A stretch of DNA of 64,000 nucleotides, taken from Tepidiforma sp. (GTDB lineage Bacteria > Chloroflexota > Dehalococcoidia > Tepidiformales > Tepidiformaceae). The translations under genes were made by a program, and so were the position numbers. This document shows positions 1 through 64,000 of this stretch, piece after piece. The stretch spans positions 569,444 through 633,443 of the forward strand of contig NZ_BPIG01000001.1 in NCBI RefSeq assembly GCF_026003995.1. Direction: 5' to 3'. The notes under the pieces are model-generated. The model did no database searches. It was not told the DNA's origin and saw only the letters and a program-made list of their open reading frames with translations. Every line of letters starts with the position of its first letter. Within the stretch, counting starts at the first letter, position 1.

Positions 1-1
1 C

Positions 2-826
2 GTGGTCGCCTTTCACGAAGTGGGCGGCCACGTCGTCGCGGGCGAGGATGGCGCCGATGGGGACGCCCCCCGCGAGGCCCTTCGCGAGCGCCATGATGTC
101 GGGGCGGACGCCGTCGTGCTGGAAGGCGAAGAGGGTGCCGGTGCGGCCGATGCCCGTCTGCACCTCGTCGAAAATGAGCAGGAGGCCCTGCCGGTCGCAC
201 CATTCGCGGAGGCCGGCGAGGTAGCCCGGCGCGGGCATGTTGACGCCGCCTTCGCCCTGGATGGGCTCGACCATGACGGCAACGGTCTGGCCGCCCGTGG
301 CCGCTCGAACGGCATCGAGGTCGTTCCATGGGACGATGCGGAAACCGGGCACGAGCGGTTCGAACGGCTCGCGGTAGCGGGCGTTCCCGGTCGCGGAGAG
401 CGAGCCCATGGTGCGGCCATGGAAGCTGTCGGTGGTGGTGATGACTTCGAAGGCGCCGTCGCGAACGTCGCGGCCCCAGCGGCGGGCGAGCTTGATCGCG
501 GCTTCGACGGCTTCCGTGCCGGAGTTGCAGAAGAACGCGCGGTCGAGCCCCGACGCTTCGACGAGAGTTCGCGCGAGCTCGATCATCGGTGTCGAGTAGA
601 AGAGGTTGGACGTGTGGATGACGCGGGCCGCCTGCTCGCTGATGGCGCGGACGACGGCAGGGTGGCTGTGGCCGAGGACGTTGACCGCGACGCCGCCGAC
701 GAAGTCGAGGTACTCGTTGCCCTCGGTGTCCCAGGCGCGGGTGCCGGAGCCCCGTTCGATGACGACCGGCTGGCGGCCGTAGTTCTGGAAGAGGTAGCGG
801 TGTTCTTCGGCGATCCAGTCGGTCAT
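2..826 (-). CDS. argD: Acetylornithine aminotransferase (C-terminus off the window)
   Basis: PLP-dependent class III aminotransferase that converts N-acetylglutamate semialdehyde to N-acetylornithine in cytosolic arginine synthesis. The first 275 residues are visible and the end lies beyond base 1. Seen: the start ATG at 826 behind an AGGAGG box, the cofactor-binding stretch FCNSGTEAVEAAIKLAR, the IFDEVQTGIGRTG motif with the PLP-interacting Asp, and the Schiff-base lysine in LAKGLAGG (about K249). It is the last visible gene of a leftward arg cluster with argC, argJ and argB, separated from argB by ppk. Related ornithine or succinylornithine aminotransferases share these motifs, so the acetylornithine specificity rests mainly on context. 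Confidence 0.93.
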   Translation of the reverse strand, partial: MTDWIAEEHRYLFQNYGRQPVVIERGSGTRAWDTEGNEYLDFVGGVAVNVLGHSHPAVVRAISEQAARVIHTSNLFYSTPMIELARTLVEASGLDRAFFCNSGTEAVEAAIKLARRWGRDVRDGAFEVITTTDSFHGRTMGSLSATGNARYREPFEPLVPGFRIVPWNDLDAVRAATGGQTVAVMVEPIQGEGGVNMPAPGYLAGLREWCDRQGLLLIFDEVQTGIGRTGTLFAFQHDGVRPDIMALAKGLAGGVPIGAILARDDVAAHFVKGDH

Positions 827-878
827 CGGGGCCTCCTGCGGGCATGGTACGGCCTGCGGCGGGCCCGGTGAACCGAGC

Positions 879-2987
879 TCAGGAGAACGGAGCGCGCTGC
901 AGGAGGATGGCCTGGCTGCCGGGGGCATCGACAGCCGGGTCGCGGTGCCACGTGTCGTCGTGAAGCCGCCAGCCCTGGCGCGCGTCGTTCAGCTGCAGCT
1001 CGAGGAGGTCCAGCAGCTGCGCACGGTGTTCCGGCGACCGCACCGGGGCGAGCACCTCGATGCGCTCGTCGAGGTTCCGCTTCATGAGGTCGGCGCTGCC
1101 GATGAAGAACTCGGGCTCGCCATCGTTATGGAAATAGTAGATGCGCGCATGCTCGAGGAAGCGGCCGATGATGCTGACGACGCGGACGCTGTCCGAGAGG
1201 CCGGGAAGCCCCGGGCGAAGCCGGCAGATGCCACGGATGACGAGGTCGACCTGGACACCGGCCTGCGATGCCTCGTAGAGCAGGCGGGTGCATTCGAAAT
1301 CTTCGAGCGCGTTCATCTTGAAGATGACGCGGGCCGGCCGGCCGGCGCGGGCGTGCGCGATTTCGCGCCGGATGCGCTCGGTGACGGCGCTGCGCAGGTT
1401 GGAGGGGGCGGCGAGGACGACATCCGTCCGGAACTGTTCGCCGTAGCCGGTGAGGAGGTTGAAGATGCGGAGGATGTCGCCGCAGATGCCGGGGTCGGCG
1501 GTGAAGAGACCGAGGTCGGTGTAGACGCGGGCAGTGCGCGAGTTGTAGTTGCCGGTGCCGATGTGGGCGTACATGGTGACGCCGTTCGCTTCCTCGCGGA
1601 CCACGAGGCAGATTTTCGAGTGGATTTTCAGGTCGGGCTGGCCGTAGGCGACGTGGACGCCGGCGGCCTCCAGCTTCCTCGCCCAGAGGATGTTGTTCGC
1701 CTCGTCGAAGCGCGCGGTCAGCTCGACGAGCACGGCGACCTGCTTGCCCCGGCCGGCGGCGTCGATGAGCGCTTCGAGGATCGGCGAGTCGGGCGAGGTG
1801 CGGTACATGGTGGCCTTGATGGCGAGCACGGCCGGGTCTTCGGAGGCTTCTTCGACGAACCGAACCACGGTCTGGTCGAAGGATTCGTACGGGTGGTGGA
1901 CGAGGAGGTCGCGCTCGCGGATGGTCGCGAAGAATTCCGGGGCGTCGCCCGTGCCGGCGAACGCGGTTGGCACCGCCGGGGTGAACGGGGCATCGCGGAG
2001 CGGCGCGAGGTCGAGGCTCGCGATCTGGAAGAGGTCGTGCAGGCCGAGGGGGCCGGCCGAACGGTAGACGTCGCGTTCGCTGACCTGGAGCTCTTCGAGC
2101 AGGAGCTCCATCCGGGCCGGGGGCAGCTCACCAGTGATTTCGATCGAGACGGCCTCGGCGAGCCGCCGGCGCCGGAGGGCGCTCTCGATGAGCTCGAGGA
2201 GGTCATCGGCCTCTTCGCCGGGCGCGCCCGTCTCGGCGCTGCGGAGCACGCGCAGCTCCTGCCACTCGGTCACCTCCATGCCCGGGAAGAGCATGCCGAA
2301 GTGGGCCGCGATGAGGTCTTCGAGGAGGACGAAGCGGAGGTCGCCGGCGTCGACGAAGCGGGGCCGGTTCGGGGGAATCTTGACGCGCGCGAAGCGGTCC
2401 TGCCCGGTCGATGGGTGGCGGACGTTGAGGGCGAGCGACAGCGAACCGCCCGAGATGAACGGGAACGGGTGGGCCGGGTCGACGACGAGCGGCGTCAGGA
2501 CGGGAAAGATGGAGCGTTCGAAGTACTCGCGCAGCCGCTGGCGCGCAGGCTCTTCGAGGTCGTCGAAGCGCACGATCTGAATGCCGTGGGCGGCGAGTTC
2601 GGGCAGGAGTTCGGTGCGCCAGACCTCTTCGGCGCGGGCGCGCATCCGGTGGCAGCGGTCGATGACGAGGTCGTACTGCTCGGCGATGGTGAGGCCGTCG
2701 ACCGTGCGGGTCCGGGCATCGGTCGCGAGCATGCGCTTCAGCCAGCCGACGCGCTTGGCGAAGAACTCGTCGAGGTTGCTGGCGGTTATGGCGAGGAACT
2801 TGACGCGTTCGAGGAGCAGGTTGCGGGGGTCGCTCGCCTCGACGAGGACGCGCTGGTTGAATTCGAGCCAGCTGAGCTCACGGTTGAGGTAGAGCGCAGG
2901 GTCGTCGAGATCCCACGGCGCCGGGGGCGTTAATGGAGCAGGCTGCGGTGCGGACCCCGGGACCGGCGGAGATTCGGTGCCTTCCAT
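879..2987 (-). CDS. ppk: Polyphosphate kinase 1
   Basis: Makes inorganic polyphosphate reversibly from the ATP gamma-phosphate; PPK1 enzymes are usually membrane-associated. At 702 residues it is the usual family length. Seen: the N-terminal signature LNRELSWLEFNQRVL, the catalytic-domain stretch DLKIHSKICLV with the presumed phosphorylated histidine (about H456), and FLEHARIYYFHNDG with the second conserved histidine (about H613). The product is expected to be cytosolic or peripheral because no membrane helix is visible. It lies between argB (57 bp) and argD (52 bp), an unusual place for ppk that suggests co-transcription with arginine genes. Family assignment is secure; the operon link is inferred from spacing and strand. 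Confidence 0.96.
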   Translation of the reverse strand: MEGTESPPVPGSAPQPAPLTPPAPWDLDDPALYLNRELSWLEFNQRVLVEASDPRNLLLERVKFLAITASNLDEFFAKRVGWLKRMLATDARTRTVDGLTIAEQYDLVIDRCHRMRARAEEVWRTELLPELAAHGIQIVRFDDLEEPARQRLREYFERSIFPVLTPLVVDPAHPFPFISGGSLSLALNVRHPSTGQDRFARVKIPPNRPRFVDAGDLRFVLLEDLIAAHFGMLFPGMEVTEWQELRVLRSAETGAPGEEADDLLELIESALRRRRLAEAVSIEITGELPPARMELLLEELQVSERDVYRSAGPLGLHDLFQIASLDLAPLRDAPFTPAVPTAFAGTGDAPEFFATIRERDLLVHHPYESFDQTVVRFVEEASEDPAVLAIKATMYRTSPDSPILEALIDAAGRGKQVAVLVELTARFDEANNILWARKLEAAGVHVAYGQPDLKIHSKICLVVREEANGVTMYAHIGTGNYNSRTARVYTDLGLFTADPGICGDILRIFNLLTGYGEQFRTDVVLAAPSNLRSAVTERIRREIAHARAGRPARVIFKMNALEDFECTRLLYEASQAGVQVDLVIRGICRLRPGLPGLSDSVRVVSIIGRFLEHARIYYFHNDGEPEFFIGSADLMKRNLDERIEVLAPVRSPEHRAQLLDLLELQLNDARQGWRLHDDTWHRDPAVDAPGSQAILLQRAPFS

Positions 2988-3044
2988 GGTGACTCGCGGT
3001 TCCCCAACAGTATCACGGAAGGATAGCCGGAAGTGTTAAGGCCG

Positions 3045-3812
3045 TCAGGGGGTGACGAGCGTGCCAGCGCCGTCGAGCGCGCGGAGCGCACCGGGCTGGC
3101 GCCCGTCGACGATTTGGGCTTCGACCCCGAGCGACACCGCGTGCAGGCAGGATTCGACCTTCGGGATCATCCCGCCGGAGATGGTGCCATCGGCGATGAG
3201 CGCGCGGGCGCGGGCGGCGTCGAGGACGGGGATGCGCTGGCCCGCGGCATCGCGGACGCCGTCGACGTCGGTGAGGTAGACGAGGCGCCGGGCGCCGAGC
3301 GCGGCGGCGATGTTCCCGGCGACGACGTCGGCGTTGACGTTGACGAGCTGGTCGGCGGGCTCGCGCGGCACGCAGCCGATGGGGCCGATGACCGGGACGA
3401 TGCCCGCTGCGAGGAGGGCCTCCACCGGCGCGGAGTTCACGCGGACGGGTTCGCCGACGAAGCCGAGTGACGGATCGGCGAGCCGACATTCGAGCAGGCG
3501 GGCATCGGCACCGGAGAGGCCGACCGCGCGCGCCCCGGCGGCATCGATGGCGGCCACGATGCGCTTGTTCACGAGCCCGGCGAAGACGGCCACGACGACC
3601 GGGAGGACGCGATCGTCGGTCACGCGGAGGCCGCGTTCGAAACGGGAGGGAATCTGCATCGCTTCGAGCCAGCGGCTCGCTTCGGCGCCGCCGCCGTGGA
3701 CCACGACGGGCACGTCGCCGGCCGCCGCGAGCGCCGCGATGTCGGCGTAGGTGGTATCGGTCGAGCCGAGCGTGCTCCCGCCGATCTTGATGACGAACGT
3801 GCCGGTGCTCAC
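3045..3812 (-). CDS. argB: Acetylglutamate kinase
   Basis: Phosphorylates N-acetylglutamate with ATP, the second step of arginine synthesis. The start is taken as GTG at 3812, giving 255 residues, because it overlaps the argJ stop in a GTGA and leads straight into the conserved opening TGTFVIKIGGSTL. Longer upstream readings would run through argJ. Seen: the amino-acid kinase glycine motif KIGGS, VVVHGGGAEASRWLE for substrate binding, and the late GGMIPKVESCLHAVSLG segment typical of ArgB. Translation is probably coupled to argJ. In many bacteria ArgB is the arginine-feedback step; no N-terminal regulatory extension is visible, which leaves its sensitivity open. Confidence 0.95.
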   Translation of the reverse strand: MSTGTFVIKIGGSTLGSTDTTYADIAALAAAGDVPVVVHGGGAEASRWLEAMQIPSRFERGLRVTDDRVLPVVVAVFAGLVNKRIVAAIDAAGARAVGLSGADARLLECRLADPSLGFVGEPVRVNSAPVEALLAAGIVPVIGPIGCVPREPADQLVNVNADVVAGNIAAALGARRLVYLTDVDGVRDAAGQRIPVLDAARARALIADGTISGGMIPKVESCLHAVSLGVEAQIVDGRQPGALRALDGAGTLVTP

Positions 3813-5002
3813 GTGTGGTAGTCCGCGTTGATGGCGACGTACTCGGCCGAGAGGTCGCAGCCCCAGCCGGTGGCCGCCTCGTTCCCGACACCGAGGTGCA
3901 CGGCAACGGACACATCCGCGCCCCGCATGGCGGCCGACAGCGCGTCCGGGTCGAAGGCCGTCGGCCGGCCGCGTTCGTAGACGCGGGTGCCGCACAGGTC
4001 GATTGCGACGGCGGGTTCATCGAGCTGAACGCCGGAACGGCCGACGACGGCCGCGATGCGGCCCCAGTTGGGGTCGGCGCCGTGGATGGCGGACTTCAGC
4101 AGGTACGAAGTGCTCAAGAGCCGGACGAGGCGGCGGGCCTCGTCGGCGGTGGCGGCGCCGGTCACGGTGAATTCGACGAGCTTCGTCGCGCCTTCGCCGT
4201 CGCGGGCGATCGCTTTTGCGAGGTGGATGCAGAGCGCCCGGAGCGCGGCCTCGAACTCGGCCGCGAGGGGATGGGCGGCGGTGATCGGCTCGCCGCCGGC
4301 TGCGCCGTTGGCGAAGACGACCGCCGTGTCACTCGGGCTCGTATCGCCGTCGACTGAGACGAGGTTGAACGAGTCGTCGACGGCGCGGCGGAAAACGGTT
4401 TCGAGGAAGCCGGGCTCTACCGGCGCATCGGTCGTGAGGAAGGCGAGCATCGTCGCCATGTCCGGGTGGATCATCCCGGAGCCTTTGCAGGCGCCGCCGA
4501 TGGTATAGGGACCGAACTGCACGGCGCCGGTCTTCGGCCGGGTGTCGGTCGTCATGATGGCGCGGGCGAAGGCCGGACCGCCGGCCGGCGCGAGTTCGAT
4601 GGCAGGCATGGCGGCGGCCAGCTTCTCCATCGGCAGGAAGTGGCCGATGACGCCCGTGCTGCAGACGAGCATCTCCTCTTCGGGAACGCCGGCGCGGGCG
4701 GCAGCGAGGCGGGCGAGTTCGTAGCCGTCGGCCATGCCGCGTTCGCCGGTGCTCGCGTTGGCGACGCCGGCGTTGACGACCACGCCGCGCGCGGGGCGGA
4801 TGGCGAGCTTCGCCCGGTCGATGTCGACGGCGGCGGCATGGAGCCGGCTGCGGGTAAAGACGGCGGCCGTCGAACAGGGCCGTTCGGAGACGAGGATGGC
4901 GAGATCGAGCTTGCCCTCGCCGTAGGTCTTGACGCCGGCATAGGCGGCGCCGGCGAGGAAGCCGCGCGGCGAGGTGACGTGCCCGGCCGGGTCGACCTGC
5001 AT
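3809..5002 (-). CDS. argJ: Ornithine acetyltransferase / N-acetylglutamate synthase
   Basis: Moves the acetyl group from N-acetylornithine to glutamate, giving the cyclic arginine pathway; bifunctional members also use acetyl-CoA. The 397 residues match the family. Seen: the autoproteolysis site in KGSGMIHPDMATMLAF, where the precursor is cut before the Thr to form alpha and beta chains, and NSFNLVSVDGDTSPSDT-type beta-chain motifs (here FNLVSVDGDTSPSDTAV). The C-terminus ends in YVAINADYHT. ATG at 5002 shares one base with the argC stop, and the stop overlaps argB. No separate argA was seen, so ArgJ may also supply the first acetylglutamate; that is inference. Confidence 0.95.
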   Translation of the reverse strand: MQVDPAGHVTSPRGFLAGAAYAGVKTYGEGKLDLAILVSERPCSTAAVFTRSRLHAAAVDIDRAKLAIRPARGVVVNAGVANASTGERGMADGYELARLAAARAGVPEEEMLVCSTGVIGHFLPMEKLAAAMPAIELAPAGGPAFARAIMTTDTRPKTGAVQFGPYTIGGACKGSGMIHPDMATMLAFLTTDAPVEPGFLETVFRRAVDDSFNLVSVDGDTSPSDTAVVFANGAAGGEPITAAHPLAAEFEAALRALCIHLAKAIARDGEGATKLVEFTVTGAATADEARRLVRLLSTSYLLKSAIHGADPNWGRIAAVVGRSGVQLDEPAVAIDLCGTRVYERGRPTAFDPDALSAAMRGADVSVAVHLGVGNEAATGWGCDLSAEYVAINADYHT

Positions 5003-6033
5003 CAGGGGTACACCGCCGGGAGCTGGAGGCCCGCGGCCTGGTCGAGGCCGAGCATGAGGTTCATGTTCTCGATGGCCTGGCCGGCGGCGCCCTTGCCGAG
5101 GTTGTCGAGGACGCTCGCGACGACGAGCATGCCGTTCCGGGCGTCGACGACGGGATGCACGAGACAGCGGTTCGTGCCGAGGGTGTGCTTCGTGTGCGGC
5201 GGGGCCGCTGTGACCGACGTGAACGGGGCACCGCGGTAGAACTCGCGGTAAAGGTCGGCGACCTCGGCCTGCGAGATATCGCGGGCGAGCGGCGCGTAGC
5301 AGGTGGCGTGGATGCCGCGCGTCATCGGCACGAGATGCGGGACGAAGGTGACACGGGGCTCAGCGCCGCCGCGGAGCGCGCCGAGCTCCTGCGCGATTTC
5401 GGGCTGGTGGTTGTGATTGGCGATTTTGTACGCCGAGACGTCCTCGTTGACCTCGCTGTAGCCGAAGCCGCCGCCGCTTCCGCGCCCGGCGCCGGAGATG
5501 CCCGACTTGGCGTCGACCACGATGGAGGGCTCGATGATGCCGGCGTTCACAGCCGGGGCGAGCGCGAGGATGGCGGCAGCCGGGTAGCAGCCGGGGTTCG
5601 CGACGAGCCGCGCGGCGGCGATGCGGTCGCGGTTCAGCTCGGGGAGGCCGTAGACAGCCTCCGCGAGGAGGTCGGGCGCGGGGTGGGGCTGGCCGCCGCC
5701 CATCCACTGCTCGAACGCGCCGGGCGCCTTCAGCCGGAAGTCCGCTGCGATGTCGATCACCTTCACCCCGGCGCGGACGAACGGGGCGCAGGCCTTCGCG
5801 CTCTCGGCCGTCGGGAGCGAGGAGAAGATGACGTCGACGCTCTCCTCGATCGTTTCGGTGATGGGCAGGTCGGCGTAGAGGCCGAGCGAGGGGAAGGCGT
5901 CGCCGAGGCGCTGCCCGGCGAGCGAGCGGCCGGTGGCGGCGACGAGCTTCGCGGCCGGGTGGTTCCAGAGGAGGCGGGCGGCCTCCATGCCGGCGTAGCC
6001 GGTGACGTTGATGATGCCGACGCGGTAGGTCAC
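5002..6033 (-). CDS. argC: N-acetyl-gamma-glutamyl-phosphate reductase
   Basis: NADPH-dependent reduction of N-acetylglutamyl phosphate to the semialdehyde, third step of arginine synthesis. 343 residues, normal for the family. Seen: an N-terminal Rossmann segment beginning YRVGIINVTGYAGMEAAR, the active-site cysteine in NPGCYPAAAIL, and HNHQPEIAQELG. Start is GTG at 6033, ten bases after the stop of the dehydrogenase gene upstream, so it probably belongs to the same leftward transcript. First arg gene of the order argC-argJ-argB-(ppk)-argD. Confidence is high because motif and context agree. Confidence 0.95.
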   Translation of the reverse strand: MTYRVGIINVTGYAGMEAARLLWNHPAAKLVAATGRSLAGQRLGDAFPSLGLYADLPITETIEESVDVIFSSLPTAESAKACAPFVRAGVKVIDIAADFRLKAPGAFEQWMGGGQPHPAPDLLAEAVYGLPELNRDRIAAARLVANPGCYPAAAILALAPAVNAGIIEPSIVVDAKSGISGAGRGSGGGFGYSEVNEDVSAYKIANHNHQPEIAQELGALRGGAEPRVTFVPHLVPMTRGIHATCYAPLARDISQAEVADLYREFYRGAPFTSVTAAPPHTKHTLGTNRCLVHPVVDARNGMLVVASVLDNLGKGAAGQAIENMNLMLGLDQAAGLQLPAVYP

Positions 6034-6043
6034 GCGGGAATTG

Positions 6044-7063
6044 TTACGCGCCGGCGCGAACCGGACCAGCGATATCGAGCACGGCGGCGCCGCTCACCCG
6101 CCCTTCCTTCAGGGCGAGCAGCGCGTCGTTCGCGGCCTCGAGCGGGTAGAGGTCGTACTCGGTGCGGACCGGGATGCGGGCGGCAAGGTCGAGGAACTCG
6201 CGGGCGTCCTGCCGGGTGAAGTTGGCGACGCTGCGAAGGGAACGTTCCCACCAGAGGCGCTCGTAGGGGAACTCCGGCACGCGGTCGAGGTGGATGGCGT
6301 TGATGGCAACCGTGCCGCCGCGGTCGACCGCTTCGAGCGCCCGGACGACGACGTCGCCTGCGGGGGCGAAGGTGACCGCGGCGTCGAGGGGGACGGGCAC
6401 GGGGTCGCTGTAGCTGCCGGCCCAGCGCGCGCCGAGGCGGAGCGCGCGCTCCTGCTCGGCGCGGGAGCGAGTGACGACGTAGACCTCGCAGCCCCAGTGG
6501 ACGGCGACCTGGATGGCGAGCGACGCCGAGGCGCCGAAGCCGAAGAGGCCGAGCCGGCCGCCGGGCTCGATGCCGCTGACCCGCAGCGACCGGTAGCCGA
6601 TGACGCCGCCGCAGAGGAGGGGCGCGGCATCGAGGTCGGCGAAGCCAGCGGGGAGCGGGAAGCAGAAGTCGGCGCGGGCGGTGATGAGCTCGGCGTAGCC
6701 GCCGTCGCGGTCCCAGCCGGTGAACTCGGCCCGCTCGCAGAGGTTTTCGCGGCCGGCGGCGCAGCGCGGGCAGACACCACACGCCCCGCCGAGCCAGGCC
6801 ACGCCCGCACGGTCGCCGACCTTCCAGCCGGCCACGCCGTCGCCGCTGGCCTCGACCCGGCCGACGACCTGGTGGCCCGGGGTGATCGGGAGGCGGCGCG
6901 CGGGAAGGTCGCCTTCGGCGAGCTGGAGGTCGGTCCGGCAGACGCCGCAGGCGGTGACGCGGAGGAGGAGTTCGCCGGGCCCCGGCTGCGGCGGCTCGAC
7001 GGCGTCGATGCGGAGCGGCGCGCGTTCGGCAGGGGCGGGCTGGTGGAGGCGGGCGGCGCGCAT
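6044..7063 (-). CDS. Zinc-dependent alcohol dehydrogenase family protein
   Basis: Medium-chain dehydrogenase/reductase, 339 residues, oxidising or reducing an alcohol/aldehyde with NAD(P). Seen: catalytic-zinc motif ACGVCRTDL, the glutamate/histidine segment TPGHQVVGRVE, the structural-zinc cysteines in CGVCPRCAAGRENLC, and a cofactor-binding glycine stretch LGLFGFGASASLAIQVA. The pattern resembles AdhA-like propanol-preferring enzymes, but substrate cannot be read from sequence. ATG at 7063 lies two bases beyond the pyrD stop, and argC begins ten bases downstream, so it sits between pyrimidine and arginine genes in one leftward run. No metabolic reason for that placement is evident. Confidence 0.9.
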   Translation of the reverse strand: MRAARLHQPAPAERAPLRIDAVEPPQPGPGELLLRVTACGVCRTDLQLAEGDLPARRLPITPGHQVVGRVEASGDGVAGWKVGDRAGVAWLGGACGVCPRCAAGRENLCERAEFTGWDRDGGYAELITARADFCFPLPAGFADLDAAPLLCGGVIGYRSLRVSGIEPGGRLGLFGFGASASLAIQVAVHWGCEVYVVTRSRAEQERALRLGARWAGSYSDPVPVPLDAAVTFAPAGDVVVRALEAVDRGGTVAINAIHLDRVPEFPYERLWWERSLRSVANFTRQDAREFLDLAARIPVRTEYDLYPLEAANDALLALKEGRVSGAAVLDIAGPVRAGA

Positions 7064-7065
7064 GG

Positions 7066-8016
7066 TCAGGCGACGGGGGCCGGGCGGGCGCAGCCGATGA
7101 TGTCGGCGATGCGGGCCACGCCTTCGGCGGCGCACCAGGCTTCGAGACCTTCGACGATGTCGAGGAGGGCGCGCGGGTTCGCGAAGGTGGCCGTTCCGAC
7201 CTGGACAGCGGACGCACCGGCCATGAGGAACTCGAGGGCGTCGCGCGCGGTCGCGATGCCGCCGCAGCCGATGACCGGGATGCGCACCGCGCCAGCGACG
7301 TCGTAGACGATGCGGAGCGCGATGGGCTTGATGGCCGGGCCGCTCAGGCCGCCGCGCGCGCGGGGAAGGACCGGGCGCCGGCGGTCGACATCGATGGCCA
7401 TGCCGAGGACGGTGTTGATGGCGCAGATGGCTGCCGCACCTTCCGCCTCGCAGGCTTTCGCGAGGGCGACAGGGTCGGTGACGTTCGGGGTGAGCTTCAC
7501 GATGACCGGGAGGTCGGTATTGCGGACGGCGGCGCGGGTCGCGCGGGCGGAGGCTTCGACGCTCTGGCCGATCTCCATGCCGCCGGTGTCGACGTTCGGG
7601 CAGCTGATGTTCAGCTCGAGGGCGGCGATGCCGGGCACGCCGTCGAGCATGCGCGCCATCTCGCCGAATTCGTCGATGGTGTCGCCGGCGACGTTGACGA
7701 TGACCGGCGTTTCCCAGCGGGCCCACTGCGGCGCGAGATCGCGGATGCAGGCGTCGATGCCGACGTTCTGGAGGCCGATCGAGTTGAGCATGCCAGCGGG
7801 AGTCTCGGCGACGCGGGGCTGGCGGTTGCCGGCCCGTGGCTCCATGGTGACGCCCTTGGAGACGACCGCGCCGAGCCGGCGGATGCCTTCGGGGCCGAAG
7901 TGGTGCTCGAATTCGAAGCCCCAGCTGAAGGTGCCGCTCGCCGGCATGACGGGGTTGCGGAGGAGGAGGCCGCGCTTATGGCCGGGGGCGAGGTCGACGG
8001 AGAGGTCGGGTATCAC
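7066..8016 (-). CDS. pyrD: Dihydroorotate dehydrogenase, class 1B catalytic subunit
   Basis: FMN enzyme oxidising dihydroorotate to orotate in pyrimidine synthesis. 316 residues from GTG at 8016. Seen: NPVMPASGTFSWG near the N-terminus, the active-site cysteine in ELNISCPNVDTGG (Cys in place of the class 2 Ser), PVIVKLTPNVTD, and the FMN-phosphate loop VIGCGGIATARDALEF. Class 1B enzymes normally pair with a PyrK electron-transfer subunit, and no pyrK lies beside this gene. The start was chosen because homology begins there and a TACACT box lies seven bases before it, implying a leaderless mRNA; no Shine-Dalgarno is visible. Confidence 0.93.
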   Translation of the reverse strand: MIPDLSVDLAPGHKRGLLLRNPVMPASGTFSWGFEFEHHFGPEGIRRLGAVVSKGVTMEPRAGNRQPRVAETPAGMLNSIGLQNVGIDACIRDLAPQWARWETPVIVNVAGDTIDEFGEMARMLDGVPGIAALELNISCPNVDTGGMEIGQSVEASARATRAAVRNTDLPVIVKLTPNVTDPVALAKACEAEGAAAICAINTVLGMAIDVDRRRPVLPRARGGLSGPAIKPIALRIVYDVAGAVRIPVIGCGGIATARDALEFLMAGASAVQVGTATFANPRALLDIVEGLEAWCAAEGVARIADIIGCARPAPVA

Positions 8017-8022
8017 GGGGAC

Positions 8023-8028
8023 AGTGTA
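8023..8028 (-). promoter_or_regulatory. Candidate -10 box for leaderless pyrD
   Basis: TACACT on the minus strand ends seven bases before the pyrD GTG, so the predicted transcript would begin at or next to the start codon. No convincing -35 was found. Confidence 0.4.
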
Positions 8029-8046
8029 CCGCGGCGAAACGCCGAA

Positions 8047-8067
8047 GGCCGGGCAAGTCGCCCGGCC
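8047..8067 (-). terminator. GC hairpin after the small cysteine protein
   Basis: GGCCGGGC (8047-8054) pairs perfectly with GCCCGGCC (8060-8067) around a five-base loop. It sits between the stop of the upstream small gene and pyrD. There is no T-run, so a terminator role is plausible only. Confidence 0.45.
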
Positions 8068-8093
8068 CTCGATGCGTGTGCGGACCCCCGGCG

Positions 8094-8315
8094 TCAGGAA
8101 TCGCTCGTGCGGCGGCCGCGGTACCGCGACCCGTTCAGGCTGAAGCTGTCGCTGTCCCAGAGGGGGTCTTCGGACGAGTTGCGGAAATCGCGGACGATGC
8201 CGCAGCGCTTGCAGCGGCCGGTGCTGACGGCCCCGTTCGGGGTTTCGATGACCCAGTGGTGGCGGCAGAGCGCCTGCCCGGCCTGTGCCGTCGTGGTCGA
8301 GGTCGATTCGGTCAT
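8094..8315 (-). CDS. Small cysteine-containing protein of unknown function
   Basis: 73 residues from ATG at 8315 behind a GGAG box. Seen: two cysteines in the pair GRCKRCGIV, an earlier Cys-His pair in ALCRHHWVIE, and a polar tail ending YRGRRTSDS. The C/HH/CxxC spacing suggests a small zinc-binding fold, but no named family is recognised. It is monocistronic: a hairpin follows it and a divergent regulatory region with a near-palindrome precedes it. A role as a small regulator or RNA/DNA-binding protein is possible but unproven. Confidence 0.7.
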   Translation of the reverse strand: MTESTSTTTAQAGQALCRHHWVIETPNGAVSTGRCKRCGIVRDFRNSSEDPLWDSDSFSLNGSRYRGRRTSDS

Positions 8316-8334
8316 GCAATCTCCGTTGCTGTGC

Positions 8335-8370
8335 TTACCGGTCGGTAATCCAGAGTATACCACCGACCGG
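8335..8370 (-). promoter_or_regulatory. Promoter and near-palindromic operator upstream of the small cysteine protein
   Basis: TTACCGGTCGGTAA (8335-8348) is a palindrome apart from its two central bases; a second half-site ACCGACCGG lies at 8362-8370. Between them, on the minus strand, is the -10-like TATACT (8354-8359). The palindrome would cover the start of transcription. The form is like TetR-family operators, but no regulator gene is adjacent. Confidence 0.5.
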
Positions 8371-8427
8371 GGGCGCGAAACCACGCTACGGCGTCACCCC
8401 GAAATGCGCGGTAAACGGGGCGCCGGT

Positions 8428-8456
8428 TTGGCCCCGCTCGTGAAACCGGGTACGAT
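8428..8456 (+). promoter_or_regulatory. Candidate promoter for mrp
   Basis: TTGGCC (8428-8433) and TACGAT (8451-8456) are 17 bases apart, giving a leader of about 80 bases to mrp. Confidence 0.4.
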
Positions 8457-8541
8457 CGTTGTGCAGCTGGCACCGGCCCGGCACGCGGGATGGCCGGGCG
8501 CCGGGAACGCGCCGCCAGCATCGCAGAAAGGCACCCCGCGG

Positions 8542-9609
8542 ATGAGCCCCGTTCCCACGATCGACCGCGACGCCGTCGTCGCAGCCCTCGAGGGCGTCAA
8601 AGACCCCGAACTCCACGCCTCCATCGTCCGCCTCGGCATGGTGAAAGACCTCGCGATCGAGGGCGGCAAGGTGGCCCTGACGGTCGAGCTGACCACGCCA
8701 GCGTGTCCGCTCCGCGAGACCATCGAACAGGACGTGCGGGCGGCGCTGGCGGTCGTCCCGGGCGTCGAAGACGTGGCGATCACGTGGGGCGCGCAGGTGC
8801 GGGCGTCGAACCCGCGCGAAGGACAGAAGCCGATCCCGGGCGTGCGGAACATCATCGCCGTGGCGTCGAACAAAGGCGGCGTCGGAAAGTCGACCGTCGC
8901 CTCGAACATCGCGGTGGCCCTCGCGAAGGCGGGCGCGAGCGTCGGGCTCATCGACGCGGACATCACCGGGCCGAATCTGCCGACGATGTTCGGGCTGCCT
9001 CCGGGTCTGCAGGCGGGGTCGAGCGAGGGGCTGAAGCCAGTCGAGCGGTACGGGGTGCGGGTCGTGTCGATCGGGTTCCTGCTGCCGCGGGGCACGCCGG
9101 TGGTGTGGCGGGGGCCGATGATCGGGAGCGCGGTGCGGCAGCTCCTGCACGATGTGCCGTGGGGCGATACCGACTATCTCGTGATCGACCTGCCGCCGGG
9201 GACGAGCGACGCCTCGATGAGCATGGCGCAGGACGCGCCGATCACCGGCGTCATCATCGTGTCGAGCCCGCAGGCGGTCTCGGTGGAAGACGCGATGAAA
9301 GCGGTGGCGATGTTCGAGAAGCTCGGCGTGCCGGTGTTCGGGATGGTCGAGAACCTGAGCTACTTCGTCGCGCCCGACACAGGGAAGCGGTACGACATCT
9401 TCGGTCACGGCGGGGCGCAGCAGGCGGCGGACGAGCTGGGTATCGACTTCCTCGGCGAAATTCCCATCGAGCCCGGGGTTCGCGAAGGCGCGGACCGCGG
9501 GGTGCCAGTCGTCTACGGCGCGCCGGATTCGGATTCGGCGCGCGCCTTCGACCGGATCGCCCGGAACGTGGCGGCCCGGATCAGTGTGTTGCAAAGGATG
9601 GGTGGGTAA
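8542..9609 (+). CDS. mrp: Mrp/NBP35 family iron-sulfur carrier ATPase
   Basis: P-loop ATPase of the ApbC/Mrp group that carries and inserts Fe-S clusters in the cytosol. 355 residues from ATG at 8542 with a GAAAGG box upstream. Seen: an N-terminal DUF59/MIP18-like domain (about residues 1-90, with TTPACPLRETIE), the deviant Walker A motif ASNKGGVGKSTVASN near residue 115, switch residues around LIDADITGPNLP, and VIDLPPGTSDASMSMAQ. The C-terminal CxxC found in many Mrp proteins is not visible, as in several bacterial members. It is followed after 12 bases by the NYN gene and probably shares its transcript. Confidence 0.93.
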   Translation: MSPVPTIDRDAVVAALEGVKDPELHASIVRLGMVKDLAIEGGKVALTVELTTPACPLRETIEQDVRAALAVVPGVEDVAITWGAQVRASNPREGQKPIPGVRNIIAVASNKGGVGKSTVASNIAVALAKAGASVGLIDADITGPNLPTMFGLPPGLQAGSSEGLKPVERYGVRVVSIGFLLPRGTPVVWRGPMIGSAVRQLLHDVPWGDTDYLVIDLPPGTSDASMSMAQDAPITGVIIVSSPQAVSVEDAMKAVAMFEKLGVPVFGMVENLSYFVAPDTGKRYDIFGHGGAQQAADELGIDFLGEIPIEPGVREGADRGVPVVYGAPDSDSARAFDRIARNVAARISVLQRMGG

Positions 9610-9621
9610 CCCCAAATCACC

Positions 9622-10734
9622 ATGGCATTGAACATCTTCCCGCGGCGGGAACGTCCCGCCGCACCCGCGGCCGAACCGGCCGCACCGACTCCGCTCCCCG
9701 AACCGGCGCCTGAGGCGCTGGACGACCCGAAGCCGCGGCGGCGGCGCTCATCCCGCAAGCCGGCGGCTGAAGCCACCACCGAAGTCACCCGCACCGAGGC
9801 GCCAGCTCCCGCAGCCCTTCCGGCTCCGGCCGAGGCAGCAGCCGAGCCGCCCCCGGCGCCGCGGCGCCGGCGGTCGCGGGTCGCGGCCATCGTCGAAGAA
9901 GTGCTGGGCCAGCCCCTGGAATCCGCCGCGCCGGCGGTTGCGGCCGCGCCCGCACCGCCGACTCCCCCCGCGCGCCCCGCGGCCGCAGCGAAGCGCGACA
10001 GTGTCGATGCGGCGGCGTCATCGAAAGCCGCGGCAGCGCCTGCCGAGGCGGCAGCACCTTCGAAGAAGGAGCGGCCGACCCCCGCGCCGGTGCCGGCGGA
10101 GAAGCAGCTCAGCCAGCTCGCCCACGAGATTTCGACCCTGACGCGCACCCTCGAGACGCAGGCGGCCCAGCTCGCCCAGCTCGTCCGGGTGCAGGAGGAC
10201 CTGGCGCGCCGGGTGGCCCACACGCCGGGAGCCGCGCCGGCTCCCGCACCGCGCATCGGCGTGTTCGTCGACGCTGCGAACATCGAACTCGCGCTCGACC
10301 GGCTGAAGCACCGCGTGAACTGGCGGAAGTTGCTGGACTACCTCTCGGAGGGGCGCCAGCTCGTCCGGGCGGTGGCCTATTCGCCGGTGCACGAAGACCC
10401 GGGGGTGAGCCTCGAGACGCAGCGGTTCGCCGAGCCGTTCCTCGACAACGGGTTCCGCGTGGTCACGAAGCCGTTCAAGCGGTTCTCGGACGGGACGATC
10501 AAGGCGAACGTCGACATCGAGATGGCGCTCGACATCATGGAGATGCTCGACCGCCTCGACGTCGTCGTGCTGGTCTCCGGCGACGGTGATTTCGAGCGGC
10601 TCGTCGAGGTCGTCCAGGCGAAAGGCGTCCGGGTCGAAGTGGTGTCGGTCGGCAGCAGCACGGCCTCGAACCTGCGGCACGCCGCCGACCGCTTCATCGA
10701 CATCCAGTCGATTCTTCAGAAGGTCCGGGCCTGA
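9622..10734 (+). CDS. NYN/PIN-domain protein with long Ala-Pro-rich N-terminus
   Basis: 370 residues. The first ~150 are low-complexity Ala/Pro with Arg clusters (RRRRSSRKP, RRRRSR); residues ~160-190 form a probable coiled coil (LAHEISTLTRTLETQAAQLAQL). The C-terminal ~160 residues are a NYN (LabA/Limkain-like) domain: RIGVFVDAANIELAL with the first catalytic Asp, NVDIEMALDIMEM, and VLVSGDGDFERLVE. NYN domains are metal-dependent ribonucleases, so RNA processing or decay is the expected role. The basic N-terminus may bind nucleic acid or anchor partners (inference). It probably forms an operon with mrp. Confidence 0.88.
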   Translation: MALNIFPRRERPAAPAAEPAAPTPLPEPAPEALDDPKPRRRRSSRKPAAEATTEVTRTEAPAPAALPAPAEAAAEPPPAPRRRRSRVAAIVEEVLGQPLESAAPAVAAAPAPPTPPARPAAAAKRDSVDAAASSKAAAAPAEAAAPSKKERPTPAPVPAEKQLSQLAHEISTLTRTLETQAAQLAQLVRVQEDLARRVAHTPGAAPAPAPRIGVFVDAANIELALDRLKHRVNWRKLLDYLSEGRQLVRAVAYSPVHEDPGVSLETQRFAEPFLDNGFRVVTKPFKRFSDGTIKANVDIEMALDIMEMLDRLDVVVLVSGDGDFERLVEVVQAKGVRVEVVSVGSSTASNLRHAADRFIDIQSILQKVRA

Positions 10735-10752
10735 GCCTCCCCGGCTCAGGCC
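10728..10752. terminator. Bidirectional hairpin between convergent genes
   Basis: GGCCTGAGCC (10728-10737) pairs with GGCTCAGGCC (10743-10752) over a five-base loop and contains the stop codons of both the NYN and DUF35 genes. Confidence 0.6.
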
Positions 10753-11156
10753 GGTTCGAACACCGGGATGGAGATGCCCGTCGACTGGTCGAGCCAGGCG
10801 ACTTTCACCCGCTGGCCGATGTAGATGTCTTTCGTGGGGTCCTGCACCCCGACGATGTTCGTCAGGATGCGGAATCCCTCATCGAGGTCGACGTAAGCGA
10901 CAGCGTACGGGCCGAGTTCGGCGAACGCCGGGTGGCGGTTCAGGCGGACGACGCTGAACGTGTAGACCGTGCCGAGGCCCTTCGACTCGCGCCACTCGAG
11001 GTTCGAGGAGCCGTTTTTCGGGTTGTGGCGGCGCGGAAAGAAGACGACGTCGCCGCTGTCGCGGTCGACCTGGTAGAGGAGGCGGTGCTCTTTCGTCGCC
11101 TCCCAGTAGGGCTGGGTGTCGGGCTCGGGGAAGCGGGGCTGCGGTCGGTCTGGCAT
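10746..11156 (-). CDS. DUF35 OB-fold protein, thiolase partner
   Basis: 136 residues. DUF35 proteins pair a small rubredoxin-like zinc ribbon with an OB fold and form complexes with SCP-x-type thiolases or hydratases in acyl-CoA metabolism. Seen: the OB part from GLGTVYTFSVVRLNRHPAF to IGQRVKVAW. The ribbon region (EHRLLYQVDRDSGDVVFFPR) has no cysteines, so the metal site has been lost. ATG at 11156 is chosen over TTG at 11162 because GAGGG is well spaced only for the ATG. It directly follows the thiolase gene, matching the family habit. Confidence 0.85.
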   Translation of the reverse strand: MPDRPQPRFPEPDTQPYWEATKEHRLLYQVDRDSGDVVFFPRRHNPKNGSSNLEWRESKGLGTVYTFSVVRLNRHPAFAELGPYAVAYVDLDEGFRILTNIVGVQDPTKDIYIGQRVKVAWLDQSTGISIPVFEPA

Positions 11157-11158
11157 GG

Positions 11159-12353
11159 TCAATCCCTCGCGAGGACGATGGTGCCGCCGGTGTGGCTGGT
11201 GGCGAGCATGCCGCCGTTGCCGTGGGCGACGGCGAGACGGGCATCGGGCACCTGCGACGTCGATTCGCCGCGGAGCTGGCGGGTGGCTTCGATGAGGAGG
11301 AAGATGCCGCGCATGCCGGGGTGGTTCGAGCTGAGGCCGCCGCCGTCGGTATTGAGCGCGGGCTTCAGGGGGCTATCGAAGCGGAGGCGCTGCTCGGAGA
11401 CGAAGGCGCCGCCTTCGCCCTTCTTGCAGAAGCCGAGGTCTTCGAGCATCACGAGCACGGTGATCGTGAACGAGTCGTAGATCATCGCGACGTCGATCTC
11501 GTCGGGGCGAACGTCAGCCTCGGCCCAGGCGCGGGGCGCGGACTGTGCAGCAGCGCTCACCGTGATGTCTGACCCGTTCTCCGAGTAGCTGGTGGCTTCG
11601 CCCGAGCCGATGATCCAGACGGGCTTCTTGCGGCAGTCGCGGGCCACCTCCGGAGCGGCGATGACGACGGCACCGCCGCCGTCGGAGACCATGCAGCAGT
11701 CGAGGAGGTGGAGCGGGTCGGCGATCATCCGCGAATTGAGGACGTCCTCGACGGTGATCTCGCGGATGTCCTGGAATTCGAGGTCGGTCATCGCCTGGAC
11801 CGCTTGCGGGTTGCGCATCGCGTGGGCGCGGGTTGCGACGGCGATGCGCGCGAGCTGTTCGCTCGTGGTGCCGTACTGGTGCATGTGCCGCCGGGCGACC
11901 ATCGCGTAGTTCGAGATAAGCGTCATACCGTAGGGGTCGGTCATGTTCGAGAGCGGGCTCGGCGCGCCGGCCCCGCCCCCGCCCATCGTGCCGATGCGGC
12001 GGGCGTCGCTGTGGGCGGTCGAGCCGTAGGTGAGGAGCGCAACCTTGCAGCGTGCCGGCGGCGATGTCGCGCTTCGCGTGGGCGGCATGGAACTCGTAGG
12101 AGCTGCCGCCGACCGCGGTGGTGTCGATGACGTTCGGCCGGAAGCCGAAGTACTCGGCGAGGCTGAGGCCGGCCATCCCGGCGCCGTCCTGGGCGTCGTA
12201 GAGGCCGTCGACGTCCTTCCAGCTGAGGCCGGCGTCTTCGAGGGCGCGCGCGGCGCATTCGGCCTTGATCTGGAGGGGCGTCACGCCGGGCGCTTTCCGT
12301 TTGGGGTACTCGTAGATCCCGACGATGGCGGCATCGCGCCGCTGGGTGGGCAT
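11159..12353 (-). pseudogene. Thiolase-like (SCP-x type) gene with a frameshift
   Basis: Residues 1 to about 100 (PTQRRDAAIVGIYEYPKRK to HAAHAKRDIAAGT) lie in one frame from ATG at 12353, and the rest (KVALLTYGSTAHSDARRIG to the stop at 11159) in another. The switch is near 12050, where one extra base, a C on the coding strand, would restore a continuous thiolase-fold protein of about 397 residues. Later motifs are intact (CCMVSDGGGAVVIA, DGGGLSSNHPGMRG, LAVAHGNGGMLATS). Such proteins act with DUF35 partners on acyl-CoA or sterol-like substrates. Either a recent mutation or an assembly error could explain the shift; the undamaged remainder favours a very recent event or an error. Confidence 0.85.
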
Positions 12354-12469
12354 GCAGCTGCTCCTGTCTGCGAAATGGTGGGCGGTTCTTGCCGCCGGAC
12401 TCTACGGAGGGGCTCGCGGGGCGTCAAACGGTGCGCGGGCCGGCCGAAGTTTGTTAGCCTCCGGCACCG

Positions 12470-14797
12470 ATGCTGCTGATCGGCCTGGGGATCGCGTGGG
12501 TGGCCGGGCTCCTCCCGGTCGGGCTCTGGGGTGCGCCGTGGTGGATGGGCGCGGCGTGGACCGCGGCCGCGGGCGTGCCGACGGCCCTGCGCGGCATCGT
12601 CCGGCCGGGGGTCGTCGGGGTGGCGGTCGCGCTGGCGGTACTGGCCGGCTGGCGGCTCGATGGCGCGCTGCAGCAGGGGCAGCCGCCCATTGCGGCGTAC
12701 GCGGGCCTCGATGTGGTCCTGACGGGCACCGTCGTGAGCGAGCCAGACCCGGGCGAGCTGACGACCGCATACGACATCCGCGTGGAGCGGCTCGACCTCG
12801 GCGACGGGACGGCCCTCGACGATGCCGGGCTCATCCGGGCCTGGGTCCACCAGTACGAACGGTTCCTGCCCGGCGACCGGGTCCGGCTCGAGGGCGAGCT
12901 GGAGCAGGCGCCGGTCTTCGACGGCTTCGACTACCGGAGCTACCTCGCGGCCCGCGGCATCGGCGCGGTCATGTGGCGTCCCAAGACCGCGCTGCTGGAG
13001 CCCGGTGACGCCAGCGCGGCGCGGGAGCTCACCCGGCTCCGCCTGGCCCTCGACAGCGCGCTGCAGCGCTCCCTGCCCGAGCCGGAGGCGTCGCTCGGCG
13101 CCGGGATCGCCTTTGGGCGGGACGGCGGGCTCTCGCGCGAGGTGAAGGATGAGTTCAACCGGAGCGGCCTGCGGCACCTGGTCGCCGTTTCGGGCGCGAA
13201 CCTCGTGATGGTCGCGGCGCTGACGCTTGCGGTGCTCAGCCGGGCGGTCGGCCGAAACCGGGCGCTGGCCGCCGCAGCCTTCGCGGTTGGCGGGTACGTG
13301 GTTCTCGCCGGGTTCGAGCCGAGCGTGGCCCGGGCAGCGGTGATGACTGCGGTGCTGTTCGCCGGGGAGGCGGTCGGTCGGCCGCAGAGCGCACTGCCCG
13401 GGCTGGCGCTGGCGGTCATCGTGCTGACGGCTGCGTGGCCGCGGCTCGCGCTCGATGCCGGCTTCCAGCTGAGCGCGGCAGCGACGGCCGGGCTGCTGAC
13501 GTTCGGGCCGTGGCTCCGGTGGACCGTCGAGCACGCGCGCCGGTGGTGGCCGGCGAGCTGGCTGCCCGGGTGGGTGACGGAGGTGACGGCGCTGTCGCTG
13601 GCGGCGACCGCCGCGACGATGCCGATTACGTGGGCGCACTTCGGTGCGGTGTCCCTTGTGGGGCCGCTGGCGAACGTGGTCGTGCAGCCGGTGGTCGCGC
13701 TGGCGTTCTGGGCGTCGCTGGCGACGTCGGCTGCCGGGCTCGGCTGGCGGACCGGGGGCGAAATCGCCGGGGTCATCGCGTGGCTGCCGCTCCGGTTCAT
13801 CCTCGACGCCGCAGCGGCGGGTGCCGCGCCGGTGTGGGCCGCCATCGAACCGGGGCGGCTCGCGCCGGCCGCTGGGGCGGCCCTCATGGCTGGACTCGCG
13901 GTGCTGGCCGGGGCGGCGTACCGGTTCCTCCCGGCGCCGGTGCCGGTTTCGGAGGCGGCGCGGCGGCGGGCCGCGCTCGGCAACCGGCTGCTGCTCGGCG
14001 GCGCAGCGGCAGCGGTTGCGCTGTTCCTCCTCCCGGGCACGGTGCGGCAGGACCAGGCGCTGACCGTGGACGTGCTCGACATCGGCCAGGGGGACGCGCT
14101 CTTGCTGACGACCCCTGGCGGCAAGCAGGTGCTCATCGATACGGGCCCGAGCGGGCTGCGGCTCGCGCGCGAACTGGGGGAGGTCATGCCGCCGTGGGAC
14201 CGGAAGGTCGACCTGGTCATCGTCAGCCACCCGCAGGAGGACCACATCGGCGGGTTCCCGGCGCTCGCTGAACGCTTCCGCCTCGGCCGGGTCGTCACGA
14301 ACGGCGACCGGAACGCGACCCGGACAGGGGCGCTGACAGCCCGGGCCCTCGATGGGCGGGAAGTCGTGGCGCGGGCGGGCGACCGGTTCGAGTTCGACGG
14401 CGTCGCGTTCCGCATCGTCTGGCCGCCGGACGGTATCCCGGGGGACGAGCTGAACCGCCGGTCGCTGGCGGTGCTCGCGGAATACGGCGGGGTCCGCCTG
14501 CTGTTCACCGGCGACCTCGGCGCGGCCGAGCAGCGGGCACTGCTGGAGACGCTCGGGGGCATTGTCGACGTCCTGAAAGTGCCCCACCACGGTTCGAAGA
14601 ACAGCGATGCCGCGTTCCTGGGCCTGGCCGCCGGCGGGCTGGCCGTCATCAGCGCCGGCGAAGGGAATCCGTTCGGCCACCCGCACCCGGCGACGCTCGA
14701 AGCGCTCGGCGGCGCGACCATCGTCCGGACCGACCGGGACGGGCGCATCAGGATCGAAGTCAAGGAGGGGACCGTCCGGGTCACGACGGAGCGCTGA
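12470..14797 (+). CDS. comEC: ComEC/Rec2 DNA-uptake channel
   Basis: Inner-membrane channel for single-stranded DNA entry in natural transformation. 775 residues, normal length for a full ComEC. Seen: N-terminal membrane helices, an OB-like DUF4131 region (LTGTVVSEPDPGELTTAYD), the Competence domain with many helices (GLRHLVAVSGANLVMVAALT), and a C-terminal metallo-beta-lactamase-like domain with DVLDIGQGDALLL and the metal motif HPQEDHIGG. It is the only competence gene in the window. The start ATG at 12470 follows a divergent region shared with the thiolase gene; no strong ribosome-binding site is visible, so a slightly different start is possible. Confidence 0.93.
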   Translation: MLLIGLGIAWVAGLLPVGLWGAPWWMGAAWTAAAGVPTALRGIVRPGVVGVAVALAVLAGWRLDGALQQGQPPIAAYAGLDVVLTGTVVSEPDPGELTTAYDIRVERLDLGDGTALDDAGLIRAWVHQYERFLPGDRVRLEGELEQAPVFDGFDYRSYLAARGIGAVMWRPKTALLEPGDASAARELTRLRLALDSALQRSLPEPEASLGAGIAFGRDGGLSREVKDEFNRSGLRHLVAVSGANLVMVAALTLAVLSRAVGRNRALAAAAFAVGGYVVLAGFEPSVARAAVMTAVLFAGEAVGRPQSALPGLALAVIVLTAAWPRLALDAGFQLSAAATAGLLTFGPWLRWTVEHARRWWPASWLPGWVTEVTALSLAATAATMPITWAHFGAVSLVGPLANVVVQPVVALAFWASLATSAAGLGWRTGGEIAGVIAWLPLRFILDAAAAGAAPVWAAIEPGRLAPAAGAALMAGLAVLAGAAYRFLPAPVPVSEAARRRAALGNRLLLGGAAAAVALFLLPGTVRQDQALTVDVLDIGQGDALLLTTPGGKQVLIDTGPSGLRLARELGEVMPPWDRKVDLVIVSHPQEDHIGGFPALAERFRLGRVVTNGDRNATRTGALTARALDGREVVARAGDRFEFDGVAFRIVWPPDGIPGDELNRRSLAVLAEYGGVRLLFTGDLGAAEQRALLETLGGIVDVLKVPHHGSKNSDAAFLGLAAGGLAVISAGEGNPFGHPHPATLEALGGATIVRTDRDGRIRIEVKEGTVRVTTER

Positions 14798-14863
14798 GCG
14801 CTTTGCCCGGGAGCGGCGCCGCGGCTACCCTCGGGAGCGACCCTGGACCGCCCGGAGCCCGAG

Positions 14864-15589
14864 ATGACGACACGCATCGATGGGCGCGCTCCGAACGAGC
14901 TGCGCCGCGTTCACCTTGCGACGAACGTGCTGGACTTCGCCGAGGGGAGCTGCCTCGTGGAGTTCGGCAGGACGCGCGTCCTGTGCGCCGCGAGCGTGGA
15001 AGACCGGCAGCCGCCGTTCCTGCGGAACACGCAGAGCGGCTGGGTGACGGCGGAATATGCGATGCTGCCGCGCGCGACGCACACGCGAAGCCAGCGCGAG
15101 GTCGAGCGGGGCCGGCCCGGCGGCCGGACGCAGGAGATCCAGCGGCTCATCGGGCGGTCACTCCGGGGAGTCGTCGACCTCGAGCTGCTGGGGCCGCGGA
15201 CGATCACGCTCGACTGCGACGTGCTGCAGGCAGACGGCGGCACGCGAACTGCCTCGATCACTGGCGCGTATGTCGCGCTGAGGCTGGCGGTGCGGAAGCT
15301 CGCTGCCGCCGGGCTGGTGAGCGAGGCGTGCATCACGGCCCCGGTGGCGGCGGTCTCGGTCGGCATCGTGCAGGGGGTGCCGATGCTGGACCTCTGCTAT
15401 GAGGAGGACTCGACGGCTGACGTCGATTTCAACGTGGTGATGACCGGCGACGACGCGTTCGTCGAGGTGCAGGGGACGGCGGAAGGGAAGCCGTTCAGCC
15501 GGGCGGCGATGGACGCGCTCATCGACCTGGCCCGCACGGGCATCCTGCAGCTGTTCGAGAAGCAGCGCGAGGCGCTCGCGTCCAGCTAG
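14864..15589 (+). CDS. rph: Ribonuclease PH
   Basis: Phosphorolytic 3'-5' exoribonuclease that trims tRNA 3' ends; cytosolic hexamer. 241 residues, standard length. Seen: the opening [36 protein letters not shown]-type tRNA-binding motif [14 protein letters not shown], and [20 protein letters not shown]. It starts 66 bases after comEC and overlaps the convergent HIT gene at its stop by four bases (a shared CTAG). Confidence 0.95.
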
Positions 15590-15915
15590 CCGACGTAGTG
15601 GCCGAGGAACGTGCCGCCGAGGATGTGGAGGTGGCCGTGCTCCTGGCTCTGCATCGCGTCGTAGCCGAAGTTCGAGAGCAGGCGGAAGCCGCCGGGGCAG
15701 AGCTGCCGCCCGATCTCGGCGGCGATCGGGGCAACCTTGCCCATGTGGTAGGTCCAGAGTTCGGCCTGGGTGGTGTGCTGCTTCGTCATCGCGAGCAGCA
15801 TCACGGGAACCCATCGAAGGATATTCTGGATGACGATGATTTCATCGTCCTCATAGATGATGTTCGCGGGCTCTCTGCCCGCGACAATGTTGCAGAAGAC
15901 GCAGTATGTTGGCAT
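15586..15915 (-). CDS. HIT family nucleotide hydrolase/transferase
   Basis: 109 residues. Histidine-triad proteins hydrolyse or transfer nucleotidyl groups from substrates such as adenosine 5'-phosphoramidates or diadenosine polyphosphates. Seen: [20 protein letters not shown] near the start and the triad [10 protein letters not shown], with the central His as nucleophile. The CxxC at the N-terminus may bind zinc, as in some HINT-like members. ATG at 15915 is chosen because homology begins there. A promoter (TTGTTT, 18 bases, TAAGAT) lies just upstream, leaving almost no leader and no Shine-Dalgarno. Confidence 0.9.
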
Positions 15916-15925
15916 GGGGATTCGG

Positions 15926-15955
15926 ATCTTACCGGTCCGGCGCCCCGCCAAACAA
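15926..15955 (-). promoter_or_regulatory. Promoter of the HIT gene
   Basis: Minus strand TTGTTT (15950-15955), 18-base spacer, TAAGAT (15926-15931). The predicted start lies about four bases before the ATG, so the mRNA would be almost leaderless. Confidence 0.5.
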
Positions 15956-15982
15956 ACCACGAGAGCCACGCCGGGAGACCCG

Positions 15983-17269
15983 ATGCCCCAGTTCATGCCG
16001 TTCCGCGGGTTGCGCTATACGCAGGCCGCGGGTCCGCTCGATGACCTGCTCGCGCCGCCCTATGACGTCATCACGCCCGCCATGCAGCGGGCGCTGGCGT
16101 CGAAAAACCCCTGCAACGCCGTGCATCTCGAACTGGCGGAGGGCGGCGAGGAGCGGTACGGCAGGGTGGCCGGCCTCGTGCGCGACTGGCAGGAGCGCGG
16201 CCTGCTCGCGCGGGACGAGCGGCCCATGCTGTACGTCTACGAGCAGGAATTCATCGAAGGCGGCCACGTGTACCGGCGGCGGGGCGTGATGGCAGCAGTC
16301 GAGGCCCAGCCGTGGGAAACCGGGGCGGTGAAGCCCCACGAGTACACCATGTCGGGGCCGAAGGAGGACCGGCTGCGGCTGCTGCAGGCCACGGGCGTGC
16401 AGTTCAGCCCGGTCTTCTGCATCGCGCGGGACCGGGCCGGCCAGCTGCGCGACTTCATCGAGCGGACGGCCGCCGCAACGCCGCCGACGGTCACCGCGAC
16501 GAGCTTCGAAGGCGACCATCACCGCTTCTGGGCGGTCGAGGCCGGGCCGTACGAGATGCGCCAGCTTGCGCCGCTGCTCGCGGAGTCGTTCTACATCGCG
16601 GACGGCCATCACCGGTACGAGACGGCCGTGAACTACCGGAACTGGCGGCTCGAACAGGGGCCGCTGCCGCCGGACCACCCGGCGCGATTCACCATGGCCG
16701 CCATCGTCGCGAGCGAAGACCCCGGGCTGGTCATCCGTCCGATTCACCGGCTGGTGCCGCGCCCGGCACCGGCAGACTGGCGGCAGCGGCTGGGAGACGC
16801 GTTCGAGGTCGAGCACGTGAAGCTCCCGGCCGGCGCCGCGGAGTCGCGGGAGGCGCTCCTCGAGGTGCTGGAGACGGCGGATGCCGTGGCGCTCGAACTC
16901 GAGCCGCGGCAGGTCCACGCGCTGCGGCGAGTGCCAGGGAAGCCGCTCGCCGGGAGCGTGCCGCCCGGTCATTCGGATGCGTGGCTCGGCATCGGGCCCA
17001 ACGTCCTGCGCTACGGCGTGCTCGAACCGCTCTGGGGCATTTCGGACGACGACCTGCGGGCGGGCGCGATCGAGTACTCGCACGACCTCGACGAGGTGTT
17101 CGCGTTCCTCGACGCGCGGCCGGGGAATTCGGCCGCGTTCCTCCTGAACCCCGTGCGCATCGAGGACGTCATGAAGCTCGCCGACCAGGGCGAGCGGATG
17201 CCGCAGAAGTCGACGTTCTTCCACCCGAAGCTGGGGACAGGGCTGGTCTTCTACCCGCTGGAGCCCTGA
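15983..17269 (+). CDS. DUF1015 family protein
   Basis: 428 residues from ATG at 15983 behind GGGAGA. Seen: the family opening PFRGLRYTQA..DLLAPPYDVI, KPHEYTMSGPKEDRLRLL, and ESFYIADGHHRYETAVNYR with a conserved GHHR motif. The C-terminus contains FLLNPVRIEDVMKLADQGERMPQKSTFFHPK. DUF1015 proteins are widespread and often near phosphoserine/serine-pathway genes; the GHHR motif is of the ParB/sulfiredoxin type, which may suggest nucleotide or phosphate chemistry. Function is unknown. It faces the response regulator gene end to end. Confidence 0.88.
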   Translation: MPQFMPFRGLRYTQAAGPLDDLLAPPYDVITPAMQRALASKNPCNAVHLELAEGGEERYGRVAGLVRDWQERGLLARDERPMLYVYEQEFIEGGHVYRRRGVMAAVEAQPWETGAVKPHEYTMSGPKEDRLRLLQATGVQFSPVFCIARDRAGQLRDFIERTAAATPPTVTATSFEGDHHRFWAVEAGPYEMRQLAPLLAESFYIADGHHRYETAVNYRNWRLEQGPLPPDHPARFTMAAIVASEDPGLVIRPIHRLVPRPAPADWRQRLGDAFEVEHVKLPAGAAESREALLEVLETADAVALELEPRQVHALRRVPGKPLAGSVPPGHSDAWLGIGPNVLRYGVLEPLWGISDDDLRAGAIEYSHDLDEVFAFLDARPGNSAAFLLNPVRIEDVMKLADQGERMPQKSTFFHPKLGTGLVFYPLEP

Positions 17270-17278
17270 GCGCGCGGG

Positions 17279-17980
17279 TCAGCTTTCGGCGCCGCCGTCG
17301 GTCGAGAGCATGTAGCCGATTCCGGGCAGCGTCTTGATGATGCGCGGCTCGGCGGGCGCGTCTTCGATCTTCGCCCGGAGCCGTGAGACCCAAACGCGGA
17401 GGTACTGGAGGTCGTCGCGGTACTCCGGGCCCCAGACCTTCGAGAGGAGCTCGGGCGCGAGGATCACCTTGTCGGGGTTGGCGGCGAGGTGCTGAAGCAG
17501 CAGCCACTCGGTGCGGGTGAGCGAGACCTGCTCGCCGTTCTTGTGGACGAGCCGGCGGTTCAGGTCGATTTCGACGTTGCCGGCGCGAACGACCCGGTCG
17601 ACCTCCGCGGCGACGGCGCGGCGGAGGACGGCGCGGATGCGGGCCCCGAGCTCGTCCGGGTTGAACGGCTTCACCACGTAGTCGTCGGCCCCGAGTTCGA
17701 GCCCGCGGACTTTATCGCTGTCCTTGTCCTTCGCGGTGACGAGGATGATGGGGACGTTGGAGCGCTCGCGGAGCCGGCGCATGACTTCGAGGCCGGAGAT
17801 GCCGGGCATCATGATGTCGAGGACGATGGCGTCGGGGCGCTGCTCTTCGGCGAGGCGGAGCGCCTCCTCGCCGTCGGCTGCCGTGATGACGCGGAAGCCC
17901 TGCGCGGTGAGTTCGAGCTTCATGAGGCGCAGGACGCCGGCCTCGTCGTCGACCACCAGCAGCAGGGGTTCAGCGCTCAT
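17279..17980 (-). CDS. OmpR/KdpE-family response regulator
   Basis: 233 residues: a CheY-like receiver (residues 1-120; phospho-acceptor Asp in DAIVLDIMMPGISG, about D53; Lys in VKPFNPDELGARI) and a C-terminal winged-helix DNA-binding domain (VSLTRTEWLLLQHLAANP to RIIKTLPGIGYML). It overlaps the kinase gene by 11 bases, so the pair is translationally coupled. The layout resembles KdpDE, but no kdpFABC genes are in the window, so the signal and targets are unknown. Confidence 0.93.
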   Translation of the reverse strand: MSAEPLLLVVDDEAGVLRLMKLELTAQGFRVITAADGEEALRLAEEQRPDAIVLDIMMPGISGLEVMRRLRERSNVPIILVTAKDKDSDKVRGLELGADDYVVKPFNPDELGARIRAVLRRAVAAEVDRVVRAGNVEIDLNRRLVHKNGEQVSLTRTEWLLLQHLAANPDKVILAPELLSKVWGPEYRDDLQYLRVWVSRLRAKIEDAPAEPRIIKTLPGIGYMLSTDGGAES

Positions 17981-19718
17981 CGTCGTCTCCCGGGTCGGCG
18001 AAGGCGGGAAGCCAGAAGGTGACGGCGAGCCCGCCCTCCTGCCGAAGTTCGGCGCGTATCGTACCGCCCATTCCCTCGATGAGCCTGCGGCAGACAGCGA
18101 GGCCGAGACCGGCGCCCGGGGCGAGGCCCGCGGTGCGCGACGAGCGGTAGAAGCGTTCGAAGATGCGGTCGATGTCCTCCGGGGGGACGCCGGGCCCGCG
18201 GTCGAGGACGCTCACGGTGCCACCGGCAGCGTCCCCGGCGACGACGACTTCGATGGTCGTCCCGGGCGGGGAGTACTTGGCGGCGTTCTGGATGAGGTTG
18301 CGGAGCACGTGCTCGAGGTAGCCGGGGTCGCCGGCGACCGGCGGGGGCGAGGTTTCGACGCGCACGTCGACGGTGCAGCCGTTCCCGGGGTCGAGGCCGG
18401 CCACGAGCCGGGGGATCAGCCGCTGGAGGAGAACGGGTTCGACCGGGACGTCGCGGTCGAGCTCGGCGCGGGAGAGCGCGAGCAGGTTTTCGAGCATGCG
18501 GGAGAGGCGCTCCGCTTCGCGCTCGACGTCGGCGAGGATGCCGTCGGCGACGTCGGGGTCGAGTTCGGCCCGGCGGGTGCGGAGGACGTGCGCGCCGCCG
18601 TGGATGACGGTGATCGGGGTGCGGAGCTCGTGGGAGATGAAGCCGAGGAACTCGTCCTTGGCGTCGTTGGCGCGGCGGGCTTCGTCGTACAGGCGGGCAT
18701 GGTCGATGGCGATGGCGGCGCGGGCGCCGACCTGCCGCGCGAGTTCGACGTCGCGGCCATCGAAGTGGCGCGAGCCGCCGACCCTGAGGAACGTCATCGC
18801 GCCGAAAAGGCCGTCGCGGGATTCGATGGGGGCGACGATGATGGAGCGCGCCTCCACGCGCCGGGCGATCTCTGCGAGGGCCGGCGTTCCCGAGAGGCGC
18901 CGGAGCATCTCGTCGCTGATGACCGGGACGAACCACGCGCTGCCGCCGCGCACGGCGTTGGCGATGGCCGCCCGGAGCTCCTGCGCGGCGCCGGCGGCCT
19001 CGAAGGCCTCGACCGCCTCCGCGAGCCTCGCGTCGGCGCTCGCCCGGGCGACCCGGCGCAGCTTGCCGTCCTCGAGCAAGTCGACGAAGCAGGCATCGGC
19101 AAACCGGGGGACCACGAGCCCGGCGAGGGCCGTCATCGTGCGCTGGAGGTCGAGGGACTGGTTGAGGGCGACCCCGGCGTCGGCGAGGAGCTGGAGCGCC
19201 TCATTCGCGCGGAGGAGCTCGTGCTCCTTGGCAAGGGCGCCGGCGTAGAGGTCGGAAATTTCAGCCTCGCGCTCGATGAGGCGGCGGAGCAGCCGGCGCA
19301 TCCGCCCGCCGAAGACGGCGATGACGCCGCCTTCGACGACGAACGCCGCCAGGACGACGAGGTCGGCCGAATCGAACTCGAAAGCGCCGGGCTTGCCAAC
19401 GAAGAAGAGGTTCGCGATGACGGCTGAGGCAGCGGTCGCTGCGAGGGCGGGCCCGGTGCCCGCGAGAAAGGCCGTCGCGACGGACGCGCCGAGGAAGATG
19501 ACGAACGTGGGCGTAAGACCCTCGAAGATGAGTCCGAGCAAGGCGCGGGCCCCGGTCGCCCCGGCGACGAGGATGGCCGCGATGAGGTAGCCGCGGAGCC
19601 AGCCGGCGGTGTCGTCCTCTGCCAGCCAGCGCAGGAGTCCGCGGAGGCGGGGAGGGGCACCGGGCAGGAGGGAGGGGTCGCCCGCGGAGCCGACCGCCGG
19701 GCTGCTGCGGGCGGTCAT
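17970..19718 (-). CDS. Membrane sensor histidine kinase (DUF4118-GAF-HisKA-HATPase)
   Basis: 582 residues. Four hydrophobic segments at about residues 40-145 resemble the KdpD DUF4118 region; then a helical linker, a GAF-like sensor (about 165-335), a HisKA domain with the phosphorylated His in FISHELRTPITVIHGG (about H361), and an HATPase domain with NLIQNAAKYSPPGT, DRGPGVPPED and GAGLGLAVCRRL. No KdpD N-terminal domain or USP domain is present, so the input differs from true KdpD. ATG at 19718 shares one base with the fumC stop; together with the response regulator it follows fumC in one leftward run. Confidence 0.92.
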   Translation of the reverse strand: MTARSSPAVGSAGDPSLLPGAPPRLRGLLRWLAEDDTAGWLRGYLIAAILVAGATGARALLGLIFEGLTPTFVIFLGASVATAFLAGTGPALAATAASAVIANLFFVGKPGAFEFDSADLVVLAAFVVEGGVIAVFGGRMRRLLRRLIEREAEISDLYAGALAKEHELLRANEALQLLADAGVALNQSLDLQRTMTALAGLVVPRFADACFVDLLEDGKLRRVARASADARLAEAVEAFEAAGAAQELRAAIANAVRGGSAWFVPVISDEMLRRLSGTPALAEIARRVEARSIIVAPIESRDGLFGAMTFLRVGGSRHFDGRDVELARQVGARAAIAIDHARLYDEARRANDAKDEFLGFISHELRTPITVIHGGAHVLRTRRAELDPDVADGILADVEREAERLSRMLENLLALSRAELDRDVPVEPVLLQRLIPRLVAGLDPGNGCTVDVRVETSPPPVAGDPGYLEHVLRNLIQNAAKYSPPGTTIEVVVAGDAAGGTVSVLDRGPGVPPEDIDRIFERFYRSSRTAGLAPGAGLGLAVCRRLIEGMGGTIRAELRQEGGLAVTFWLPAFADPGDDDER

Positions 19719-21109
19719 CAGTCGCCCGTCATGCGGCGGAAGTCGAACAGGCGGTCGAGGGCGCGGTCATCGAGGCCGAGTTCGCGGCGGGCGGCCTCCC
19801 GGATCGTGATGCCTTCGGCGAGGGCGCGCTTCACGAGTTCGGCGGTGCGGTCGTAGCCGATATCGAGCGCGAGCGGCGTCGCGATGGCGAGGCCCTGCTC
19901 GACGAGCTGCGGGCCGCGCTCCGTGGCCCGGATGCCCGCGACGCACTTTTCGGCGAAGACGGCTGCGGCGCTGCCGAGCAGGTCGACGGATTCGAGCAGC
20001 GCCGCGCCGGCCACGGGGAGCATGGTGTTCAGTTCGAAGAAGCCCCACTGGCCCGCCATCCCGATGGTCGCGTCGTTGCCGACGACCCGCGCGGCGACCT
20101 GGACGACGGCCTCCGGGATGACGGGGTTGACCTTGCCGGGCATGATGCTGCTCCCCGGCTGGAGGGCCGGGAGTTCGATTTCGGCGAGCCCGGCCCGGGG
20201 GCCGCTCGCCATCAGGCGGAGGTCGTTGGCGATTTTCACGAGGGCCACGGCAGCGGCGCGGAGGTGGCCGCTTGCCTCGACGATGGCATCGATGGAGGAC
20301 TGGGCCTGGAAGTGGTTGGTCGTCTCGGTGAGCTGGACGCGGGCGACTTCGGAGACGTACGCGAGCGCGCGGCCGGCGAATTCGGGGTGGGTGTTGAGGC
20401 CGGTGCCAACCGCCGTGCCGCCCAGCGCGACCTCGCGCAGGGCTTCGCCGGCGGCCGTGACCCGGCGGCGTGCGCGCTCGACCTGCCCCGCGTAGCCGCG
20501 GAACTCCTGGCCGAGGCGGACCGGCACGGCGTCCATCAGGTGGGTGCGGCCGGTCTTGATGACGCCGTCGAACTCGGCGGACTTCGCCTGGAGCGCGGAT
20601 TCGAGCCGGTAGAGGCCGGGCAGCAGGTGCTCGCGGATGCGGCGGATGGCGGCGAGGTGGATGGCCGTGGGCACGACGTCGTTCGAGGACTGGCCGCGGT
20701 TGACGTGGTCGTTCGGATGGACCGGCCGGTAGACGCCGCGTGGGCCGCCGCCGAGGAGCTCGTTGGCGCGGTTCGCGATGACCTCGTTCACGTTCATGTT
20801 GGTGGAGGTGCCCGAACCCGTCTGGTAGATGTCGACCGGGAACTGGTCGTCCCAGCGGCCTTCCGCGACCTCTCTGGCGGCGGTGATGATGGCGTCGGCG
20901 AGCTGTGGGTCGAGGAGCCCGAGCTGGCGGTTGGCGCGGGCGGCGCCGGCCTTGAGGAGCGCCAGCGCGTGGACGATCGCCAGCGGGAAGGGCCGGCCGG
21001 AGATGGGGAAGTTGGCGATAGCGCGGGCGGTATCGATGCCGTAGAGGGCATCGGCGGGCACCGGGAATTCGCCGAGGGCGTCGCGCTCGATGCGGGTGGC
21101 GTCGGCCAT
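19718..21109 (-). CDS. fumC: Class II fumarate hydratase
   Basis: Interconverts fumarate and malate in the TCA cycle; iron-independent cytosolic tetramer. 463 residues. Seen: IYQTGSGTSTNMNVNEVIANRA, VHPNDHVNRGQSSNDVVPTA, TGRTHLMDAVPVRLGQE, and the superfamily signature GSSIMPGKVNP. Aspartate ammonia-lyases share much of this, but TGSGT and the HPNDHVNRGQSSND segment favour fumarase. The first gene of the fumC-kinase-regulator run. A hint that the two-component pair senses a carbon or redox state is speculation from linkage. Confidence 0.88.
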   Translation of the reverse strand: MADATRIERDALGEFPVPADALYGIDTARAIANFPISGRPFPLAIVHALALLKAGAARANRQLGLLDPQLADAIITAAREVAEGRWDDQFPVDIYQTGSGTSTNMNVNEVIANRANELLGGGPRGVYRPVHPNDHVNRGQSSNDVVPTAIHLAAIRRIREHLLPGLYRLESALQAKSAEFDGVIKTGRTHLMDAVPVRLGQEFRGYAGQVERARRRVTAAGEALREVALGGTAVGTGLNTHPEFAGRALAYVSEVARVQLTETTNHFQAQSSIDAIVEASGHLRAAAVALVKIANDLRLMASGPRAGLAEIELPALQPGSSIMPGKVNPVIPEAVVQVAARVVGNDATIGMAGQWGFFELNTMLPVAGAALLESVDLLGSAAAVFAEKCVAGIRATERGPQLVEQGLAIATPLALDIGYDRTAELVKRALAEGITIREAARRELGLDDRALDRLFDFRRMTGD

Positions 21110-21159
21110 GGGGACACTCTAGCAGGCTCGCGGAGGAGGTTGGAGAGGCCGCCGGCGGG

Positions 21160-21188
21160 TTGAACAGGGGATGGCGCAGGCATAGACT
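21160..21188 (+). promoter_or_regulatory. Promoter of the tRNA run
   Basis: TTGAAC (21160-21165), exactly 17 bases, TAGACT (21183-21188). The predicted start falls just before tRNA-Val at 21198. Confidence 0.6.
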
Positions 21189-21197
21189 GGGCGTGGC

Positions 21198-21274
21198 GGG
21201 TGGTTAGCTCAGATGGTTAGAGCGCGTCGTTCACACCGACGAGGCCACTGGTTCGAGTCCAGTACCGCCCACCA
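21198..21274 (+). tRNA. tRNA-Val (CAC)
   Basis: Full cloverleaf of 77 bases: acceptor GGGTGGT with ACCGCCC, D-arm TAGCTC, anticodon stem CGTCG/CGACG around TTCACAC (anticodon CAC), T-arm, and an encoded CCA. First of three tRNAs in one run. Confidence 0.95.
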
Positions 21275-21333
21275 GCCGAATCGTCGGTCCATCGGTTGAA
21301 CGGGGTGCCCGTCCGGCCGATAATCGAAGCAGT

Positions 21334-21420
21334 GCCGAAGTGGCGGAATGGCAGACGCGCTACGTTCAGGGCGTAGTGCCCCCTGTGGGCGTGTGAGTTC
21401 AAATCTCACCTTCGGCACCA
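21334..21420 (+). tRNA. tRNA-Leu (CAG)
   Basis: 87 bases with the long variable arm of class II tRNAs. Acceptor GCCGAAG with CTTCGGC, anticodon stem CTACG/CGTAG around TTCAGGG (anticodon CAG), encoded ACCA. Confidence 0.95.
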
Positions 21421-21433
21421 TCGCAAGTTTCGT

Positions 21434-21509
21434 GCGCCCGTAGCTCAGGGGATAGAGTGTTGGGTTGCGGACCCAAAGGTCGGAGGTTCGAATCCTCCCG
21501 GGCGTACCA
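21434..21509 (+). tRNA. tRNA-Arg (GCG), prophage integration target
   Basis: 76 bases; acceptor GCGCCCG with CGGGCGT, anticodon stem TTGGG/CCCAA around TTGCGGA (anticodon GCG), encoded CCA. Its last 40 bases recur at 62,329-62,368, marking it as the attachment gene. The intact copy lies on the integrase side, so the tRNA stays functional after integration. Confidence 0.95.
21470..21509 (+). repeat. attL core, 40-bp direct repeat
   Basis: Identical over 40 bases to 62,329-62,368; the flanking bases differ on both sides. It spans the 3' side of the anticodon arm through the CCA of tRNA-Arg, the usual crossover region for tyrosine integrases. Confidence 0.93.
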
Positions 21510-21578
21510 CCACCACAGTTTTATGTGCACCTGCAGGTTCGTGGGCCCGGGCAATCCACACCGAGGTGTTCACAAAAC

Positions 21579-22577
21579 ATGGCCCCCAAGTCGTCATCTG
21601 TCGAACCTACGGTCGCACCCCCCCCGTGGGCGACCGGGTCCATCCGCGAGGCTCGCGATGAGTGGCTCGCCACCTACTACGCTGCCAGCCCCAAGACCGT
21701 CCGCAACTACCGCGCCATCACCGACCGCATGCTCGAAGCCCTCGAGGCCGACGGCATCGCCGACCTCGCCGACGTCTCCCCGCGCCACCTGACCCTCTTC
21801 CTCGCCGCAGAGTGGGAGCGCCCCCGGCGCACCACCCGCCACGACGGCGACCGCGCCGACCAGAACCGCATCTCCACCTCCATGGTCGTCGCCACCCACG
21901 CCGTCCTCAGCATCTTCTGGAAGTGGGTCCACCACCAGGGCTACACCGACGCCAACCCCATGGCATCCGTCCGCCGCCCGGCAACCCCCAAGCTCACCCG
22001 CACCGCGCTCTCAGCCGACGATGCCCACGCCATGGTCGCCAAGTGCCGCGAGAAGGACGACCCCATCGTCGCCGCCCGCGACGAGGCCATCGTCACCCTC
22101 TTCCTCGGCACCGGCCTGCGCGTCCGCGCCCTCCTCGGGCTCCGCCTCGGCGATATCGACTGGGCCAACCGCCGCCTCCTCATCCGGGACGACAAAGGGC
22201 AAGGCATCGTGCAGCGCCGCGTCCGCCTCAGCCCTAAGGCCTACCAGGCCCTCCGCCGCTGGGTCCGCATGCGCGAGAAGTACCGTGTCTCCTCCGATGC
22301 CCTGTGGATCTCCATCCGCCGCCGCCCCATGACCTACGACGCCATCTGGCGCGTCATCCGCTCCCTCGGCGAATACGCCGGCGTCGACGGCCCGGCCCAC
22401 CCGCACCGCCTTCGGCATACCGCCGCGACCGAGCTCTACCGCGAGACGAAGGACATCCTCATCGTCAAAGCCTTCCTCGGCCACAGCAAGGTCCAGACGA
22501 CCGAGCGCTACCTCCGCCGCCTCGGCCTCGAGCTCGAGGACGCCGACTACCGCACCCCGGACGAGTGGCTCGCCTGA
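21579..22577 (+). CDS. int: Tyrosine-type phage integrase
   Basis: Recombines attP with the tRNA-Arg attB site. 332 residues from ATG at 21579, 69 bases inside attL. Seen: an N-terminal SAM-like core-binding domain (about 20-125: ARDEWLATYYAASPKTVRNY) and a catalytic domain with the first Arg in FLGTGLRVRALLGL (about 181), the HxxR box HPHRLRHTAATEL (about 277-280), GHSKVQTTERYL with the next conserved His and the nucleophilic Tyr (about 310). An excisionase candidate is the small MerR-like gene at 53,895, though it is distant. Confidence 0.95.
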   Translation: MAPKSSSVEPTVAPPPWATGSIREARDEWLATYYAASPKTVRNYRAITDRMLEALEADGIADLADVSPRHLTLFLAAEWERPRRTTRHDGDRADQNRISTSMVVATHAVLSIFWKWVHHQGYTDANPMASVRRPATPKLTRTALSADDAHAMVAKCREKDDPIVAARDEAIVTLFLGTGLRVRALLGLRLGDIDWANRRLLIRDDKGQGIVQRRVRLSPKAYQALRRWVRMREKYRVSSDALWISIRRRPMTYDAIWRVIRSLGEYAGVDGPAHPHRLRHTAATELYRETKDILIVKAFLGHSKVQTTERYLRRLGLELEDADYRTPDEWLA

Positions 22578-22753
22578 CCAAGCGGACCCCGGTCCAGCAC
22601 CCGAAGCCCGTGCCTCCGCCCGTGAGCACGGGCTTCGTCGCGCGTCCCGAACGTCAGCACCGGCGCCGCCAGCACCCGACGCCCCGCTGGCTCATGCCCG
22701 ACGACCAGCGCCCAGTCGTTGCGCCCCACCCGCGCTACTACCGCGTCAACCAC
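22547..22753 (-). CDS. Hypothetical small protein at the end of the late operon
   Basis: 68 residues from GTG at 22753, overlapping the upstream holin-like gene by eight bases. Codons prefer G at the third position as in the other leftward phage genes. The sequence (NDWALVVGHEPAGRR, TRDEARAHGRRHGLRVLD) is basic and resembles no family I recognise. It runs 31 bases into the convergent integrase gene. The hairpin at 22,603-22,636 lies within it. The reading frame could be a chance opening, but the overlap and codon use favour a real gene. Confidence 0.45.
   Translation of the reverse strand: MVDAVVARVGRNDWALVVGHEPAGRRVLAAPVLTFGTRDEARAHGRRHGLRVLDRGPLGQASHSSGVR
22603..22636. terminator. Perfect 11-bp hairpin between convergent int and late operon
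   Basis: GAAGCCCGTGC (22603-22613) pairs with GCACGGGCTTC (22626-22636) over a 12-base loop, just past the int stop. No T-run; it may stop transcription from both sides. Confidence 0.45.
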
Positions 22754-22958
22754 TGGCGTCCCTGCTCGCAATCCACCGCGCGATCGGATTCACGAGCGCC
22801 GCCACCGCGACGCGTGACCCGGCCACCAGCGTCGCCGCCACCCAGTCGCCCCAGTTCGTCACCGGGTTCTGGTCCGTGGCCACGTACGCCGTCCCGACGT
22901 ACACGATGAACACCGCGGCTGCGAACAGCAGCTCCTCCCGCCACTTGAACACGTACAC
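22746..22958 (-). CDS. Small membrane protein, possible holin
   Basis: 70 residues from GTG at 22958 behind GGGAGG. Two hydrophobic segments (LLFAAAVFIVYVGTAYVA and WVAATLVAGSRVAVAALV) separated by a short polar turn, with charged ends. It directly follows the amidase gene (one base between the codons), a usual place for a holin or a late lysis protein. No named holin family is recognised. Confidence 0.6.
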   Translation of the reverse strand: MYVFKWREELLFAAAVFIVYVGTAYVATDQNPVTNWGDWVAATLVAGSRVAVAALVNPIARWIASRDASG

Positions 22959-22959
22959 C

Positions 22960-23823
22960 TCACACCTCCCGTCGCATGATGACGTCGCCGTCCTCGAGCA
23001 CGTCGAGCACGAACCGCGCTACCGGATCCCCGGCAGGCTTCCCCTCGAGCCTCGCCACGCGCTCCTGCGTGCCGGCAAGCCCCAACCAAAAGTTGTTCCC
23101 CATGTAATCCAGGTACGCCAGCGTCTGCGCCCCGGAGAGCCGCACCGTCACCCCGAGCGGCTGCTTCACACCCGTCGCCAGCTCCAGCGGAAGCCGGTTC
23201 TCCTCCGTGCAGACCACCGGGACCACCCCTCGGCCCGCCAGCAGCCGTTCCACCCGCTCCAGCCTCGCCAGTTCCTCAGCCTTCATACCGTCCTCCTCAT
23301 CGAGCGCCGCGTAGAACGGCGCATATCGTCCGCTTGGGCACGCCGTCGGCCCCGCGTTGGGGCTCGACCAGCTCCACACCTCCCGGTGCTCCCACACCGT
23401 CCTGCCTTCCGGTTCCCGCCGCGCTCGCCGCCCGGTGTAGCGCTCCCATTCCCGCGCGAGGCCGACCATCGCCACGACCTGCGCCGCGTTCAGCGGCGTC
23501 CCGGCGACCCCCTCGGCCTCCACCGCCCACAGGCGTGTGTTCGCCTCCCGGTTCCCGCTCGTCCACGTCGAACTCCACACCGGGTAGTGCTGCAGCAGCC
23601 GCCCGTCCGCCATCAGCGAGAACATCCAGCTCGCCTGCGCCTTCGGCGTGTACCGCCCGTCGGCGTCACGCTCCTGGCTCATCATCCGGCCGTCGATTCC
23701 CCCGCGGCCCCAGCCCTCCATTGAGTGGCACACGATGCCCTCGCCGCGGTTGCGGTCCGAATACACCTTGTCAGCCGGCCCGGGCTCGCGAACGGCCCAG
23801 TCCACCCACCCATCCACAATCAC
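22960..23823 (-). CDS. N-acetylmuramoyl-L-alanine amidase endolysin
   Basis: Cleaves the peptidoglycan amide bond for host lysis. 287 residues from GTG at 23823, chosen because it overlaps the previous stop in a GTGA. An amidase_2/PGRP-like domain covers about residues 20-170: first zinc His in GEGIVCHSMEGW (H33), second in TVWEHREVWSW (H146), and a Cys in GPTACPSGRYA (C162), matching the T7-lysozyme His/His/Cys site. NREANTRLWAVEAEG is a typical substrate-side segment. The C-terminal ~110 residues include a short coiled coil and an unknown domain that may bind the wall. No signal peptide is visible, so it should need a holin. Confidence 0.85.
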   Translation of the reverse strand: MIVDGWVDWAVREPGPADKVYSDRNRGEGIVCHSMEGWGRGGIDGRMMSQERDADGRYTPKAQASWMFSLMADGRLLQHYPVWSSTWTSGNREANTRLWAVEAEGVAGTPLNAAQVVAMVGLAREWERYTGRRARREPEGRTVWEHREVWSWSSPNAGPTACPSGRYAPFYAALDEEDGMKAEELARLERVERLLAGRGVVPVVCTEENRLPLELATGVKQPLGVTVRLSGAQTLAYLDYMGNNFWLGLAGTQERVARLEGKPAGDPVARFVLDVLEDGDVIMRREV

Positions 23824-24059
23824 AGCACGAACTCCTTCGGTGCCTCTCGCAGCCGGTCCTGCACCCGCTGCCATATCCGCCGCCGCAAGTCCTCGTCCAC
23901 CTCGTACTCGCACCGGGTCACCCGCACGTCGCGCCGCCCCAGCTCCGCCAGCCCCCGCGCCATCGCCAGCGCGTCGGCTTCCGTATCGAGGTCGACCAGC
24001 GCCGACGAGCCCCACGCCGTCATCCACGTGACCATCCACGACACCGCTGGCTCACTCAT
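23820..24059 (-). CDS. Hypothetical protein in the lysis cassette
   Basis: 79 residues, ATG at 24059 within an ATGA overlap with the upstream membrane peptide and a GTGA overlap with the endolysin downstream. Charged C-terminal half (DEDLRRRIWQRVQDRLREAPKEF) predicted helical; no membrane segment. No known family. The tight coupling suggests a role in, or timing with, lysis. Confidence 0.7.
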   Translation of the reverse strand: MSEPAVSWMVTWMTAWGSSALVDLDTEADALAMARGLAELGRRDVRVTRCEYEVDEDLRRRIWQRVQDRLREAPKEFVL

Positions 24060-24154
24060 ACCCGCAGCCTCCGTTCCGGCCAGAAGGCGAGCAGCGTGAT
24101 GCCAGCCGCCCACAGGAACACCAGCCCCACGGCCCCACGCGCGGCCCACCTCAC
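24056..24154 (-). CDS. 32-residue single-span membrane peptide
   Basis: Starts at GTG 24154 inside a GTGA overlap and ends in an ATGA overlap. One hydrophobic helix (GAVGLVFLWAAGITLLAFW) flanked by basic residues (WAAR before, PERRLRV after). A holin, antiholin or spanin-like accessory is possible. Both overlaps make it a likely gene despite its size. Confidence 0.6.
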   Translation of the reverse strand: MRWAARGAVGLVFLWAAGITLLAFWPERRLRV

Positions 24155-24369
24155 CGTTGCACCGCCTCGAGGAACAGCGGAACTACGATCGCGCCACACA
24201 CGATGAGCCCGCCCCCCAGCGCCCAAATGAACCGCTCCAGACGCGACACCCGGCCGTTGGTCCGCATCGTCTGCTCGCGGACCTCGCGCAGCGTGTGGCC
24301 GACAGCGACCCGCCACGCCCGATCGCTCTCCGGGTTGAGCAACTGGTCCAGCAGGTCACCGTCGCTCAC
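24151..24369 (-). CDS. XhlA-like membrane protein, putative holin partner
   Basis: 72 residues from GTG at 24369 behind AAGGAGG. Polar N-terminus with a short helical/coiled part (GHTLREVREQTMRTNGRVSR) followed by one membrane span near the C-terminus (FIWALGGGLIVCGAIVVPLF). This layout is that of XhlA-type holin partners found beside phage amidases. It begins the lysis cassette, which continues without gaps to the endolysin. Confidence 0.65.
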   Translation of the reverse strand: MSDGDLLDQLLNPESDRAWRVAVGHTLREVREQTMRTNGRVSRLERFIWALGGGLIVCGAIVVPLFLEAVQR

Positions 24370-24370
24370 T

Positions 24371-24526
24371 TCAGTCCTCCTTCAGCGTTCGCGACTTCTC
24401 CGCCGCGTAGAGCGCGCGCAGCTGCGCCTTCGCCTTCTCGTACGTCTCGTGCCGCCCCTTCACCTGGTGGGTCTCGGCGTTCTGCACCAGCCACCCACCC
24501 TTCGCCCGGACGATCTGGTACGGCAT
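24371..24526 (-). CDS. Small basic protein of unknown function
   Basis: 51 residues from ATG at 24526 with an AGGTGAGG-type box. Sequence pattern PYQIVRAKGGWLVQNAETH then a helix EKAKAQLRALYAAEKSR. Short proteins of this shape (aromatic, one basic turn, KAxAQLRALYA helix) are common beside phage structural genes, without known function. One base separates it from the XhlA-like start. Confidence 0.65.
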   Translation of the reverse strand: MPYQIVRAKGGWLVQNAETHQVKGRHETYEKAKAQLRALYAAEKSRTLKED

Positions 24527-24568
24527 CGCCTCACCTCCTTGCCAGCCGAGAGCGCCGACGTGCGGCGC

Positions 24569-24850
24569 TCAGCCTTTTCCCAGCGCGTCCAGCTCCGCCA
24601 CCGTCTGCTCGATGGCGATCTCCAGCTTGCGCAGGTCGTAGAGCGCCGCCGCCAGCTGCTGCTTCGCCTCCGAATCCCGGTTGTTGCGGATGCGCGTGTC
24701 TGCCTCTGCCGCCTCATTCAGCGGGTCAGAGAGGATCTTCCGCCACTTCTCGATGTCCAGAGACCGCGCGTAGTGCTGGCTCTCCAGACCCGCCAGCGTG
24801 TTCTCCAGCACCTCGCGGCGCTGCTCCGGGCCGAACTTCCGATACTCCAT
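24569..24850 (-). CDS. Helical phage protein downstream of the tail fibre
   Basis: 93 residues from ATG at 24850 behind AAGGAGAAGG. Predicted almost wholly helical and charged (QRREVLENTLAGLESQHYAR, AALYDLRKLEIAIEQTVAEL). Longer readings upstream pass through the fibre gene in another frame. The position between fibre and lysis genes suggests a fibre chaperone or virion component; this is inference. Confidence 0.75.
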   Translation of the reverse strand: MEYRKFGPEQRREVLENTLAGLESQHYARSLDIEKWRKILSDPLNEAAEADTRIRNNRDSEAKQQLAAALYDLRKLEIAIEQTVAELDALGKG

Positions 24851-24864
24851 GACCTTCTCCTTGC

Positions 24865-26520
24865 TTAGTTGTAGACCGCGAGGTACTTGAGGCTGCCGTT
24901 GATGTAGATCGGGACGCGCCCGAAGTAGCTGCCGAGCGCGGTCGCGTCGTTGGCGATGGCCCGAAAGAGGCTGCCGTTCGAGGAGACGCCGAACACCCGT
25001 GTTCCGTTTGAGTTCCGCACGTCCCACGTATACGTCCCGCCTGCGTCGCCGAGGACGATGGCAATCCCCTCGTTCACGTAAGAGAGCGAGTTGTCGCTCT
25101 GGATGAGGCCCGTCGTGCCGGGGTAAATAGGCCCACCCGTCTGAATTCCAGCTCCCGTAACTGAGAGGAAGTAGCCCGAGGAGCCGTGCTGGAGGCGCGC
25201 TGCCGAGGATGAGAGGAAAAGATGAGAAGTCCCAAATCCCGAACTGCCCTGATACATGTACATCCCCGAGGTTGACCCGGTGATGCTTCCAACGTCTGAG
25301 CCGCCGTGGTTCCATTTGATGGCATCGCCGAAGACCCCGGCAGACTTAAGAATCAGGCCTGACGAGTTCCACTCGCTCCCGTCGGCGTCGATGATTTTCC
25401 CTCCGGACCCGAGCGTGATGTTCCCCGTCACCGTTAGGTTCGCAAGGTTGAGGCCGCCGAAGGTGCCGGTCACGGTCCCGGTCGTGTTCACCGTCCCGCC
25501 CGAGCCGAAGTTGAGCGTCCCCGTAGTGATGGCCGACGCCGTGATGGTGCCGCCTGAGATGGTCCCTGCCGTGATGGTGCCGAGGTCGGCGCTAATCGCG
25601 GAGAGTGACGTCACACTCAGGCTCGAAGCGGTGATTTTCCCGGTCGACGAGTCAAGGTACACCCCGCCGATCTTCACGCCGGAACTGTCCCACTCGATGC
25701 GCCGCGCCGAGGATTCCGGCCCGATGAACCCGTCGCCGGTAGACGCGTTGATGCGGAACGTGCGCCCCGACGCGTTGTACCCCTCGATGCCGCCCGCGTT
25801 CGAAATCACCACGCGCGTCCCAGACAGCGCGCTCTGGATGGTGAAGCTTCCGGTCGCCGTCATCGCCCCGGTCGTGGCATTCAGACGGAAGGTCTCAGTG
25901 CCGCCCGAATAGGCCACGATGCCGCTCGTCGAAATATCGATGCGGGAGGTGCCGGTGCTCGTTTGGTAGGTGCCACCCAGCACGCCGCCCCCGATGTCGG
26001 CGATGGTGAGGGTGCCGATTGCCGCCTTCGGGATGCTGACCACGCCCGACGTGTTCCACGTCATCGCCGTCGTGCCGATGCCGATGCTCCCGCTGCCGTC
26101 CGTGTTCAGGCGAAACGTCGTCGAACTCGGCCCGTTGTACCCCCACAGCCCCGCCGACCCGATCTCCACCCGCGATCCCGTCGCCGGGAACGACGTCGCC
26201 GCCACAATCGTCCCCGTGACGTTGAGGCTCCCCGTATTGATCGTGATGCTCTCAAGTGTGTTCACGATGAGCTTCGACGCCGTGACCGTGCCATCCACGA
26301 CGCTCGCGCCGCTCAGCCAGAGCGGCCCGTTCAGCGCCCGGCCCAGGCTCCGGTCGGCCAGCAGCGAGCGGATCACCGAATCGTGGTAGTCCAGCATGTC
26401 CGCCTGGTCTGGCCCAAACGGCTGCACCCCCAGCAGCTCCGCGCGCCGCACCGGGTCGCCCAGCAGCTCCTCGATCTGCGCCCGCACCAGCGCGCTCAGC
26501 TGCTCCGTGTCGCTAGGCAT
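24865..26520 (-). CDS. Tail fibre / receptor-binding protein
   Basis: 551 residues. The N-terminal ~70 residues are helical (SALVRAQIEELLGDPVRRAELLG), a likely virion-attachment part. The rest is a Gly/Ser/Thr-rich array of short beta repeats (GTVTASKLIVNTLESITI, SGGTITASAITTGTLNFG), typical of trimeric fibres. The C-terminus (GSYFGRVPIYINGSLKYLAVYN) may be the tip. No intramolecular chaperone domain is recognised. ATG at 26520 overlaps the upstream stop by eight bases. Host binding is inferred from architecture and position. Confidence 0.8.
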   Translation of the reverse strand: MPSDTEQLSALVRAQIEELLGDPVRRAELLGVQPFGPDQADMLDYHDSVIRSLLADRSLGRALNGPLWLSGASVVDGTVTASKLIVNTLESITINTGSLNVTGTIVAATSFPATGSRVEIGSAGLWGYNGPSSTTFRLNTDGSGSIGIGTTAMTWNTSGVVSIPKAAIGTLTIADIGGGVLGGTYQTSTGTSRIDISTSGIVAYSGGTETFRLNATTGAMTATGSFTIQSALSGTRVVISNAGGIEGYNASGRTFRINASTGDGFIGPESSARRIEWDSSGVKIGGVYLDSSTGKITASSLSVTSLSAISADLGTITAGTISGGTITASAITTGTLNFGSGGTVNTTGTVTGTFGGLNLANLTVTGNITLGSGGKIIDADGSEWNSSGLILKSAGVFGDAIKWNHGGSDVGSITGSTSGMYMYQGSSGFGTSHLFLSSSAARLQHGSSGYFLSVTGAGIQTGGPIYPGTTGLIQSDNSLSYVNEGIAIVLGDAGGTYTWDVRNSNGTRVFGVSSNGSLFRAIANDATALGSYFGRVPIYINGSLKYLAVYN

Positions 26521-28351
26521 AGTCCAGCCTCCGCACCAGCAGCTGCACCTGCTCCTGCGGCTCCTGCCCCTCGTACCGCCAGCTCGGTTCCCCCTCGAAC
26601 ATCGACAGGCCCGCCTCGTACGTGTCCCCGTACGGGTCCGTCAGCGTCACCGCCCCCGCTTCGCAGTACCCCATCAGCCGCTCCCGCATCTCCCGCGCGG
26701 TCAGCCGTGACGTCGCCCCTTCCTCCTCATCGAAGTCCCGCAGCCGGAACACCGCCACCGCACCCGACGTCATCACCGGCCGGCTCTCGTAGTTCAGCAC
26801 CACATCCCGCAGTTCGACCGGCGACGTCGCCGAGTCGTTCGTCAGCGTCACCCGCAGCTGCACCACCCGGCCGCTGTCATTCGTCCCCGGCGTCCAGTAC
26901 CGCTCCCCGTACGTCGCCGTCACCGCCGTCACTGCCGCGCCCACATCGCTCCAGCTTCCGCCATCGCACCGCGCCGCCCATTGCAGCGTCCTCCCGCTGG
27001 CAACGTTCCGCGCCACGAACTCGAGCCCCCGCAGGTACTTCACCGTCATCGGCTCCCCGAGGTCCGTCGGCGCAAAATCCACCCGCATCGTCCCGCTCGT
27101 CCGGTACGCCGCCGGGCGCCCGTCGCGCGTCAGCTCCAGCCACGCCACATTCGCCCCCCGGCCGAAGTACAGCTCCGGCCCGTTCGCCCCCAGCGACGTG
27201 ATCCACATCGCATTGCAGCGGCCGCTGAACGTGTCGATGATGCACACCGGCGTCACCGGCGACCCCAGCGTCGCGTCCCCCTCCCGCGCCTTCCGATGCA
27301 TCACGACGTACGTCGTGTTCGTCGCCGCCACGTGCCACGCCACATACGCCCACTTCCCGAACGCAATCGCCGCCGTCGGGAACGCGTTCTGCAGCGGCCC
27401 CTCATTGAGCTCCAGCTCCTCCACGCCCACCGGCCGAGCAGCCCCCTGCTGCAGGTACCGGTACAGCCCCGCCAGCGAGCAGATGAGCAGCTGGTCATGC
27501 CACCGCGCGTACCACCGGTTCTCCCCGCTCCGAAACGCCTCGAGGTCCGTCAGCAGGTTCGCCTCGTCGCTCGTCTCCTGGTCGAAGCTGTAGAGCCCCT
27601 CCTCCTTGAGGACGTAATCCCACCGGTTGTGACTAAAAACCTGCAGGATCTTCCCGGCAGGATCCCCGATGGGATAGTCCGCGCTCCAGTTCCCGTTCAC
27701 TCCGTAGAAGTTCGCCGCCGAGCACGTCGACCACTTATTCCCCCACCCGCGCACCAGGTCACTCCCGCGCAGCCCGAAGGCCCGCGCGTACCGGTAGTCG
27801 CCGTTCGTGTCAGACGTCGTCGTCGAGGCGGAATAGGTACCCGAAGCATCCCGCCGGTAGAACTGCTGGCTATCGCCCAGCGCCACCGCCACCTGGTCGT
27901 AGAACCGCTGCAGGCTCATCACCTGCCCGCCCGGCATCGTCGCCGTCGTCGCCACCGCATGCGTCGCCGGGTTGATCTCCGCGATCTTCGTCCCGCCTCC
28001 CGCCAGCACCCGATTCGCCGGCGCCGTCACCTCCTCGAAGCACGCCACGGGCCCGTCCAGCGATGTCGTGATGACCCCGATCGCCGGCCCCGGCAGCACG
28101 CGCCCAATGAGCCCCAGGAACACGTTCTCGCAGTGCTCGACCGACCCGCGGAATGCTCCCCGGGAATCCCCAATCCCCCGGCTCCAGTCGTTCCACCGGA
28201 ACCGCCGCGGCCGCGCAGGGTCGCCCTCCTGCGTCTGCACCTGGCGCGGCAGCCACATCGGTGCCCGGCTCTTGGGGTCCTTCGCCAGGAAGAACACCTC
28301 ATCGTCAATGACGACCGTGCTCGCCGGGTGCCGCGATACCGCCACGCTCAC
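26513..28351 (-). CDS. Large tail protein with propeller-like repeats
   Basis: 612 residues from GTG at 28351 (GTGA overlap). Beta-rich, with aromatic repeats such as FSHNRWDYVLKEEGLYSF, WHDQLLICSLAGLYRY and GKWAYVAWHVAATNTTYVVM, compatible with a propeller or stacked sheets, as in podovirus tail nozzle/stabilisation proteins. The C-terminal ~180 residues look like a separate beta-sandwich (LRGLEFVARNVASGRTLQWAA). No sequence-level family can be named. Its place directly before the fibre gene suggests a tail hub. Confidence 0.72.
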   Translation of the reverse strand: MSVAVSRHPASTVVIDDEVFFLAKDPKSRAPMWLPRQVQTQEGDPARPRRFRWNDWSRGIGDSRGAFRGSVEHCENVFLGLIGRVLPGPAIGVITTSLDGPVACFEEVTAPANRVLAGGGTKIAEINPATHAVATTATMPGGQVMSLQRFYDQVAVALGDSQQFYRRDASGTYSASTTTSDTNGDYRYARAFGLRGSDLVRGWGNKWSTCSAANFYGVNGNWSADYPIGDPAGKILQVFSHNRWDYVLKEEGLYSFDQETSDEANLLTDLEAFRSGENRWYARWHDQLLICSLAGLYRYLQQGAARPVGVEELELNEGPLQNAFPTAAIAFGKWAYVAWHVAATNTTYVVMHRKAREGDATLGSPVTPVCIIDTFSGRCNAMWITSLGANGPELYFGRGANVAWLELTRDGRPAAYRTSGTMRVDFAPTDLGEPMTVKYLRGLEFVARNVASGRTLQWAARCDGGSWSDVGAAVTAVTATYGERYWTPGTNDSGRVVQLRVTLTNDSATSPVELRDVVLNYESRPVMTSGAVAVFRLRDFDEEEGATSRLTAREMRERLMGYCEAGAVTLTDPYGDTYEAGLSMFEGEPSWRYEGQEPQEQVQLLVRRLDYA

Positions 28352-28548
28352 GGCTGCACCTCCGCACACCCGGGACAGTAGCCCAGCCGCAGCAGCCCGC
28401 AGGTCACGTCGATCAGCCACGGCCCCAGCGGCCGGTACGCCGCAGGCACCGGCACCACATGCCCGCACCGCAGCGTCGCGCCCGCGAGCGGCGGCACGCG
28501 CCCGCTCTCCATCACCACCCACGCCACCGAGCGCACCACCAGCTTCAC
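28348..28548 (-). CDS. Small cysteine-rich protein between tail genes
   Basis: 66 residues, GTG at 28548 and stop at 28348, each in a GTGA overlap with its neighbours. Cysteines at LRCGHVVPVP, VTCGLLRLGYCPGCAEV form a possible zinc ribbon (C..H...C..CxxC). Function unknown; three-gene coupling indicates it is translated with the tail proteins. Confidence 0.7.
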   Translation of the reverse strand: MKLVVRSVAWVVMESGRVPPLAGATLRCGHVVPVPAAYRPLGPWLIDVTCGLLRLGYCPGCAEVQP

Positions 28549-29666
28549 CGCGCCACCCTCACCTGTGCTACCGCGCGCGGCATCAGCGCCCGCCGCCACT
28601 CCGTCACCTCGTCCGCGACCGCCTGGATCGCCGCCGCCGCATCCGCCACATCCTCCCGCCCGCCGCCCGGCGTCATCACCTGCCGCAGCACATCCAGGCA
28701 CGCCTCCGCAACTGCCCAGTCCACCGGCACCGTCCACCAGTCGCCATCGTCGTTCAGCACATCCCCGAACCGGTTGTAGACCAGCCGGAACACCGTCCCC
28801 CCGGGAAACGCCACCCCCGGCGCACGCTGCAGCGTGACCACCGGCTGCCCGCCGGCCATCACCACGTCCCAGTCCTCCACCGGGCGCCACGCCGGCGCAT
28901 CCGGGTACGTCCCAGCGGCCCATTCCGCCGCGGTCACCGCCCCCGGCAGCAGGCTCGCCGGCCCCGCGTACTCCGTCACTCCCTCATCCGCCGTCAGATA
29001 GACCGTGTCCTCCCACCACACCTTCCGCCGCACCCGGTTGATCGCTTCGTCCACCAGCACGCTCGCGTCCTGGTCCTTCAGCGGCCGCCACAGCTCCAGC
29101 ACCGTCGACGTGTTCGGCGTCGCCGAGAACGGGCGGGAGAAATTCAGCGTCCCGCTCGCCGGGACGTAGCCGCTGTTCGCCACCGACCGAACCCGCCGCG
29201 TCTCACCAGCCACATTCCCCGCAATCGCCCGCGCATAGTGGTTCGCGTACCGCGCCGGCGAGGCGTCCGCATCGATCAGCGCCGCGCACACCACCGTGTC
29301 CGCGTCCGTCCCCGTCGTCACCTGCGCCACCTCGAGCATCCCCAGCCGCCGCCCCACACCCTGCCGAATCGCCTTCCTGGTCGCCACCGGCGGCCCCACG
29401 GGCATCGGCTCCGAGCCCGCGCCCTCGCCCGGCCCGCTCCCGAAGGGCGCCCAGTACCACCAGTCCGTCTGGAAGGCGTCCGTCTTGTTGTAGGTGTAGT
29501 CCCGCTGCCCAGCGCTCAGCGCCTCGGAGTGCACCAGCGCGTAGGCGCCATCCTCCGCTCCCGCCCAGTAGAAGCGAACGTGCGTGTATCCGAGCTCGAT
29601 GAGCCGGCCATCGTCCGGGATGTAGGCCGTGACCGTCGCCCCGATGTTCGCCGCGAAGCCTGGCAC
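28545..29666 (-). CDS. Probable tail structural protein
   Basis: 373 residues from GTG at 29666, directly after the propeller gene stop, with GGAGG inside that gene end. Beta-rich first half (TAYIPDDGRLIELGYTHVRF) and a helical end (VDWAVAEACLDVLRQVM, ADEVTEWRRAL). The pattern resembles head-tail connector or adaptor proteins that sit on the portal, but the tail-gene position also allows a distal role. No family recognised. Confidence 0.65.
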   Translation of the reverse strand: MPGFAANIGATVTAYIPDDGRLIELGYTHVRFYWAGAEDGAYALVHSEALSAGQRDYTYNKTDAFQTDWWYWAPFGSGPGEGAGSEPMPVGPPVATRKAIRQGVGRRLGMLEVAQVTTGTDADTVVCAALIDADASPARYANHYARAIAGNVAGETRRVRSVANSGYVPASGTLNFSRPFSATPNTSTVLELWRPLKDQDASVLVDEAINRVRRKVWWEDTVYLTADEGVTEYAGPASLLPGAVTAAEWAAGTYPDAPAWRPVEDWDVVMAGGQPVVTLQRAPGVAFPGGTVFRLVYNRFGDVLNDDGDWWTVPVDWAVAEACLDVLRQVMTPGGGREDVADAAAAIQAVADEVTEWRRALMPRAVAQVRVAR

Positions 29667-31484
29667 CTACGGCCTCCAGAATCGGGCGGAACCCGACTTG
29701 CTGGACCCCATTCTGGAACTTCCGAAGCCACCTGTCATCCACCGCGCCCCGCCTGGCGCCCGCCGCTTCTGCAGGCTCGCCACCGCGATGCCATTGCTCC
29801 CCGCTTCGAGCATCGCCCCCGCAGCCGTCAGCATGGCCGCCTCGAGCAGGCGGGACGGTGAGGCTGCCGGCGCAGCCGCAGCGGCCGCAGCCAGCGCCCC
29901 GGTGAGCAGCAGCCTCGCCTGCGACGGGTGCGCCATCCCGACCACGGCCGCCGCCTCGCCCACGAGCGCAGCCGTGTACACCGCCGCCGCGGCCTGCGCA
30001 GAGGCCTGGGCAACCGCCCCGCCCGCCGTGAGCCGGGGAGATGCCGCCGGTGCAGTGCCGGCAGCCGCGCCGATGCCGGCAGGAGCGGTGAGCCACGCAG
30101 CAGCAGTCTGTTCGCTGCCGGTTGCCTGGATGAGCGCCAGCGCCGCCGCGCGCGCGAGCAGGGCCAGCTGCATCCCCGCCGCCGCTTCGGCCGTCGCGGC
30201 TGGCCGCACGACCGTTGCCGTCACCGCCAGCTCGAGTCCCGCAGCAGACACGAGCTGCGCCACGTATCCCCCGCCGTACAGCGCCGCCCGGTGCTGCGCC
30301 GACGCCGTCGCCACCCCCGCCACGGGAGAGGAGCTCTGCTCCGCCGCGTGGCTCGCACCCTGCGCGGCGGCAAGCTGCGCCTGCGCCGTCAGCTGCGCCG
30401 CAGCGGTGTTCTCGGTAGCAGAGGCAGCGGCTACGGCCGCCTGGTACTGCTGGGGAATGCCAGCCGGCACCGCCTGTGCTGACGCGCTGGCGAGCTGTGC
30501 CGAGAGTGTGACTGGTTCCGTACGGAAAGCAACACCCTTACCAGTATCACTGGGCAACGTAGCCGGGTCGCTATACTTCGTCCCAAACCCGTTATTCCAC
30601 GGGTAGACGGTAATGTAGGGAGAGTAATCGTGTGCTACGGCAATAGCATCGCCACTTGGGCTGAACGCCACGCCGTTGGCGTCGCCAGCTGGCAATGTTG
30701 CCGGGTCGCTGTACTTTGTCCCAAACCCGTTATTCCACGGGTAGGCGGTAATGTAGGGAGACTGGTAGTGTACTACGGCAACAGCATCGCCACCTGGGCT
30801 GAACGCCACGCCGTTGGCGTCGCCAGCTGGCAATGTTGCCGGGTCGCTGTACTTTGTCCCAAACCCGTTATTCCACGGGTAGACGGTAATGTAGGGAGAG
30901 TAATCGTGTGCTACGGCAATAGCATCGCCACTTGGGCTGAACGCCACGCCGTAGGCGTCTTCAGCTGACAATGGCGCTGGGTCACTGTACTTCGTCCCAA
31001 ACCCATTATTCCACGGGTAGACGGTAATAGTTGGAGTAACCCAGTGTACTACGGCAATAGCATCGCCACCTGGGCTGAACGCAACGCCGGTGCCAGTGTC
31101 ACTCGGCAAGGTTGCTGGGTCACTGTACTTCGTCCCAAACCCATTATTCCACGGGTAGACGGTAATAAAGGGAGTAGCCCAGTGTGCTACGGCAATAGCA
31201 TCGCCACCTGGGCTGAACGCAACGCCGCGGCCAGTGTCACTCGGCAAGGTTGCTGGGTCGCTGTACTTCGTCCCAAACCCGTTATTCCACGGGTAGACGG
31301 TAATGTAGGGAGAGTAATCGTGTGCTACGGCAATAGCATCGCCACCTGGGCTGAACGCAACGCCGGTGCCAGTGTCACTCGGCAAGGTTGCTGGGTCACT
31401 GTACTTCGTCCCAAACCCGTTATTCCACGGGTAGGCCGTGATGGAGGGAATACCAACGTGCGCTACAGCGATGTACGTAGGCAT
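29667..31484 (-). CDS. Seven-repeat beta-propeller virion protein with Ala-rich tail
   Basis: 605 residues. Residues 1 to about 321 are seven consecutive 46-residue repeats, each with YPWNNGFGTKYSDP and GVAFSPGGDAIAV, differing mainly in two short windows. The periodic SPGGDAIAV strand pattern is WD40/propeller-like, and seven copies would close one ring. Residues ~325-580 are Ala-rich low complexity, probably helical; the C-terminus is Gly/Ser/Arg-rich. A surface or receptor-related role in the tail is inferred from neighbours. Repeat DNA is less GC-rich and far more uniform than the flanking genes. Confidence 0.8.
   Translation of the reverse strand: MPTYIAVAHVGIPSITAYPWNNGFGTKYSDPATLPSDTGTGVAFSPGGDAIAVAHDYSPYITVYPWNNGFGTKYSDPATLPSDTGRGVAFSPGGDAIAVAHWATPFITVYPWNNGFGTKYSDPATLPSDTGTGVAFSPGGDAIAVVHWVTPTITVYPWNNGFGTKYSDPAPLSAEDAYGVAFSPSGDAIAVAHDYSPYITVYPWNNGFGTKYSDPATLPAGDANGVAFSPGGDAVAVVHYQSPYITAYPWNNGFGTKYSDPATLPAGDANGVAFSPSGDAIAVAHDYSPYITVYPWNNGFGTKYSDPATLPSDTGKGVAFRTEPVTLSAQLASASAQAVPAGIPQQYQAAVAAASATENTAAAQLTAQAQLAAAQGASHAAEQSSSPVAGVATASAQHRAALYGGGYVAQLVSAAGLELAVTATVVRPAATAEAAAGMQLALLARAAALALIQATGSEQTAAAWLTAPAGIGAAAGTAPAASPRLTAGGAVAQASAQAAAAVYTAALVGEAAAVVGMAHPSQARLLLTGALAAAAAAAPAASPSRLLEAAMLTAAGAMLEAGSNGIAVASLQKRRAPGGARWMTGGFGSSRMGSSKSGSARFWRP
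30522..31484 (-). repeat. Seven tandem 138-bp coding repeats
   Basis: The landmark CCCAAACCC lies at 30582, 30720, 30858, 30996, 31134, 31272 and 31410: exactly 138 bases each time. Copies are near-identical at DNA level, including synonymous sites. Confidence 0.95.
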
Positions 31485-31489
31485 GGCGC

Positions 31490-31825
31490 CTACACCTGCG
31501 GCGTCCTAAGCCCCCGGGCTGCTTCCTGCCGAGCAGCAATGCGCTGAGCGGCGGCCTGCAGCCGTGTCTGCGGCGGCAGCTGGTTGGCGGTCGCCCTGAT
31601 GATGGTGTCCACTTCGGAGATGCGCTGCTCAGTCTCAGCCTTCAGCTGCTGAATCCGCTGACGAAACTCGCCGGGCGGGAGCGTCTGCAGCATATTCTCG
31701 AACCGCTTCCTGTTCAGATTGTGGACGAACAGGTCCCGTTCCTGCGCCTTGAGGAACTCGACGACGATGTCGTCCATCTCCTCCTGCGTCAGGGCCTTAT
31801 AGGTGTATGCCGGCTCGGGATTCAC
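31490..31825 (-). CDS. Helical coiled-coil phage protein
   Basis: 111 residues from GTG at 31825, which precedes the upstream stop by one base. Strongly helical (TQEEMDDIVVEFLKAQERDL, RQRIQQLKAETEQRISEVDT, RLQAAAQRIAARQEAARG). No membrane segment. Likely a small virion or assembly protein next to the propeller; no family recognised. Confidence 0.7.
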   Translation of the reverse strand: MNPEPAYTYKALTQEEMDDIVVEFLKAQERDLFVHNLNRKRFENMLQTLPPGEFRQRIQQLKAETEQRISEVDTIIRATANQLPPQTRLQAAAQRIAARQEAARGLRTPQV

Positions 31826-31826
31826 C

Positions 31827-32369
31827 TCACACCCTCCGGTTGAACGCTGACCCGATCGCAGTCAAAGACGACGCCATCGCAGCCGGGATCCCCTTCATGT
31901 CCTCCGGGATCCAGCACGCCGGCTCGAGCAGCCGCGCCAGCAGCGCCGTCGCCGCCCCGTACTGCCCGATCGACCCGTCCGGCAGCCGCACGATCACCTC
32001 CGGCCCCGACCGCACCTCGTCCCGCGTCCGCCGCCCGTCCCGCGTCGTGTACTCCTCCGAAACGGCGATGAACACCGTCACCGGGACCTTCTCCAGCCGG
32101 CCGTCCTCCCACTCGTACACCCGGCTCACCTGCTCGACGTCGACCCGCTCCACCGGCATCAGCCGGAACACGCCGGGGTTGCGCGCGTCGCCGTCGCCAA
32201 CCCGGTCGTTCGTGATGATCGCCAGCGCCGGCACCTCGCCGTCCGCCCGCGCCACCCGCTTGTCGAGCAGCTCCGCAAGCAGCTCCGCCGCCCGCTCCTC
32301 GCTGACCTGGTTCCCCAGCGCGGCCTCCCTGATCGCCCGCGCCCGTTCGAACTCCACCGTCCCTTCCAT
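31827..32369 (-). CDS. Phage structural-region protein of unknown function
   Basis: 180 residues. An N-terminal helix pair (ARAIREAALGNQVSEERAAE) precedes a beta-rich middle (VPVTVFIAVSEEYTTRDGRR, EVIVRLPDGSIGQYG) and a hydrophobic Ala-rich end (GIPAAMASSLTAIGSAFNRR). No family recognised. Ten bases separate it from the next gene, and it lies in the same leftward series as tail proteins. Confidence 0.68.
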   Translation of the reverse strand: MEGTVEFERARAIREAALGNQVSEERAAELLAELLDKRVARADGEVPALAIITNDRVGDGDARNPGVFRLMPVERVDVEQVSRVYEWEDGRLEKVPVTVFIAVSEEYTTRDGRRTRDEVRSGPEVIVRLPDGSIGQYGAATALLARLLEPACWIPEDMKGIPAAMASSLTAIGSAFNRRV

Positions 32370-32378
32370 CGCCGTCCC

Positions 32379-32810
32379 TCAGCTGATCGTGTATTCGAAG
32401 ATGCCGGCGGAGTTCCACTGGATCGTCAGATCGGCGCCGCCGCCGGTGATGTCGGCATCGTTCTGCTGGTACCCGAGCAGCGGGCTCGTCGAATCCGTCC
32501 CCGTCTGCGTGTCGGCAATCCAGAGCGTCCGGAAGGTGAACGTCGCGCCGCTCCAGGTCACGTCCGCAGCATCGAACGTGCACTTGTTCGTCGAACCCGT
32601 GTACGTCGCCGTCTTCGAGGCGAGCGTCTTCCGCGAGTACCCGCCGCCCGACACCTCGTTCGTGATGTCGTTCGCGTAGTCGTGCGCGTCCTGGTCTGGC
32701 GTGTAGGCCGACGTCGAAAGCCCCACCGTGATGGTGTCGCTGTCCCAGTCGACCTCCTTGTTCCACGCCTTCAGCGTGGCGTACCCGTACATCTTTGCCG
32801 TAAACGCCAT
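32379..32810 (-). CDS. Small beta-rich structural protein, possible tail or adaptor
   Basis: 143 residues from ATG at 32810 behind GGAGGG. All-beta pattern with repeated aromatic strands (DTITVGLSTSAYTPDQDAHD, ATFTFRTLWIADTQTG, LTIQWNSAGIFEYTIS) and a Cys-free core. It resembles the small all-beta proteins found behind capsid genes in many phages (often called tail or minor head proteins), without a specific name. Confidence 0.7.
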   Translation of the reverse strand: MAFTAKMYGYATLKAWNKEVDWDSDTITVGLSTSAYTPDQDAHDYANDITNEVSGGGYSRKTLASKTATYTGSTNKCTFDAADVTWSGATFTFRTLWIADTQTGTDSTSPLLGYQQNDADITGGGADLTIQWNSAGIFEYTIS

Positions 32811-32811
32811 C

Positions 32812-33156
32812 TCAACCCTCCGCCGTCACACACCGGCCGACCAGCACCCGCTGGCCGCCCGTCTGCGCCGCGCCCGCCACGATTCGCACCGAGCGCCCCT
32901 CCGTCGCCCGCGAGAGCACCTCCCCGAGCACCACCACCAGGTTCCCCGTACTCGCACCCTGCACCTGCCCAATCGAACCGGAGGCGTCGTACGGCGTCCG
33001 CCACGTCGCACCGTCCGCCGAAAGCTCAACCGCAAGCGTCGCGTTGTCGATCGTCGGCACCTCGATGCTCTGCAGCCGGTAGCCAGACGGCACCACCGCA
33101 GCGCCCGAGGTCGTTCCCCCGGAAGCGATGACCAGCTGCACGTCCAGGTAAGCCAT
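32812..33156 (-). CDS. Small beta-rich structural protein
   Basis: 114 residues from ATG at 33156. Predicted beta-sandwich (YRLQSIEVPTIDNATLAVEL, SADGATWRTPYDASGSIG), similar in style to phage galactose-binding-like decoration or adaptor proteins. Adjacent to its neighbours without spacing, so it is probably a stoichiometric virion part. No family assigned. Confidence 0.68.
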   Translation of the reverse strand: MAYLDVQLVIASGGTTSGAAVVPSGYRLQSIEVPTIDNATLAVELSADGATWRTPYDASGSIGQVQGASTGNLVVVLGEVLSRATEGRSVRIVAGAAQTGGQRVLVGRCVTAEG

Positions 33157-33717
33157 CTACGCCCCCTCGACCAGCCCGGCCAGCCGCCCCTGCTCGAGCG
33201 TCCACTCCAGCACCGCCATCTTTGTCATCCCGAACCCCTTCCGCGGCGGCACCGGCAGCCCGTGCTCGTCCAGCCAGTGCACCATCTGCTGCGTCGTCCA
33301 CGTCTCATTCGGCGTCCCCGGCGGCGCAATCGCCGGACCACCATTCGGCGCCACCGCCCCCGTCACCACCGGCGCCCCCGTCTCCGTCGCCAGCCGGGCC
33401 CGCATCTCCGCCAGCTGCGCCTCCAGCTGCGCAATCCGCGCGTCCTTCAGCTCCTGCTCCTGCGCCTGCTGCCGCGCCCGCTCGGCCGCCTCCTTCGCAA
33501 CCCGCTCCGCCTCCTCGAGCTCCCGCTTCGCCACCTGGTCATCCAGCCGCACCAGCCGGCGCCGCTCCGGCGTCTCCATCAGCAGCTCCGGCCGCTCCAC
33601 CGGCGGCAGACCCAGCGTCAGCCGCAACTCCTTCTCGTTGAACTCCTTCCCGCTCAGGAAGTGCTCCCGGCGAAACGCCATCAGCTTCTCCATCGCCGTT
33701 CCCGGAACGTCAGCCAT
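33157..33717 (-). CDS. Coiled-coil phage protein
   Basis: 186 residues from ATG at 33717 (eight-base overlap, ATGGCTGA). Residues ~50-110 are a long charged helix (LDDQVAKRELEEAERVAKEA, QAQEQELKDARIAQLEAQLA), then a Pro-rich linker and a C-terminal domain (TWTTQQMVHWLDEHGLPVPP) resembling small helical phage domains. Possible assembly chaperone or connector; not assigned. Confidence 0.68.
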   Translation of the reverse strand: MADVPGTAMEKLMAFRREHFLSGKEFNEKELRLTLGLPPVERPELLMETPERRRLVRLDDQVAKRELEEAERVAKEAAERARQQAQEQELKDARIAQLEAQLAEMRARLATETGAPVVTGAVAPNGGPAIAPPGTPNETWTTQQMVHWLDEHGLPVPPRKGFGMTKMAVLEWTLEQGRLAGLVEGA

Positions 33718-34093
33718 CACCAGTACCCCTTCCCGCCACCAGCGCTTTCGCCTCCTGGTAGCACGCCTCAATGCTCGGGCCGTCCGGTTCCGCCGCGGCC
33801 CCGTTTCGCGGCTGGCTCAGCACCCGCTGGTACTTCTCCACCCCCGGCCGCCGCGCCAGCTCCCGCTCCGAACAGTCGTAGAAGTCGCTCCACGACAGCC
33901 CGCCGCCGCCCGGCGAGCCGTCCGCCAGCACCTGCCGAAACGCAATCGGGATGAACACCCGCCCGTTCGGCGAAAACACGGGTGCCGCCGCGCCGCCGCA
34001 CGCCGCACACGCCGCCGGCGCTTCGCGCTCCCCGAAAAGCCGCCGAAGCTCCGTCACGTGCCCCCTGGCGCAGCGGTAGTCGTACAGCGGCAC
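33710..34093 (-). CDS. FmdB-like zinc-ribbon protein
   Basis: 127 residues from GTG at 34093 with GGAGGG just upstream. It opens PLYDYRCARGHVTELRRLFG and continues ACAACGGAAAPVFS, giving the Cys/His and CxxC layout of FmdB/RPOL9-type small zinc ribbons. The C-terminal part is helical (SFYDCSERELARR-type, here WSDFYDCSERELARRPG). Such ribbons are frequent single genes in phage head modules; the target is unknown. Confidence 0.75.
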   Translation of the reverse strand: MPLYDYRCARGHVTELRRLFGEREAPAACAACGGAAAPVFSPNGRVFIPIAFRQVLADGSPGGGGLSWSDFYDCSERELARRPGVEKYQRVLSQPRNGAAAEPDGPSIEACYQEAKALVAGRGTGDG

Positions 34094-34103
34094 CCGCGCC
34101 CTC

Positions 34104-34574
34104 CTACAGGATCCGCAGCGTCGCGCGGCTCGCGCTCTGCGCAAAGGCAAAGATGTTGAAGTCCGCCTTCGCCGCGGTGTAGCCCGAGACCACCGCCTCG
34201 CCGTCATTCGTCGCGTGCGGCTTCAGATAGTCGCCCGCCACGTAGGTCCCCCGCGGCGCACACTCGCCGCCCACCTGAATCCACCCGTACTGGTTCTGCG
34301 TCGGCACGTTCGGCCCATGCAGCACCCCGACCACCTCGTGGCCCGTCACCGCCGAGCCGCCCACGCGGTCGTTCGTCACGTTCCACGCATCCGTGCCCGC
34401 GGTCCCCCGCGTGCACACGTCCCCCGCCTGGTAGGTCACCGCATCGAGGAACCGCACGTACCGGTACAGCTTCCCGTTCGGCCCCGACGCCAGCGACCCC
34501 AGTTCATGCAGCTTGTCATCCGTGTACCGGTCCAGGTTCGCACCCAGCACCAGCGGCCCAGTAAACGCAGCCAT
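34104..34574 (-). CDS. Probable capsid decoration (cement) protein
   Basis: 156 residues from ATG at 34574 with AAGGAGAAGG upstream. Beta-rich, opening AAFTGPLVLGANLDRYTDDK and ending SASRATLRIL. It directly follows the major capsid gene by 54 bases, the usual place of head decoration proteins. Function is inferred from position and all-beta character; no sequence family recognised. Confidence 0.6.
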   Translation of the reverse strand: MAAFTGPLVLGANLDRYTDDKLHELGSLASGPNGKLYRYVRFLDAVTYQAGDVCTRGTAGTDAWNVTNDRVGGSAVTGHEVVGVLHGPNVPTQNQYGWIQVGGECAPRGTYVAGDYLKPHATNDGEAVVSGYTAAKADFNIFAFAQSASRATLRIL

Positions 34575-34628
34575 CCCGACCTTCTCCTTTCGTCCACGGG
34601 GCGGGGCATCGCCCCGGCCCCCGCGGCA

Positions 34629-35591
34629 CTACGCATTCGTCAGCGCGGTGAACTTCCCCTGGTGCCGGCAGTTCGAGCACGTCAGGTTCCCCGCGAACAG
34701 GATCTGCATCACCTTCGAGTCGCCGTTCGCCGGCACCTTGAACGGCGTCACCTTGAAGTCCCGCTCCGGGTTCACCACGAAGTTGATGAAGCTCGTGTTC
34801 AAGAAGTACATGTGGCCGTCCTGGCAGTAGTCGTCCCAGAACAGCTGCGCATCCCGGAACATCAGGCTCGGCTTCGCGTAGCCCACGTTCGCCTCGCCCG
34901 TGTTCGTGTACCGCATGTTCGAGTCCATGAGCGCCTCGTAGCTCTCGAACCCTTCCTGCGTCGTGATGATCAGGTTCGGCGTCTGCGTCATCTGCCCGTA
35001 CGAGCAGTCATTGAACATCCGCCGCATCCCGTTCGACCCCGCAGGCGTCAGCGCCACCGAGCTCCCGTTCTCCTGCGCCGCCCACCACGCGTTCGACGCC
35101 CGGGCAATGTTCCCGTACGTCCCCGCGTTGTCCACCATCAGCGCCAGCCCCGTCAGGTTCTTCCCGCCGTTGCCCGTTCCATCCAGGAACACGTGCTGCC
35201 CCAGCAGGTCCTGCATCGACAGCTCCGCCTGGTTGATCTTCGCCTGGAGCAGGTTCAGCATCTCCGCCTCGCCCGCGTTCTCCAGCTCCTCCTGGCCCGA
35301 AATCGTCACCGTCCAGTAGTAGTACTTCCACTGGAACTCCGCGTTCGTCAGCCCTTCCTGGGGCGAAACGTCGAACACGTCATACCCCGAGTAGCTCCCG
35401 CCGCTGGTGCTCTTCGCGTACATCAGCGGCTCCAGCAGCTTGATGCCCCCGCGGCGAGAAATCTTCGCCCGCTTGTTCAGGACATCCAGCACCGTCACCT
35501 TCTGGAAAATCGCATCCTTCGGCTTCCGCGACAGGTACAGCTCCACCGTCGCGGTCAGCACGTCCGTCGAATAGTTCGGGTTACCAGGCAC
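34629..35591 (-). CDS. Major capsid protein
   Basis: 320 residues, probable HK97-fold shell subunit. It opens PGNPNYSTDVLTATVELYLS then RKPKDAIFQKVTVLDVLNKR, a pattern seen in podovirus/siphovirus coat proteins. Seen: TISGQEELENAGEAEMLNLL in the expected spine-helix region and YGQMTQTPNLIITTQEGFES. The C-terminus carries an unusual CSNCRHQGKF that might bind a metal. Order scaffold - capsid - small beta protein supports the call. GTG at 35591 starts 26 bases past the scaffold stop. Confidence 0.88.
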   Translation of the reverse strand: MPGNPNYSTDVLTATVELYLSRKPKDAIFQKVTVLDVLNKRAKISRRGGIKLLEPLMYAKSTSGGSYSGYDVFDVSPQEGLTNAEFQWKYYYWTVTISGQEELENAGEAEMLNLLQAKINQAELSMQDLLGQHVFLDGTGNGGKNLTGLALMVDNAGTYGNIARASNAWWAAQENGSSVALTPAGSNGMRRMFNDCSYGQMTQTPNLIITTQEGFESYEALMDSNMRYTNTGEANVGYAKPSLMFRDAQLFWDDYCQDGHMYFLNTSFINFVVNPERDFKVTPFKVPANGDSKVMQILFAGNLTCSNCRHQGKFTALTNA

Positions 35592-35617
35592 CCCACACCC
35601 CCGGGTTCACTGGGGCC

Positions 35618-36604
35618 TCAGCTCTTCAGCAGCTCCTTCGCCGCCTCGAACGCCTCGGCCATCGTCAACGGACCAGCCTTCACGTCCTTGCCCGAACCCG
35701 GCAGCCCTGCCATCACCGCAACCGACGGCGCCGACATCCCCCGCAGCCGTTGCAGCTGCAGCTCGTACGCCTTCCGCTCCGCCGCCTTCACCTTCTCCAC
35801 TTCCTTCGCCGCCAGCTCCTTCGCCCGCGCCTCCGCAAGCGCCGAGATCACCTTCGCGCCGAACACCGCAAGGTTCATCGAATCCGGGTGCTCCCCGAAC
35901 TTGAACTCCCGCTTCAGCGCCGCCACCGCGTCCGCCGGGAGCCCCCCGTCTTCCGCGATGGCATCGATCATCAGCTCGAACCCCTGCCCATACTGCCGGG
36001 CCAGCTCCCCGCGGAGCCGCTCCTCGCTCGGCCCCAGCCCGCCCTCAGGGTTCTCCAGCGTCACATCCGGGTGCGCATCTTCATAGCTCTTCATGAAGAT
36101 GGCCAGCTCCGGCCGCTGGCTCACCAGGCGCGCATACTGCGCAGGGTCGTTCTCACGGATCGCCAGGTGCGTCAGGTAGAAGTCGCGAAACTGCTCCTCC
36201 TCCTGCCGCTGCTGCTCGTACTCCCGGATGGCCGATTGCTTCAGCTCCTGCTCGAGCTTCCGCACCAGCCCCTGCGCCTCGGGCGGCAGCTCATGCAGCC
36301 TCCCATCCCGGCGCAGCTGGAGAATCTTCTGCAGGGCGCCACGCTCGTCGTAGCGCTTCCGTGACCCTGGTCCTTCCTCGCTCGGCTCGGCCGAAGGTTC
36401 CGCATCGTCGCTGCTCCCGGTGCCACTCGCTGGCACGGCCTCCGCAGCCGGGGATTCCTCCACCATCGCCTTCGCCGCCGCAAACGCCTCCGCCATGCTG
36501 AGCGGCTGTTCCCCCGGAGCGCCGTCCGGCGGCCGCTCCGCCGGGGCCGCCTCCGCAGCCGGTTCACTCATGACACTATCAGCATTCGCAACGTCGTCGG
36601 TCAC
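35618..36604 (-). CDS. Capsid scaffolding protein
   Basis: 328 residues from GTG at 36604 (ATG at 36571 is an alternative). Acidic, Ala/Pro-rich N-terminus, a long charged helical centre (LVRKLEQELKQSAIREYEQQ) and a helical C-terminal part, directly ahead of the major capsid gene: the composition and place of scaffold proteins. The motif PLSMAEAFAAAKAMVEE (34-50) recurs as PLTMAEAFEAAKELLKS at the C-terminus (312-328), so both ends may bind the same capsid site. A promoter lies just upstream. Confidence 0.8.
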   Translation of the reverse strand: MTDDVANADSVMSEPAAEAAPAERPPDGAPGEQPLSMAEAFAAAKAMVEESPAAEAVPASGTGSSDDAEPSAEPSEEGPGSRKRYDERGALQKILQLRRDGRLHELPPEAQGLVRKLEQELKQSAIREYEQQRQEEEQFRDFYLTHLAIRENDPAQYARLVSQRPELAIFMKSYEDAHPDVTLENPEGGLGPSEERLRGELARQYGQGFELMIDAIAEDGGLPADAVAALKREFKFGEHPDSMNLAVFGAKVISALAEARAKELAAKEVEKVKAAERKAYELQLQRLRGMSAPSVAVMAGLPGSGKDVKAGPLTMAEAFEAAKELLKS

Positions 36605-36610
36605 GCCTCA

Positions 36611-36640
36611 GTCATACTCTAAGTACCGAAGTCCCGTCAA
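36611..36640 (-). promoter_or_regulatory. Candidate capsid-module promoter
   Basis: In the 43-base gap before the scaffold gene: minus-strand TTGACG (36635-36640), 18 bases, TATGAC (36611-36616). The predicted start falls at the GTG (36604), suggesting a leaderless scaffold transcript. Confidence 0.5.
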
Positions 36641-36647
36641 TCACTTC

Positions 36648-39600
36648 CTAGCCAATCGCCGCCGCGTTCGTGTAGAACCGCCCGAACTCCGGGTGCTCCA
36701 GCCGGAACCGCCGCCGCGCCGGGTTCGCCCCCCGCCGCAGCGCCCGCCGCGCCAGCACCACCCCCTCCGGGTCCGACGCCGTCATCATCGCCAGCGCCCG
36801 GTTCGTGTCCCGCGCCTGCCCCGCGCGCACCAGCCCCTGCGCCACCTGCAGCACCTCCGACGCCCGCTGCGCATCCTCCAGCGACATCCCCCGGTACGCC
36901 GGGATCTGGTAGTACTCCTTCGCCAGCTTCTGCGCCTCCCGGAACTCCCGCAGCGTCTGGTCGTCCTGCACCCCGATCACCCGGTCCACCTTCTCATCGA
37001 TCCCCGGGTGCTTCTCCCGGTACGCCGCCTGCAGCGCGTCCAGCCGGTCGAAGTTCAGCTGCCCGTTCGCCATCGTCGCCTCGTCGTACAGCCGGAACCA
37101 GCCATCCACCTCCGCATCGCCGCCGCTCCGGTCCTTCAGCAGGTCCCGCTGCCCGGCCAGGTACGTCTGCAGCTCATGGTACGCATCCCGGTAGTCGTTC
37201 CCCGTGAACGGCTTCCCCGCATCATCTTTCCCTTCCGCCAGGTACCGCGCGCTCGCTGCCATCCGCTCCTTGAACGTCTGACGAATCCGCACCAGCGCCG
37301 CCGCGTCCCCTCCCCGCCGCACATCCTGCGCATCCTTCGCCGCCTGCGCCTTCGCCACCCGCTCGTCCTCGTTCACCAGCGACTTCTCCGCCCCCCGCAG
37401 TTCGTCGTACCGCTTGCCGAACCGCTCCAGCGCCACATCGTCCCGCGTCTGCGTCAACCGCTCCGTCACCGTCAGCAGGCTCGCCGAAACACCCGTCGAG
37501 CTCACCACCGCCGCGCCCGGCCCCTCCTCGATGAGGCTCTGCACCCCAAACGGCAGGCTGCTCTTCGCCTGCTCCACCGCAATCTTCCCCAGCCCCTTCA
37601 CGCTCCCCGGGTCCAGCGGCTCCCCGAGGTACGTCTCCCGCTTCACGAACGGCTCGTACACAATCTTCGCCGCCGGGCTCAGCTTCGATTCCATGAACCG
37701 CACCGGCCGCGTCATGTCCGGCGCTATCCCCTGCCCCGGCTTCCCCGCGAGCGTCCCCGCAATGCCCCGGTAGAGCGTGTCGTACGTCCCCAGCAGCGAG
37801 ACATCCATGCCTGCCACATTCCGCAGTCGCAGCCAGTTCCCGCTCCGCGGGTCCCAGTCCGTCTCATACCCGTGCGCCGTGTTCCACAGCCACGCCACCG
37901 TCCCCGCCATCACCAGCTGACGCGCCAGGTGCTGCCGCGCAATGCTCCCCTCGATGCCGCCGCGCGTCAGCCCCGCGTAGAGCTGCTCCGCGCTCGAAGA
38001 AAAGTACCGCGGCGCGAACATCACCACCTGCTCCATCGTGGTCACCTTCCGGCCAGACCACCCCGTCGCCCGGTTGATTGCATTCCACGCCTGCCGCATG
38101 TGGTCGTCCAGCGCCTCCCCCGTCAACCCCCGCGCTACCGCCCGCTGGTACTCCTGGTTCCCTAGCTCGAACCGCACCAGGTTCAAAAACCGCGCGAAGT
38201 GCTCGTTCGACTTCCGCGCCACCGTGCCCACCACCGGAATCTCGTCCAGCTTCCCCCCCGTCAGCCGCTTCGCCACCTTCGGCATCAGGTACTCGTCCGC
38301 CGAATGCGGGTCCACGTACCGCGCCCCCCACCGGATGTGCTGGTTGAGCCCCGGCCCCTTGCCCTCCAGCCGGTCGATCGCCCGGAAGTAGTACTCCGGG
38401 TTCTTCAGGCTCATCACCGTCGCCGTCCAGTAGTCCGCCGCCGCCTTCGGATTCTTGATCCACATGATCATGCCCTGCTGCAGCGTCGCCGAGAGGTCGC
38501 CCGTCGCCCGCAGCGGCGTCAGCACCGCGTTCAGCGCCTTCGGAATCTTCGTAAAAATGTTGTCCGCCGCCGGCTTCAGCGCATCCCGGATCCGGTCCGC
38601 ATCCCCCTGCCGGAACAGCAGCCCCCGCACCGCCGGGTGGTCCACGTAGTCATACCCGAACCCCGCCCGGATGCCGCCCTTCGCATTCGGCTTCACCGCC
38701 AGCGGCTCCAGCACCTCCCGCAGGTACGCGTCCTGCGCATGCCGCAGCTTCCCGCGCATCCCCGCTTCCAGCGCGTCGAACGGGTTCGTGTACTCCACAT
38801 CCCGGCCCAGCCCCTCCTCCAGGCTCTCCATCGTCCGGGACTTCCGGAAGTCCGACGCGCCCGACGTCCGCTCCTGCCCATCGATCCCAATCACCTTCCG
38901 CGGGAAGTACGTCCCCTCGATATCCGGGTCCCACGGCACCTTCCCGCCGTGCGCAAGGATCGTCTTGTTGACCGCCTCGTTCCCCCACTCGATGAACTCC
39001 AGCGCCTGCCGCTGCTCCGCCGTCAGGCTGTCCCAGTACGCCTTCCCCGCCGGCGTCGACCGCTCGATCACATCCTCGATCGTCGGCATCAGCGGGTCGC
39101 CATCGATTCGCCACGACCCGTCGCCCGCCCGCTCCACCGTAATCCCGGCCCGCTTCAGCCGCGTCTCCGCCTCCTCCCGGAACCACGACACCCAGTGCTG
39201 AATCAGGTTGTCCACCCGGTTCTTCTCACCCACCACGAACGGCCGCACCAGCGTGTCCAGCACGATGTTCCGGTCGTAGTGCTCCGCGCCCAGCTTCGCC
39301 AGCACCCGCCGCAGCATCTGGTTCAGCCGTCCTCGCAGCGACTGCAGGTACTCCTGCTGCGCCCGCACCTGCGCATCCCGCGACTTCGCATTGAACAGGT
39401 CGAAGCGCTCATCCTGCCCAAAGTGCCGGAACCGTGGCCCGCCAGGGTTCCCGTCGCCCCCGGCCGAACCCCCACCACCACCGGCACCCGCCCCACCCTT
39501 CGGCGGCGTCGTCCCGTAGGCGTAGTACCAGTCCTCCGTCGACGGCCCGTGCGGCCCGCCGCCCGGCGGCGGGTTCTCCTCCGCCTTCCGCCAACTCCGC

Positions 39601-42600
39601 GCCTGCTCGTCCGCCTTCGCCTGCTCCCGCTTCGCCCATTCCGGCCCGGCGCCCTGCTGTCCCTCGGCCCGCGCACCGCGGCCCGCACCGGCATCCTTCC
39701 GCGCATGGTATTGCCCGCGCCCCGCCGCCAGCCGCTCGAACGCCGCGTTGATGTCCTTCATGTCCTGCATCGCCGTCGGCGACGAGTTGATGTCAGGGTG
39801 ATACCGCCGCGCCTGCCGCCGGTACGCCCGCTTCAGCTCCTCCTTCGTATACGCCTTCCCCGGCTCCAACCCCAGCATCGCCCAGTCGCTCGAGCGGTCC
39901 AGCGGCGGCGGCGGGCCCTCGTCCGCCTTCGGCGTCTCGAACTCCGCCTCATCCGCCCGTGCCTCGTCCCGGCTGAACGGCTCGTCCGTCCGGTTCTGCC
40001 GCTGCCGCGGCGTCTCCTCCTTCGCCGTCCCCTCGTCGGCCCTCCCCGCGTCCCCAGCCCGCCCATCGGCCTCCACACGCGCTTCCGCCACCGCGCGCTC
40101 GGCGCCCGGTGCAGCGGCCCGCGTCGCTTCCTCCACCCGCGGCGCTTCCGCTTTCGGCCCCTCGCCAGCAGCTTCATCTACCCGAGGTGCCGCCTCCCCA
40201 GGGCGGGCAGCCGGCGCCTCGCCCCGGGCCTCCGCCCGCCGCAGCTTCTCCTCTGCATCCAACCGCCCCAGCAGGTCGCCCTGCGTCTCCCGAATGCCGG
40301 CCGTCTCCCCCTCGGTTCTGAACGTGTCGCGCACATTCCCGAAAAGGTCCGCCTCCTTCACCGTCTCCTCGACGCGCGGCGCGGGCGCCTCCTTCGGCGC
40401 CTCCGGGCGCGGCCGGTAATCGCTTACCGCCCGCGGGTCGTTCTCCACCAGGTCCAGCGCCGCCTTCTTCGCCTCTGCCAGCGAAGCATGGGTGCTCACC
40501 GTCTCCCACACTTCCGCCCCGGTGCCCTGGTCCGTCCCCGTCCGCAGCCGCACACGCCACTCCGGGCTCTCCGGCCACCGCTCCAGCTTGACCTGGATGA
40601 ACACCTTCCCACCGTCGACCTTCGACCGCAGCGTGATGAACCGCGTCTTCCGGTACGTCCCCTGCGCGCTGAACTCCACATCCGCGCGGCCGATGGGACG
40701 CGGTCCAGCGTCCTGCGGACGAACCCCAGGCTCCCCCACCGGCCCCGGCTCCTCCGGCGTCGGCGGCTGTTGCTCAACCGGCCGCCCCTGCTGCGGCTCG
40801 GCCTCCGCCCGGCTCGGCGCTACCTCGTCCCCGAAGAGTCCCTGCTGTCCGGGGAGCGGTCCCGCTCCTCCGTCTCGTCCGTCAGGCCCAGCTGCGCCTT
40901 CAACTCCTCGATCCGCGCCTTCAGCCGGTCGTCCGGTATCGCCCGCAAACCGGGCTTTCGCACGCGCTTCGTATTCTCCGGTGATGGCTGCAATCTCATC
41001 CTCCAGCCGCGCCACTCGCTCCTCGAGCAGGTCGCTCAGCTCCCGCGCCCGCGGGTCATCGCCGAACGCCTTCCCCATCGAATTGCGCAGCGTCACCAGT
41101 GTACGCCGCTGGCTCTCCAGCTCCGTGCGCTTCGCCTCCAGCCGGTCCACCACATCCAGCACATCCGATTGCACCGACCGCCACGAATCATCCCCAAGCA
41201 GGTCACCAAACCCCGCCTGCGATGCCTTCGCACGCTCCTCCTGCAGCATCCGCCCGGCCTGCGTCAGCCGCTCCCGCAACCGCGTCCGCGAAATCTCACT
41301 CTGGTCGCCGAACACGTACCGCCCAAACATCGCCCGGACGTCCGTCTCCGTCAGCCCGTACACCTTCGCCGCCCGCGCCACCTCCGCCGCATTCCCCGTC
41401 GCCGCCCGCGTCTCCACCACCCGGTCCACCAGGTCCTGCGGCATGCGCGACAGGTGCACCAGGTCCTCCGCCTCCTGCTGGCTCACCCGCATCGCCTTCG
41501 CGATCGCCGGCACATCCTCCCCGTCGTCCAGCAGCACCCGCACCGCCCGCAGGTCCTCCCGGAGGTTCGTCCCCGACGTCGAATAGTTCGAAAGCATCGC
41601 CATCCGGCGCAGCTCCTGCACGTGCGCCGGGTTCGAAAGGTCCGCGTCCACCACCTGCCACGTGCCCGTCTCACCGACCTTCCCCTGCTCCGCAAGCCGC
41701 TTCATCGCCTCCAGCCGGTGATGCCCCCGCACCACCACCGTCTGCCCCGTCGCGGCGTCACGCACCACCAGCCCCGGCTCCAGCCGCATCGGGTCGAAGT
41801 TCTCCACGATCTCCCCGACCTTCCGCTCGCTGTACGTCTTCCCCGGGTCCGCATCCCGCCCCTGGAACAGGTCCGGGCGCTCCGTGATGTCCGCGTGCCG
41901 CAGCGTCTCGAAGCCCTCCCGCATCGTCGGCCGGCCGCCGCTCACGTCCTCCACCCCGAGCCCAAAGCCCTGCTTCGCCCCCGGGATGCCCTCCAGCCCC
42001 CGCGTCGCCACCCGCCGGTGGATGGCCCCGCCAGCGACACCGCCCGCTACCCCGGCGATGATCGCCCGCGCCTCCGGGCTCAGCCGGTTCCACAACGGCA
42101 CCTGGTCCCCGTACTCCGCCTGCGCCTCGCTCGCCGCGTTCGCCCCCAGCACCACCCCGCCGCCGCCCGAATCCAGCACCTCGTACAGCACCCGCCCCGC
42201 CTTGGTCCCCTGCAGCCCAACCGCTCCCACCACCCGCGCCGCCGCCCGCGGCCCCACCAGGCTCAGCGGGTCGCTGCCCACGTTCAGCGCCGCCCGCGAC
42301 AGCCACGTCTGCTCCGGGTTCGCCGCCCGCTCCTTGAACGCCTCCCGCCCCTCCTTGAACTGCCCCACCGGGTCCTGCAGCGCCGCGCCCCACGCCCGGA
42401 ACATCTCCCCGAACCCCGGCTTCTCCCGGTAGTACTGCCCCGTCGGCTTCCCCTCCGCATCCAGCACCGGCTTCCGCTCCGCCTCCGTCTGCCCCGAAGC
42501 GATCGCGAACAGCGGGCTCCCCACGTACTCCCGCGGCGCATCCAGCACCTTCAGCGCCGTCCCCACCGCCTTCCCCGCCACATCCCCCACCGGGTCCAGC

Positions 42601-42908
42601 ACATCCCCCGCAAGGTCCCCCAGCTTGCCCAGCAGCCCCTTGCCGCCCTTCTTCTCCTCCGCGGCCGCCGGAGCACCACCGGGCGACGCCCCGGGAACAC
42701 CCTGCGCACCACCCAGCAGCGCCTCGATGCGCCCCTGCCCAAGGTACCGCGGCGCACGCTCCCGCGGGGCCCCCTCCGCCTCCGGCGAACCAAACCGCTC
42801 CCACGAGCGCTCGCTCCGGAAGATATCCGCCTCCTCCCGGAACCGCTCCAGCCGCCGCTTCAGCACCGCATCGCGGGGCGCGTACCGCCACGGCTTGTAC
42901 TCAGCCAA
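36648..42908 (-). CDS. Giant polyvalent virion protein with ParB-like and DnaJ domains
   Basis: About 2,086 residues. Start is uncertain: TTG at 42908 overlaps the upstream stop by eight bases. Order: N-terminal helical part with a Gly-rich membrane-like stretch (ARAIIAGVAGGVAGGAI, ~residue 290); a ParB/Srx-like domain with VVVRGHHRLEAMKRL (~394-400) followed by an HTH-like helix region (VPAIAKAMRVSQQEAEDLV); a long charged linker; a small beta domain (RFITLRSKVDGGKVFIQVKL); a J-domain with DWAMLGLEPGKAYTKEELKR and the HPD motif (H1037) in RRYHPDINSSP; a Gly-rich linker; then ~900 residues resembling large ejected/internal virion proteins. Position between portal and scaffold suggests packaging in the head and delivery with the DNA. 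J-domains stimulate Hsp70, so recruiting DnaK is the natural hypothesis. Confidence 0.85.
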   Translation of the reverse strand: MAEYKPWRYAPRDAVLKRRLERFREEADIFRSERSWERFGSPEAEGAPRERAPRYLGQGRIEALLGGAQGVPGASPGGAPAAAEEKKGGKGLLGKLGDLAGDVLDPVGDVAGKAVGTALKVLDAPREYVGSPLFAIASGQTEAERKPVLDAEGKPTGQYYREKPGFGEMFRAWGAALQDPVGQFKEGREAFKERAANPEQTWLSRAALNVGSDPLSLVGPRAAARVVGAVGLQGTKAGRVLYEVLDSGGGGVVLGANAASEAQAEYGDQVPLWNRLSPEARAIIAGVAGGVAGGAIHRRVATRGLEGIPGAKQGFGLGVEDVSGGRPTMREGFETLRHADITERPDLFQGRDADPGKTYSERKVGEIVENFDPMRLEPGLVVRDAATGQTVVVRGHHRLEAMKRLAEQGKVGETGTWQVVDADLSNPAHVQELRRMAMLSNYSTSGTNLREDLRAVRVLLDDGEDVPAIAKAMRVSQQEAEDLVHLSRMPQDLVDRVVETRAATGNAAEVARAAKVYGLTETDVRAMFGRYVFGDQSEISRTRLRERLTQAGRMLQEERAKASQAGFGDLLGDDSWRSVQSDVLDVVDRLEAKRTELESQRRTLVTLRNSMGKAFGDDPRARELSDLLEERVARLEDEIAAITGEYEARAKARFAGDTGRPAEGADRGVEGAAGPDGRDGGAGPLPGQQGLFGDEVAPSRAEAEPQQGRPVEQQPPTPEEPGPVGEPGVRPQDAGPRPIGRADVEFSAQGTYRKTRFITLRSKVDGGKVFIQVKLERWPESPEWRVRLRTGTDQGTGAEVWETVSTHASLAEAKKAALDLVENDPRAVSDYRPRPEAPKEAPAPRVEETVKEADLFGNVRDTFRTEGETAGIRETQGDLLGRLDAEEKLRRAEARGEAPAARPGEAAPRVDEAAGEGPKAEAPRVEEATRAAAPGAERAVAEARVEADGRAGDAGRADEGTAKEETPRQRQNRTDEPFSRDEARADEAEFETPKADEGPPPPLDRSSDWAMLGLEPGKAYTKEELKRAYRRQARRYHPDINSSPTAMQDMKDINAAFERLAAGRGQYHARKDAGAGRGARAEGQQGAGPEWAKREQAKADEQARSWRKAEENPPPGGGPHGPSTEDWYYAYGTTPPKGGAGAGGGGGSAGGDGNPGGPRFRHFGQDERFDLFNAKSRDAQVRAQQEYLQSLRGRLNQMLRRVLAKLGAEHYDRNIVLDTLVRPFVVGEKNRVDNLIQHWVSWFREEAETRLKRAGITVERAGDGSWRIDGDPLMPTIEDVIERSTPAGKAYWDSLTAEQRQALEFIEWGNEAVNKTILAHGGKVPWDPDIEGTYFPRKVIGIDGQERTSGASDFRKSRTMESLEEGLGRDVEYTNPFDALEAGMRGKLRHAQDAYLREVLEPLAVKPNAKGGIRAGFGYDYVDHPAVRGLLFRQGDADRIRDALKPAADNIFTKIPKALNAVLTPLRATGDLSATLQQGMIMWIKNPKAAADYWTATVMSLKNPEYYFRAIDRLEGKGPGLNQHIRWGARYVDPHSADEYLMPKVAKRLTGGKLDEIPVVGTVARKSNEHFARFLNLVRFELGNQEYQRAVARGLTGEALDDHMRQAWNAINRATGWSGRKVTTMEQVVMFAPRYFSSSAEQLYAGLTRGGIEGSIARQHLARQLVMAGTVAWLWNTAHGYETDWDPRSGNWLRLRNVAGMDVSLLGTYDTLYRGIAGTLAGKPGQGIAPDMTRPVRFMESKLSPAAKIVYEPFVKRETYLGEPLDPGSVKGLGKIAVEQAKSSLPFGVQSLIEEGPGAAVVSSTGVSASLLTVTERLTQTRDDVALERFGKRYDELRGAEKSLVNEDERVAKAQAAKDAQDVRRGGDAAALVRIRQTFKERMAASARYLAEGKDDAGKPFTGNDYRDAYHELQTYLAGQRDLLKDRSGGDAEVDGWFRLYDEATMANGQLNFDRLDALQAAYREKHPGIDEKVDRVIGVQDDQTLREFREAQKLAKEYYQIPAYRGMSLEDAQRASEVLQVAQGLVRAGQARDTNRALAMMTASDPEGVVLARRALRRGANPARRRFRLEHPEFGRFYTNAAAIG

Positions 42909-44406
42909 AGCTCGCCGCCCCCGTCGCGAACCCCTTCGGCCGGCTCTTCTCCATCTCCTTGATAAAGTCCGGCTCATACCGGCCGAGCGACGAAATCTCG
43001 CCCAGCTTCATCTGCTGCTGGCTCGGCAGCAGCCGCGAGAACTGCCGGTAGTCCACCTTCTGCCCCGTCGGCTCGCTCACCGTCACCCCCAGCGCATTCG
43101 TCGTCGGCCCCGTGTAATTCCCGAACGACGCCACCCGGCCCCCGCCGCTCATCGTCGTCCGCAGCGAGTTCGAAATCCCCTGGAGATTCTCCTGCGACGC
43201 CTGCGCCGCCGACGATTCCAGCGGGTTCATCCCCAGCAGTTGCCGCGCCAGCGCCCCGTAGTCCGTCACCCCTGCCAGCTGCTGCGCCCCAATCGTCGGC
43301 TGCGCCGGCTTCATCTCCCCCTGCCCCGCGCTGTACTTCTCCTGCCACATCGTCGCCGCCCCCGGCGGAAGCTGCATCCCCCCAACCCCCGGCCCGCCCT
43401 GCGGCTGCCACGAATTCACCATCTCCTGCGTCAGCGGCTGCATCGAGCCGCCGCTTTGCCCAGAGATCAGCGCCTGGTACTGCTCCACCGCCGTCTGGTA
43501 CACCGCCATCGAGCTCCCGCCCGATTGCGCCACCTCCTGCGGGTCAATCTGGTCCTCCGGCACCAACTGCGCCGCCATCGTCAGCGTCAGCCCGTTCACC
43601 ACCACGTCCCGGTTCTGCAGCCACGCCGCATACTTCAGCCAGTTCCGCGGCTCCGCCGCCAGCTCCGCATCGTACTTCGCAATCTCCAGCGCCAGCCCCA
43701 CCATCGCCTCGTGGTGCCGGTTCCGCTCCTCGATCGCCCGCTGCGCCCGGTCCTTATCCCGCGCCCCGAGCTCCAGCAGCAGGCGGTCCATCGCCCCCTT
43801 CTCCTGCAGCTCCGCGATGTACTTCTGCACCCCCCAGTCGCCCTCCGCGATGTAGCGCCGCGTCGCATCCTCCATCGCCGCAATCGACAGGTCCGCCGCA
43901 ATCCGCTCACGAACGCTCTGCAGCTGCGTGTTCGCCTGCAGCTGCGCAATCGCCATCTGCGCATCCCGGTCCTTCTGGTTCTCCGACGCCTGGAACTCCG
44001 ACCGCTCCTTCCACGTCCCCTCCACCGACGACCGCGAATTCGGGTCGTCCACGTACGTCGCCCGCCGCTCCGGCGGCGTCCCGAAGTTCTCCAGGATCCA
44101 CGGGTCGCTCGCCCCGAACTTCTTCACGTAGTTCTCGAAGTACTGGACCGTCTGGTAGCTCAGCGGCTTGTCCGGCGTCCCGAAATCCTCCTCCGCCGGC
44201 TTCCCGATCGACGCATCCCCATACCCCGGCATCCCCCCGAGCCCCTGCTTATACCGGCTGATGAGCGCCCGGATGACCCGCTCCTCCCACTCATCCCGGC
44301 TCCCAGAGTAGTCATAGGTCACCTTCCCCGCCGCGGTCGCCCCGCCCACCGAGGTCGGAATGCCCGACCCCGCGACCGTCGTCCCCGAGCTCGGCTGCTG
44401 GCTCAT
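42901..44406 (-). CDS. Large helical virion protein, candidate ejection protein
   Basis: 501 residues from ATG at 44406 (ATGA overlap). Rich in long helices (FQASENQKDRDAQMAIAQLQ, IAADLSIAAMEDATRRYIAE) with a Gln/Gly-rich second half. No membrane span. It lies between the M23-like and giant proteins, all three coupled by overlaps, and is a likely internal virion protein by size, helicity and place. No family recognised. Confidence 0.65.
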   Translation of the reverse strand: MSQQPSSGTTVAGSGIPTSVGGATAAGKVTYDYSGSRDEWEERVIRALISRYKQGLGGMPGYGDASIGKPAEEDFGTPDKPLSYQTVQYFENYVKKFGASDPWILENFGTPPERRATYVDDPNSRSSVEGTWKERSEFQASENQKDRDAQMAIAQLQANTQLQSVRERIAADLSIAAMEDATRRYIAEGDWGVQKYIAELQEKGAMDRLLLELGARDKDRAQRAIEERNRHHEAMVGLALEIAKYDAELAAEPRNWLKYAAWLQNRDVVVNGLTLTMAAQLVPEDQIDPQEVAQSGGSSMAVYQTAVEQYQALISGQSGGSMQPLTQEMVNSWQPQGGPGVGGMQLPPGAATMWQEKYSAGQGEMKPAQPTIGAQQLAGVTDYGALARQLLGMNPLESSAAQASQENLQGISNSLRTTMSGGGRVASFGNYTGPTTNALGVTVSEPTGQKVDYRQFSRLLPSQQQMKLGEISSLGRYEPDFIKEMEKSRPKGFATGAASFG

Positions 44407-46241
44407 CGTCGCACCCCCTTCCCCGGTGCCTGCTGGCCCGGCAGCGGCGCGTGCGCCGGCACCCCCGTCAGCCCGCGCCAATCCTTCCAGTAGTCCTTCT
44501 CAATCCCCGGCCCCAGCACCGGCGTGTACGGCGGATTCACCGCATCCATCCCCGCCGCCGCCCGCAGGATCGACTCCCGCACCTTCTCCAGCAGCTGCGG
44601 GTCCTGCGCCCGCGCCATCTGCGCCGCCGGGTCATTCGCGCCCGCCTGCCCCTTCGCCGGCTGCGCCATCGCCCCCCGCACCTGCGCAAAATAAAACGCC
44701 TCCCGCGGGTCGATCCCCGCCGGGAGCACCGCCGTCCCCGGCGGCAGATTCATCACCGTCGGCCCCCCCTGCAGCTGCTGCAGCTGGCCGTCCGGCATCA
44801 CCACCATCTCCGGCCCCTTCTCATTCACCAGCGCCGGCCCGCCCGGGTGGCTCATCGTCCCCTCCGCATGCCGCGGAATCCCGTTCCACCACTTCTGCGG
44901 GTTCGTCGCCAGGTTCCACCACTTCTTCGCCTGCTTCTTCGTCCCCTGGTACGCGTCCCCCCCCTTGTCCATCAACTGCTTCCCCGACCACCCAAGCACC
45001 TTCCCGATGCCGTACTGCAGGTTCTCATCCCACTGCCGGTTCCCCGGCACCTTCTTCCCCTCCGCGCCCGACAGGATGTTGTAGATCACCTTCCCGAACG
45101 GCACCGTCCCCCACGCCCCCGGGTACTCCTCCGGCTGCTTCACCGGGAAGTCGCCTGCCAGCTTCAAATTCGACACCGCGTTGTCCCGCGCGTTCGGCCC
45201 GCCCGTCACCAGCGGTTCCGTCGGCGCCGTCGCCTGCGTACCCGGCAGCGTCACCCCCGTCCCGACCGACGCCGGCGGCTCATCCCCCACCCCGAACTTC
45301 TCCTGCCACTTCTTCAGCAGGTCCTGGTACCCCGTCTCGATGTATCCCGCATCCGTCGGCCGCGGCAGCAGCCCCGGCGTCTGCGACGTGTTGATCGCCT
45401 CCTGCATCGCGGCCAGGTTCGCATTGTGCTGTGCCCGCTGCGTCGCCTCACCCGTCGCCGCCGCATCCGCCAGCTGCTGCTTGTTCAGCCACCGGTTGAA
45501 CTGCCGCTCCGCCAGCACCGATTCCAGGTCCTGCAGCTTCAGCGCATTCTCGAACGCCCGCTGCGCCGCACTCGTCCCGTCCGACGAACTCCCAAACACC
45601 TCCTCGAAGTCCATCAGGTCGCTGATCGCCGTGATGTACGTCTTGTAGTCCGCGTCCGAACCCGTCTCCGCGTACGCCTCCCACGCCGACAGCGCCCGCT
45701 GCCGCAACCCCTCCCGGATCTTCGAGACCGAATCGTTGTCCAGGTTGCTCAGCCACTCCGTCGTCCCGCCGCCACCACCGCTCCCGCCCGTCCGCGGCTG
45801 CCAGCTCGTCCCCGTCCGGTTATCGATCGCCACATTGATCCCCAGCAGGTCGCTCGGGTCCAGCGGCGTCCCGTTCTTGTCGTACACATCGAAGCTCAGG
45901 TGCGGCCCCGTCGACTTCCCCGTGTTCCCCACCTTCCCGATGAACGTCCCCGGCGTCACCTTCTGCCCAATCTGGAGCGACGACGACTGGTCCTGCAGAT
46001 GCCCGTACGACACGATCCGGCCGTCATCGAGCATCACCTTCACCGAATACCCCCAGCCATCCCCCGCATCGCCGACCCAGATCACCGTCCCCGGCGCCAC
46101 ATTTTGAACCGGCGTCCCCTCCTTCGCCGCGAAGTCCACCCCGCGGTTGAAGTGCGCATACCCGAACGCCGCGCCGTCCAGCTTCTCGTCCGTCGGGCCG
46201 TAGTACTGCGTAATCGTCGCCCCGCCTACCGGAAGTCCCAT
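44403..46241 (-). CDS. Virion protein with degenerate M23/LytM domain
   Basis: 612 residues from ATG at 46241 behind GGGAGGAT. Residues ~1-125 are an M23-type fold (GYAHFNRGVDFAAKEGTPV, VSYGHLQDQSS, GNTGKSTGPHLSFDVY), but the zinc His is Asn32 in N-x3-D36, and the HxH is H114-L-S116. Both zinc histidines are thus missing although D36 remains, so peptidase activity is doubtful. The centre is helical (~160-330). The C-terminus has EGTMSHPGGPALVNEKGPEM, a motif frequent near the end of phage tape-measure-like proteins. Probably delivered through or built into the tail/injection machinery; inference. Confidence 0.8.
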   Translation of the reverse strand: MGLPVGGATITQYYGPTDEKLDGAAFGYAHFNRGVDFAAKEGTPVQNVAPGTVIWVGDAGDGWGYSVKVMLDDGRIVSYGHLQDQSSSLQIGQKVTPGTFIGKVGNTGKSTGPHLSFDVYDKNGTPLDPSDLLGINVAIDNRTGTSWQPRTGGSGGGGGTTEWLSNLDNDSVSKIREGLRQRALSAWEAYAETGSDADYKTYITAISDLMDFEEVFGSSSDGTSAAQRAFENALKLQDLESVLAERQFNRWLNKQQLADAAATGEATQRAQHNANLAAMQEAINTSQTPGLLPRPTDAGYIETGYQDLLKKWQEKFGVGDEPPASVGTGVTLPGTQATAPTEPLVTGGPNARDNAVSNLKLAGDFPVKQPEEYPGAWGTVPFGKVIYNILSGAEGKKVPGNRQWDENLQYGIGKVLGWSGKQLMDKGGDAYQGTKKQAKKWWNLATNPQKWWNGIPRHAEGTMSHPGGPALVNEKGPEMVVMPDGQLQQLQGGPTVMNLPPGTAVLPAGIDPREAFYFAQVRGAMAQPAKGQAGANDPAAQMARAQDPQLLEKVRESILRAAAGMDAVNPPYTPVLGPGIEKDYWKDWRGLTGVPAHAPLPGQQAPGKGVRR

Positions 46242-46244
46242 CTG

Positions 46245-46541
46245 TTATCCTCCCTCCCCATGACACCCATCGCCTGGATCGCCGCCGGATTCTGCCTCGC
46301 CGCCCTCGCCTTCCCCGAGCTCCGCCGCCGCGTCGGCATCCACCTGCCGCTCGCCGTGCTCCTGCTCATCGCCATCGGCCTCATCTACCAGCTCAGCGGC
46401 GGCTGGGCCGGCGAAGGCGACTGGGGCCACTGACGTCGGCCACCAGCTCGTCACCAGCGTCGGCTCCCACGTCGTCAGCGACGACGACGCCCCGAACACC
46501 ACCGGCACCGATGCCGACCAGCGAACCTCCTCGCAACTCAT
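46245..46541 (-). CDS. Uncertain leftward ORF filling the gap before the M23 gene
   Basis: 98 residues from ATG at 46541, in an ATGA overlap with the upstream stop like its neighbours. The first ~45 codons have the G-ending bias of leftward phage genes; the acidic second half (DGDEQEHGERQVDADAAAEL) looks like the shadow of the opposite-strand reading. It may be real, shorter than drawn, or spurious. Confidence 0.35.
   Translation of the reverse strand: MSCEEVRWSASVPVVFGASSSLTTWEPTLVTSWWPTSVAPVAFAGPAAAELVDEADGDEQEHGERQVDADAAAELGEGEGGEAESGGDPGDGCHGEGG
46260..46433 (+). CDS. Uncertain rightward two-span membrane peptide
   Basis: 57 residues from ATG at 46260. Two hydrophobic segments (PIAWIAAGFCLAALAF, LPLAVLLLIAIGLIYQL) with a basic loop between (RRRVGIH), and third codon positions almost all C/G as in rightward phage genes. 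No ribosome-binding site is visible because the upstream bases form the M23 gene leader on the other strand. It competes with the leftward ORF in the same bases. Confidence 0.35.
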   Translation: MTPIAWIAAGFCLAALAFPELRRRVGIHLPLAVLLLIAIGLIYQLSGGWAGEGDWGH

Positions 46542-46963
46542 CCCTTCAACCTCCGCATCCGCCGCTCGAACTCAGGGTTCTGCGGCGTGATCGCCGGGTC
46601 CGGCAGCATCGCCTGGTCCCGCCGCAGCAGCTTCGCCCGCTCCCGCAGGCTCTCCTTCGCCGCCCCCGGCGCAAACTGCTTCCGCAGCCGGTACAGGTCC
46701 TCCAGCGCCTCCGGGTCCTCCCACGTCCACGGCGAGAACGTCAGCGCCGCCGCCTCCAGGATCATCCAGCTCTCCCGGTCCGTCAGCGGCTCCTCATCCA
46801 TCGGCTCCGCCGGCGCGATGATGTCCGCGAGCCGCCGCGCCCGCTCCCACAGCAAATCGCTCGCCAGCTTCGCCCGCTGGCGCAGCGGGTCGTACGTCGT
46901 CCGCTCCGCCCGGCGGTCCATCCGTACCCGCTTCCCCGTCGAGGCAAACCCCATCCGCGCCAT
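46538..46963 (-). CDS. Small protein after the portal gene
   Basis: 141 residues; ATG at 46963 shares one base with the portal stop. Basic start (KRVRMDRRAERTTYDPLRQR) and helical, acidic middle (PMDEEPLTDRESWMILEAAA), ending EFERRMRRLKG. No family recognised. The place immediately downstream of the portal is often taken by head-assembly or adaptor genes. Confidence 0.7.
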   Translation of the reverse strand: MARMGFASTGKRVRMDRRAERTTYDPLRQRAKLASDLLWERARRLADIIAPAEPMDEEPLTDRESWMILEAAALTFSPWTWEDPEALEDLYRLRKQFAPGAAKESLRERAKLLRRDQAMLPDPAITPQNPEFERRMRRLKG

Positions 46964-48999
46964 CAGACCAGCGCCCCCCGGTCCTGCTTCACCCCGCCCG
47001 GCATCCCCGGGATCCCGAACGCCGTCAGCGGCGGCGCCCCCTGCGTCGGCCCGCCCTGCTGCGGCTGCGGCACCGGCGGATTCTGCGCCATCGGCTCACC
47101 CATCGGCCCCGCATTCTGCGGCTCCATCCCCGGCGCACCCGGCTGCCCCTGCTCATCCACCCCCAGCAGCCTCGCCCGCGCCTTCGCCATCTCCTGCATC
47201 AGCGGGCTCGACTTCTGCTCCTCCGTCGCCTGGTACCGCTGCGCCGCCATCGCCATCGCCAGGATCAGCACCTGCTGGTCCGCCGCCGGCGAATTCAGCA
47301 GCCGCTCGATGTCAATCTCATCCGCCTCCCGCGCCGGGTCCTCCACCCCCGTCTCCTCCATCACCCGCCGACGGCTCCACACCCCGGCCTGCAGCTTCTC
47401 CAGCGCCAGCTTCTCCCGGCCCGCCTGGTCCTGCGGAATCCCATCCGGGATCACCACCTCGATCGGATTCTCCGTCACATGCTCCGGCCCGATGTGCACC
47501 ACCGGGCGGTACTGCACCCCGTCCTCCGTCTCCTCGATCGCCCCCGGCAAAAAGATGCCCCCCGGAAACTCCTTCCGGATGATGTGCCGCAGCATGTAGA
47601 ACGCCTTCCGCCACTGGCGCGCCGCGTTCGTGTAGATCGTGCTCAGGATGCTCATCTGCATCGCCCGGATCTGCGCCACCGCATACCCCGCCATCTCCGA
47701 CCCAATCGCCCGGCCGAAATTCGACAGCGTCGACTGCTCCAGCTGGTTCATCAGGAAGTCGAGGTTCTTGAAAAAGTCCGGCATCATCTGCGCGTTCAAG
47801 TACGGGAACTCGATCTCCTCGTTCGGCCCCAGCAGGTTCATCTCCCCCAGCTGCACCTTCCGCACGATCGGCTCCCCCGTCACCGGGTGCACCAGCCCAT
47901 GCGCCGGGTTCTTCAAGAACGGCGTCGGGAACCCGTGCTGCATCGCATTCGCCGTCAGGATCGCCGCGTGCAGCACCAGCTGCCGCGCCACCGCCAGCCC
48001 CGCATCCGCCACCCCTGCCGATTGCCATCCCGGGTCACGGTCGCTCGTCTGCTCCCCAAACGCCGGGATCAGCGGCACAAACCCCCAGTTGTGCTCCCAC
48101 CGCTCCACCTCCACCCCGTCCAGGAACACCACCATCGTCCAGCAGTCCAGGTAGACCACCTTCTTCACCGTCGCCGAAGCCCACTGCGGGCCTCCTCCCA
48201 GCCCCGGCCCCGAATCCCGGTCCACCGACGCATCCGCCTGCCGCTCCGCCGCCAGCACGTACGGCTCCGACAGCGTCCGCCGCTCCCAGCCTTCCACCTT
48301 CCCCTCACCGTTCCGCCGCGCCCGGTACCCCAGCCCCAGCGCCACCTCGTACTCCGTGTGCTCCGTCTCGATCACCGCACACGACAGCCGCTCATGGTCC
48401 GAAAACAGCGGGTACACCGTCTGCGGGTCAAAATCCCGGAAACAAATCGGCACCCCGCCCCGCAGCATCAGCCCCCGGTACCGGCGCTCATACTCCTCCG
48501 CGTCCTCCTCCTCGCCCCGCTCGAAGCCCCCATCCCGCCAGCGCGACGAATCCGGCCAAATCCCCAGCCAGCTCTCCCCCCACGCCGCCTGCGCATCCAC
48601 CAGCATCGCGTACGTCGGCCGGTCCTGCTGGTCCTCGATCGCCTTCCGCAGCGCGTGCAGCGCACTCTCCTCCACCGCCGCCGCCCGCACCTCCGGCTGC
48701 CGGTAACTCACCGGGATCACCTGGACCCGCGGCTCCTCCTTCGCAATCAGCCCCGTCACCCGCTGGATCATGTCCCGCACCATCGGCAGGTCCGGGTCCA
48801 GCAGCACCTTCCGGTAGCTCGCAGGGATCCGCCGCACTACATCGTCCCACTGCCCCCGCCGCGCCTTCTTCACCGACCACACCCGGTCGATCACCGGCTG
48901 CCGCAGCCGCTTCAAATGCCGCAACAGCTCCGCCACCTCACCCCACGTCGGCGGCGCGTACCCCTCAGGCTTCGGAACTTCTTGAACTGGATCGGCCAT
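46963..48999 (-). CDS. Portal protein
   Basis: 678 residues from ATG at 48999; TTG at 49038 just after the terminase stop is a less likely start. Seen: DMIQRVTGLIAKEEPRVQVI and an extended alpha/beta body, then FFKNLDFLMNQLEQSTLSNF and AMQMSILSTIYTNAARQWRK, helical stretches typical of portal stem/wing regions, followed by a Gln/Pro/Gly-rich C-terminus. Size and order (terminase, portal, head proteins) match podovirus-type portals. It would form the dodecameric gateway for DNA packaging and ejection. Confidence 0.87.
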   Translation of the reverse strand: MADPVQEVPKPEGYAPPTWGEVAELLRHLKRLRQPVIDRVWSVKKARRGQWDDVVRRIPASYRKVLLDPDLPMVRDMIQRVTGLIAKEEPRVQVIPVSYRQPEVRAAAVEESALHALRKAIEDQQDRPTYAMLVDAQAAWGESWLGIWPDSSRWRDGGFERGEEEDAEEYERRYRGLMLRGGVPICFRDFDPQTVYPLFSDHERLSCAVIETEHTEYEVALGLGYRARRNGEGKVEGWERRTLSEPYVLAAERQADASVDRDSGPGLGGGPQWASATVKKVVYLDCWTMVVFLDGVEVERWEHNWGFVPLIPAFGEQTSDRDPGWQSAGVADAGLAVARQLVLHAAILTANAMQHGFPTPFLKNPAHGLVHPVTGEPIVRKVQLGEMNLLGPNEEIEFPYLNAQMMPDFFKNLDFLMNQLEQSTLSNFGRAIGSEMAGYAVAQIRAMQMSILSTIYTNAARQWRKAFYMLRHIIRKEFPGGIFLPGAIEETEDGVQYRPVVHIGPEHVTENPIEVVIPDGIPQDQAGREKLALEKLQAGVWSRRRVMEETGVEDPAREADEIDIERLLNSPAADQQVLILAMAMAAQRYQATEEQKSSPLMQEMAKARARLLGVDEQGQPGAPGMEPQNAGPMGEPMAQNPPVPQPQQGGPTQGAPPLTAFGIPGMPGGVKQDRGALV

Positions 49000-49038
49000 T
49001 TCTGGGGAGAATACACCCTCCCGCAGAACCCGGTGCAA

Positions 49039-50595
49039 CTACCGGGCCAGCTCCATCACCCACGGAACCGCTTCGAACCCCAGCAGCCGCGTCCGGTCCC
49101 CGAACGCCCCATACCGCCAGTACAACCCGTAGTTCAGCGCCTTGATCGCATCGTTGTCGATGTCCAGCGGCACATCCCGCACCACCGCACCCTCCCGCGT
49201 CCGCTTCGCCCGGTGCAGATTGTACTCCCCCCGGTACCGCTGCCCATCCACCAGCCCACCGAACAGCGGCCCCGCCGCCGCAGGGTCGAAGTACAGCCGC
49301 GGCCCCAGCTCGTTCGTCACCCGCCGCAGCCGCCCATCACGGTTGAACACCCGCTGCGCATCCACCTCCTCCCACGCATTCAACAAACACCGCTGGTGCA
49401 CGTCATACCCCGCCGCCAACGGCACCGGCTCCGCATGAATGAACAACGGCCGCCCCGTCAGCGCACGCCACCCCTTCGCCCACTGCTCCACATTCGGCGG
49501 CCCCTCACTCCGCTGCTGCCGCCCCGCAAAGTCCATCACCATCTCACTCACATTCCCCGCCCACTCCCGCGCCGCACACTCCTCCATCACCTGCTCCGTC
49601 GTCCGCCCCCACCGGTACACCGCATCCACCACCCACGTGTCCACCGCTCGCCCACCTCCCGCGTCCACAAACTGCACCGCCAACACCGCGTACGCATGCG
49701 TCGTCCCAGGGTCACAAAACAACGTCACCGGCAAATCCGGGTCATAGCTCCGCTTCAAATTCGGGAACCGGTGCCGCACATGCACCCGCTCGTCCGCATA
49801 CTTCATCACCCGGTCCGACCGCTTCTGCGGCTCCCCCCCAAACTTCTCCAAAAACACGTCCGGCGGAAACTCCCGCTCCGCCGCCACAATCGCCGGGTCA
49901 TCCCGCCCACCAGGAAACAACACCAGGTTCGACCACGTCGGCAACGCAAACGTCTCCCCCTCCCCAGTCCCCTTCGCCCACTCCTCCGCCATCTGGTAAA
50001 ACCACGCCCCTGCCTCCTCGAACGTCCCCTCAATCAACACCCACCCACGCGTCTGCAACACCCGCCCCTTCGCATTCAAGTACACCGCCTCCCCCAGCTG
50101 CGCCGCCTCCGCTAACACCATCCCCCGATACGGCCGCGACGCAATCTTCGTCGCATCCGCCGCCGTCAACGTCACAACCTCCGTCCCCTTGTGCGGAAAC
50201 CGAATCCGCCAACTCTGATTCACCGGCGTGTGAAACTCATGCGGTATCCCCATCGCCTCCAACATCCCATGCAAATGCCGCATCTCCTCCTCCGCCATCC
50301 GATACGAATCACCCACCACCCCGTACAAATCCGTGTACACCTTCCGCACCACCTCCCTCCACCCCATGTCCACGTACAACGCCAGCGCCGCAATGAACGA
50401 CTTCCCCGCTCGCCACCCACCTCGCACCTGCTTGTACCGCGCCCGCGACTTCAACACCGCCTCCTGGCTCCCATGCAGCCGCACACCTCGCTCCCACAAC
50501 CGCTCACCAGTCTCCGGATGCACCGGCGCAGGCAACCGCCCACACGCCGCCTCCACAAACCCCCACTCCGGCCAATCCTTCAACTCCTCCACCAT
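49039..50595 (-). CDS. terL: Terminase large subunit
   Basis: DNA-packaging motor, 518 residues from ATG at 50595. N-terminal ATPase: Walker A-like YKQVRGGWRAGKSFIAALAL (~60), Walker B region YRGMVLAEAAQLGEAVYL, and a coupling-type LIEGTFEEAGAWF. C-terminal RNase H-like nuclease: TLFCDPGTTHAYAVLAVQFV with the first Asp, MVMDFAGRQQ and DIDNDAIKALNYGLYW with later acidic residues. Directly upstream of the portal gene. A 226-base GC-rich gap separates it from the small subunit. Confidence 0.9.
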   Translation of the reverse strand: MVEELKDWPEWGFVEAACGRLPAPVHPETGERLWERGVRLHGSQEAVLKSRARYKQVRGGWRAGKSFIAALALYVDMGWREVVRKVYTDLYGVVGDSYRMAEEEMRHLHGMLEAMGIPHEFHTPVNQSWRIRFPHKGTEVVTLTAADATKIASRPYRGMVLAEAAQLGEAVYLNAKGRVLQTRGWVLIEGTFEEAGAWFYQMAEEWAKGTGEGETFALPTWSNLVLFPGGRDDPAIVAAEREFPPDVFLEKFGGEPQKRSDRVMKYADERVHVRHRFPNLKRSYDPDLPVTLFCDPGTTHAYAVLAVQFVDAGGGRAVDTWVVDAVYRWGRTTEQVMEECAAREWAGNVSEMVMDFAGRQQRSEGPPNVEQWAKGWRALTGRPLFIHAEPVPLAAGYDVHQRCLLNAWEEVDAQRVFNRDGRLRRVTNELGPRLYFDPAAAGPLFGGLVDGQRYRGEYNLHRAKRTREGAVVRDVPLDIDNDAIKALNYGLYWRYGAFGDRTRLLGFEAVPWVMELAR

Positions 50596-50821
50596 CACCA
50601 AGCCCCCGCACGGACTTGATTTTCGGGAGACCACCCCGGCACGCGCACACGCGCCGCCCGCGGGGGCTCGCCCCCCCGGGGGGGCGTGGGGGTGCGCCCG
50701 CCGCCCGCACGGCCGCCGCGCTCGCCGCCCGCCACGCCGCCGAAGCCGAGGCCGCCCCCCGCGCCGCCGCACGCGGCCCCCGTCCGCAGTCCAGCGCCCC
50801 GGGGAGTATCGAACCTAGAAC
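50596..50821. other. GC-rich gap between terminase genes, with 18-bp palindrome
   Basis: No supported gene. It holds CGCCCCCCCGGGGGGGCG (50669-50686), a perfect 18-bp palindrome, in a very C/G-rich stretch. A packaging (cos/pac) site or transcription barrier is possible; neither is shown. Confidence 0.4.
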
Positions 50822-51442
50822 TCACAGGTTCGCCTCTCCACTCTCACCGTCGCCCGCGTCCAGCTCCCCGCCGGCCCCATCCCAGCCGAAGGCGCGGCCC
50901 GCCGCCTCGTGCGCCCGGCTCACGAGCTCAATCTGCAACGCCGCCTTCTCCCGATACTGCGGGTCCCGCGCCCTCACGATGAGCTCGAGCGCCCGCATCG
51001 ACCCCCGGTCCTCCTGCCCCGCCAGCGCCCGCCGGTACAGCTCCCCCTCGATGACGGCGCCGAAGCCCCACTCCTCAGCCTGCCGCATCGCCTCCCCCCA
51101 CGCCGGGACGCGAACGGCCCACGCCCGCAGCGTGTCGTTGTCGACGCCGGCCGCTAGCGCGGCCTGGCGCCGCGAGTGCCCGCGGAGCAGCGCCGCCAGC
51201 ACCCGCCGCGCACGTCCACCCCACGGCTCGATGAGACCTGCCATCGCCTCGAGGGAGGGGACGATATCGTCGCCGCCGCGCTGGTCGATGATGGCTTCGC
51301 GGAGGGCGGAGAGCTGGGCCATATCGAGAGGGGGGGGTGAGCCAGAGGGGTCGAGTGGGCCGAGGGGTTTAGGTCCTCGTCGGGTGCCGCGAAGGCGTGG
51401 GTCAGGTGGAGGTGGGATGAGGTCGTGGTCTGGGGTGCTCAT
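50822..51442 (-). CDS. terS: Terminase small subunit
   Basis: 206 residues from ATG at 51442 (ATGA overlap). Pro-rich N-terminus, then a helix-turn-helix/homeodomain-like part (GHSRRQAALAAGVDNDTLRA, WAVRVPAWGEAMRQAEEWGF) and a helical oligomerisation region (YRRALAGQEDRGSMRALELI). This layout and the place before terL are typical for the DNA-recognition subunit of terminase. The call is positional plus HTH; sequence signature is weak, as usual for TerS. Confidence 0.75.
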   Translation of the reverse strand: MSTPDHDLIPPPPDPRLRGTRRGPKPLGPLDPSGSPPPLDMAQLSALREAIIDQRGGDDIVPSLEAMAGLIEPWGGRARRVLAALLRGHSRRQAALAAGVDNDTLRAWAVRVPAWGEAMRQAEEWGFGAVIEGELYRRALAGQEDRGSMRALELIVRARDPQYREKAALQIELVSRAHEAAGRAFGWDGAGGELDAGDGESGEANL

Positions 51443-52314
51443 GAGGGGATGATATCGCGGGGCTGGAGGGATGGGTCGGGGATGATGCGCCAGCCGCCGA
51501 GGGTATGTGGCGAGCGGACAAGGGCGCAGCCGTACCACGGGTGGGAGGGGTCAGCGGCGACGCGTTCGTTCAGGAGGACGTTGAGGGTTCGGCGGATAGT
51601 GGGGTCGCGGAGCCAGCCATCGGGGACGAGGCCTTCTCGGAGGATGGCCCAGGGGATGGTATCGACCTGAGAAAGGGGCGGGAGGTCATCGAGGGATACG
51701 GGGGTGTCGGGGGTGTCCCCCGACAGAGGGAAAGGCGAAACCCCATGGGGCTCATCAAGAAGCGCTTCGCCCCTAAGATCCTCTATATCTCTTCTCTCTC
51801 TATATATGGGCGTCGGGAGGGTAATTTCGTTACCGTCGGAGGGTGATTTCGTTACCAACGAGGGTGATTTCGTTACCCTCGAGGTTTTTTTGGCTTTGGA
51901 TGAGGTTGGCTTTTCAGGCTCGATGGTGATTTCGTTACCATCGAGGGTAACGGCGTTACCATCGATGGTGATTTCGTTACCATCGAGGGCAACGGCGTTA
52001 CCCTCGCGGGTGGTGATGGTGACGAGGTAGCGGCCGGTGCGGGTGACGGTGAGGGCGCCGGCGGCAGCGAGGCGGTCGAGGGCCCCGGCGGCAGTGTGGC
52101 GGTCGACGCCGACGGTGCGGGCGAGGTCGGCGATGCTTCCGCTCCAGCTATCGCGGCCCCCGGCGAGGACGCCGACGGCAGCGAGGACGGCAACGTCGAC
52201 ATGGCGCAGGCGCCCATCCCTCAGCGATGCCAGCACCCCGGCGGGGATGCGCCCCCAGCGCTCACCGCGCTCCGCCTGGCGCGGCCGGCGCCCAGTGCTC
52301 CCATGCTCAAACAT
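51439..52314 (-). CDS. Replication-initiator-like winged-helix protein with internal iterons
   Basis: 291 residues from ATG at 52314 behind GGGGGAG. N-terminal winged-helix domain (residues ~15-100: DVAVLAAVGVLAGGRDSWSG, SIADLARTVGVDRHTAAGAL), a repeated linker at ~104-165 (DGNEITI / GNAVTLD units), and a C-terminal segment (~195-291: PWAILREGLVPDGWLRDPTI). The repeats are caused by 21-bp DNA iterons, so the gene appears to carry its own origin, as in lambda O. It could otherwise be a regulator or terminase-linked protein, since terS overlaps its end. Confidence 0.72.
   Translation of the reverse strand: MFEHGSTGRRPRQAERGERWGRIPAGVLASLRDGRLRHVDVAVLAAVGVLAGGRDSWSGSIADLARTVGVDRHTAAGALDRLAAAGALTVTRTGRYLVTITTREGNAVALDGNEITIDGNAVTLDGNEITIEPEKPTSSKAKKTSRVTKSPSLVTKSPSDGNEITLPTPIYRERRDIEDLRGEALLDEPHGVSPFPLSGDTPDTPVSLDDLPPLSQVDTIPWAILREGLVPDGWLRDPTIRRTLNVLLNERVAADPSHPWYGCALVRSPHTLGGWRIIPDPSLQPRDIIPS
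51770..52002. repeat. Candidate replication origin: seven 21-bp iterons and AT-rich stretch
   Basis: Seven 15-bp cores of type GGTGATTTCGTTACC or GGTAACGGCGTTACC begin at 51820, 51842, 51863, 51925, 51946, 51967 and 51988, i.e. in 21-22-base steps with one 62-base gap. The second core type is a perfect palindrome about its centre base. An AT-rich stretch (51,781-51,807, CTCTATATCT, CTCTATATAT) adjoins the left end, and a T-rich stretch lies in the gap. Confidence 0.7.
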
Positions 52315-52319
52315 CGAGT

Positions 52320-52363
52320 CTCCCCCTCGATGAGCTGCCGGGCCCGCGGGGCTCGAGGGGGAG
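52320..52363. promoter_or_regulatory. 11-bp inverted repeat over the initiator ribosome site
   Basis: CTCCCCCTCGA (52320-52330) pairs with TCGAGGGGGAG (52353-52363), loop 22 bases. One arm contains the ribosome-binding site of the initiator gene, so the folded leader would hide it. Confidence 0.5.
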
Positions 52364-52425
52364 AACACGACCCCGCGGCGCCCGGCGCCACAACATCCTA
52401 TCCGGACTCCGCTTCGGATCCACCG

Positions 52426-52443
52426 TTTTACAGAGATTTTACA
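52426..52443. promoter_or_regulatory. Direct repeat TTTTACA in divergent region
   Basis: TTTTACA at 52426 and 52437, eleven bases (one helical turn) apart, in an otherwise GC-rich stretch between diverging genes. A regulator-binding site is possible. Confidence 0.35.
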
Positions 52444-52473
52444 CTTCGGACCTTCTGGGGCGCCCTAAACCGG

Positions 52474-52503
52474 TTGCACGAGGCACCCGATACCTGCCAT
52501 GAT
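52474..52503 (+). promoter_or_regulatory. Weak candidate promoter of the rightward island
   Basis: TTGCAC (52474-52479), 18 bases, CATGAT (52498-52503), 46 bases before the first gene. Confidence 0.3.
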
Positions 52504-52548
52504 GGGCCCGCCCCGGTTCCCCCGGGAGCCACCGCAGGAGTAGCACCC

Positions 52549-53364
52549 ATGACCACCACCGCCTTCGCCACCATCGACGAGCTCCGCGCCTTCCTCACCG
52601 CTCGCCTCGACACCCGGGCCGACGTCTCCCTCCTCCCTCTGCCCGCCGTCACCCGCGCCGCCATCGCCGACGCCGTCGCTGCCGCCCACTGGGGCGCCGA
52701 CTTCACCCTCGACACCCCCGCCGCTCTCGCCGCTGACCGCGCCGTCATCATCTACGACACCTTCCGCACCCTCCGCTCCGCCGGCGTCGCCCTCGCCTCC
52801 CACCCCGCCGCCATCGAGGCCCTCGGCGGCGACGACTACCACCACGGCCTGACCCTCAGCCACTGGGTCATCGCCAACGTCGCCGAATCCCTCGACCCCG
52901 CTTACCCTCACCTCCCCTTCGGCTCTAGCTGGACCGGCACCATCCCCGGCATCGGCCGCGTCCGCTGCACCATCACGAGCGGCGCCCGCTGCCACGTCAC
53001 CATCGAGGCCCGCCTGCTCGACGAAGCCATCGCCGCCGAAGCCCGCGCCGTCATCGCCGACGAACTCGCCCAGCTCACCGCCGAGGATTCCCTGCGCACC
53101 TCCAGCATCGAGCGCTGCACTGCCGCAATGGCCGACGCCATCGCTGACCCCAACGTCCCCCTCGATGTCCCCGACACCATCGCCGCCCTCAGCGTCGCCA
53201 TCCAGCGCGTCGCCACCCCCGGCCAGCCCGACGATTGGGCCTTCGCCGGCTACGCCGCCGGCCTCGGTGAGGACTACACCCCCACCGGCGCCGCCTACGC
53301 CCTCGCTGATGCCCTCGTCCCCCTCGTCGAACTCCTCCCCGACTACTACGAAGTCCTCAGCTAG
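52549..53364 (+). CDS. Phage protein of unknown function with GTIPG motif
   Basis: 271 residues from ATG at 52549 with GCAGGAG upstream. Mostly Ala/Asp/Leu-rich helices plus a short beta segment GSSWTGTIPGIGRVRCTITS (~residues 125-144) that recurs in the next gene as GWVGTIPGTTYRC. The N-terminus (TTTAFATIDELRAFLTARLD) and paralogue N-terminus look alike in style. No family recognised, no membrane span. These are among the few rightward genes in the element and could act on lysogeny or host defence, but there is no direct evidence. Confidence 0.75.
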   Translation: MTTTAFATIDELRAFLTARLDTRADVSLLPLPAVTRAAIADAVAAAHWGADFTLDTPAALAADRAVIIYDTFRTLRSAGVALASHPAAIEALGGDDYHHGLTLSHWVIANVAESLDPAYPHLPFGSSWTGTIPGIGRVRCTITSGARCHVTIEARLLDEAIAAEARAVIADELAQLTAEDSLRTSSIERCTAAMADAIADPNVPLDVPDTIAALSVAIQRVATPGQPDDWAFAGYAAGLGEDYTPTGAAYALADALVPLVELLPDYYEVLS

Positions 53365-53369
53365 TCGAA

Positions 53370-53392
53370 ACGCGCCGCAGCGCGCGGCGCGT
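53370..53392 (+). terminator. 9-bp GC hairpin after the 271-residue gene
   Basis: ACGCGCCGC (53370-53378) pairs with GCGGCGCGT (53384-53392) over five bases, directly after the stop. Attenuator or weak terminator between the two paralogues. Confidence 0.45.
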
Positions 53393-53446
53393 CGTGCCGG
53401 GTGGCCTCCGGTACCTGATGATGACAGGCCAGAAAGGACCCAACCC

Positions 53447-53908
53447 ATGACCACCTACCAGACCTCCGCCGACGTCGTCGCCGCCATCCGGGACGAGCTG
53501 CTCGCCCGGGCGTCGAACCTCACCGTCGACGCCCTCATCCCTGAGGCCTGCATCGAGGCGCTCGCCGAGGCCCTCGGCCGCGCCTGGCAGTGCTCCGACA
53601 TCGCCGCCGCCGTCGAAGCGGCCATCGAAGGCGGCTCGGCCGCCCTCTACGCCGCCGGGCAGGTCGCGCAGGGATGGAGCACGGAGGTCACCGATGCTAT
53701 CGCGGTCGAGCTCTTCGGCGGGCCCAGCAACCCCGAGTCGCCGGTCCGCTGGCCGTGGCTCGACGACATCCATGGTAGGTTGTGCCCGGGATGGTGCCGA
53801 CCCAGCGCCACCGGCTGGGTCGGCACCATCCCGGGCACAACCTACCGCTGCCTCGTCACCCCCGCGGCCGCCGGCCTCGACGTGCGCCCCGCCGATGACG
53901 CCAGCTGA
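53447..53908 (+). CDS. Paralogue of the 271-residue protein, with hairpin-coded insert
   Basis: 153 residues from ATG at 53447. The N-terminal ~105 residues are helical (VVAAIRDELLARASNLTVDA, DIAAAVEAAIEGGSAALYAA); then GWVGTIPGTTYRCLVTP matches the GTIPG segment of the previous gene. Between them HGRLCPGWCRPSATG is coded by the left arm and loop of a perfect 33-bp inverted repeat, so it is an inverted copy of the conserved part. The stop overlaps the next gene by 14 bases. Function unknown. Confidence 0.72.
   Translation: MTTYQTSADVVAAIRDELLARASNLTVDALIPEACIEALAEALGRAWQCSDIAAAVEAAIEGGSAALYAAGQVAQGWSTEVTDAIAVELFGGPSNPESPVRWPWLDDIHGRLCPGWCRPSATGWVGTIPGTTYRCLVTPAAAGLDVRPADDAS
53774..53846. repeat. 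Perfect 33-bp inverted repeat with 7-base loop
   Basis: The arms 53774-53806 and 53814-53846 are exact reverse complements; loop GCCACCG. It lies fully within a coding region and would form a very stable hairpin in RNA or single-stranded DNA. Confidence 0.95.
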
Positions 53909-54110
53909 CGAACCCCTGTACTCCGCAACCGCCGCGGCTGAGCTCCTCGGGCTCAGCCGCCAGCGGTTTGAGCGCATCGCCCGCACCCTCGGCCTCGGCC
54001 GCCCCATCCAGCCGCGCGGCCGCATCTACTCCATGGCCGACATTGAGGCCGTCCGCACCCGTCCACGCGGCCGCCCGGGCCGGCCTCGCCGACAGCCTCC
54101 GCCCCCGTAG
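53895..54110 (+). CDS. MerR-like helix-turn-helix protein, excisionase candidate
   Basis: 71 residues from ATG at 53895, overlapping the upstream gene by 14 bases. Seen: YSATAAAELLGLSRQRFERI, an excisionase/MerR-type HTH, followed by PIQPRGRIYSMADIEAVR as the wing and a basic Arg/Pro tail. DNA-binding is clear; a role in excision or regulation is a guess from type. The last ten bases lie in the downstream tRNA. Confidence 0.75.
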   Translation: MTPADEPLYSATAAAELLGLSRQRFERIARTLGLGRPIQPRGRIYSMADIEAVRTRPRGRPGRPRRQPPPP

Positions 54111-54176
54111 CTCAGCGGACAGAGCAGGCGCGTCCTAAGCGCACGGCCGCAGGTTCGAACCCTGCCGGGGGCTCCA
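54101..54176 (+). tRNA. Prophage-borne tRNA-Arg (CCU)
   Basis: 76 bases: acceptor GCCCCCG with CGGGGGC, D-arm GCTCAGCGGACAGAGC, anticodon loop GTCCTAA (anticodon CCU, reads AGG), T-arm GCAGG/CCTGC and an encoded CCA. The first anticodon-stem pair is a G-A mismatch; otherwise standard. It may supply a tRNA for rare AGG codons, or be a former attachment site. Confidence 0.88.
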
Positions 54177-54201
54177 CCAGCCGCCGCACCGAAGCCCCCG
54201 C

Positions 54202-54594
54202 TCAGCCGGGGGCTTCCTCATGCCCGGCCACCTCCAGCACCACCCGCACCCATGGCCCGCCTCCACGCTCCGCCCGCACCTGGCCCAGCTCGAGCAGCTC
54301 CCACCGGTCATCCGCAATCACCCCCGCCAACCGCAACCCATCGATGAGCGGCTTCGCCGCCGCGACCGCATTGTCGACATCCGCCGGACGGTACCGCCCA
54401 TCGTGCGCCCGACCGCCACGAATGCCCCACACCATCGATAGCCGCACGGGCCCCCGCCAGCTCCACCCCTCCCGCCGCGCCGCTTCACGCGCCAGCAGCG
54501 CCACCTCGTCCCGGTACGCCGCCAAACCTCCTATCCGCCGGCGCCGGTCGAGCCTCCCGTTCGGCGAGGCCTCAACCGGAGGCAGCGGAACCAT
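54202..54594 (-). CDS. rusA: RusA-like Holliday junction resolvase
   Basis: 130 residues from ATG at 54594; an in-frame CTG at 54609 (coupled to the upstream stop) would give a more family-like start. Seen: VPLPPVEASPNGRLDRRRRI and the catalytic segment YRPADVDNAVAAAKPLIDGL followed by VIADDRWEL, matching the RusA acidic residues. It cleaves four-way junctions, resolving recombination or replication intermediates before packaging. Sits downstream of the transglycosylase gene. Confidence 0.85.
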   Translation of the reverse strand: MVPLPPVEASPNGRLDRRRRIGGLAAYRDEVALLAREAARREGWSWRGPVRLSMVWGIRGGRAHDGRYRPADVDNAVAAAKPLIDGLRLAGVIADDRWELLELGQVRAERGGGPWVRVVLEVAGHEEAPG

Positions 54595-54605
54595 CAGCTC
54601 CAGCC

Positions 54606-55154
54606 TCAGGGGATGCCCAGCCGGTCCGCACAGCTCCAGCCACCCCCGCCCCCGAAGCGCCCCCTCGCCCGGTACACCCGCAGCCCGACCCGCAGATTCA
54701 CCGCCGCGTCGTGCCACTCCTCCCCCTCCTCGAACCACCCGGTCCACAGCTGCAGCAACCCCACGCTCCGGCCACCATCGCCAACCGCCCCCGGGCTCCA
54801 GCGCGATTCACACCAGGCGATTGCCGCCACCTCATCCCACAACTCCACCGGCCACCCGGTCCATGCCAGCAGCTCGAGCAATTCCCCCGCCGTGAGCTGC
54901 CCGCCGCCCGCACGGGTCCGCGCCACCGCCGCCGCCACCGCATCGGCCTCGAACCCCGGTGGTTCGGCAGGCTCCCCCGCCGAACCACCCTCGCCAGCTG
55001 CCAGCATCGGCACCACCGCCCGCCACTCGCTGGGGCCCTGCGCCACTAACTCGCGCGGGTCCTGCGCATCTCCACCGGCGCCGACCGCCGCCCTCAGCCC
55101 CAGCGCCCCCACCAGCACGGCATTCCCCGCCAGCCCCGCCAGCGCGACCCTCAC
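54606..55154 (-). CDS. Membrane-anchored lytic transglycosylase-like protein
   Basis: 182 residues from GTG at 55154. N-terminal hydrophobic segment (LAGLAGNAVLVGALGLRAAV) as signal/anchor; then an SLT/lysozyme-like domain from ~105: VAAIAWCESRWSPGAVGD with the catalytic Glu, GGRSVGLLQLWTGWF, and a late aromatic ARGRFGGGGGWSCADRLG. Such enzymes cut glycan strands. Its place among replication genes, far from the lysis cassette, is odd. Confidence 0.8.
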   Translation of the reverse strand: MRVALAGLAGNAVLVGALGLRAAVGAGGDAQDPRELVAQGPSEWRAVVPMLAAGEGGSAGEPAEPPGFEADAVAAAVARTRAGGGQLTAGELLELLAWTGWPVELWDEVAAIAWCESRWSPGAVGDGGRSVGLLQLWTGWFEEGEEWHDAAVNLRVGLRVYRARGRFGGGGGWSCADRLGIP

Positions 55155-55167
55155 GCACCGCCAGGGT

Positions 55168-56598
55168 TCACCGGTCCCAGTGCTGCCTGCACCATCCCTG
55201 ACCCTCCTCGTCGAATCGGTACGGGCGCTGCCCACAAATCGGACACCACTCCGGACCCTCTGGGGACGATACCACCTTATCCGATGTCGCCACACCGCCA
55301 GCACTCGCCGCCAGGCCGAACCGCACCGGCTTCTCCCCCAACGCCACCACCCGCCCCTGCCGCTCCAACACCCGCAGCGCTCGCCCCATCTGGTCCACCT
55401 CCGAGCGCTCCTCCAACCGCAGCCTCTCCGCCAGCTCCGCCGCGCTCAGCGCCCCCGCTTGCAGCGCATCAGCGATGCGCAGGTGCAGCGGCAGATTCTC
55501 GCCGCCGATGCCGTCGCCGCGAATCTCCACCGGCTCCGCCCCGATCGGACCGTCCGGGTCGATGAACCCAACCCGCACCGCCAGCGGCCGCTGCAGCCGC
55601 GGGCCGACGTTCGACTTCGAATGATGCAGCGCCAGCAGCAGCGACCCGTCCAGCTCCGGGTCTCCCGCCCGCAGGTCGTAGACCGCCTGGCAGCCGTTCC
55701 AGAAAAACACACTCCCCGCCGGCGCCGACGTCACCATACCCGCCGCCGCCGCCTTCGAGACGTGGGCAATCATCACCTTCGTCCCCGGCACCCGCTTCAG
55801 GGCGTTCACGGTGCCGGTCGCCACGTCCGGGTCGTTGACGTTCCCACCAGCAGCGAACGCCACACTGTCGACGATGGTCAGCACGGCGCCCTCCTGGTAC
55901 GCCAGCTCCACCACGTCCGACTCCGCCGCCGCGAACCGGGACGCATGCGCCCGGTAGTGCAGAATGTTCCCCGGGAACTCCAGCCCAGCCCCGACACACA
56001 GCCGGGTCAGGCGCCTCGCGTGCAGCCGGTGATCGTTCTCCCAGTCCACATAGAGCACGGGCCCCGATACCAGCGGGTCGAAGCACCCCACCCGCCGACC
56101 CGTGGCCACCGCCAGCGCCAGCATCGCCGCCGTCAGGGATTTCCCCGTCCCTCCGTGCGCCACGATGCCCGTCAGCAGCCCCTCCGGGATGATCCCCCGG
56201 CACAGCATCGGCTGCGCCAGTTCCGCGCCCTCCAGCCGCGCCAGGCGCGTCACCAGCCCCTTCTGATCCATCTGCGAGACCAGCACGACACACATCCGCT
56301 CGAGCAGCCGCCGCCAGTCGTACTCCTGTAGCTCCCCCCACGCCTTCCCCGCCACCTCGAGGCTGCGCATCAGCCCCGGCAGCGACCGGTCCGACGTGAG
56401 ATTCACCCGCGGCCGAACCAGCAGCGGCCGCTGCTGCCCGTCCGCATCCCCCACCATCGCGAACAGGTCCGCGAGGATGTGGCCGTCATCTGGCCGAACG
56501 TTCTTCAGCCGCACCAGCAGCCCGTGCCGATCGTCGCGAAAGTGGAACGTGCTCTCCCCATACCTCACCCACCAACCGCCCTGTGCTGTGGGTTCCAT
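55168..56598 (-). CDS. RepA/DnaB-like replicative ATPase with zinc ribbon
   Basis: 476 residues. The N-terminal part has a short beta domain; a RecA-like core follows with Walker A TGIVAHGGTGKSLTAAML (~150), Walker B-like LTIVDSVAFAAGGN (~241) and MIAHVSKAAAAG. Near the C-terminus are a winged-helix-like stretch (GALSAAELAERLRLEERSEV) and a CxxC zinc ribbon (EWCPICGQRP..C..H). This is the AAA_25/RepA type, expected to be the phage helicase or its loader. It lies four bases from the next gene upstream. Confidence 0.85.
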   Translation of the reverse strand: MEPTAQGGWWVRYGESTFHFRDDRHGLLVRLKNVRPDDGHILADLFAMVGDADGQQRPLLVRPRVNLTSDRSLPGLMRSLEVAGKAWGELQEYDWRRLLERMCVVLVSQMDQKGLVTRLARLEGAELAQPMLCRGIIPEGLLTGIVAHGGTGKSLTAAMLALAVATGRRVGCFDPLVSGPVLYVDWENDHRLHARRLTRLCVGAGLEFPGNILHYRAHASRFAAAESDVVELAYQEGAVLTIVDSVAFAAGGNVNDPDVATGTVNALKRVPGTKVMIAHVSKAAAAGMVTSAPAGSVFFWNGCQAVYDLRAGDPELDGSLLLALHHSKSNVGPRLQRPLAVRVGFIDPDGPIGAEPVEIRGDGIGGENLPLHLRIADALQAGALSAAELAERLRLEERSEVDQMGRALRVLERQGRVVALGEKPVRFGLAASAGGVATSDKVVSSPEGPEWCPICGQRPYRFDEEGQGWCRQHWDR

Positions 56599-56601
56599 CG
56601 C

Positions 56602-56934
56602 TCAGACCTGCTCGCCGCGGAGGTGCGCCCGGTAGATCGCCCGCTGCTCCTCGTCCGTCTCCGCCTCGAACCACGCCCTCGGCGACGGCACGAGCTCCAG
56701 CCCGGCCCGCGCAACGGCAACGTCCCACGGGTCCAGCTGCTGGAAGACCGGGCTCAGCAGCTGCCGCCACCACCCCGCATCGAACGGCCGGGTCCACCCG
56801 GCGCCCAGCTCCGGCGCAACCCACAGGTCCGCCAGGTACGCCACCAGCTCGTCAACCAGTTCGTCGGCCGAACCGTACAGGTCGGCCCACTGGTCGAGGC
56901 ACACGTCCCAATCCACTGTCGCGTCAGGGTCCAT
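56602..56934 (-). CDS. Small acidic protein of the early region
   Basis: 110 residues from ATG at 56934 (11-base overlap with the upstream gene). Acidic and Trp-rich (VDWDVCLDQWADLYGSADEL, GWTRPFDAGWWRQLLSPVFQ), ending in a helix (EAETDEEQRAIYRAHLRGEQ). No family recognised. Its overlap pattern shows membership of the early leftward operon. Possibly an anti-defence or DNA-mimic-like protein by acidity, but that is a guess. Confidence 0.68.
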   Translation of the reverse strand: MDPDATVDWDVCLDQWADLYGSADELVDELVAYLADLWVAPELGAGWTRPFDAGWWRQLLSPVFQQLDPWDVAVARAGLELVPSPRAWFEAETDEEQRAIYRAHLRGEQV

Positions 56935-57136
56935 CGCTATCCCTCCGTATCTGCGCGATCCGGCACGCCAGGTAGATCGCCATGTCCAGCGCCTCCTCGA
57001 GCGCCTCCACCTCCAGCTGCCGCCGGTCCGACCCCAGGTTGAGCGGGCCATACCGCCCGCGGCCATCCTCCATCCGCGACCGGATCAGCTCGAGCACCAG
57101 CGCTTCGTCCGGCGACATCTGCCCGCGCCCGTTCAC
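56924..57136 (-). CDS. Small helical protein, possible MazG-like
   Basis: 70 residues from GTG at 57136, chosen for its GGAGG box; ATG at 57118 is alternative. Sequence ALVLELIRSRMEDGRGRYGP then VEALEEALDMAIYLACRIAQ. The EALEEALDMAIY helix is reminiscent of short MazG-like nucleotide pyrophosphohydrolases, but the full acidic motif set is not evident. Confidence 0.65.
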   Translation of the reverse strand: MNGRGQMSPDEALVLELIRSRMEDGRGRYGPLNLGSDRRQLEVEALEEALDMAIYLACRIAQIRRDSDGP

Positions 57137-57825
57137 CCCCTGCACCTCCGGAGGGAGAACAACGAACCGACGCGGCAGGACACCCGGGTGCATTCGGCGG
57201 GCGCTGCTCCTGCGGCGTGCAGCAGGTCATCGCCCGCCGGCACGATGTACTCATCGATCGTGTCGGCATCACGGGCGAAGCGGACGTGGTAGTGGGATGG
57301 ATGTTTGGGTTCGGCCTTGAGTCGCTCTTGCGTCTGTTGAAGCCATTCCATAGGTGACGGTGCGTCTCTGAGCGACGCCCTGATGAAGGCGCGTTCGTAG
57401 GGTGTAAGCCCCTTCAGCCAGCGTGCCAGCTGGCGATACAGCCGGGGAGCGGTTATCCCATCAAAGCATACCCAGCTGTACTCGACGGGCTGCATCCGCG
57501 ACAGGAGCGCGCGGCGCACCGCCCGCAGCACGGCGGCAGTCCCGCCGTGCTCTGCTTCCCACCGCTCGATGACAAAATCCCAGTACTCGTAGCAGGCGCC
57601 ACCGATGAAGAATTCCCGCTCGCAGTCGTCGCAGCGGCAGTCATCCTCGTGAAGCACCCATGCGGAGCATCTGGGCGTCAGGACATCGATGGGCAGGTCG
57701 AGAATTGCCGGTGGCTTGGGCTGCCCAAGATCGACGGCCGTTTCGGTGGCGCCATCGAGAATGGCGTAACCAATGCACCGTTCGATGCCGCCATCGATGA
57801 CCGCGTGAAGGTGCTGCTCGTTCAC
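57133..57825 (-). CDS. Early-region protein of unknown function
   Basis: 230 residues from GTG at 57825 behind GGGGAGG, in a GTGA overlap. Seen: a cysteine cluster (HEDDCRCDDCEREFFIGGAC) that may bind zinc, an aromatic helix segment (CYEYWDFVIERWEAEHGG), and RLYRQLARWLKGLTPYERAF. No family recognised. Codon usage is less GC-biased than in most neighbours here, a possible sign of separate acquisition. Confidence 0.7.
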   Translation of the reverse strand: MNEQHLHAVIDGGIERCIGYAILDGATETAVDLGQPKPPAILDLPIDVLTPRCSAWVLHEDDCRCDDCEREFFIGGACYEYWDFVIERWEAEHGGTAAVLRAVRRALLSRMQPVEYSWVCFDGITAPRLYRQLARWLKGLTPYERAFIRASLRDAPSPMEWLQQTQERLKAEPKHPSHYHVRFARDADTIDEYIVPAGDDLLHAAGAAPAECTRVSCRVGSLFSLRRCRG

Positions 57826-58172
57826 TGTTCATCCTCCCCTTTCAGGTGGCGCTCTGCGAGGTAAACGAGCAGCTCTACTGCCTTTTTGATGTCTTTCTTT
57901 TTGGTGATGTAGACGCGGTAGCAGGGCGACACCTTGTTGTCGTCTGTGCTCAGGATCACAAGAAGAAGCGGACCCGCAAGCACGAACATGGCTTCTCGGC
58001 TGCCGTCCTCCGACTCGACAACAGCCCAGCTGGAGATGAGAAGCACCTTCCACCCGCGCTCAGCGAGGCGCACGAGTGCTTGCATAAGCACCTGTGCGGG
58101 GTAGCTGGCGCGTATCTCGATGCGGCCGCGACCGGCCGCGCTTACAGCGATCTCGAAAAGCGGTGCAGACAT
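57822..58172 (-). CDS. Early-region protein of unknown function
   Basis: 116 residues from ATG at 58172. Mixed alpha/beta, with VRLAERGWKVLLISSWAVVE and AMFVLAGPLLLVILSTDDNK (beta strands or a short hydrophobic span) and a Lys-rich CYRVYITKKKDIKKAVELLV. Less GC-biased than the structural genes. No family recognised; coupled to the next gene by GTGA. Confidence 0.68.
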   Translation of the reverse strand: MSAPLFEIAVSAAGRGRIEIRASYPAQVLMQALVRLAERGWKVLLISSWAVVESEDGSREAMFVLAGPLLLVILSTDDNKVSPCYRVYITKKKDIKKAVELLVYLAERHLKGEDEQ

Positions 58173-58174
58173 GG

Positions 58175-58384
58175 CTAGTCCTCGTCCTCCGTTTGATGGC
58201 CGCCCATCACTTCGCCGCCAACAAACTCGATGGCCTCAGCCATCGGCATGAACCGCCCGCAGTGCCAGCAGCGGGCCCGCCCGTTAACGACCCAGCCGCA
58301 GCAATGCTCAGTCCGCGGCGAGGGACACTGACGAGGGCAGATGGCAGGAATGGGTGTCTCTGCAGGTTTGGTATCCGCGGTCAC
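58175..58384 (-). CDS. Small zinc-ribbon-like protein
   Basis: 69 residues from GTG at 58384 (GTGA overlap). Many cysteines (AICPRQCPSPRTEHCCGWVV, RARCWHCGRFMP), consistent with one or two zinc sites. Unknown function. Confidence 0.65.
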   Translation of the reverse strand: MTADTKPAETPIPAICPRQCPSPRTEHCCGWVVNGRARCWHCGRFMPMAEAIEFVGGEVMGGHQTEDED

Positions 58385-58566
58385 AGGCGGTTCTCCTTCG
58401 CAGCCTCACGGCCTTCAGACGGCGTACCGGTGTCGATCATCTCGACCGTCCCGGGGTGCTCGAAAAACCGGGCAGCCATGGCGTCGAGAGTGACGTCGGG
58501 CGTGACGATAAGCCGGCTGGCCACTGCAGCGGCCAGCACCGCATCGACAGCACGCGGTCGCCTCAT
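58381..58566 (-). CDS. Small helical protein of the early operon
   Basis: 61 residues from ATG at 58566 in an ATGA overlap; GTG at 58584 is a longer option. Helical hydrophobic part (RAVDAVLAAAVASRLIVTPD), then FFEHPGTVEMIDTGTPSEGR. No family recognised. Confidence 0.6.
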   Translation of the reverse strand: MRRPRAVDAVLAAAVASRLIVTPDVTLDAMAARFFEHPGTVEMIDTGTPSEGREAAKENRL

Positions 58567-58664
58567 CGCCGCGCGTCCCGCCACAGGTCGCGCACCGTCA
58601 ACGCCGCCAGCACCAGCGCCGAACCGACCAGCGCCGCCTGCACGACCACCGTCAGCACGTCCAC
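58563..58664 (-). CDS. 33-residue single-span membrane peptide
   Basis: GTG at 58664 behind an ideal GGAGG; stop in an ATGA overlap with the next gene. Sequence DVLTVVVQAALVGSALVLAA is one membrane helix, followed by a basic end (TVRDLWRDARR). Too short for homology, but ribosome site, overlap and codon use support it. Superinfection exclusion is one option among many. Confidence 0.55.
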   Translation of the reverse strand: MDVLTVVVQAALVGSALVLAALTVRDLWRDARR

Positions 58665-58665
58665 G

Positions 58666-59013
58666 CTATACCTCCAGCCCGCGCCCGGCTGCTGCCGCCT
58701 CGCGGTTCGGCGCCCGCACGCCCACCATCTCGCGGCACTGGTGTTCCCCCTCCAGCGGCCAGCTCACCAGCCGCAAACTCGGGAGCAGCAGTACCGAGCT
58801 GCCGCAGTTCGAACACACCGTGAACCGCGCCGCCTGCACGAATCGCTCCACGGCATCACCTGCGACCGGAACCTCGTCGAACCCCCCCGCCGGCCTCGCC
58901 ATCAGCGCCCGGCCGTGCGCCATCAGCAACCCGTAGAGGTCAGGGTCGACCTCCCGGATCGCCAGCCAGCAGGCCGCCTCCCCTCTCGCCATCGCACGCA
59001 CGTCACCGCTCAC
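58666..59013 (-). CDS. Early-region protein with C-terminal zinc ribbon
   Basis: 115 residues from GTG at 59013 (GTGA overlap with bet). Helical start (RGEAACWLAIREVDPDLYGL) and a Cys set FTVCSNCGSSVLLLP with a later HQC, giving a possible zinc ribbon. No family recognised; likely translated with the recombination genes. Confidence 0.68.
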   Translation of the reverse strand: MSGDVRAMARGEAACWLAIREVDPDLYGLLMAHGRALMARPAGGFDEVPVAGDAVERFVQAARFTVCSNCGSSVLLLPSLRLVSWPLEGEHQCREMVGVRAPNREAAAAGRGLEV

Positions 59014-59975
59014 TGCAGCGCCTCCAGCTTCCGCCGGATGTAGGCGAGCAGGTTGCCACGCTCCCGGTTCGCCTCCCACCAGCGCTCGAAGTCCGCCGGG
59101 TTCGATCCGCAGTTGAGCACCATGCCGACGTGCCCCAGGTCCCACGGCGACCCGTCCAGCATCTCCTGCAGCTCAATCCAGAACGCCGTGAATCCCGACC
59201 CATCCGGTGCCGGCGAAACATGCTCCTCAACGATCACGCCATCCTCGTCCACGACCGCCGCCGCTGCGACCTCCTTCGTCGCGCTCTTCGCCCGCGGCCG
59301 CTGGATGACCCGCTCGGCGCCCCGCGCGCGCTGCTCGTTCGCCTCATCGATGGCGGCGACGACCGCGTACTCCGCATCGACGTAGATCCCGGCCAGGTCC
59401 TCCGGAAACCGAGACCGCAGCGCGCCCGCCTCCGCGCACTTCGCCAGCATGTTGGCCGGCGACTTCGCCCACATGGCGTTCGGCACCTTCGCCCCCGTGC
59501 GCCGCCCATTCTCGTCGTACTCATCGACGAGCTGGACGTACTCCCGGTAGAGCGCCACGTGCCAGCTGTAATCCGCGTCCCCGCGCCGCCGCACACCGAC
59601 CTTCGCCGCAAACGGCGGCTCGTCTTTCACCCACACGTCCTGCCAGACCCCATCCGGCCCACACCAGTAGGGCCCCGCCTTGCCTTCGTACTCGCCGCTC
59701 CGCTGCGCGATCAGCCGGTACCCATCGATGCCCGTCTGGATCGTCATCTGCGGCCGCTCCACCCAGTTCCCGCGCTCATCCTTCACCCGGGCCTTGCGCA
59801 CCACGGCATGAATCTGCCCGGCCCGCGGGTCGAGCCCCCGCGAGCGGGCCGTCCACAGGTACAGCGCAAACTGGTCGTCCGTCGTCCCCCGCGCGAACGT
59901 CTCCCGGATGAGCCTCCGCTCGGCATCCGTGTACGCCGTAATCGCATGCTGCTTCGCTTCCACCAGGTCAGTCAC
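59010..59975 (-). CDS. bet: Phage recombination protein Bet (RecT family)
   Basis: Single-strand annealing protein, 321 residues from GTG at 59975 behind AAGGAGG (GTGA overlap). Seen: RGTTDDQFALYLWTARSRGL, a typical RecT/Bet opening; MTIQTGIDGYRLIAQRSGEY; and AKSPANMLAKCAEAGALRSR with the usual later FPEDLAGIYVDAEY. The C-terminus is divergent. Partner of the PD-(D/E)XK exonuclease-like gene upstream. Acts in recombination-dependent replication and repair of phage DNA. Confidence 0.92.
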   Translation of the reverse strand: MTDLVEAKQHAITAYTDAERRLIRETFARGTTDDQFALYLWTARSRGLDPRAGQIHAVVRKARVKDERGNWVERPQMTIQTGIDGYRLIAQRSGEYEGKAGPYWCGPDGVWQDVWVKDEPPFAAKVGVRRRGDADYSWHVALYREYVQLVDEYDENGRRTGAKVPNAMWAKSPANMLAKCAEAGALRSRFPEDLAGIYVDAEYAVVAAIDEANEQRARGAERVIQRPRAKSATKEVAAAAVVDEDGVIVEEHVSPAPDGSGFTAFWIELQEMLDGSPWDLGHVGMVLNCGSNPADFERWWEANRERGNLLAYIRRKLEALQ

Positions 59976-60649
59976 TTGCTCGCCTCCTTCCACTGGGCCG
60001 GCAGCGTCACCACCGGCAGTTCCTCGGCCCACACGCGAATCCCTGGGATGGCGGCCGCTGCCACCTCCCCCATCGCCCGCACGGCCTCATCAACCTTCGC
60101 GGCGTCCACCGTCAACCACTCGCGTGGCACGGCCGCCGCATCGAGCAGCTCCCACTTCCAGCTCGTCCGCCAGCTCACACCCGGCACGGTGGGCAGGGTT
60201 GCCGCCACTGGCGCAGCCAGCGCCCCCGCCTTCACCCGCCAGTTCGCAGCCCGCTGCGGTTGGCCCTTGGCCTCCCACTCATCCGCTTTCTCCAGCGCCC
60301 GCTGGCGCTCGCGGTCGGTACGGATCGCCACCATCTCGGCCTGCGCGGCCCAGTCGGCGCGGAACCGGGTCAGCGCCTCTACCAGCGCCTCCTCCGCACC
60401 CTTCAGCGCCTGCTCCGGCGCCCGGTACCAGCTATCGAGCCGCCGCTTCTCGTCGAGCAGCGGCCGGGTGACCTCCTTCCGCTGCTCCTCGATGCGGCGC
60501 ATGACTGCGCGCAGCTCCTGCAGCGCCACCAGCGCCCCCTGATACGCGGGGACATCACCGATGACCAGCGATCGCACCCGCGCCGCGAGCTGCCCGGCCA
60601 GCTCGGCCAGGTCGCGGCTCTCATCCGGAACCATCGGCACGCTGGGCAT
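59972..60649 (-). CDS. Helical protein between nuclease and Bet
   Basis: 225 residues from ATG at 60649, sharing one base with the nuclease stop. Long coiled coil (AVMRRIEEQRKEVTRPLLDE, RADWAAQAEMVAIRTDRERQ), then a globular C-terminal part (GVSWRTSWKWELLDAAAVPR, WLTVDAAKVDEAVRAMGEVA). Genes of this type often lie beside phage bet/exo pairs with no assigned role; SSB- or Gam-like helpers are possible. Confidence 0.7.
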   Translation of the reverse strand: MPSVPMVPDESRDLAELAGQLAARVRSLVIGDVPAYQGALVALQELRAVMRRIEEQRKEVTRPLLDEKRRLDSWYRAPEQALKGAEEALVEALTRFRADWAAQAEMVAIRTDRERQRALEKADEWEAKGQPQRAANWRVKAGALAAPVAATLPTVPGVSWRTSWKWELLDAAAVPREWLTVDAAKVDEAVRAMGEVAAAAIPGIRVWAEELPVVTLPAQWKEASK

Positions 60650-61260
60650 CACATCGCCTCCTTCCAGTTCCAGATGTCCAGCGCCGCCGCGAAGATGCTC
60701 CGGTCTCGCGGGTCCCGCATCGGCACGAGTGAGTACCGGCCCTCCGGCCGGAGATGCACCACGTACCGGTCTCGGTAGTGCAGCCGAAGACTTCGCTCCA
60801 GGTACCCGTGCTCGACCATCCACGTCAGGGCCTCCCAGTACCCTGCCAGCTGCGGCCCCGCTGAGCGCGGCACGCGCGACCCGCTCTTGATGTCCAGCAG
60901 CGCCATCCGCCCGCCGAGCTGGCCAACACGGTCCACCGTTCCGGCGTACCCCAGCTGCAAATTCACCACGCGGTGCTCCACCAGCAGCGGCTCGAACCCG
61001 GATTCCTCCCGGAAGCGCCGCCACGCTGCCACATACCCCGCCAGCTCCGGGTCTAGCGATTCCTCATCGAGGTCGTCCCGGTCGGCCAGCGCCGTCGCCT
61101 CATGCACGGCAGTCCCTCGAAACGCCGCGAAATCGAGGACATCCTTCGGCACATCCCCAAAGTCATCGAGCACGCGCAGAACCTGCGTCACGCTCGGCAG
61201 CCGCCGCCCCTCCCACGAATAAGCGTGGTTCGCCTCGTCGACCACCAGCCCCTGGATCAT
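60649..61260 (-). CDS. PD-(D/E)XK nuclease, RecB/Cas4-like exonuclease
   Basis: 203 residues from ATG at 61260 (GGAGGG four bases before); ATG at 61272 is alternative. Seen: AAFRGTAVHEATALADRDDL near the N-terminus, a YAGTVDRVGQLGGRMALLDI segment with the first Asp and the D-x-K (LDIKSGS), and PQLAGYWEAL with the trailing Gln. This is the lambda-exo/RecB-type fold, expected to resect DNA for Bet. Adjacent order nuclease - helper - bet is typical. Confidence 0.85.
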   Translation of the reverse strand: MIQGLVVDEANHAYSWEGRRLPSVTQVLRVLDDFGDVPKDVLDFAAFRGTAVHEATALADRDDLDEESLDPELAGYVAAWRRFREESGFEPLLVEHRVVNLQLGYAGTVDRVGQLGGRMALLDIKSGSRVPRSAGPQLAGYWEALTWMVEHGYLERSLRLHYRDRYVVHLRPEGRYSLVPMRDPRDRSIFAAALDIWNWKEAM

Positions 61261-61290
61261 CTCGCCCTCCATGCACTCGCCCCGTGTCGT

Positions 61291-61333
61291 GGCGCCGGGG
61301 AGGGAGCGAGTGAGCGAACGCCTCCCCGGCGCC
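61291..61333 (-). terminator. 13-bp GC hairpin upstream of the nuclease
   Basis: GGCGCCGGGGAGG (61291-61303) pairs with CCTCCCCGGCGCC (61321-61333), loop 17 bases. It sits between the small early genes and the nuclease leader; attenuation or antitermination is plausible. Confidence 0.5.
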
Positions 61334-61360
61334 GTGCCTGGACCTTCCCCTGTTGCTCGG

Positions 61361-61531
61361 CTAGCGAGGCCCTCCTTTCTCCGAAGATTGCCGCTGCGAA
61401 TCCCCCGTGGGCCCGGGTCTTTGGCTGCGCGGGATTCGCCTGCGTCCTCGAGAAATGCGGGAGAAGTGCTCCCGCCCGTGCCGCTCCAGCGTGGCCATGC
61501 CGCCGGCATACCCGGCCTCGGCAGGCGTCAC
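61361..61531 (-). CDS. Small basic protein with GG-ERHGREHF motif
   Basis: 56 residues from GTG at 61531 behind GGAGG. Motif AGYAGGMATLERHGREHFSR is like a single KGG-type repeat of stress proteins and many phage small proteins. The rest is basic and disordered (GRRRIPRSQRP). Start overlaps the upstream HTH gene by four bases (GTGA). Confidence 0.55.
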   Translation of the reverse strand: MTPAEAGYAGGMATLERHGREHFSRISRGRRRIPRSQRPGPTGDSQRQSSEKGGPR

Positions 61532-61734
61532 CGGAGCACCTCCACCCCGTACTGCCGACGCCAACGCCGGAGCGTCAGCTCGGACACGCCGAGCTCGCCG
61601 GCGGCCTCGGCAAACGTCGGGTGCCGTCGCAGGAGCGCCGCCAGCTCCTCCGCCGGCGTCCTCCCCGTCCTCTGCGCTTCGCGCTCCAGCACATTCCTCG
61701 GCCGCGGCGGCCGCTCGACAACGATGACGTCCAT
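61528..61734 (-). CDS. Helix-turn-helix protein, first gene of the early operon
   Basis: 68 residues from ATG at 61734 behind GGAGG. HTH in HPTFAEAAGELGVSELTLRR, then WRRQYGVEVLR, of the homeodomain-like/sigma-like type. Facing the repressor gene across a 149-base control region, it is the place of a Cro-like or early activator gene; the exact role is unknown. Confidence 0.72.
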   Translation of the reverse strand: MDVIVVERPPRPRNVLEREAQRTGRTPAEELAALLRRHPTFAEAAGELGVSELTLRRWRRQYGVEVLR

Positions 61735-61883
61735 ACCAAACCTCCACGACATCTGGTGTCGCTCACAGACTAGCTGTAGTCACCACTCACTGCAAGGGGT
61801 ATGTACCGAAGATTTATCGGCAACATCTTCTCCGCAGCGCACCATTCGGCTACCATTCACCCAACCGCACACGGAGGAACCAC
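61735..61883. promoter_or_regulatory. Lysis-lysogeny control region
   Basis: Between diverging HTH genes. Near-palindrome GACATCTGGTGTC (61748-61760) and perfect-arm palindrome GACTAGCTGTAGTC (61768-61781) lie 20 bases apart and could be repressor operators. A minus-strand promoter TTGCAG (17 bases) TAGTCT overlaps the second one. Confidence 0.6.
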
Positions 61884-62285
61884 GTGCCAGCCACCCCTAA
61901 GACGCCATGGCATCGCGAGCGGACGCGATGGATCGCTGCCCGCATCCGACAGGCGCGGCGGGCCGCAGGCCTCACTCAGCTGGACCTGATTCGTGCCGCG
62001 CAGCTCCCGTACTCGCAAAACTGGCTATCCGAAGTGGAACGCGCGGAGTTCGCAGTCGACCCGGTCGACCTGTTTCTCATCGCCCGCGCCACCGGATTCC
62101 CGCTCGAGTGGTTCATCGACCCGGAGTACGACCAGCGTAGCCTTTCTGCGCCCACCACCCGCCTGGAGTGGGAGCGGCTCTACGACGACCGCGACCTCGC
62201 CGCGGTGCACTGGCACATCGACCAGTTCGCCCGCCGCTGCCGCGAGGTTGCCGGTATCGAACATACGTCCACGGAGGTGCCCTAG
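61884..62285 (+). CDS. CI-like XRE-family repressor
   Basis: 133 residues from GTG at 61884 behind CGGAGG. XRE-type HTH at about 18-75 (IRQARRAAGLTQLDLIRAAQ, YSQNWLSEVERAEFAVDPVD), then a helical C-terminal part (LEWERLYDDRDLAAVHWHID) with no S24 peptidase motif, so RecA-dependent self-cleavage is unlikely. Opposite the early leftward operon and directly beside attR. Expected to keep lysogeny; induction would need another trigger. Confidence 0.85.
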   Translation: MPATPKTPWHRERTRWIAARIRQARRAAGLTQLDLIRAAQLPYSQNWLSEVERAEFAVDPVDLFLIARATGFPLEWFIDPEYDQRSLSAPTTRLEWERLYDDRDLAAVHWHIDQFARRCREVAGIEHTSTEVP

Positions 62286-62328
62286 TCGCTCAAGTTCATC
62301 CGATGCCAGCAACGCTTGTTATTGCCCC

Positions 62329-62368
62329 GACCCAAAGGTCGGAGGTTCGAATCCTCCCGGGCGTACCA
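62329..62368 (+). repeat. attR core, 40-bp direct repeat of tRNA-Arg
   Basis: Exact copy of 21,470-21,509, not a functional tRNA because the 5' half is absent. Marks the right end of the prophage. Confidence 0.93.
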
Positions 62369-62403
62369 TCTTTGCTCCAGCCACGTGTCGCGGACACACC
62401 GTC

Positions 62404-62427
62404 AGCCGCCGAACCGGGCGGCTTTTT
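62404..62427 (+). terminator. Rho-independent terminator, displaced from tRNA-Arg
   Basis: AGCCGCC (62404-62410), six-base loop, GGCGGCT (62417-62423) running into five Ts. It lies 36 bases after attR; before integration it would have closed the tRNA-Arg transcript. Confidence 0.65.
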
Positions 62428-62459
62428 CGTATTCTGGGGGCTGGTGATCGCCCCGGGGT

Positions 62460-63728
62460 TCAGGGCGCCGGGCGCGCCGGTTCGGCCCGCTCCTCGGCCG
62501 CAAGGTCGTCGCCGGGGGCGAGTTCGCGGCCCCGCATGATGGTGACCGCGTCCCGGAGGGTCCGGGGGAGCGCGCGCCAGTTCCATGCGAGCAGGACGAC
62601 GCAGAGGATGGTGTACGCGAGCCCGTACAGCACGCGCGCGTATTCGTTCGTGATGAAGAGCTGCGTTGCGAAGAGACCGAACAGGACAGCAGCCTCGGCG
62701 CGAGACATGCGCAGGTTGGCGAATACGGCGATGGCGAAGGCGCTTTGCGCGGCGGTCAGGAAGATTTCGTCGCGCTGACGGCCGTCGAGGGGCAGGCCCA
62801 GCGTCCATCCGAATTCGCCCGCGGAGACGAGGAAGGCGATCGGCAGCGTGCCGATGAGGAGCGTCCACTGGTTCACCTTGGAGGAGATGAGGACGCCCAT
62901 GCCGGCGGCGGCGCGGCCGCGCCACGCGAGGAGGCAGGCGACGAGCACCTCCGGCGATTCCGACGCGAGCGGCGCGAGCCACTGGATGAGGAAGAACTCG
63001 CTGATGCCGAAGCGTTCACCGATGTGGACGAGGGAGTCAGCAAAGGGTTCGGCGGAGGCGAAGATGGCAGCGGCGCTGTAGACGAGGAGGACCACGACGA
63101 CGAGGCGGCGAGGCGCGGCCTGGAGCGCACCGATCGCCTTCGCGGGGCCGACGAGCTCGACCTCCTCGGTTTCGACGCGGGAGGTGAAGAACATGTACAT
63201 CAGGAAGAGTGAGACGAGGACGATGGTGTCGATGACGGTGATGTGGCTGCGGAGCGGGATGAAGATGACGTAGGCCGTTGCGACGGCAAGGAACGTCAGC
63301 TCGAGGCTGCGCTCGCGGTCGACCACCAGTTCGCGGATGCGGGTTCGGTAGAAGAACAGGAAGAAGACGAGCGGCCAGCCGATGCCGATGAGGAGGCGGT
63401 TGCCGCCGGTCATGTTCGCGACGGCGAGGCCGCGCTGGGCCTCGGCCGGGTCGGCGCCGGCCTTCCAGGCGAGGATGAAATCGACCGCGTACTCGGGCAG
63501 GACGGCGATGATGGCGATGATCGCGAGCGCGAGCCCCTGCGAGATGTCCATCTCAGCGGTCTCGGCGCCCCACGAGAGCAGGAAGGCCGCGGCGAGGATG
63601 GCGATGCCGAAGGTGAGCGCCGCGGCGATCGCCGGGGGATGGTAGCCGGCGAAGCGGAAGGCGATGCCCGGTGCGCAGGCGAGCGCCGCGGCGCCGATGG
63701 TGAGCCAGGCGCGGGTATCAGTCCGCAC
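62460..63728 (-). CDS. Na+/Ca2+ exchanger family transporter
   Basis: 422 residues from GTG at 63728, about ten membrane helices. The two alpha-repeats of the CaCA family are visible: SWGAETAEMDISQGLALAII with VLPEYAVDFILAWKAG and MTGGNRLLIGIGWP, and later FLIQWLAPLASESPEVLVA with ISSKVNQWTLLIGTLPIAF. Glu/Ser/Asn residues in these motifs line the cation site. The true ion is not certain from sequence. First host gene right of the prophage, transcribed toward it. Confidence 0.85.
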   Translation of the reverse strand: MRTDTRAWLTIGAAALACAPGIAFRFAGYHPPAIAAALTFGIAILAAAFLLSWGAETAEMDISQGLALAIIAIIAVLPEYAVDFILAWKAGADPAEAQRGLAVANMTGGNRLLIGIGWPLVFFLFFYRTRIRELVVDRERSLELTFLAVATAYVIFIPLRSHITVIDTIVLVSLFLMYMFFTSRVETEEVELVGPAKAIGALQAAPRRLVVVVLLVYSAAAIFASAEPFADSLVHIGERFGISEFFLIQWLAPLASESPEVLVACLLAWRGRAAAGMGVLISSKVNQWTLLIGTLPIAFLVSAGEFGWTLGLPLDGRQRDEIFLTAAQSAFAIAVFANLRMSRAEAAVLFGLFATQLFITNEYARVLYGLAYTILCVVLLAWNWRALPRTLRDAVTIMRGRELAPGDDLAAEERAEPARPAP

Positions 63729-63758
63729 GGGGCCGGGCTCCCGGTCGGCTGGCGCGGT

Positions 63759-64000
63759 TCATTCGTAAAACGGGATGGGCTCGGCGGTCTCCCAGTAGTT
63801 TTCGAGTTTCCCTTCGGGGAGGCCGCGGCCCGGGTAGAACCGGCCTTTGTGGAGCTGGTCGACCATGTGCTCCTGGCTCAGGAGCTCTTCTTCGAAGACG
63901 GCGGTGAAGTAACCGATGCCCTGGGTGCTGTGCGCATCGGAGCCGCCGGTGCCGGGCTTGCCGAGGACCTTGGCCACCTGCAGGGCGAAGTAGTTCTCGC
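63759..64000 (-). CDS. PHP-domain phosphoesterase-like protein (N-terminus off the window)
   Basis: The last ~80 residues are visible, running in from beyond base 64,000. Seen: LGKPGTGGSDAHSTQGIGYF with the metal-binding Asp-His of the fourth PHP motif, then a tail ending WETAEPIPFYE. PHP proteins hydrolyse phosphoesters; the substrate cannot be told from this fragment. It ends 30 bases before the transporter start, so the two may be co-transcribed. Confidence 0.75.
   Translation of the reverse strand, partial: ENYFALQVAKVLGKPGTGGSDAHSTQGIGYFTAVFEEELLSQEHMVDQLHKGRFYPGRGLPEGKLENYWETAEPIPFYE

Follow-up and report, generated by a model that had tools for sequence, protein, structure and literature searches.

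An in-line J-domain in a giant protein encoded among the head genes of an Mx8-like prophage

The window analysed here, 64,000 nucleotides of a Tepidiforma sp. contig (NZ_BPIG01000001.1), contains a complete Mx8-like prophage of ~40.9 kb (about 21.47-62.37 kb) in tRNA-Arg(GCG). Among its late genes lies one giant gene, with a portal-like gene and an M23 peptidase gene on one side and a scaffold-like gene and the major head gene on the other:

21473..21511, plus strand: att core, 3′ end of tRNA-Arg(GCG)
34629..35591, minus strand: major head protein, Mx8-like (PHROG 9953, E 2.5e-59)
35618..36571, minus strand: scaffold-like gene, 317 aa, named solely by its position ahead of the head protein
36648..42977, minus strand: giant gene, an uninterrupted ORF (2109 aa from ATG 42977, 2086 aa from TTG 42908)
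42901..44406, minus strand: 501-aa gene with no assigned function, directly upstream of the giant gene
44403..46241, minus strand: M23 peptidase gene, 612 aa (Pfam 7.3e-23; PHROG endolysin and tape-measure families)
46963..48936, minus strand: portal-like gene, 657 aa (position and weak similarity)
49039..50772, minus strand: terminase large subunit (PHROG 2, E 1.3e-18)
62329..62367, plus strand: second att copy

The gene order of Mx8 is kept (terminase, portal, small gene, scaffold-like, head), with three extra genes in this prophage, and the major head protein matches that of Mx8 at 33.6% (E 1.6e-49). Neither the portal-like nor the scaffold-like gene matches a PHROG family. The former aligns at 23% over 514 aa (E 3.5e-11) with the corresponding gene of a relative, itself unnamed (L049:2471-4522). 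The first-pass annotation had placed the giant protein between portal and scaffold; this late-gene placement holds, the portal being assigned by position and weak similarity and the scaffold by position. The M23 peptidase gene product is a candidate virion peptidoglycan hydrolase.

The giant protein, both of its annotated motifs and its neighbourhood were confirmed, and the strand, which had not been given, is the minus strand; the plus-strand frame at the same coordinates is an Arg/Pro-rich antisense frame that contains a stop. TTG 42908 is a likelier start than ATG 42977, the overlap with the upstream gene being 8 nt (at its stop) for the first and 77 nt for the second. A circular sister genome has an identical architecture, and its giant gene is 98% identical. 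The two genes differ at 91 synonymous and 48 nonsynonymous sites, and all indels are of whole codons. This gives the reading frame independent support and rules out a wrong frame or a frameshift artefact, and an assembly chimera is ruled out by finding that architecture again in an independent, circular contig. The sister contig is labelled Fimbriimonadales, a doubtful host assignment because a search of that genome with up to 3 mismatches allowed found the attachment site nowhere else.

We recognized four parts along the giant protein:

41373..41870, minus strand: ParB/KorB-like module, a GHHR motif and then an HTH-like part (residues 370-535; PHROG 1033, Noc, ddrB-ParB)
39729..39878, minus strand: J-domain, HPD at 1060-1062 (residues 1034-1083; Pfam DnaJ, independent HMM, model, Foldseek)
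39432..39707, minus strand: Gly/Pro/Ala-rich linker following the J-domain, 26% Gly, no Phe (residues 1091-1182; composition, and a 16-residue indel between the sisters)
36648..38537, minus strand: conserved C-terminal core of ~630 residues, mostly helical (residues 1481-2109; family comparison, model, viral fold matches)

A J-domain with a textbook HPD motif had been proposed for this protein, and four sequence searches support it. Pfam DnaJ (PF00226) scores 38.2 bits against a cut-off of 27.8 (E 1.6e-9), and an independent HMM, made with 14 further viral J-domains, scores 56 bits (E 8e-16). The domain scored 44 bits in the genome search, and the J-domain of Thermus DnaJ2 matches it at 5.7e-9 (phmmer). 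The modelled fragment has three predicted helices (22-25, 36-49 and 60-77) with the HPD at 51-53, which puts H1060-P1061-D1062 in the helix II-III loop. Foldseek's top matches to this model are J-domains without exception (probability 1.00, best E 1.7e-3), but other J-domains were part of the alignment behind the model, so the fold match and the sequence evidence are not independent. The E-values rule out a chance match for the J-domain and for the ParB-like module alike, and the position of the J-domain in the middle of the ORF rules out an ordinary standalone phage DnaJ.

The domain was compared with E. coli DnaJ at the positions expected, from the DnaJ-DnaK structure, to face DnaK. Y25, R27, H33, P34 and D35 are identical, R22 is replaced by Lys and K26 by Arg, and R36 is Ile. 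Helix II and the HPD are intact, and helix IV is absent. No other DnaJ-type Pfam family, zinc finger or C-terminal client-binding domain, matches the giant protein, and the linker behind the J-domain contains Gly but no Phe and so does not qualify as a G/F region. By its sequence the J-domain is thus of class C, that is, without the zinc finger and the C-terminal client-binding domain of classes A and B.

For the ParB-like module, PHROG 1033 matches residues 370-535 (E 7e-11), the GxxR active-site motif of the ParB/Srx superfamily is present (RGHHRLEAM), and Noc gives a weak collinear match. None of the Pfam ParB-type models passes its own cut-off on the giant protein; the best of them on the excised region, ddrB-ParB (PF18763), reaches 14.3 bits (cut-off 27.6). 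The earlier ParB/Srx-like assignment is upheld by the PHROG profile and the motif, but not by Pfam. The module is predicted to bind DNA or a nucleotide. Between the sisters, the ParB-like module and J-domain together (283 codons) have no amino-acid change, compared with 21 in the 557 codons of the linkers (Fisher p 2e-4), a weak test of constraint because synonymous changes in the two domains are few too (3/283 codons).

The giant protein shares its C-terminal core with 40 distinct relatives encoded on viral contigs; together they form a family of giants. Their genes adjoin scaffold- or head-type genes in all 12 loci inspected, and the head gene was confirmed in 3. Confidence in the model of the core is moderate (mean pLDDT 62). 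Against viral proteins the model matches giant proteins (best E 3.8e-16), several of them named ‘Large polyvalent protein associated domain’; Pfam LPD models do not match the core. A comparison of the model with the PDB gave nothing usable, and no solved ejection protein matched. Of the ‘large ejection-type region’ in the first-pass annotation, what stands is a large C-terminal region common to giant phage proteins. One relative carries a C5 cytosine methylase at residues 368-695, where the giant protein has ParB, and the N-terminal half of these proteins is, to judge from such arrangements, exchangeable cargo.

The J-domain is rare in this setting. It was found in none of the 40 distinct relatives with the independent HMM, and within the core family it occurs only in two close sequences, the giant gene and its sister, which rules out a J-domain common to the family. 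Conversely, none of 26 J-domain-bearing viral contigs has it in a giant protein, all of the ORFs being 93-544 aa long (a four-sequence J-domain alignment served for scanning; an 11-sequence one was too divergent). The suspicion that an in-line J-domain is unusual was well founded. None of about 50,700 phage records gave the core family a match at the protein level, and scans of viral contigs with the whole protein and with the ParB region gave no matches. Two weak matches of phage records to the whole giant protein are short separate frames, not giants.

The closest known counterparts are the polyvalent proteins of the P1 DdrB/DarB type (Iyer et al. 2017, PMC5512222). Like them, the giant protein is a single, very large chain that combines several unrelated domains, and it is encoded among late virion genes; its family carries ParB-like and methylase cargo, and the core fold resembles proteins named for the large polyvalent protein associated domain. 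Unlike them, its ParB module falls below the ddrB-ParB cut-off and its core lacks a Pfam LPD match. The text of PMC5512222 makes no mention of DnaJ, J domain, HSP70 or DnaK, and we found no polyvalent protein with a J-domain described earlier in the literature. Phage RB43 encodes a J-protein, Rki, that binds host DnaK (PMC3486835). The J-domain of the giant protein, with its HPD, would be expected to do the same, but Rki is a separate, early-expressed protein, whereas the J-domain here is in-line and in the late region. A DnaJ piece is also fused to a phage protein in HMO-2011-type DNA polymerases (PMC9038755, PMC6918029), but what is fused there is the central, zinc-binding part of DnaJ with its CXXCXGXG motifs, while the giant protein carries the J-domain itself.

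With slightly more doubt than belief, we favor the following reading: the giant is a polyvalent protein made by a temperate Mx8-like phage, a minor capsid or ejection protein most likely, and its J-domain recruits host DnaK. Gene order suggests that the protein is probably packaged in the virion and ejected; binding of DnaK, and its action on a client, are what the J-domain leads us to expect. The Ile at R36, the missing helix IV, the confinement of the J-domain to two close sequences and the moderate confidence of a core model that resembles no solved ejection protein count against this reading. The J-domain might instead be an assembly aid in the producing cell: it would recruit host DnaK to the nascent giant, which would stay soluble and unfolded up to its packaging into the procapsid alongside the scaffold, and after ejection the J-domain would play no part. 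The adjoining scaffold-like and head genes and the great length of the chain, with its disordered linkers, are in keeping with this, as is the proposal that J-proteins of jumbo phages recruit host HSP70 for folding and assembly (PMC7824862). Against it, some 40 comparably long relatives assemble without a J-domain, a fact that also weakens refolding upon entry and means that the J-domain is not needed for the import of giant proteins in general. We regard such an assembly role as rather unlikely.

Unlikely, and by our estimate more so, is a J-domain that diverts DnaK in the manner of Rki, altering the heat-shock response or a DnaK/DnaJ-dependent defense, with the giant protein merely delivering it. 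Rki, which is not a generic cochaperone, aids phage growth (PMC3486835), and predictions for the cargo of polyvalent proteins often name the host or its defenses as the target (PMC5512222). The lineage also uses J-domains more than once, since the sister phage has a second, separate J-protein in its early region. But the sequence indicates no target, and a few copies per virion would face an abundant chaperone. We consider it improbable that the giant is an intracellular late protein absent from the virion and the J-domain a recently captured, functionally neutral insert. The restriction of the domain to two close sequences and the freely varying linkers beside it would fit; the unchanged domain sequence next to changed linkers, the intact HPD and helix II, and the family's conserved position beside head genes speak against it.

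If the giant protein is indeed a virion-delivered polyvalent protein, its parts suggest a likeliest way for it to work. The conserved helical core would be the assembly or delivery part, common to giants encoded between portal and scaffold or head genes, and the N-terminal cargo would consist of the ParB/KorB-like module, a long disordered linker and then the J-domain. Packaged with the DNA, the protein would enter a new cell early; the J-domain would capture DnaK-ATP of the host and stimulate its ATPase. DnaK would then act on two things: the adjoining polypeptide, helping the giant chain to be imported and to refold, and anything that the ParB module collects on the DNA coming in. Internal proteins such as T7 gp14-16 and P22 gp7, gp16 and gp20 leave the particle before or together with the DNA; a functional analogy to them is expected, though they have no sequence or fold match to the giant. 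In the mitochondrial import motor, the J-domain of Pam18/Tim14 recruits Hsp70 at the channel exit to pull the chain in. Pam18/Tim14 would be analogous in its way of working and is unrelated to the giant protein beyond the J-domain. In its full form, a built-in J-domain that turns host DnaK into a motor for import and refolding where the DNA enters, with the ParB module tying DnaK to the incoming DNA, is a speculative proposal that we think unlikely.

The core family shows that giant proteins with exchangeable N-terminal cargo recur in uncultured phages, and recruitment of a chaperone would join the known cargo of polyvalent proteins. The HPD offers a point-mutable handle on the part that host DnaK may play in the unfolding, portal passage and refolding of giant ejected proteins. 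If the motor proposal is true, this protein would be the phage counterpart of a translocation motor driven by a J-protein.

The giant gene is a single unbroken ORF on the minus strand that ends at 36648 and starts at either ATG 42977 or TTG 42908. Initiation at the ATG entails a 77-nt overlap with the upstream gene; at the TTG, the overlap with the upstream stop is 8 nt, and a codon-based gene caller likewise preferred this start. Translation from the TTG gives the 2,086 residues of the first-pass annotation; we count residues from ATG 42977 throughout. The third-position GC of the gene, 0.90, equals that of the neighboring phage genes. Two linkers rich in Pro, Ala, Glu, and Gly occupy residues 691-1027 and 1091-1182.

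The first-pass annotation proposed a J-domain in this protein, and we found one: Pfam DnaJ matches residues 1034-1083 at 38.2 bits, against a cut-off of 27.8, and the giant scores 44 bits in a genome-level search. Nearly all phmmer matches among PDB chains are J-domains, led by Thermus DnaJ2 (5.7e-9), and the giant scores 56 bits against an HMM made solely from the J-domains that other viral contigs carry. A fragment modeled with an alignment of other viral J-domains has helices at residues 22-25, 36-49, and 60-77 of the fragment; HPD lies at 51-53, where the pLDDT is 82-88. The best matches in a fold comparison were all J-domains. Compared with E. coli DnaJ, residues Y25, R27, H33, P34, D35, and N37 are identical, R22 and K26 are conservatively replaced by K and R, and R36 is replaced by Ile. 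Helix IV is absent from this domain. As it has neither a zinc finger nor a client-binding domain, the giant would belong to class C if it acts as a cochaperone. DnaJ-type proteins of the host family share up to 48% identity with the J-domain, a level compatible with capture from a host.

The ParB-like part, also annotated earlier, was recovered as well. Residues 370-535 match PHROG 1033, "ParB-like partition protein" (E 7e-11), across both the GHHR part and the HTH-like part. The ParB-family protein Noc also aligns collinearly, though weakly (E 0.8), in agreement with this. Among Pfam families, ddrB-ParB fits the excised region best but reaches half of its required score, and we therefore do not claim DdrB-type membership.

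We then compared the window with the sister phage, a circular 41,588-bp contig with a 77-bp terminal repeat (JAOACB010000020.1), which is assigned to a Fimbriimonadales MAG. It aligns to about 21.47-62.37 kb of the window with the two ends joined, and the 39-bp junction sequence occurs once in the circle and twice in the window, as a direct repeat.

Features at the prophage ends
21473-21511, att core copy (39 bp), at the 3′ end of tRNA-Arg(GCG)
62329-62367, second att core copy (39 bp), at the other prophage end
21465-22577, integrase gene of the prophage

The circular alignment and the repeated junction indicate that the window holds a complete ~40.9-kb prophage integrated in tRNA-Arg(GCG). 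The Fimbriimonadales label of the sister may be a binning error, since the rest of that MAG lacks the attachment site at ≤3 mismatches. Because the window's genome and the Dehalococcoidia MAG FeB_14 belong to one family, we infer that the host is a member of Dehalococcoidia (Chloroflexota). The prophage shares a homologous head protein with Myxococcus phage Mx8 but differs from it in three inserted genes, which encode an M23 peptidase, a 501-aa protein, and the giant and separate the portal region from the scaffold-like gene. Separately, the prophage carries a gene for tRNA-Arg(CCT) at 54101-54176 (plus strand), between the replication and packaging regions, and a 605-aa ORF missed by a simple gene caller (29667-31484, minus strand) matches PHROG 19311, a phage family of unknown function (E 5e-19).

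Between the giant gene and its sister, the ParB-like and J-domains (283 codons) carry three synonymous and no amino acid changes, whereas the two linker stretches (557 codons) carry 18 synonymous and 21 amino acid changes (Fisher p 2e-4 for amino acid changes), along with one 5-residue and one 16-residue indel, both of whole codons. This comparison is supportive but weak evidence of constraint on the two domains, because the synonymous count within them is low. In its early region, the sister phage also codes for a separate protein of 173 aa whose C-terminal part is a J-domain (L033:9769-10290 of the sister contig, G449:C47; Pfam 31.5 bits). The window prophage lacks it and has unrelated ORFs in its place (~57.1-58.2 kb). 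Given this small protein in addition to the giant, the phage lineage uses J-domains in two forms.

The C-terminal core of the giant, residues 1481-2109, is conserved in other phages. Its model is mainly helical, and confidence is moderate (mean pLDDT 62) but higher over the C-terminal two thirds. No solved structure matched it, but predicted giant proteins of viruses did (best E 3.8e-16), and several of these bear the name "Large polyvalent protein associated domain-containing protein." A search of viral contigs with a core alignment of six sequences returned 48 loci, 40 of them distinct; in 22 the ORF is complete and 1087-2796 aa long. At every one of the 12 loci inspected, which include a few near-duplicates, the giant is followed first by a gene of 249-325 aa and then by one of 282-316 aa. 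The latter is the major head protein in 3/3 loci tested, in a PHROG different from that of the window's head protein. One upstream neighbor has a transglycosylase domain, comparable to the window's M23 peptidase. Pfam found only two cargo domains among 25 family members: the DnaJ of the window protein, plus a C5 cytosine methylase that a 2198-aa relative (L058:5606-12199, on a viral contig) carries at residues 368-695, where the window protein has ParB. Core matches occur in 7/393 genomes of the class Dehalococcoidia. The closest relative within the class (28% in the core) has neither ParB nor a J-domain, and no J-domain was seen in the partial loci of the five genomes with weaker core matches. 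In a separate scan of viral contigs, every J-domain found sits in an ORF of 93-544 aa.

Phage J-proteins are known. Rki of phage RB43 binds host DnaK and aids the phage (PMC3486835), and HSP70 recruitment for folding and assembly has been proposed for those of jumbo phages (PMC7824862). In HMO-2011-type phages, the polymerase is fused to another part of DnaJ, different from the J-domain of the giant (PMC9038755). A survey of polyvalent proteins describes large multidomain phage proteins that adjoin virion genes and are predicted to be injected, with ParB-like and methylase cargo included; its text nowhere mentions DnaJ, J domain, HSP70, or DnaK (PMC5512222). Since that survey covers such proteins without DnaJ, and a literature search of incomplete coverage found no J-domain in ejection or internal virion proteins, we read the giant as a polyvalent phage protein with new cargo. 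Its J-domain could act with DnaK at entry or in assembly, and sequence alone does not decide between them. We modestly favor a role at entry, because the other cargo, both within this family and among polyvalent proteins already published, is expected to work in the cell that has just been infected.
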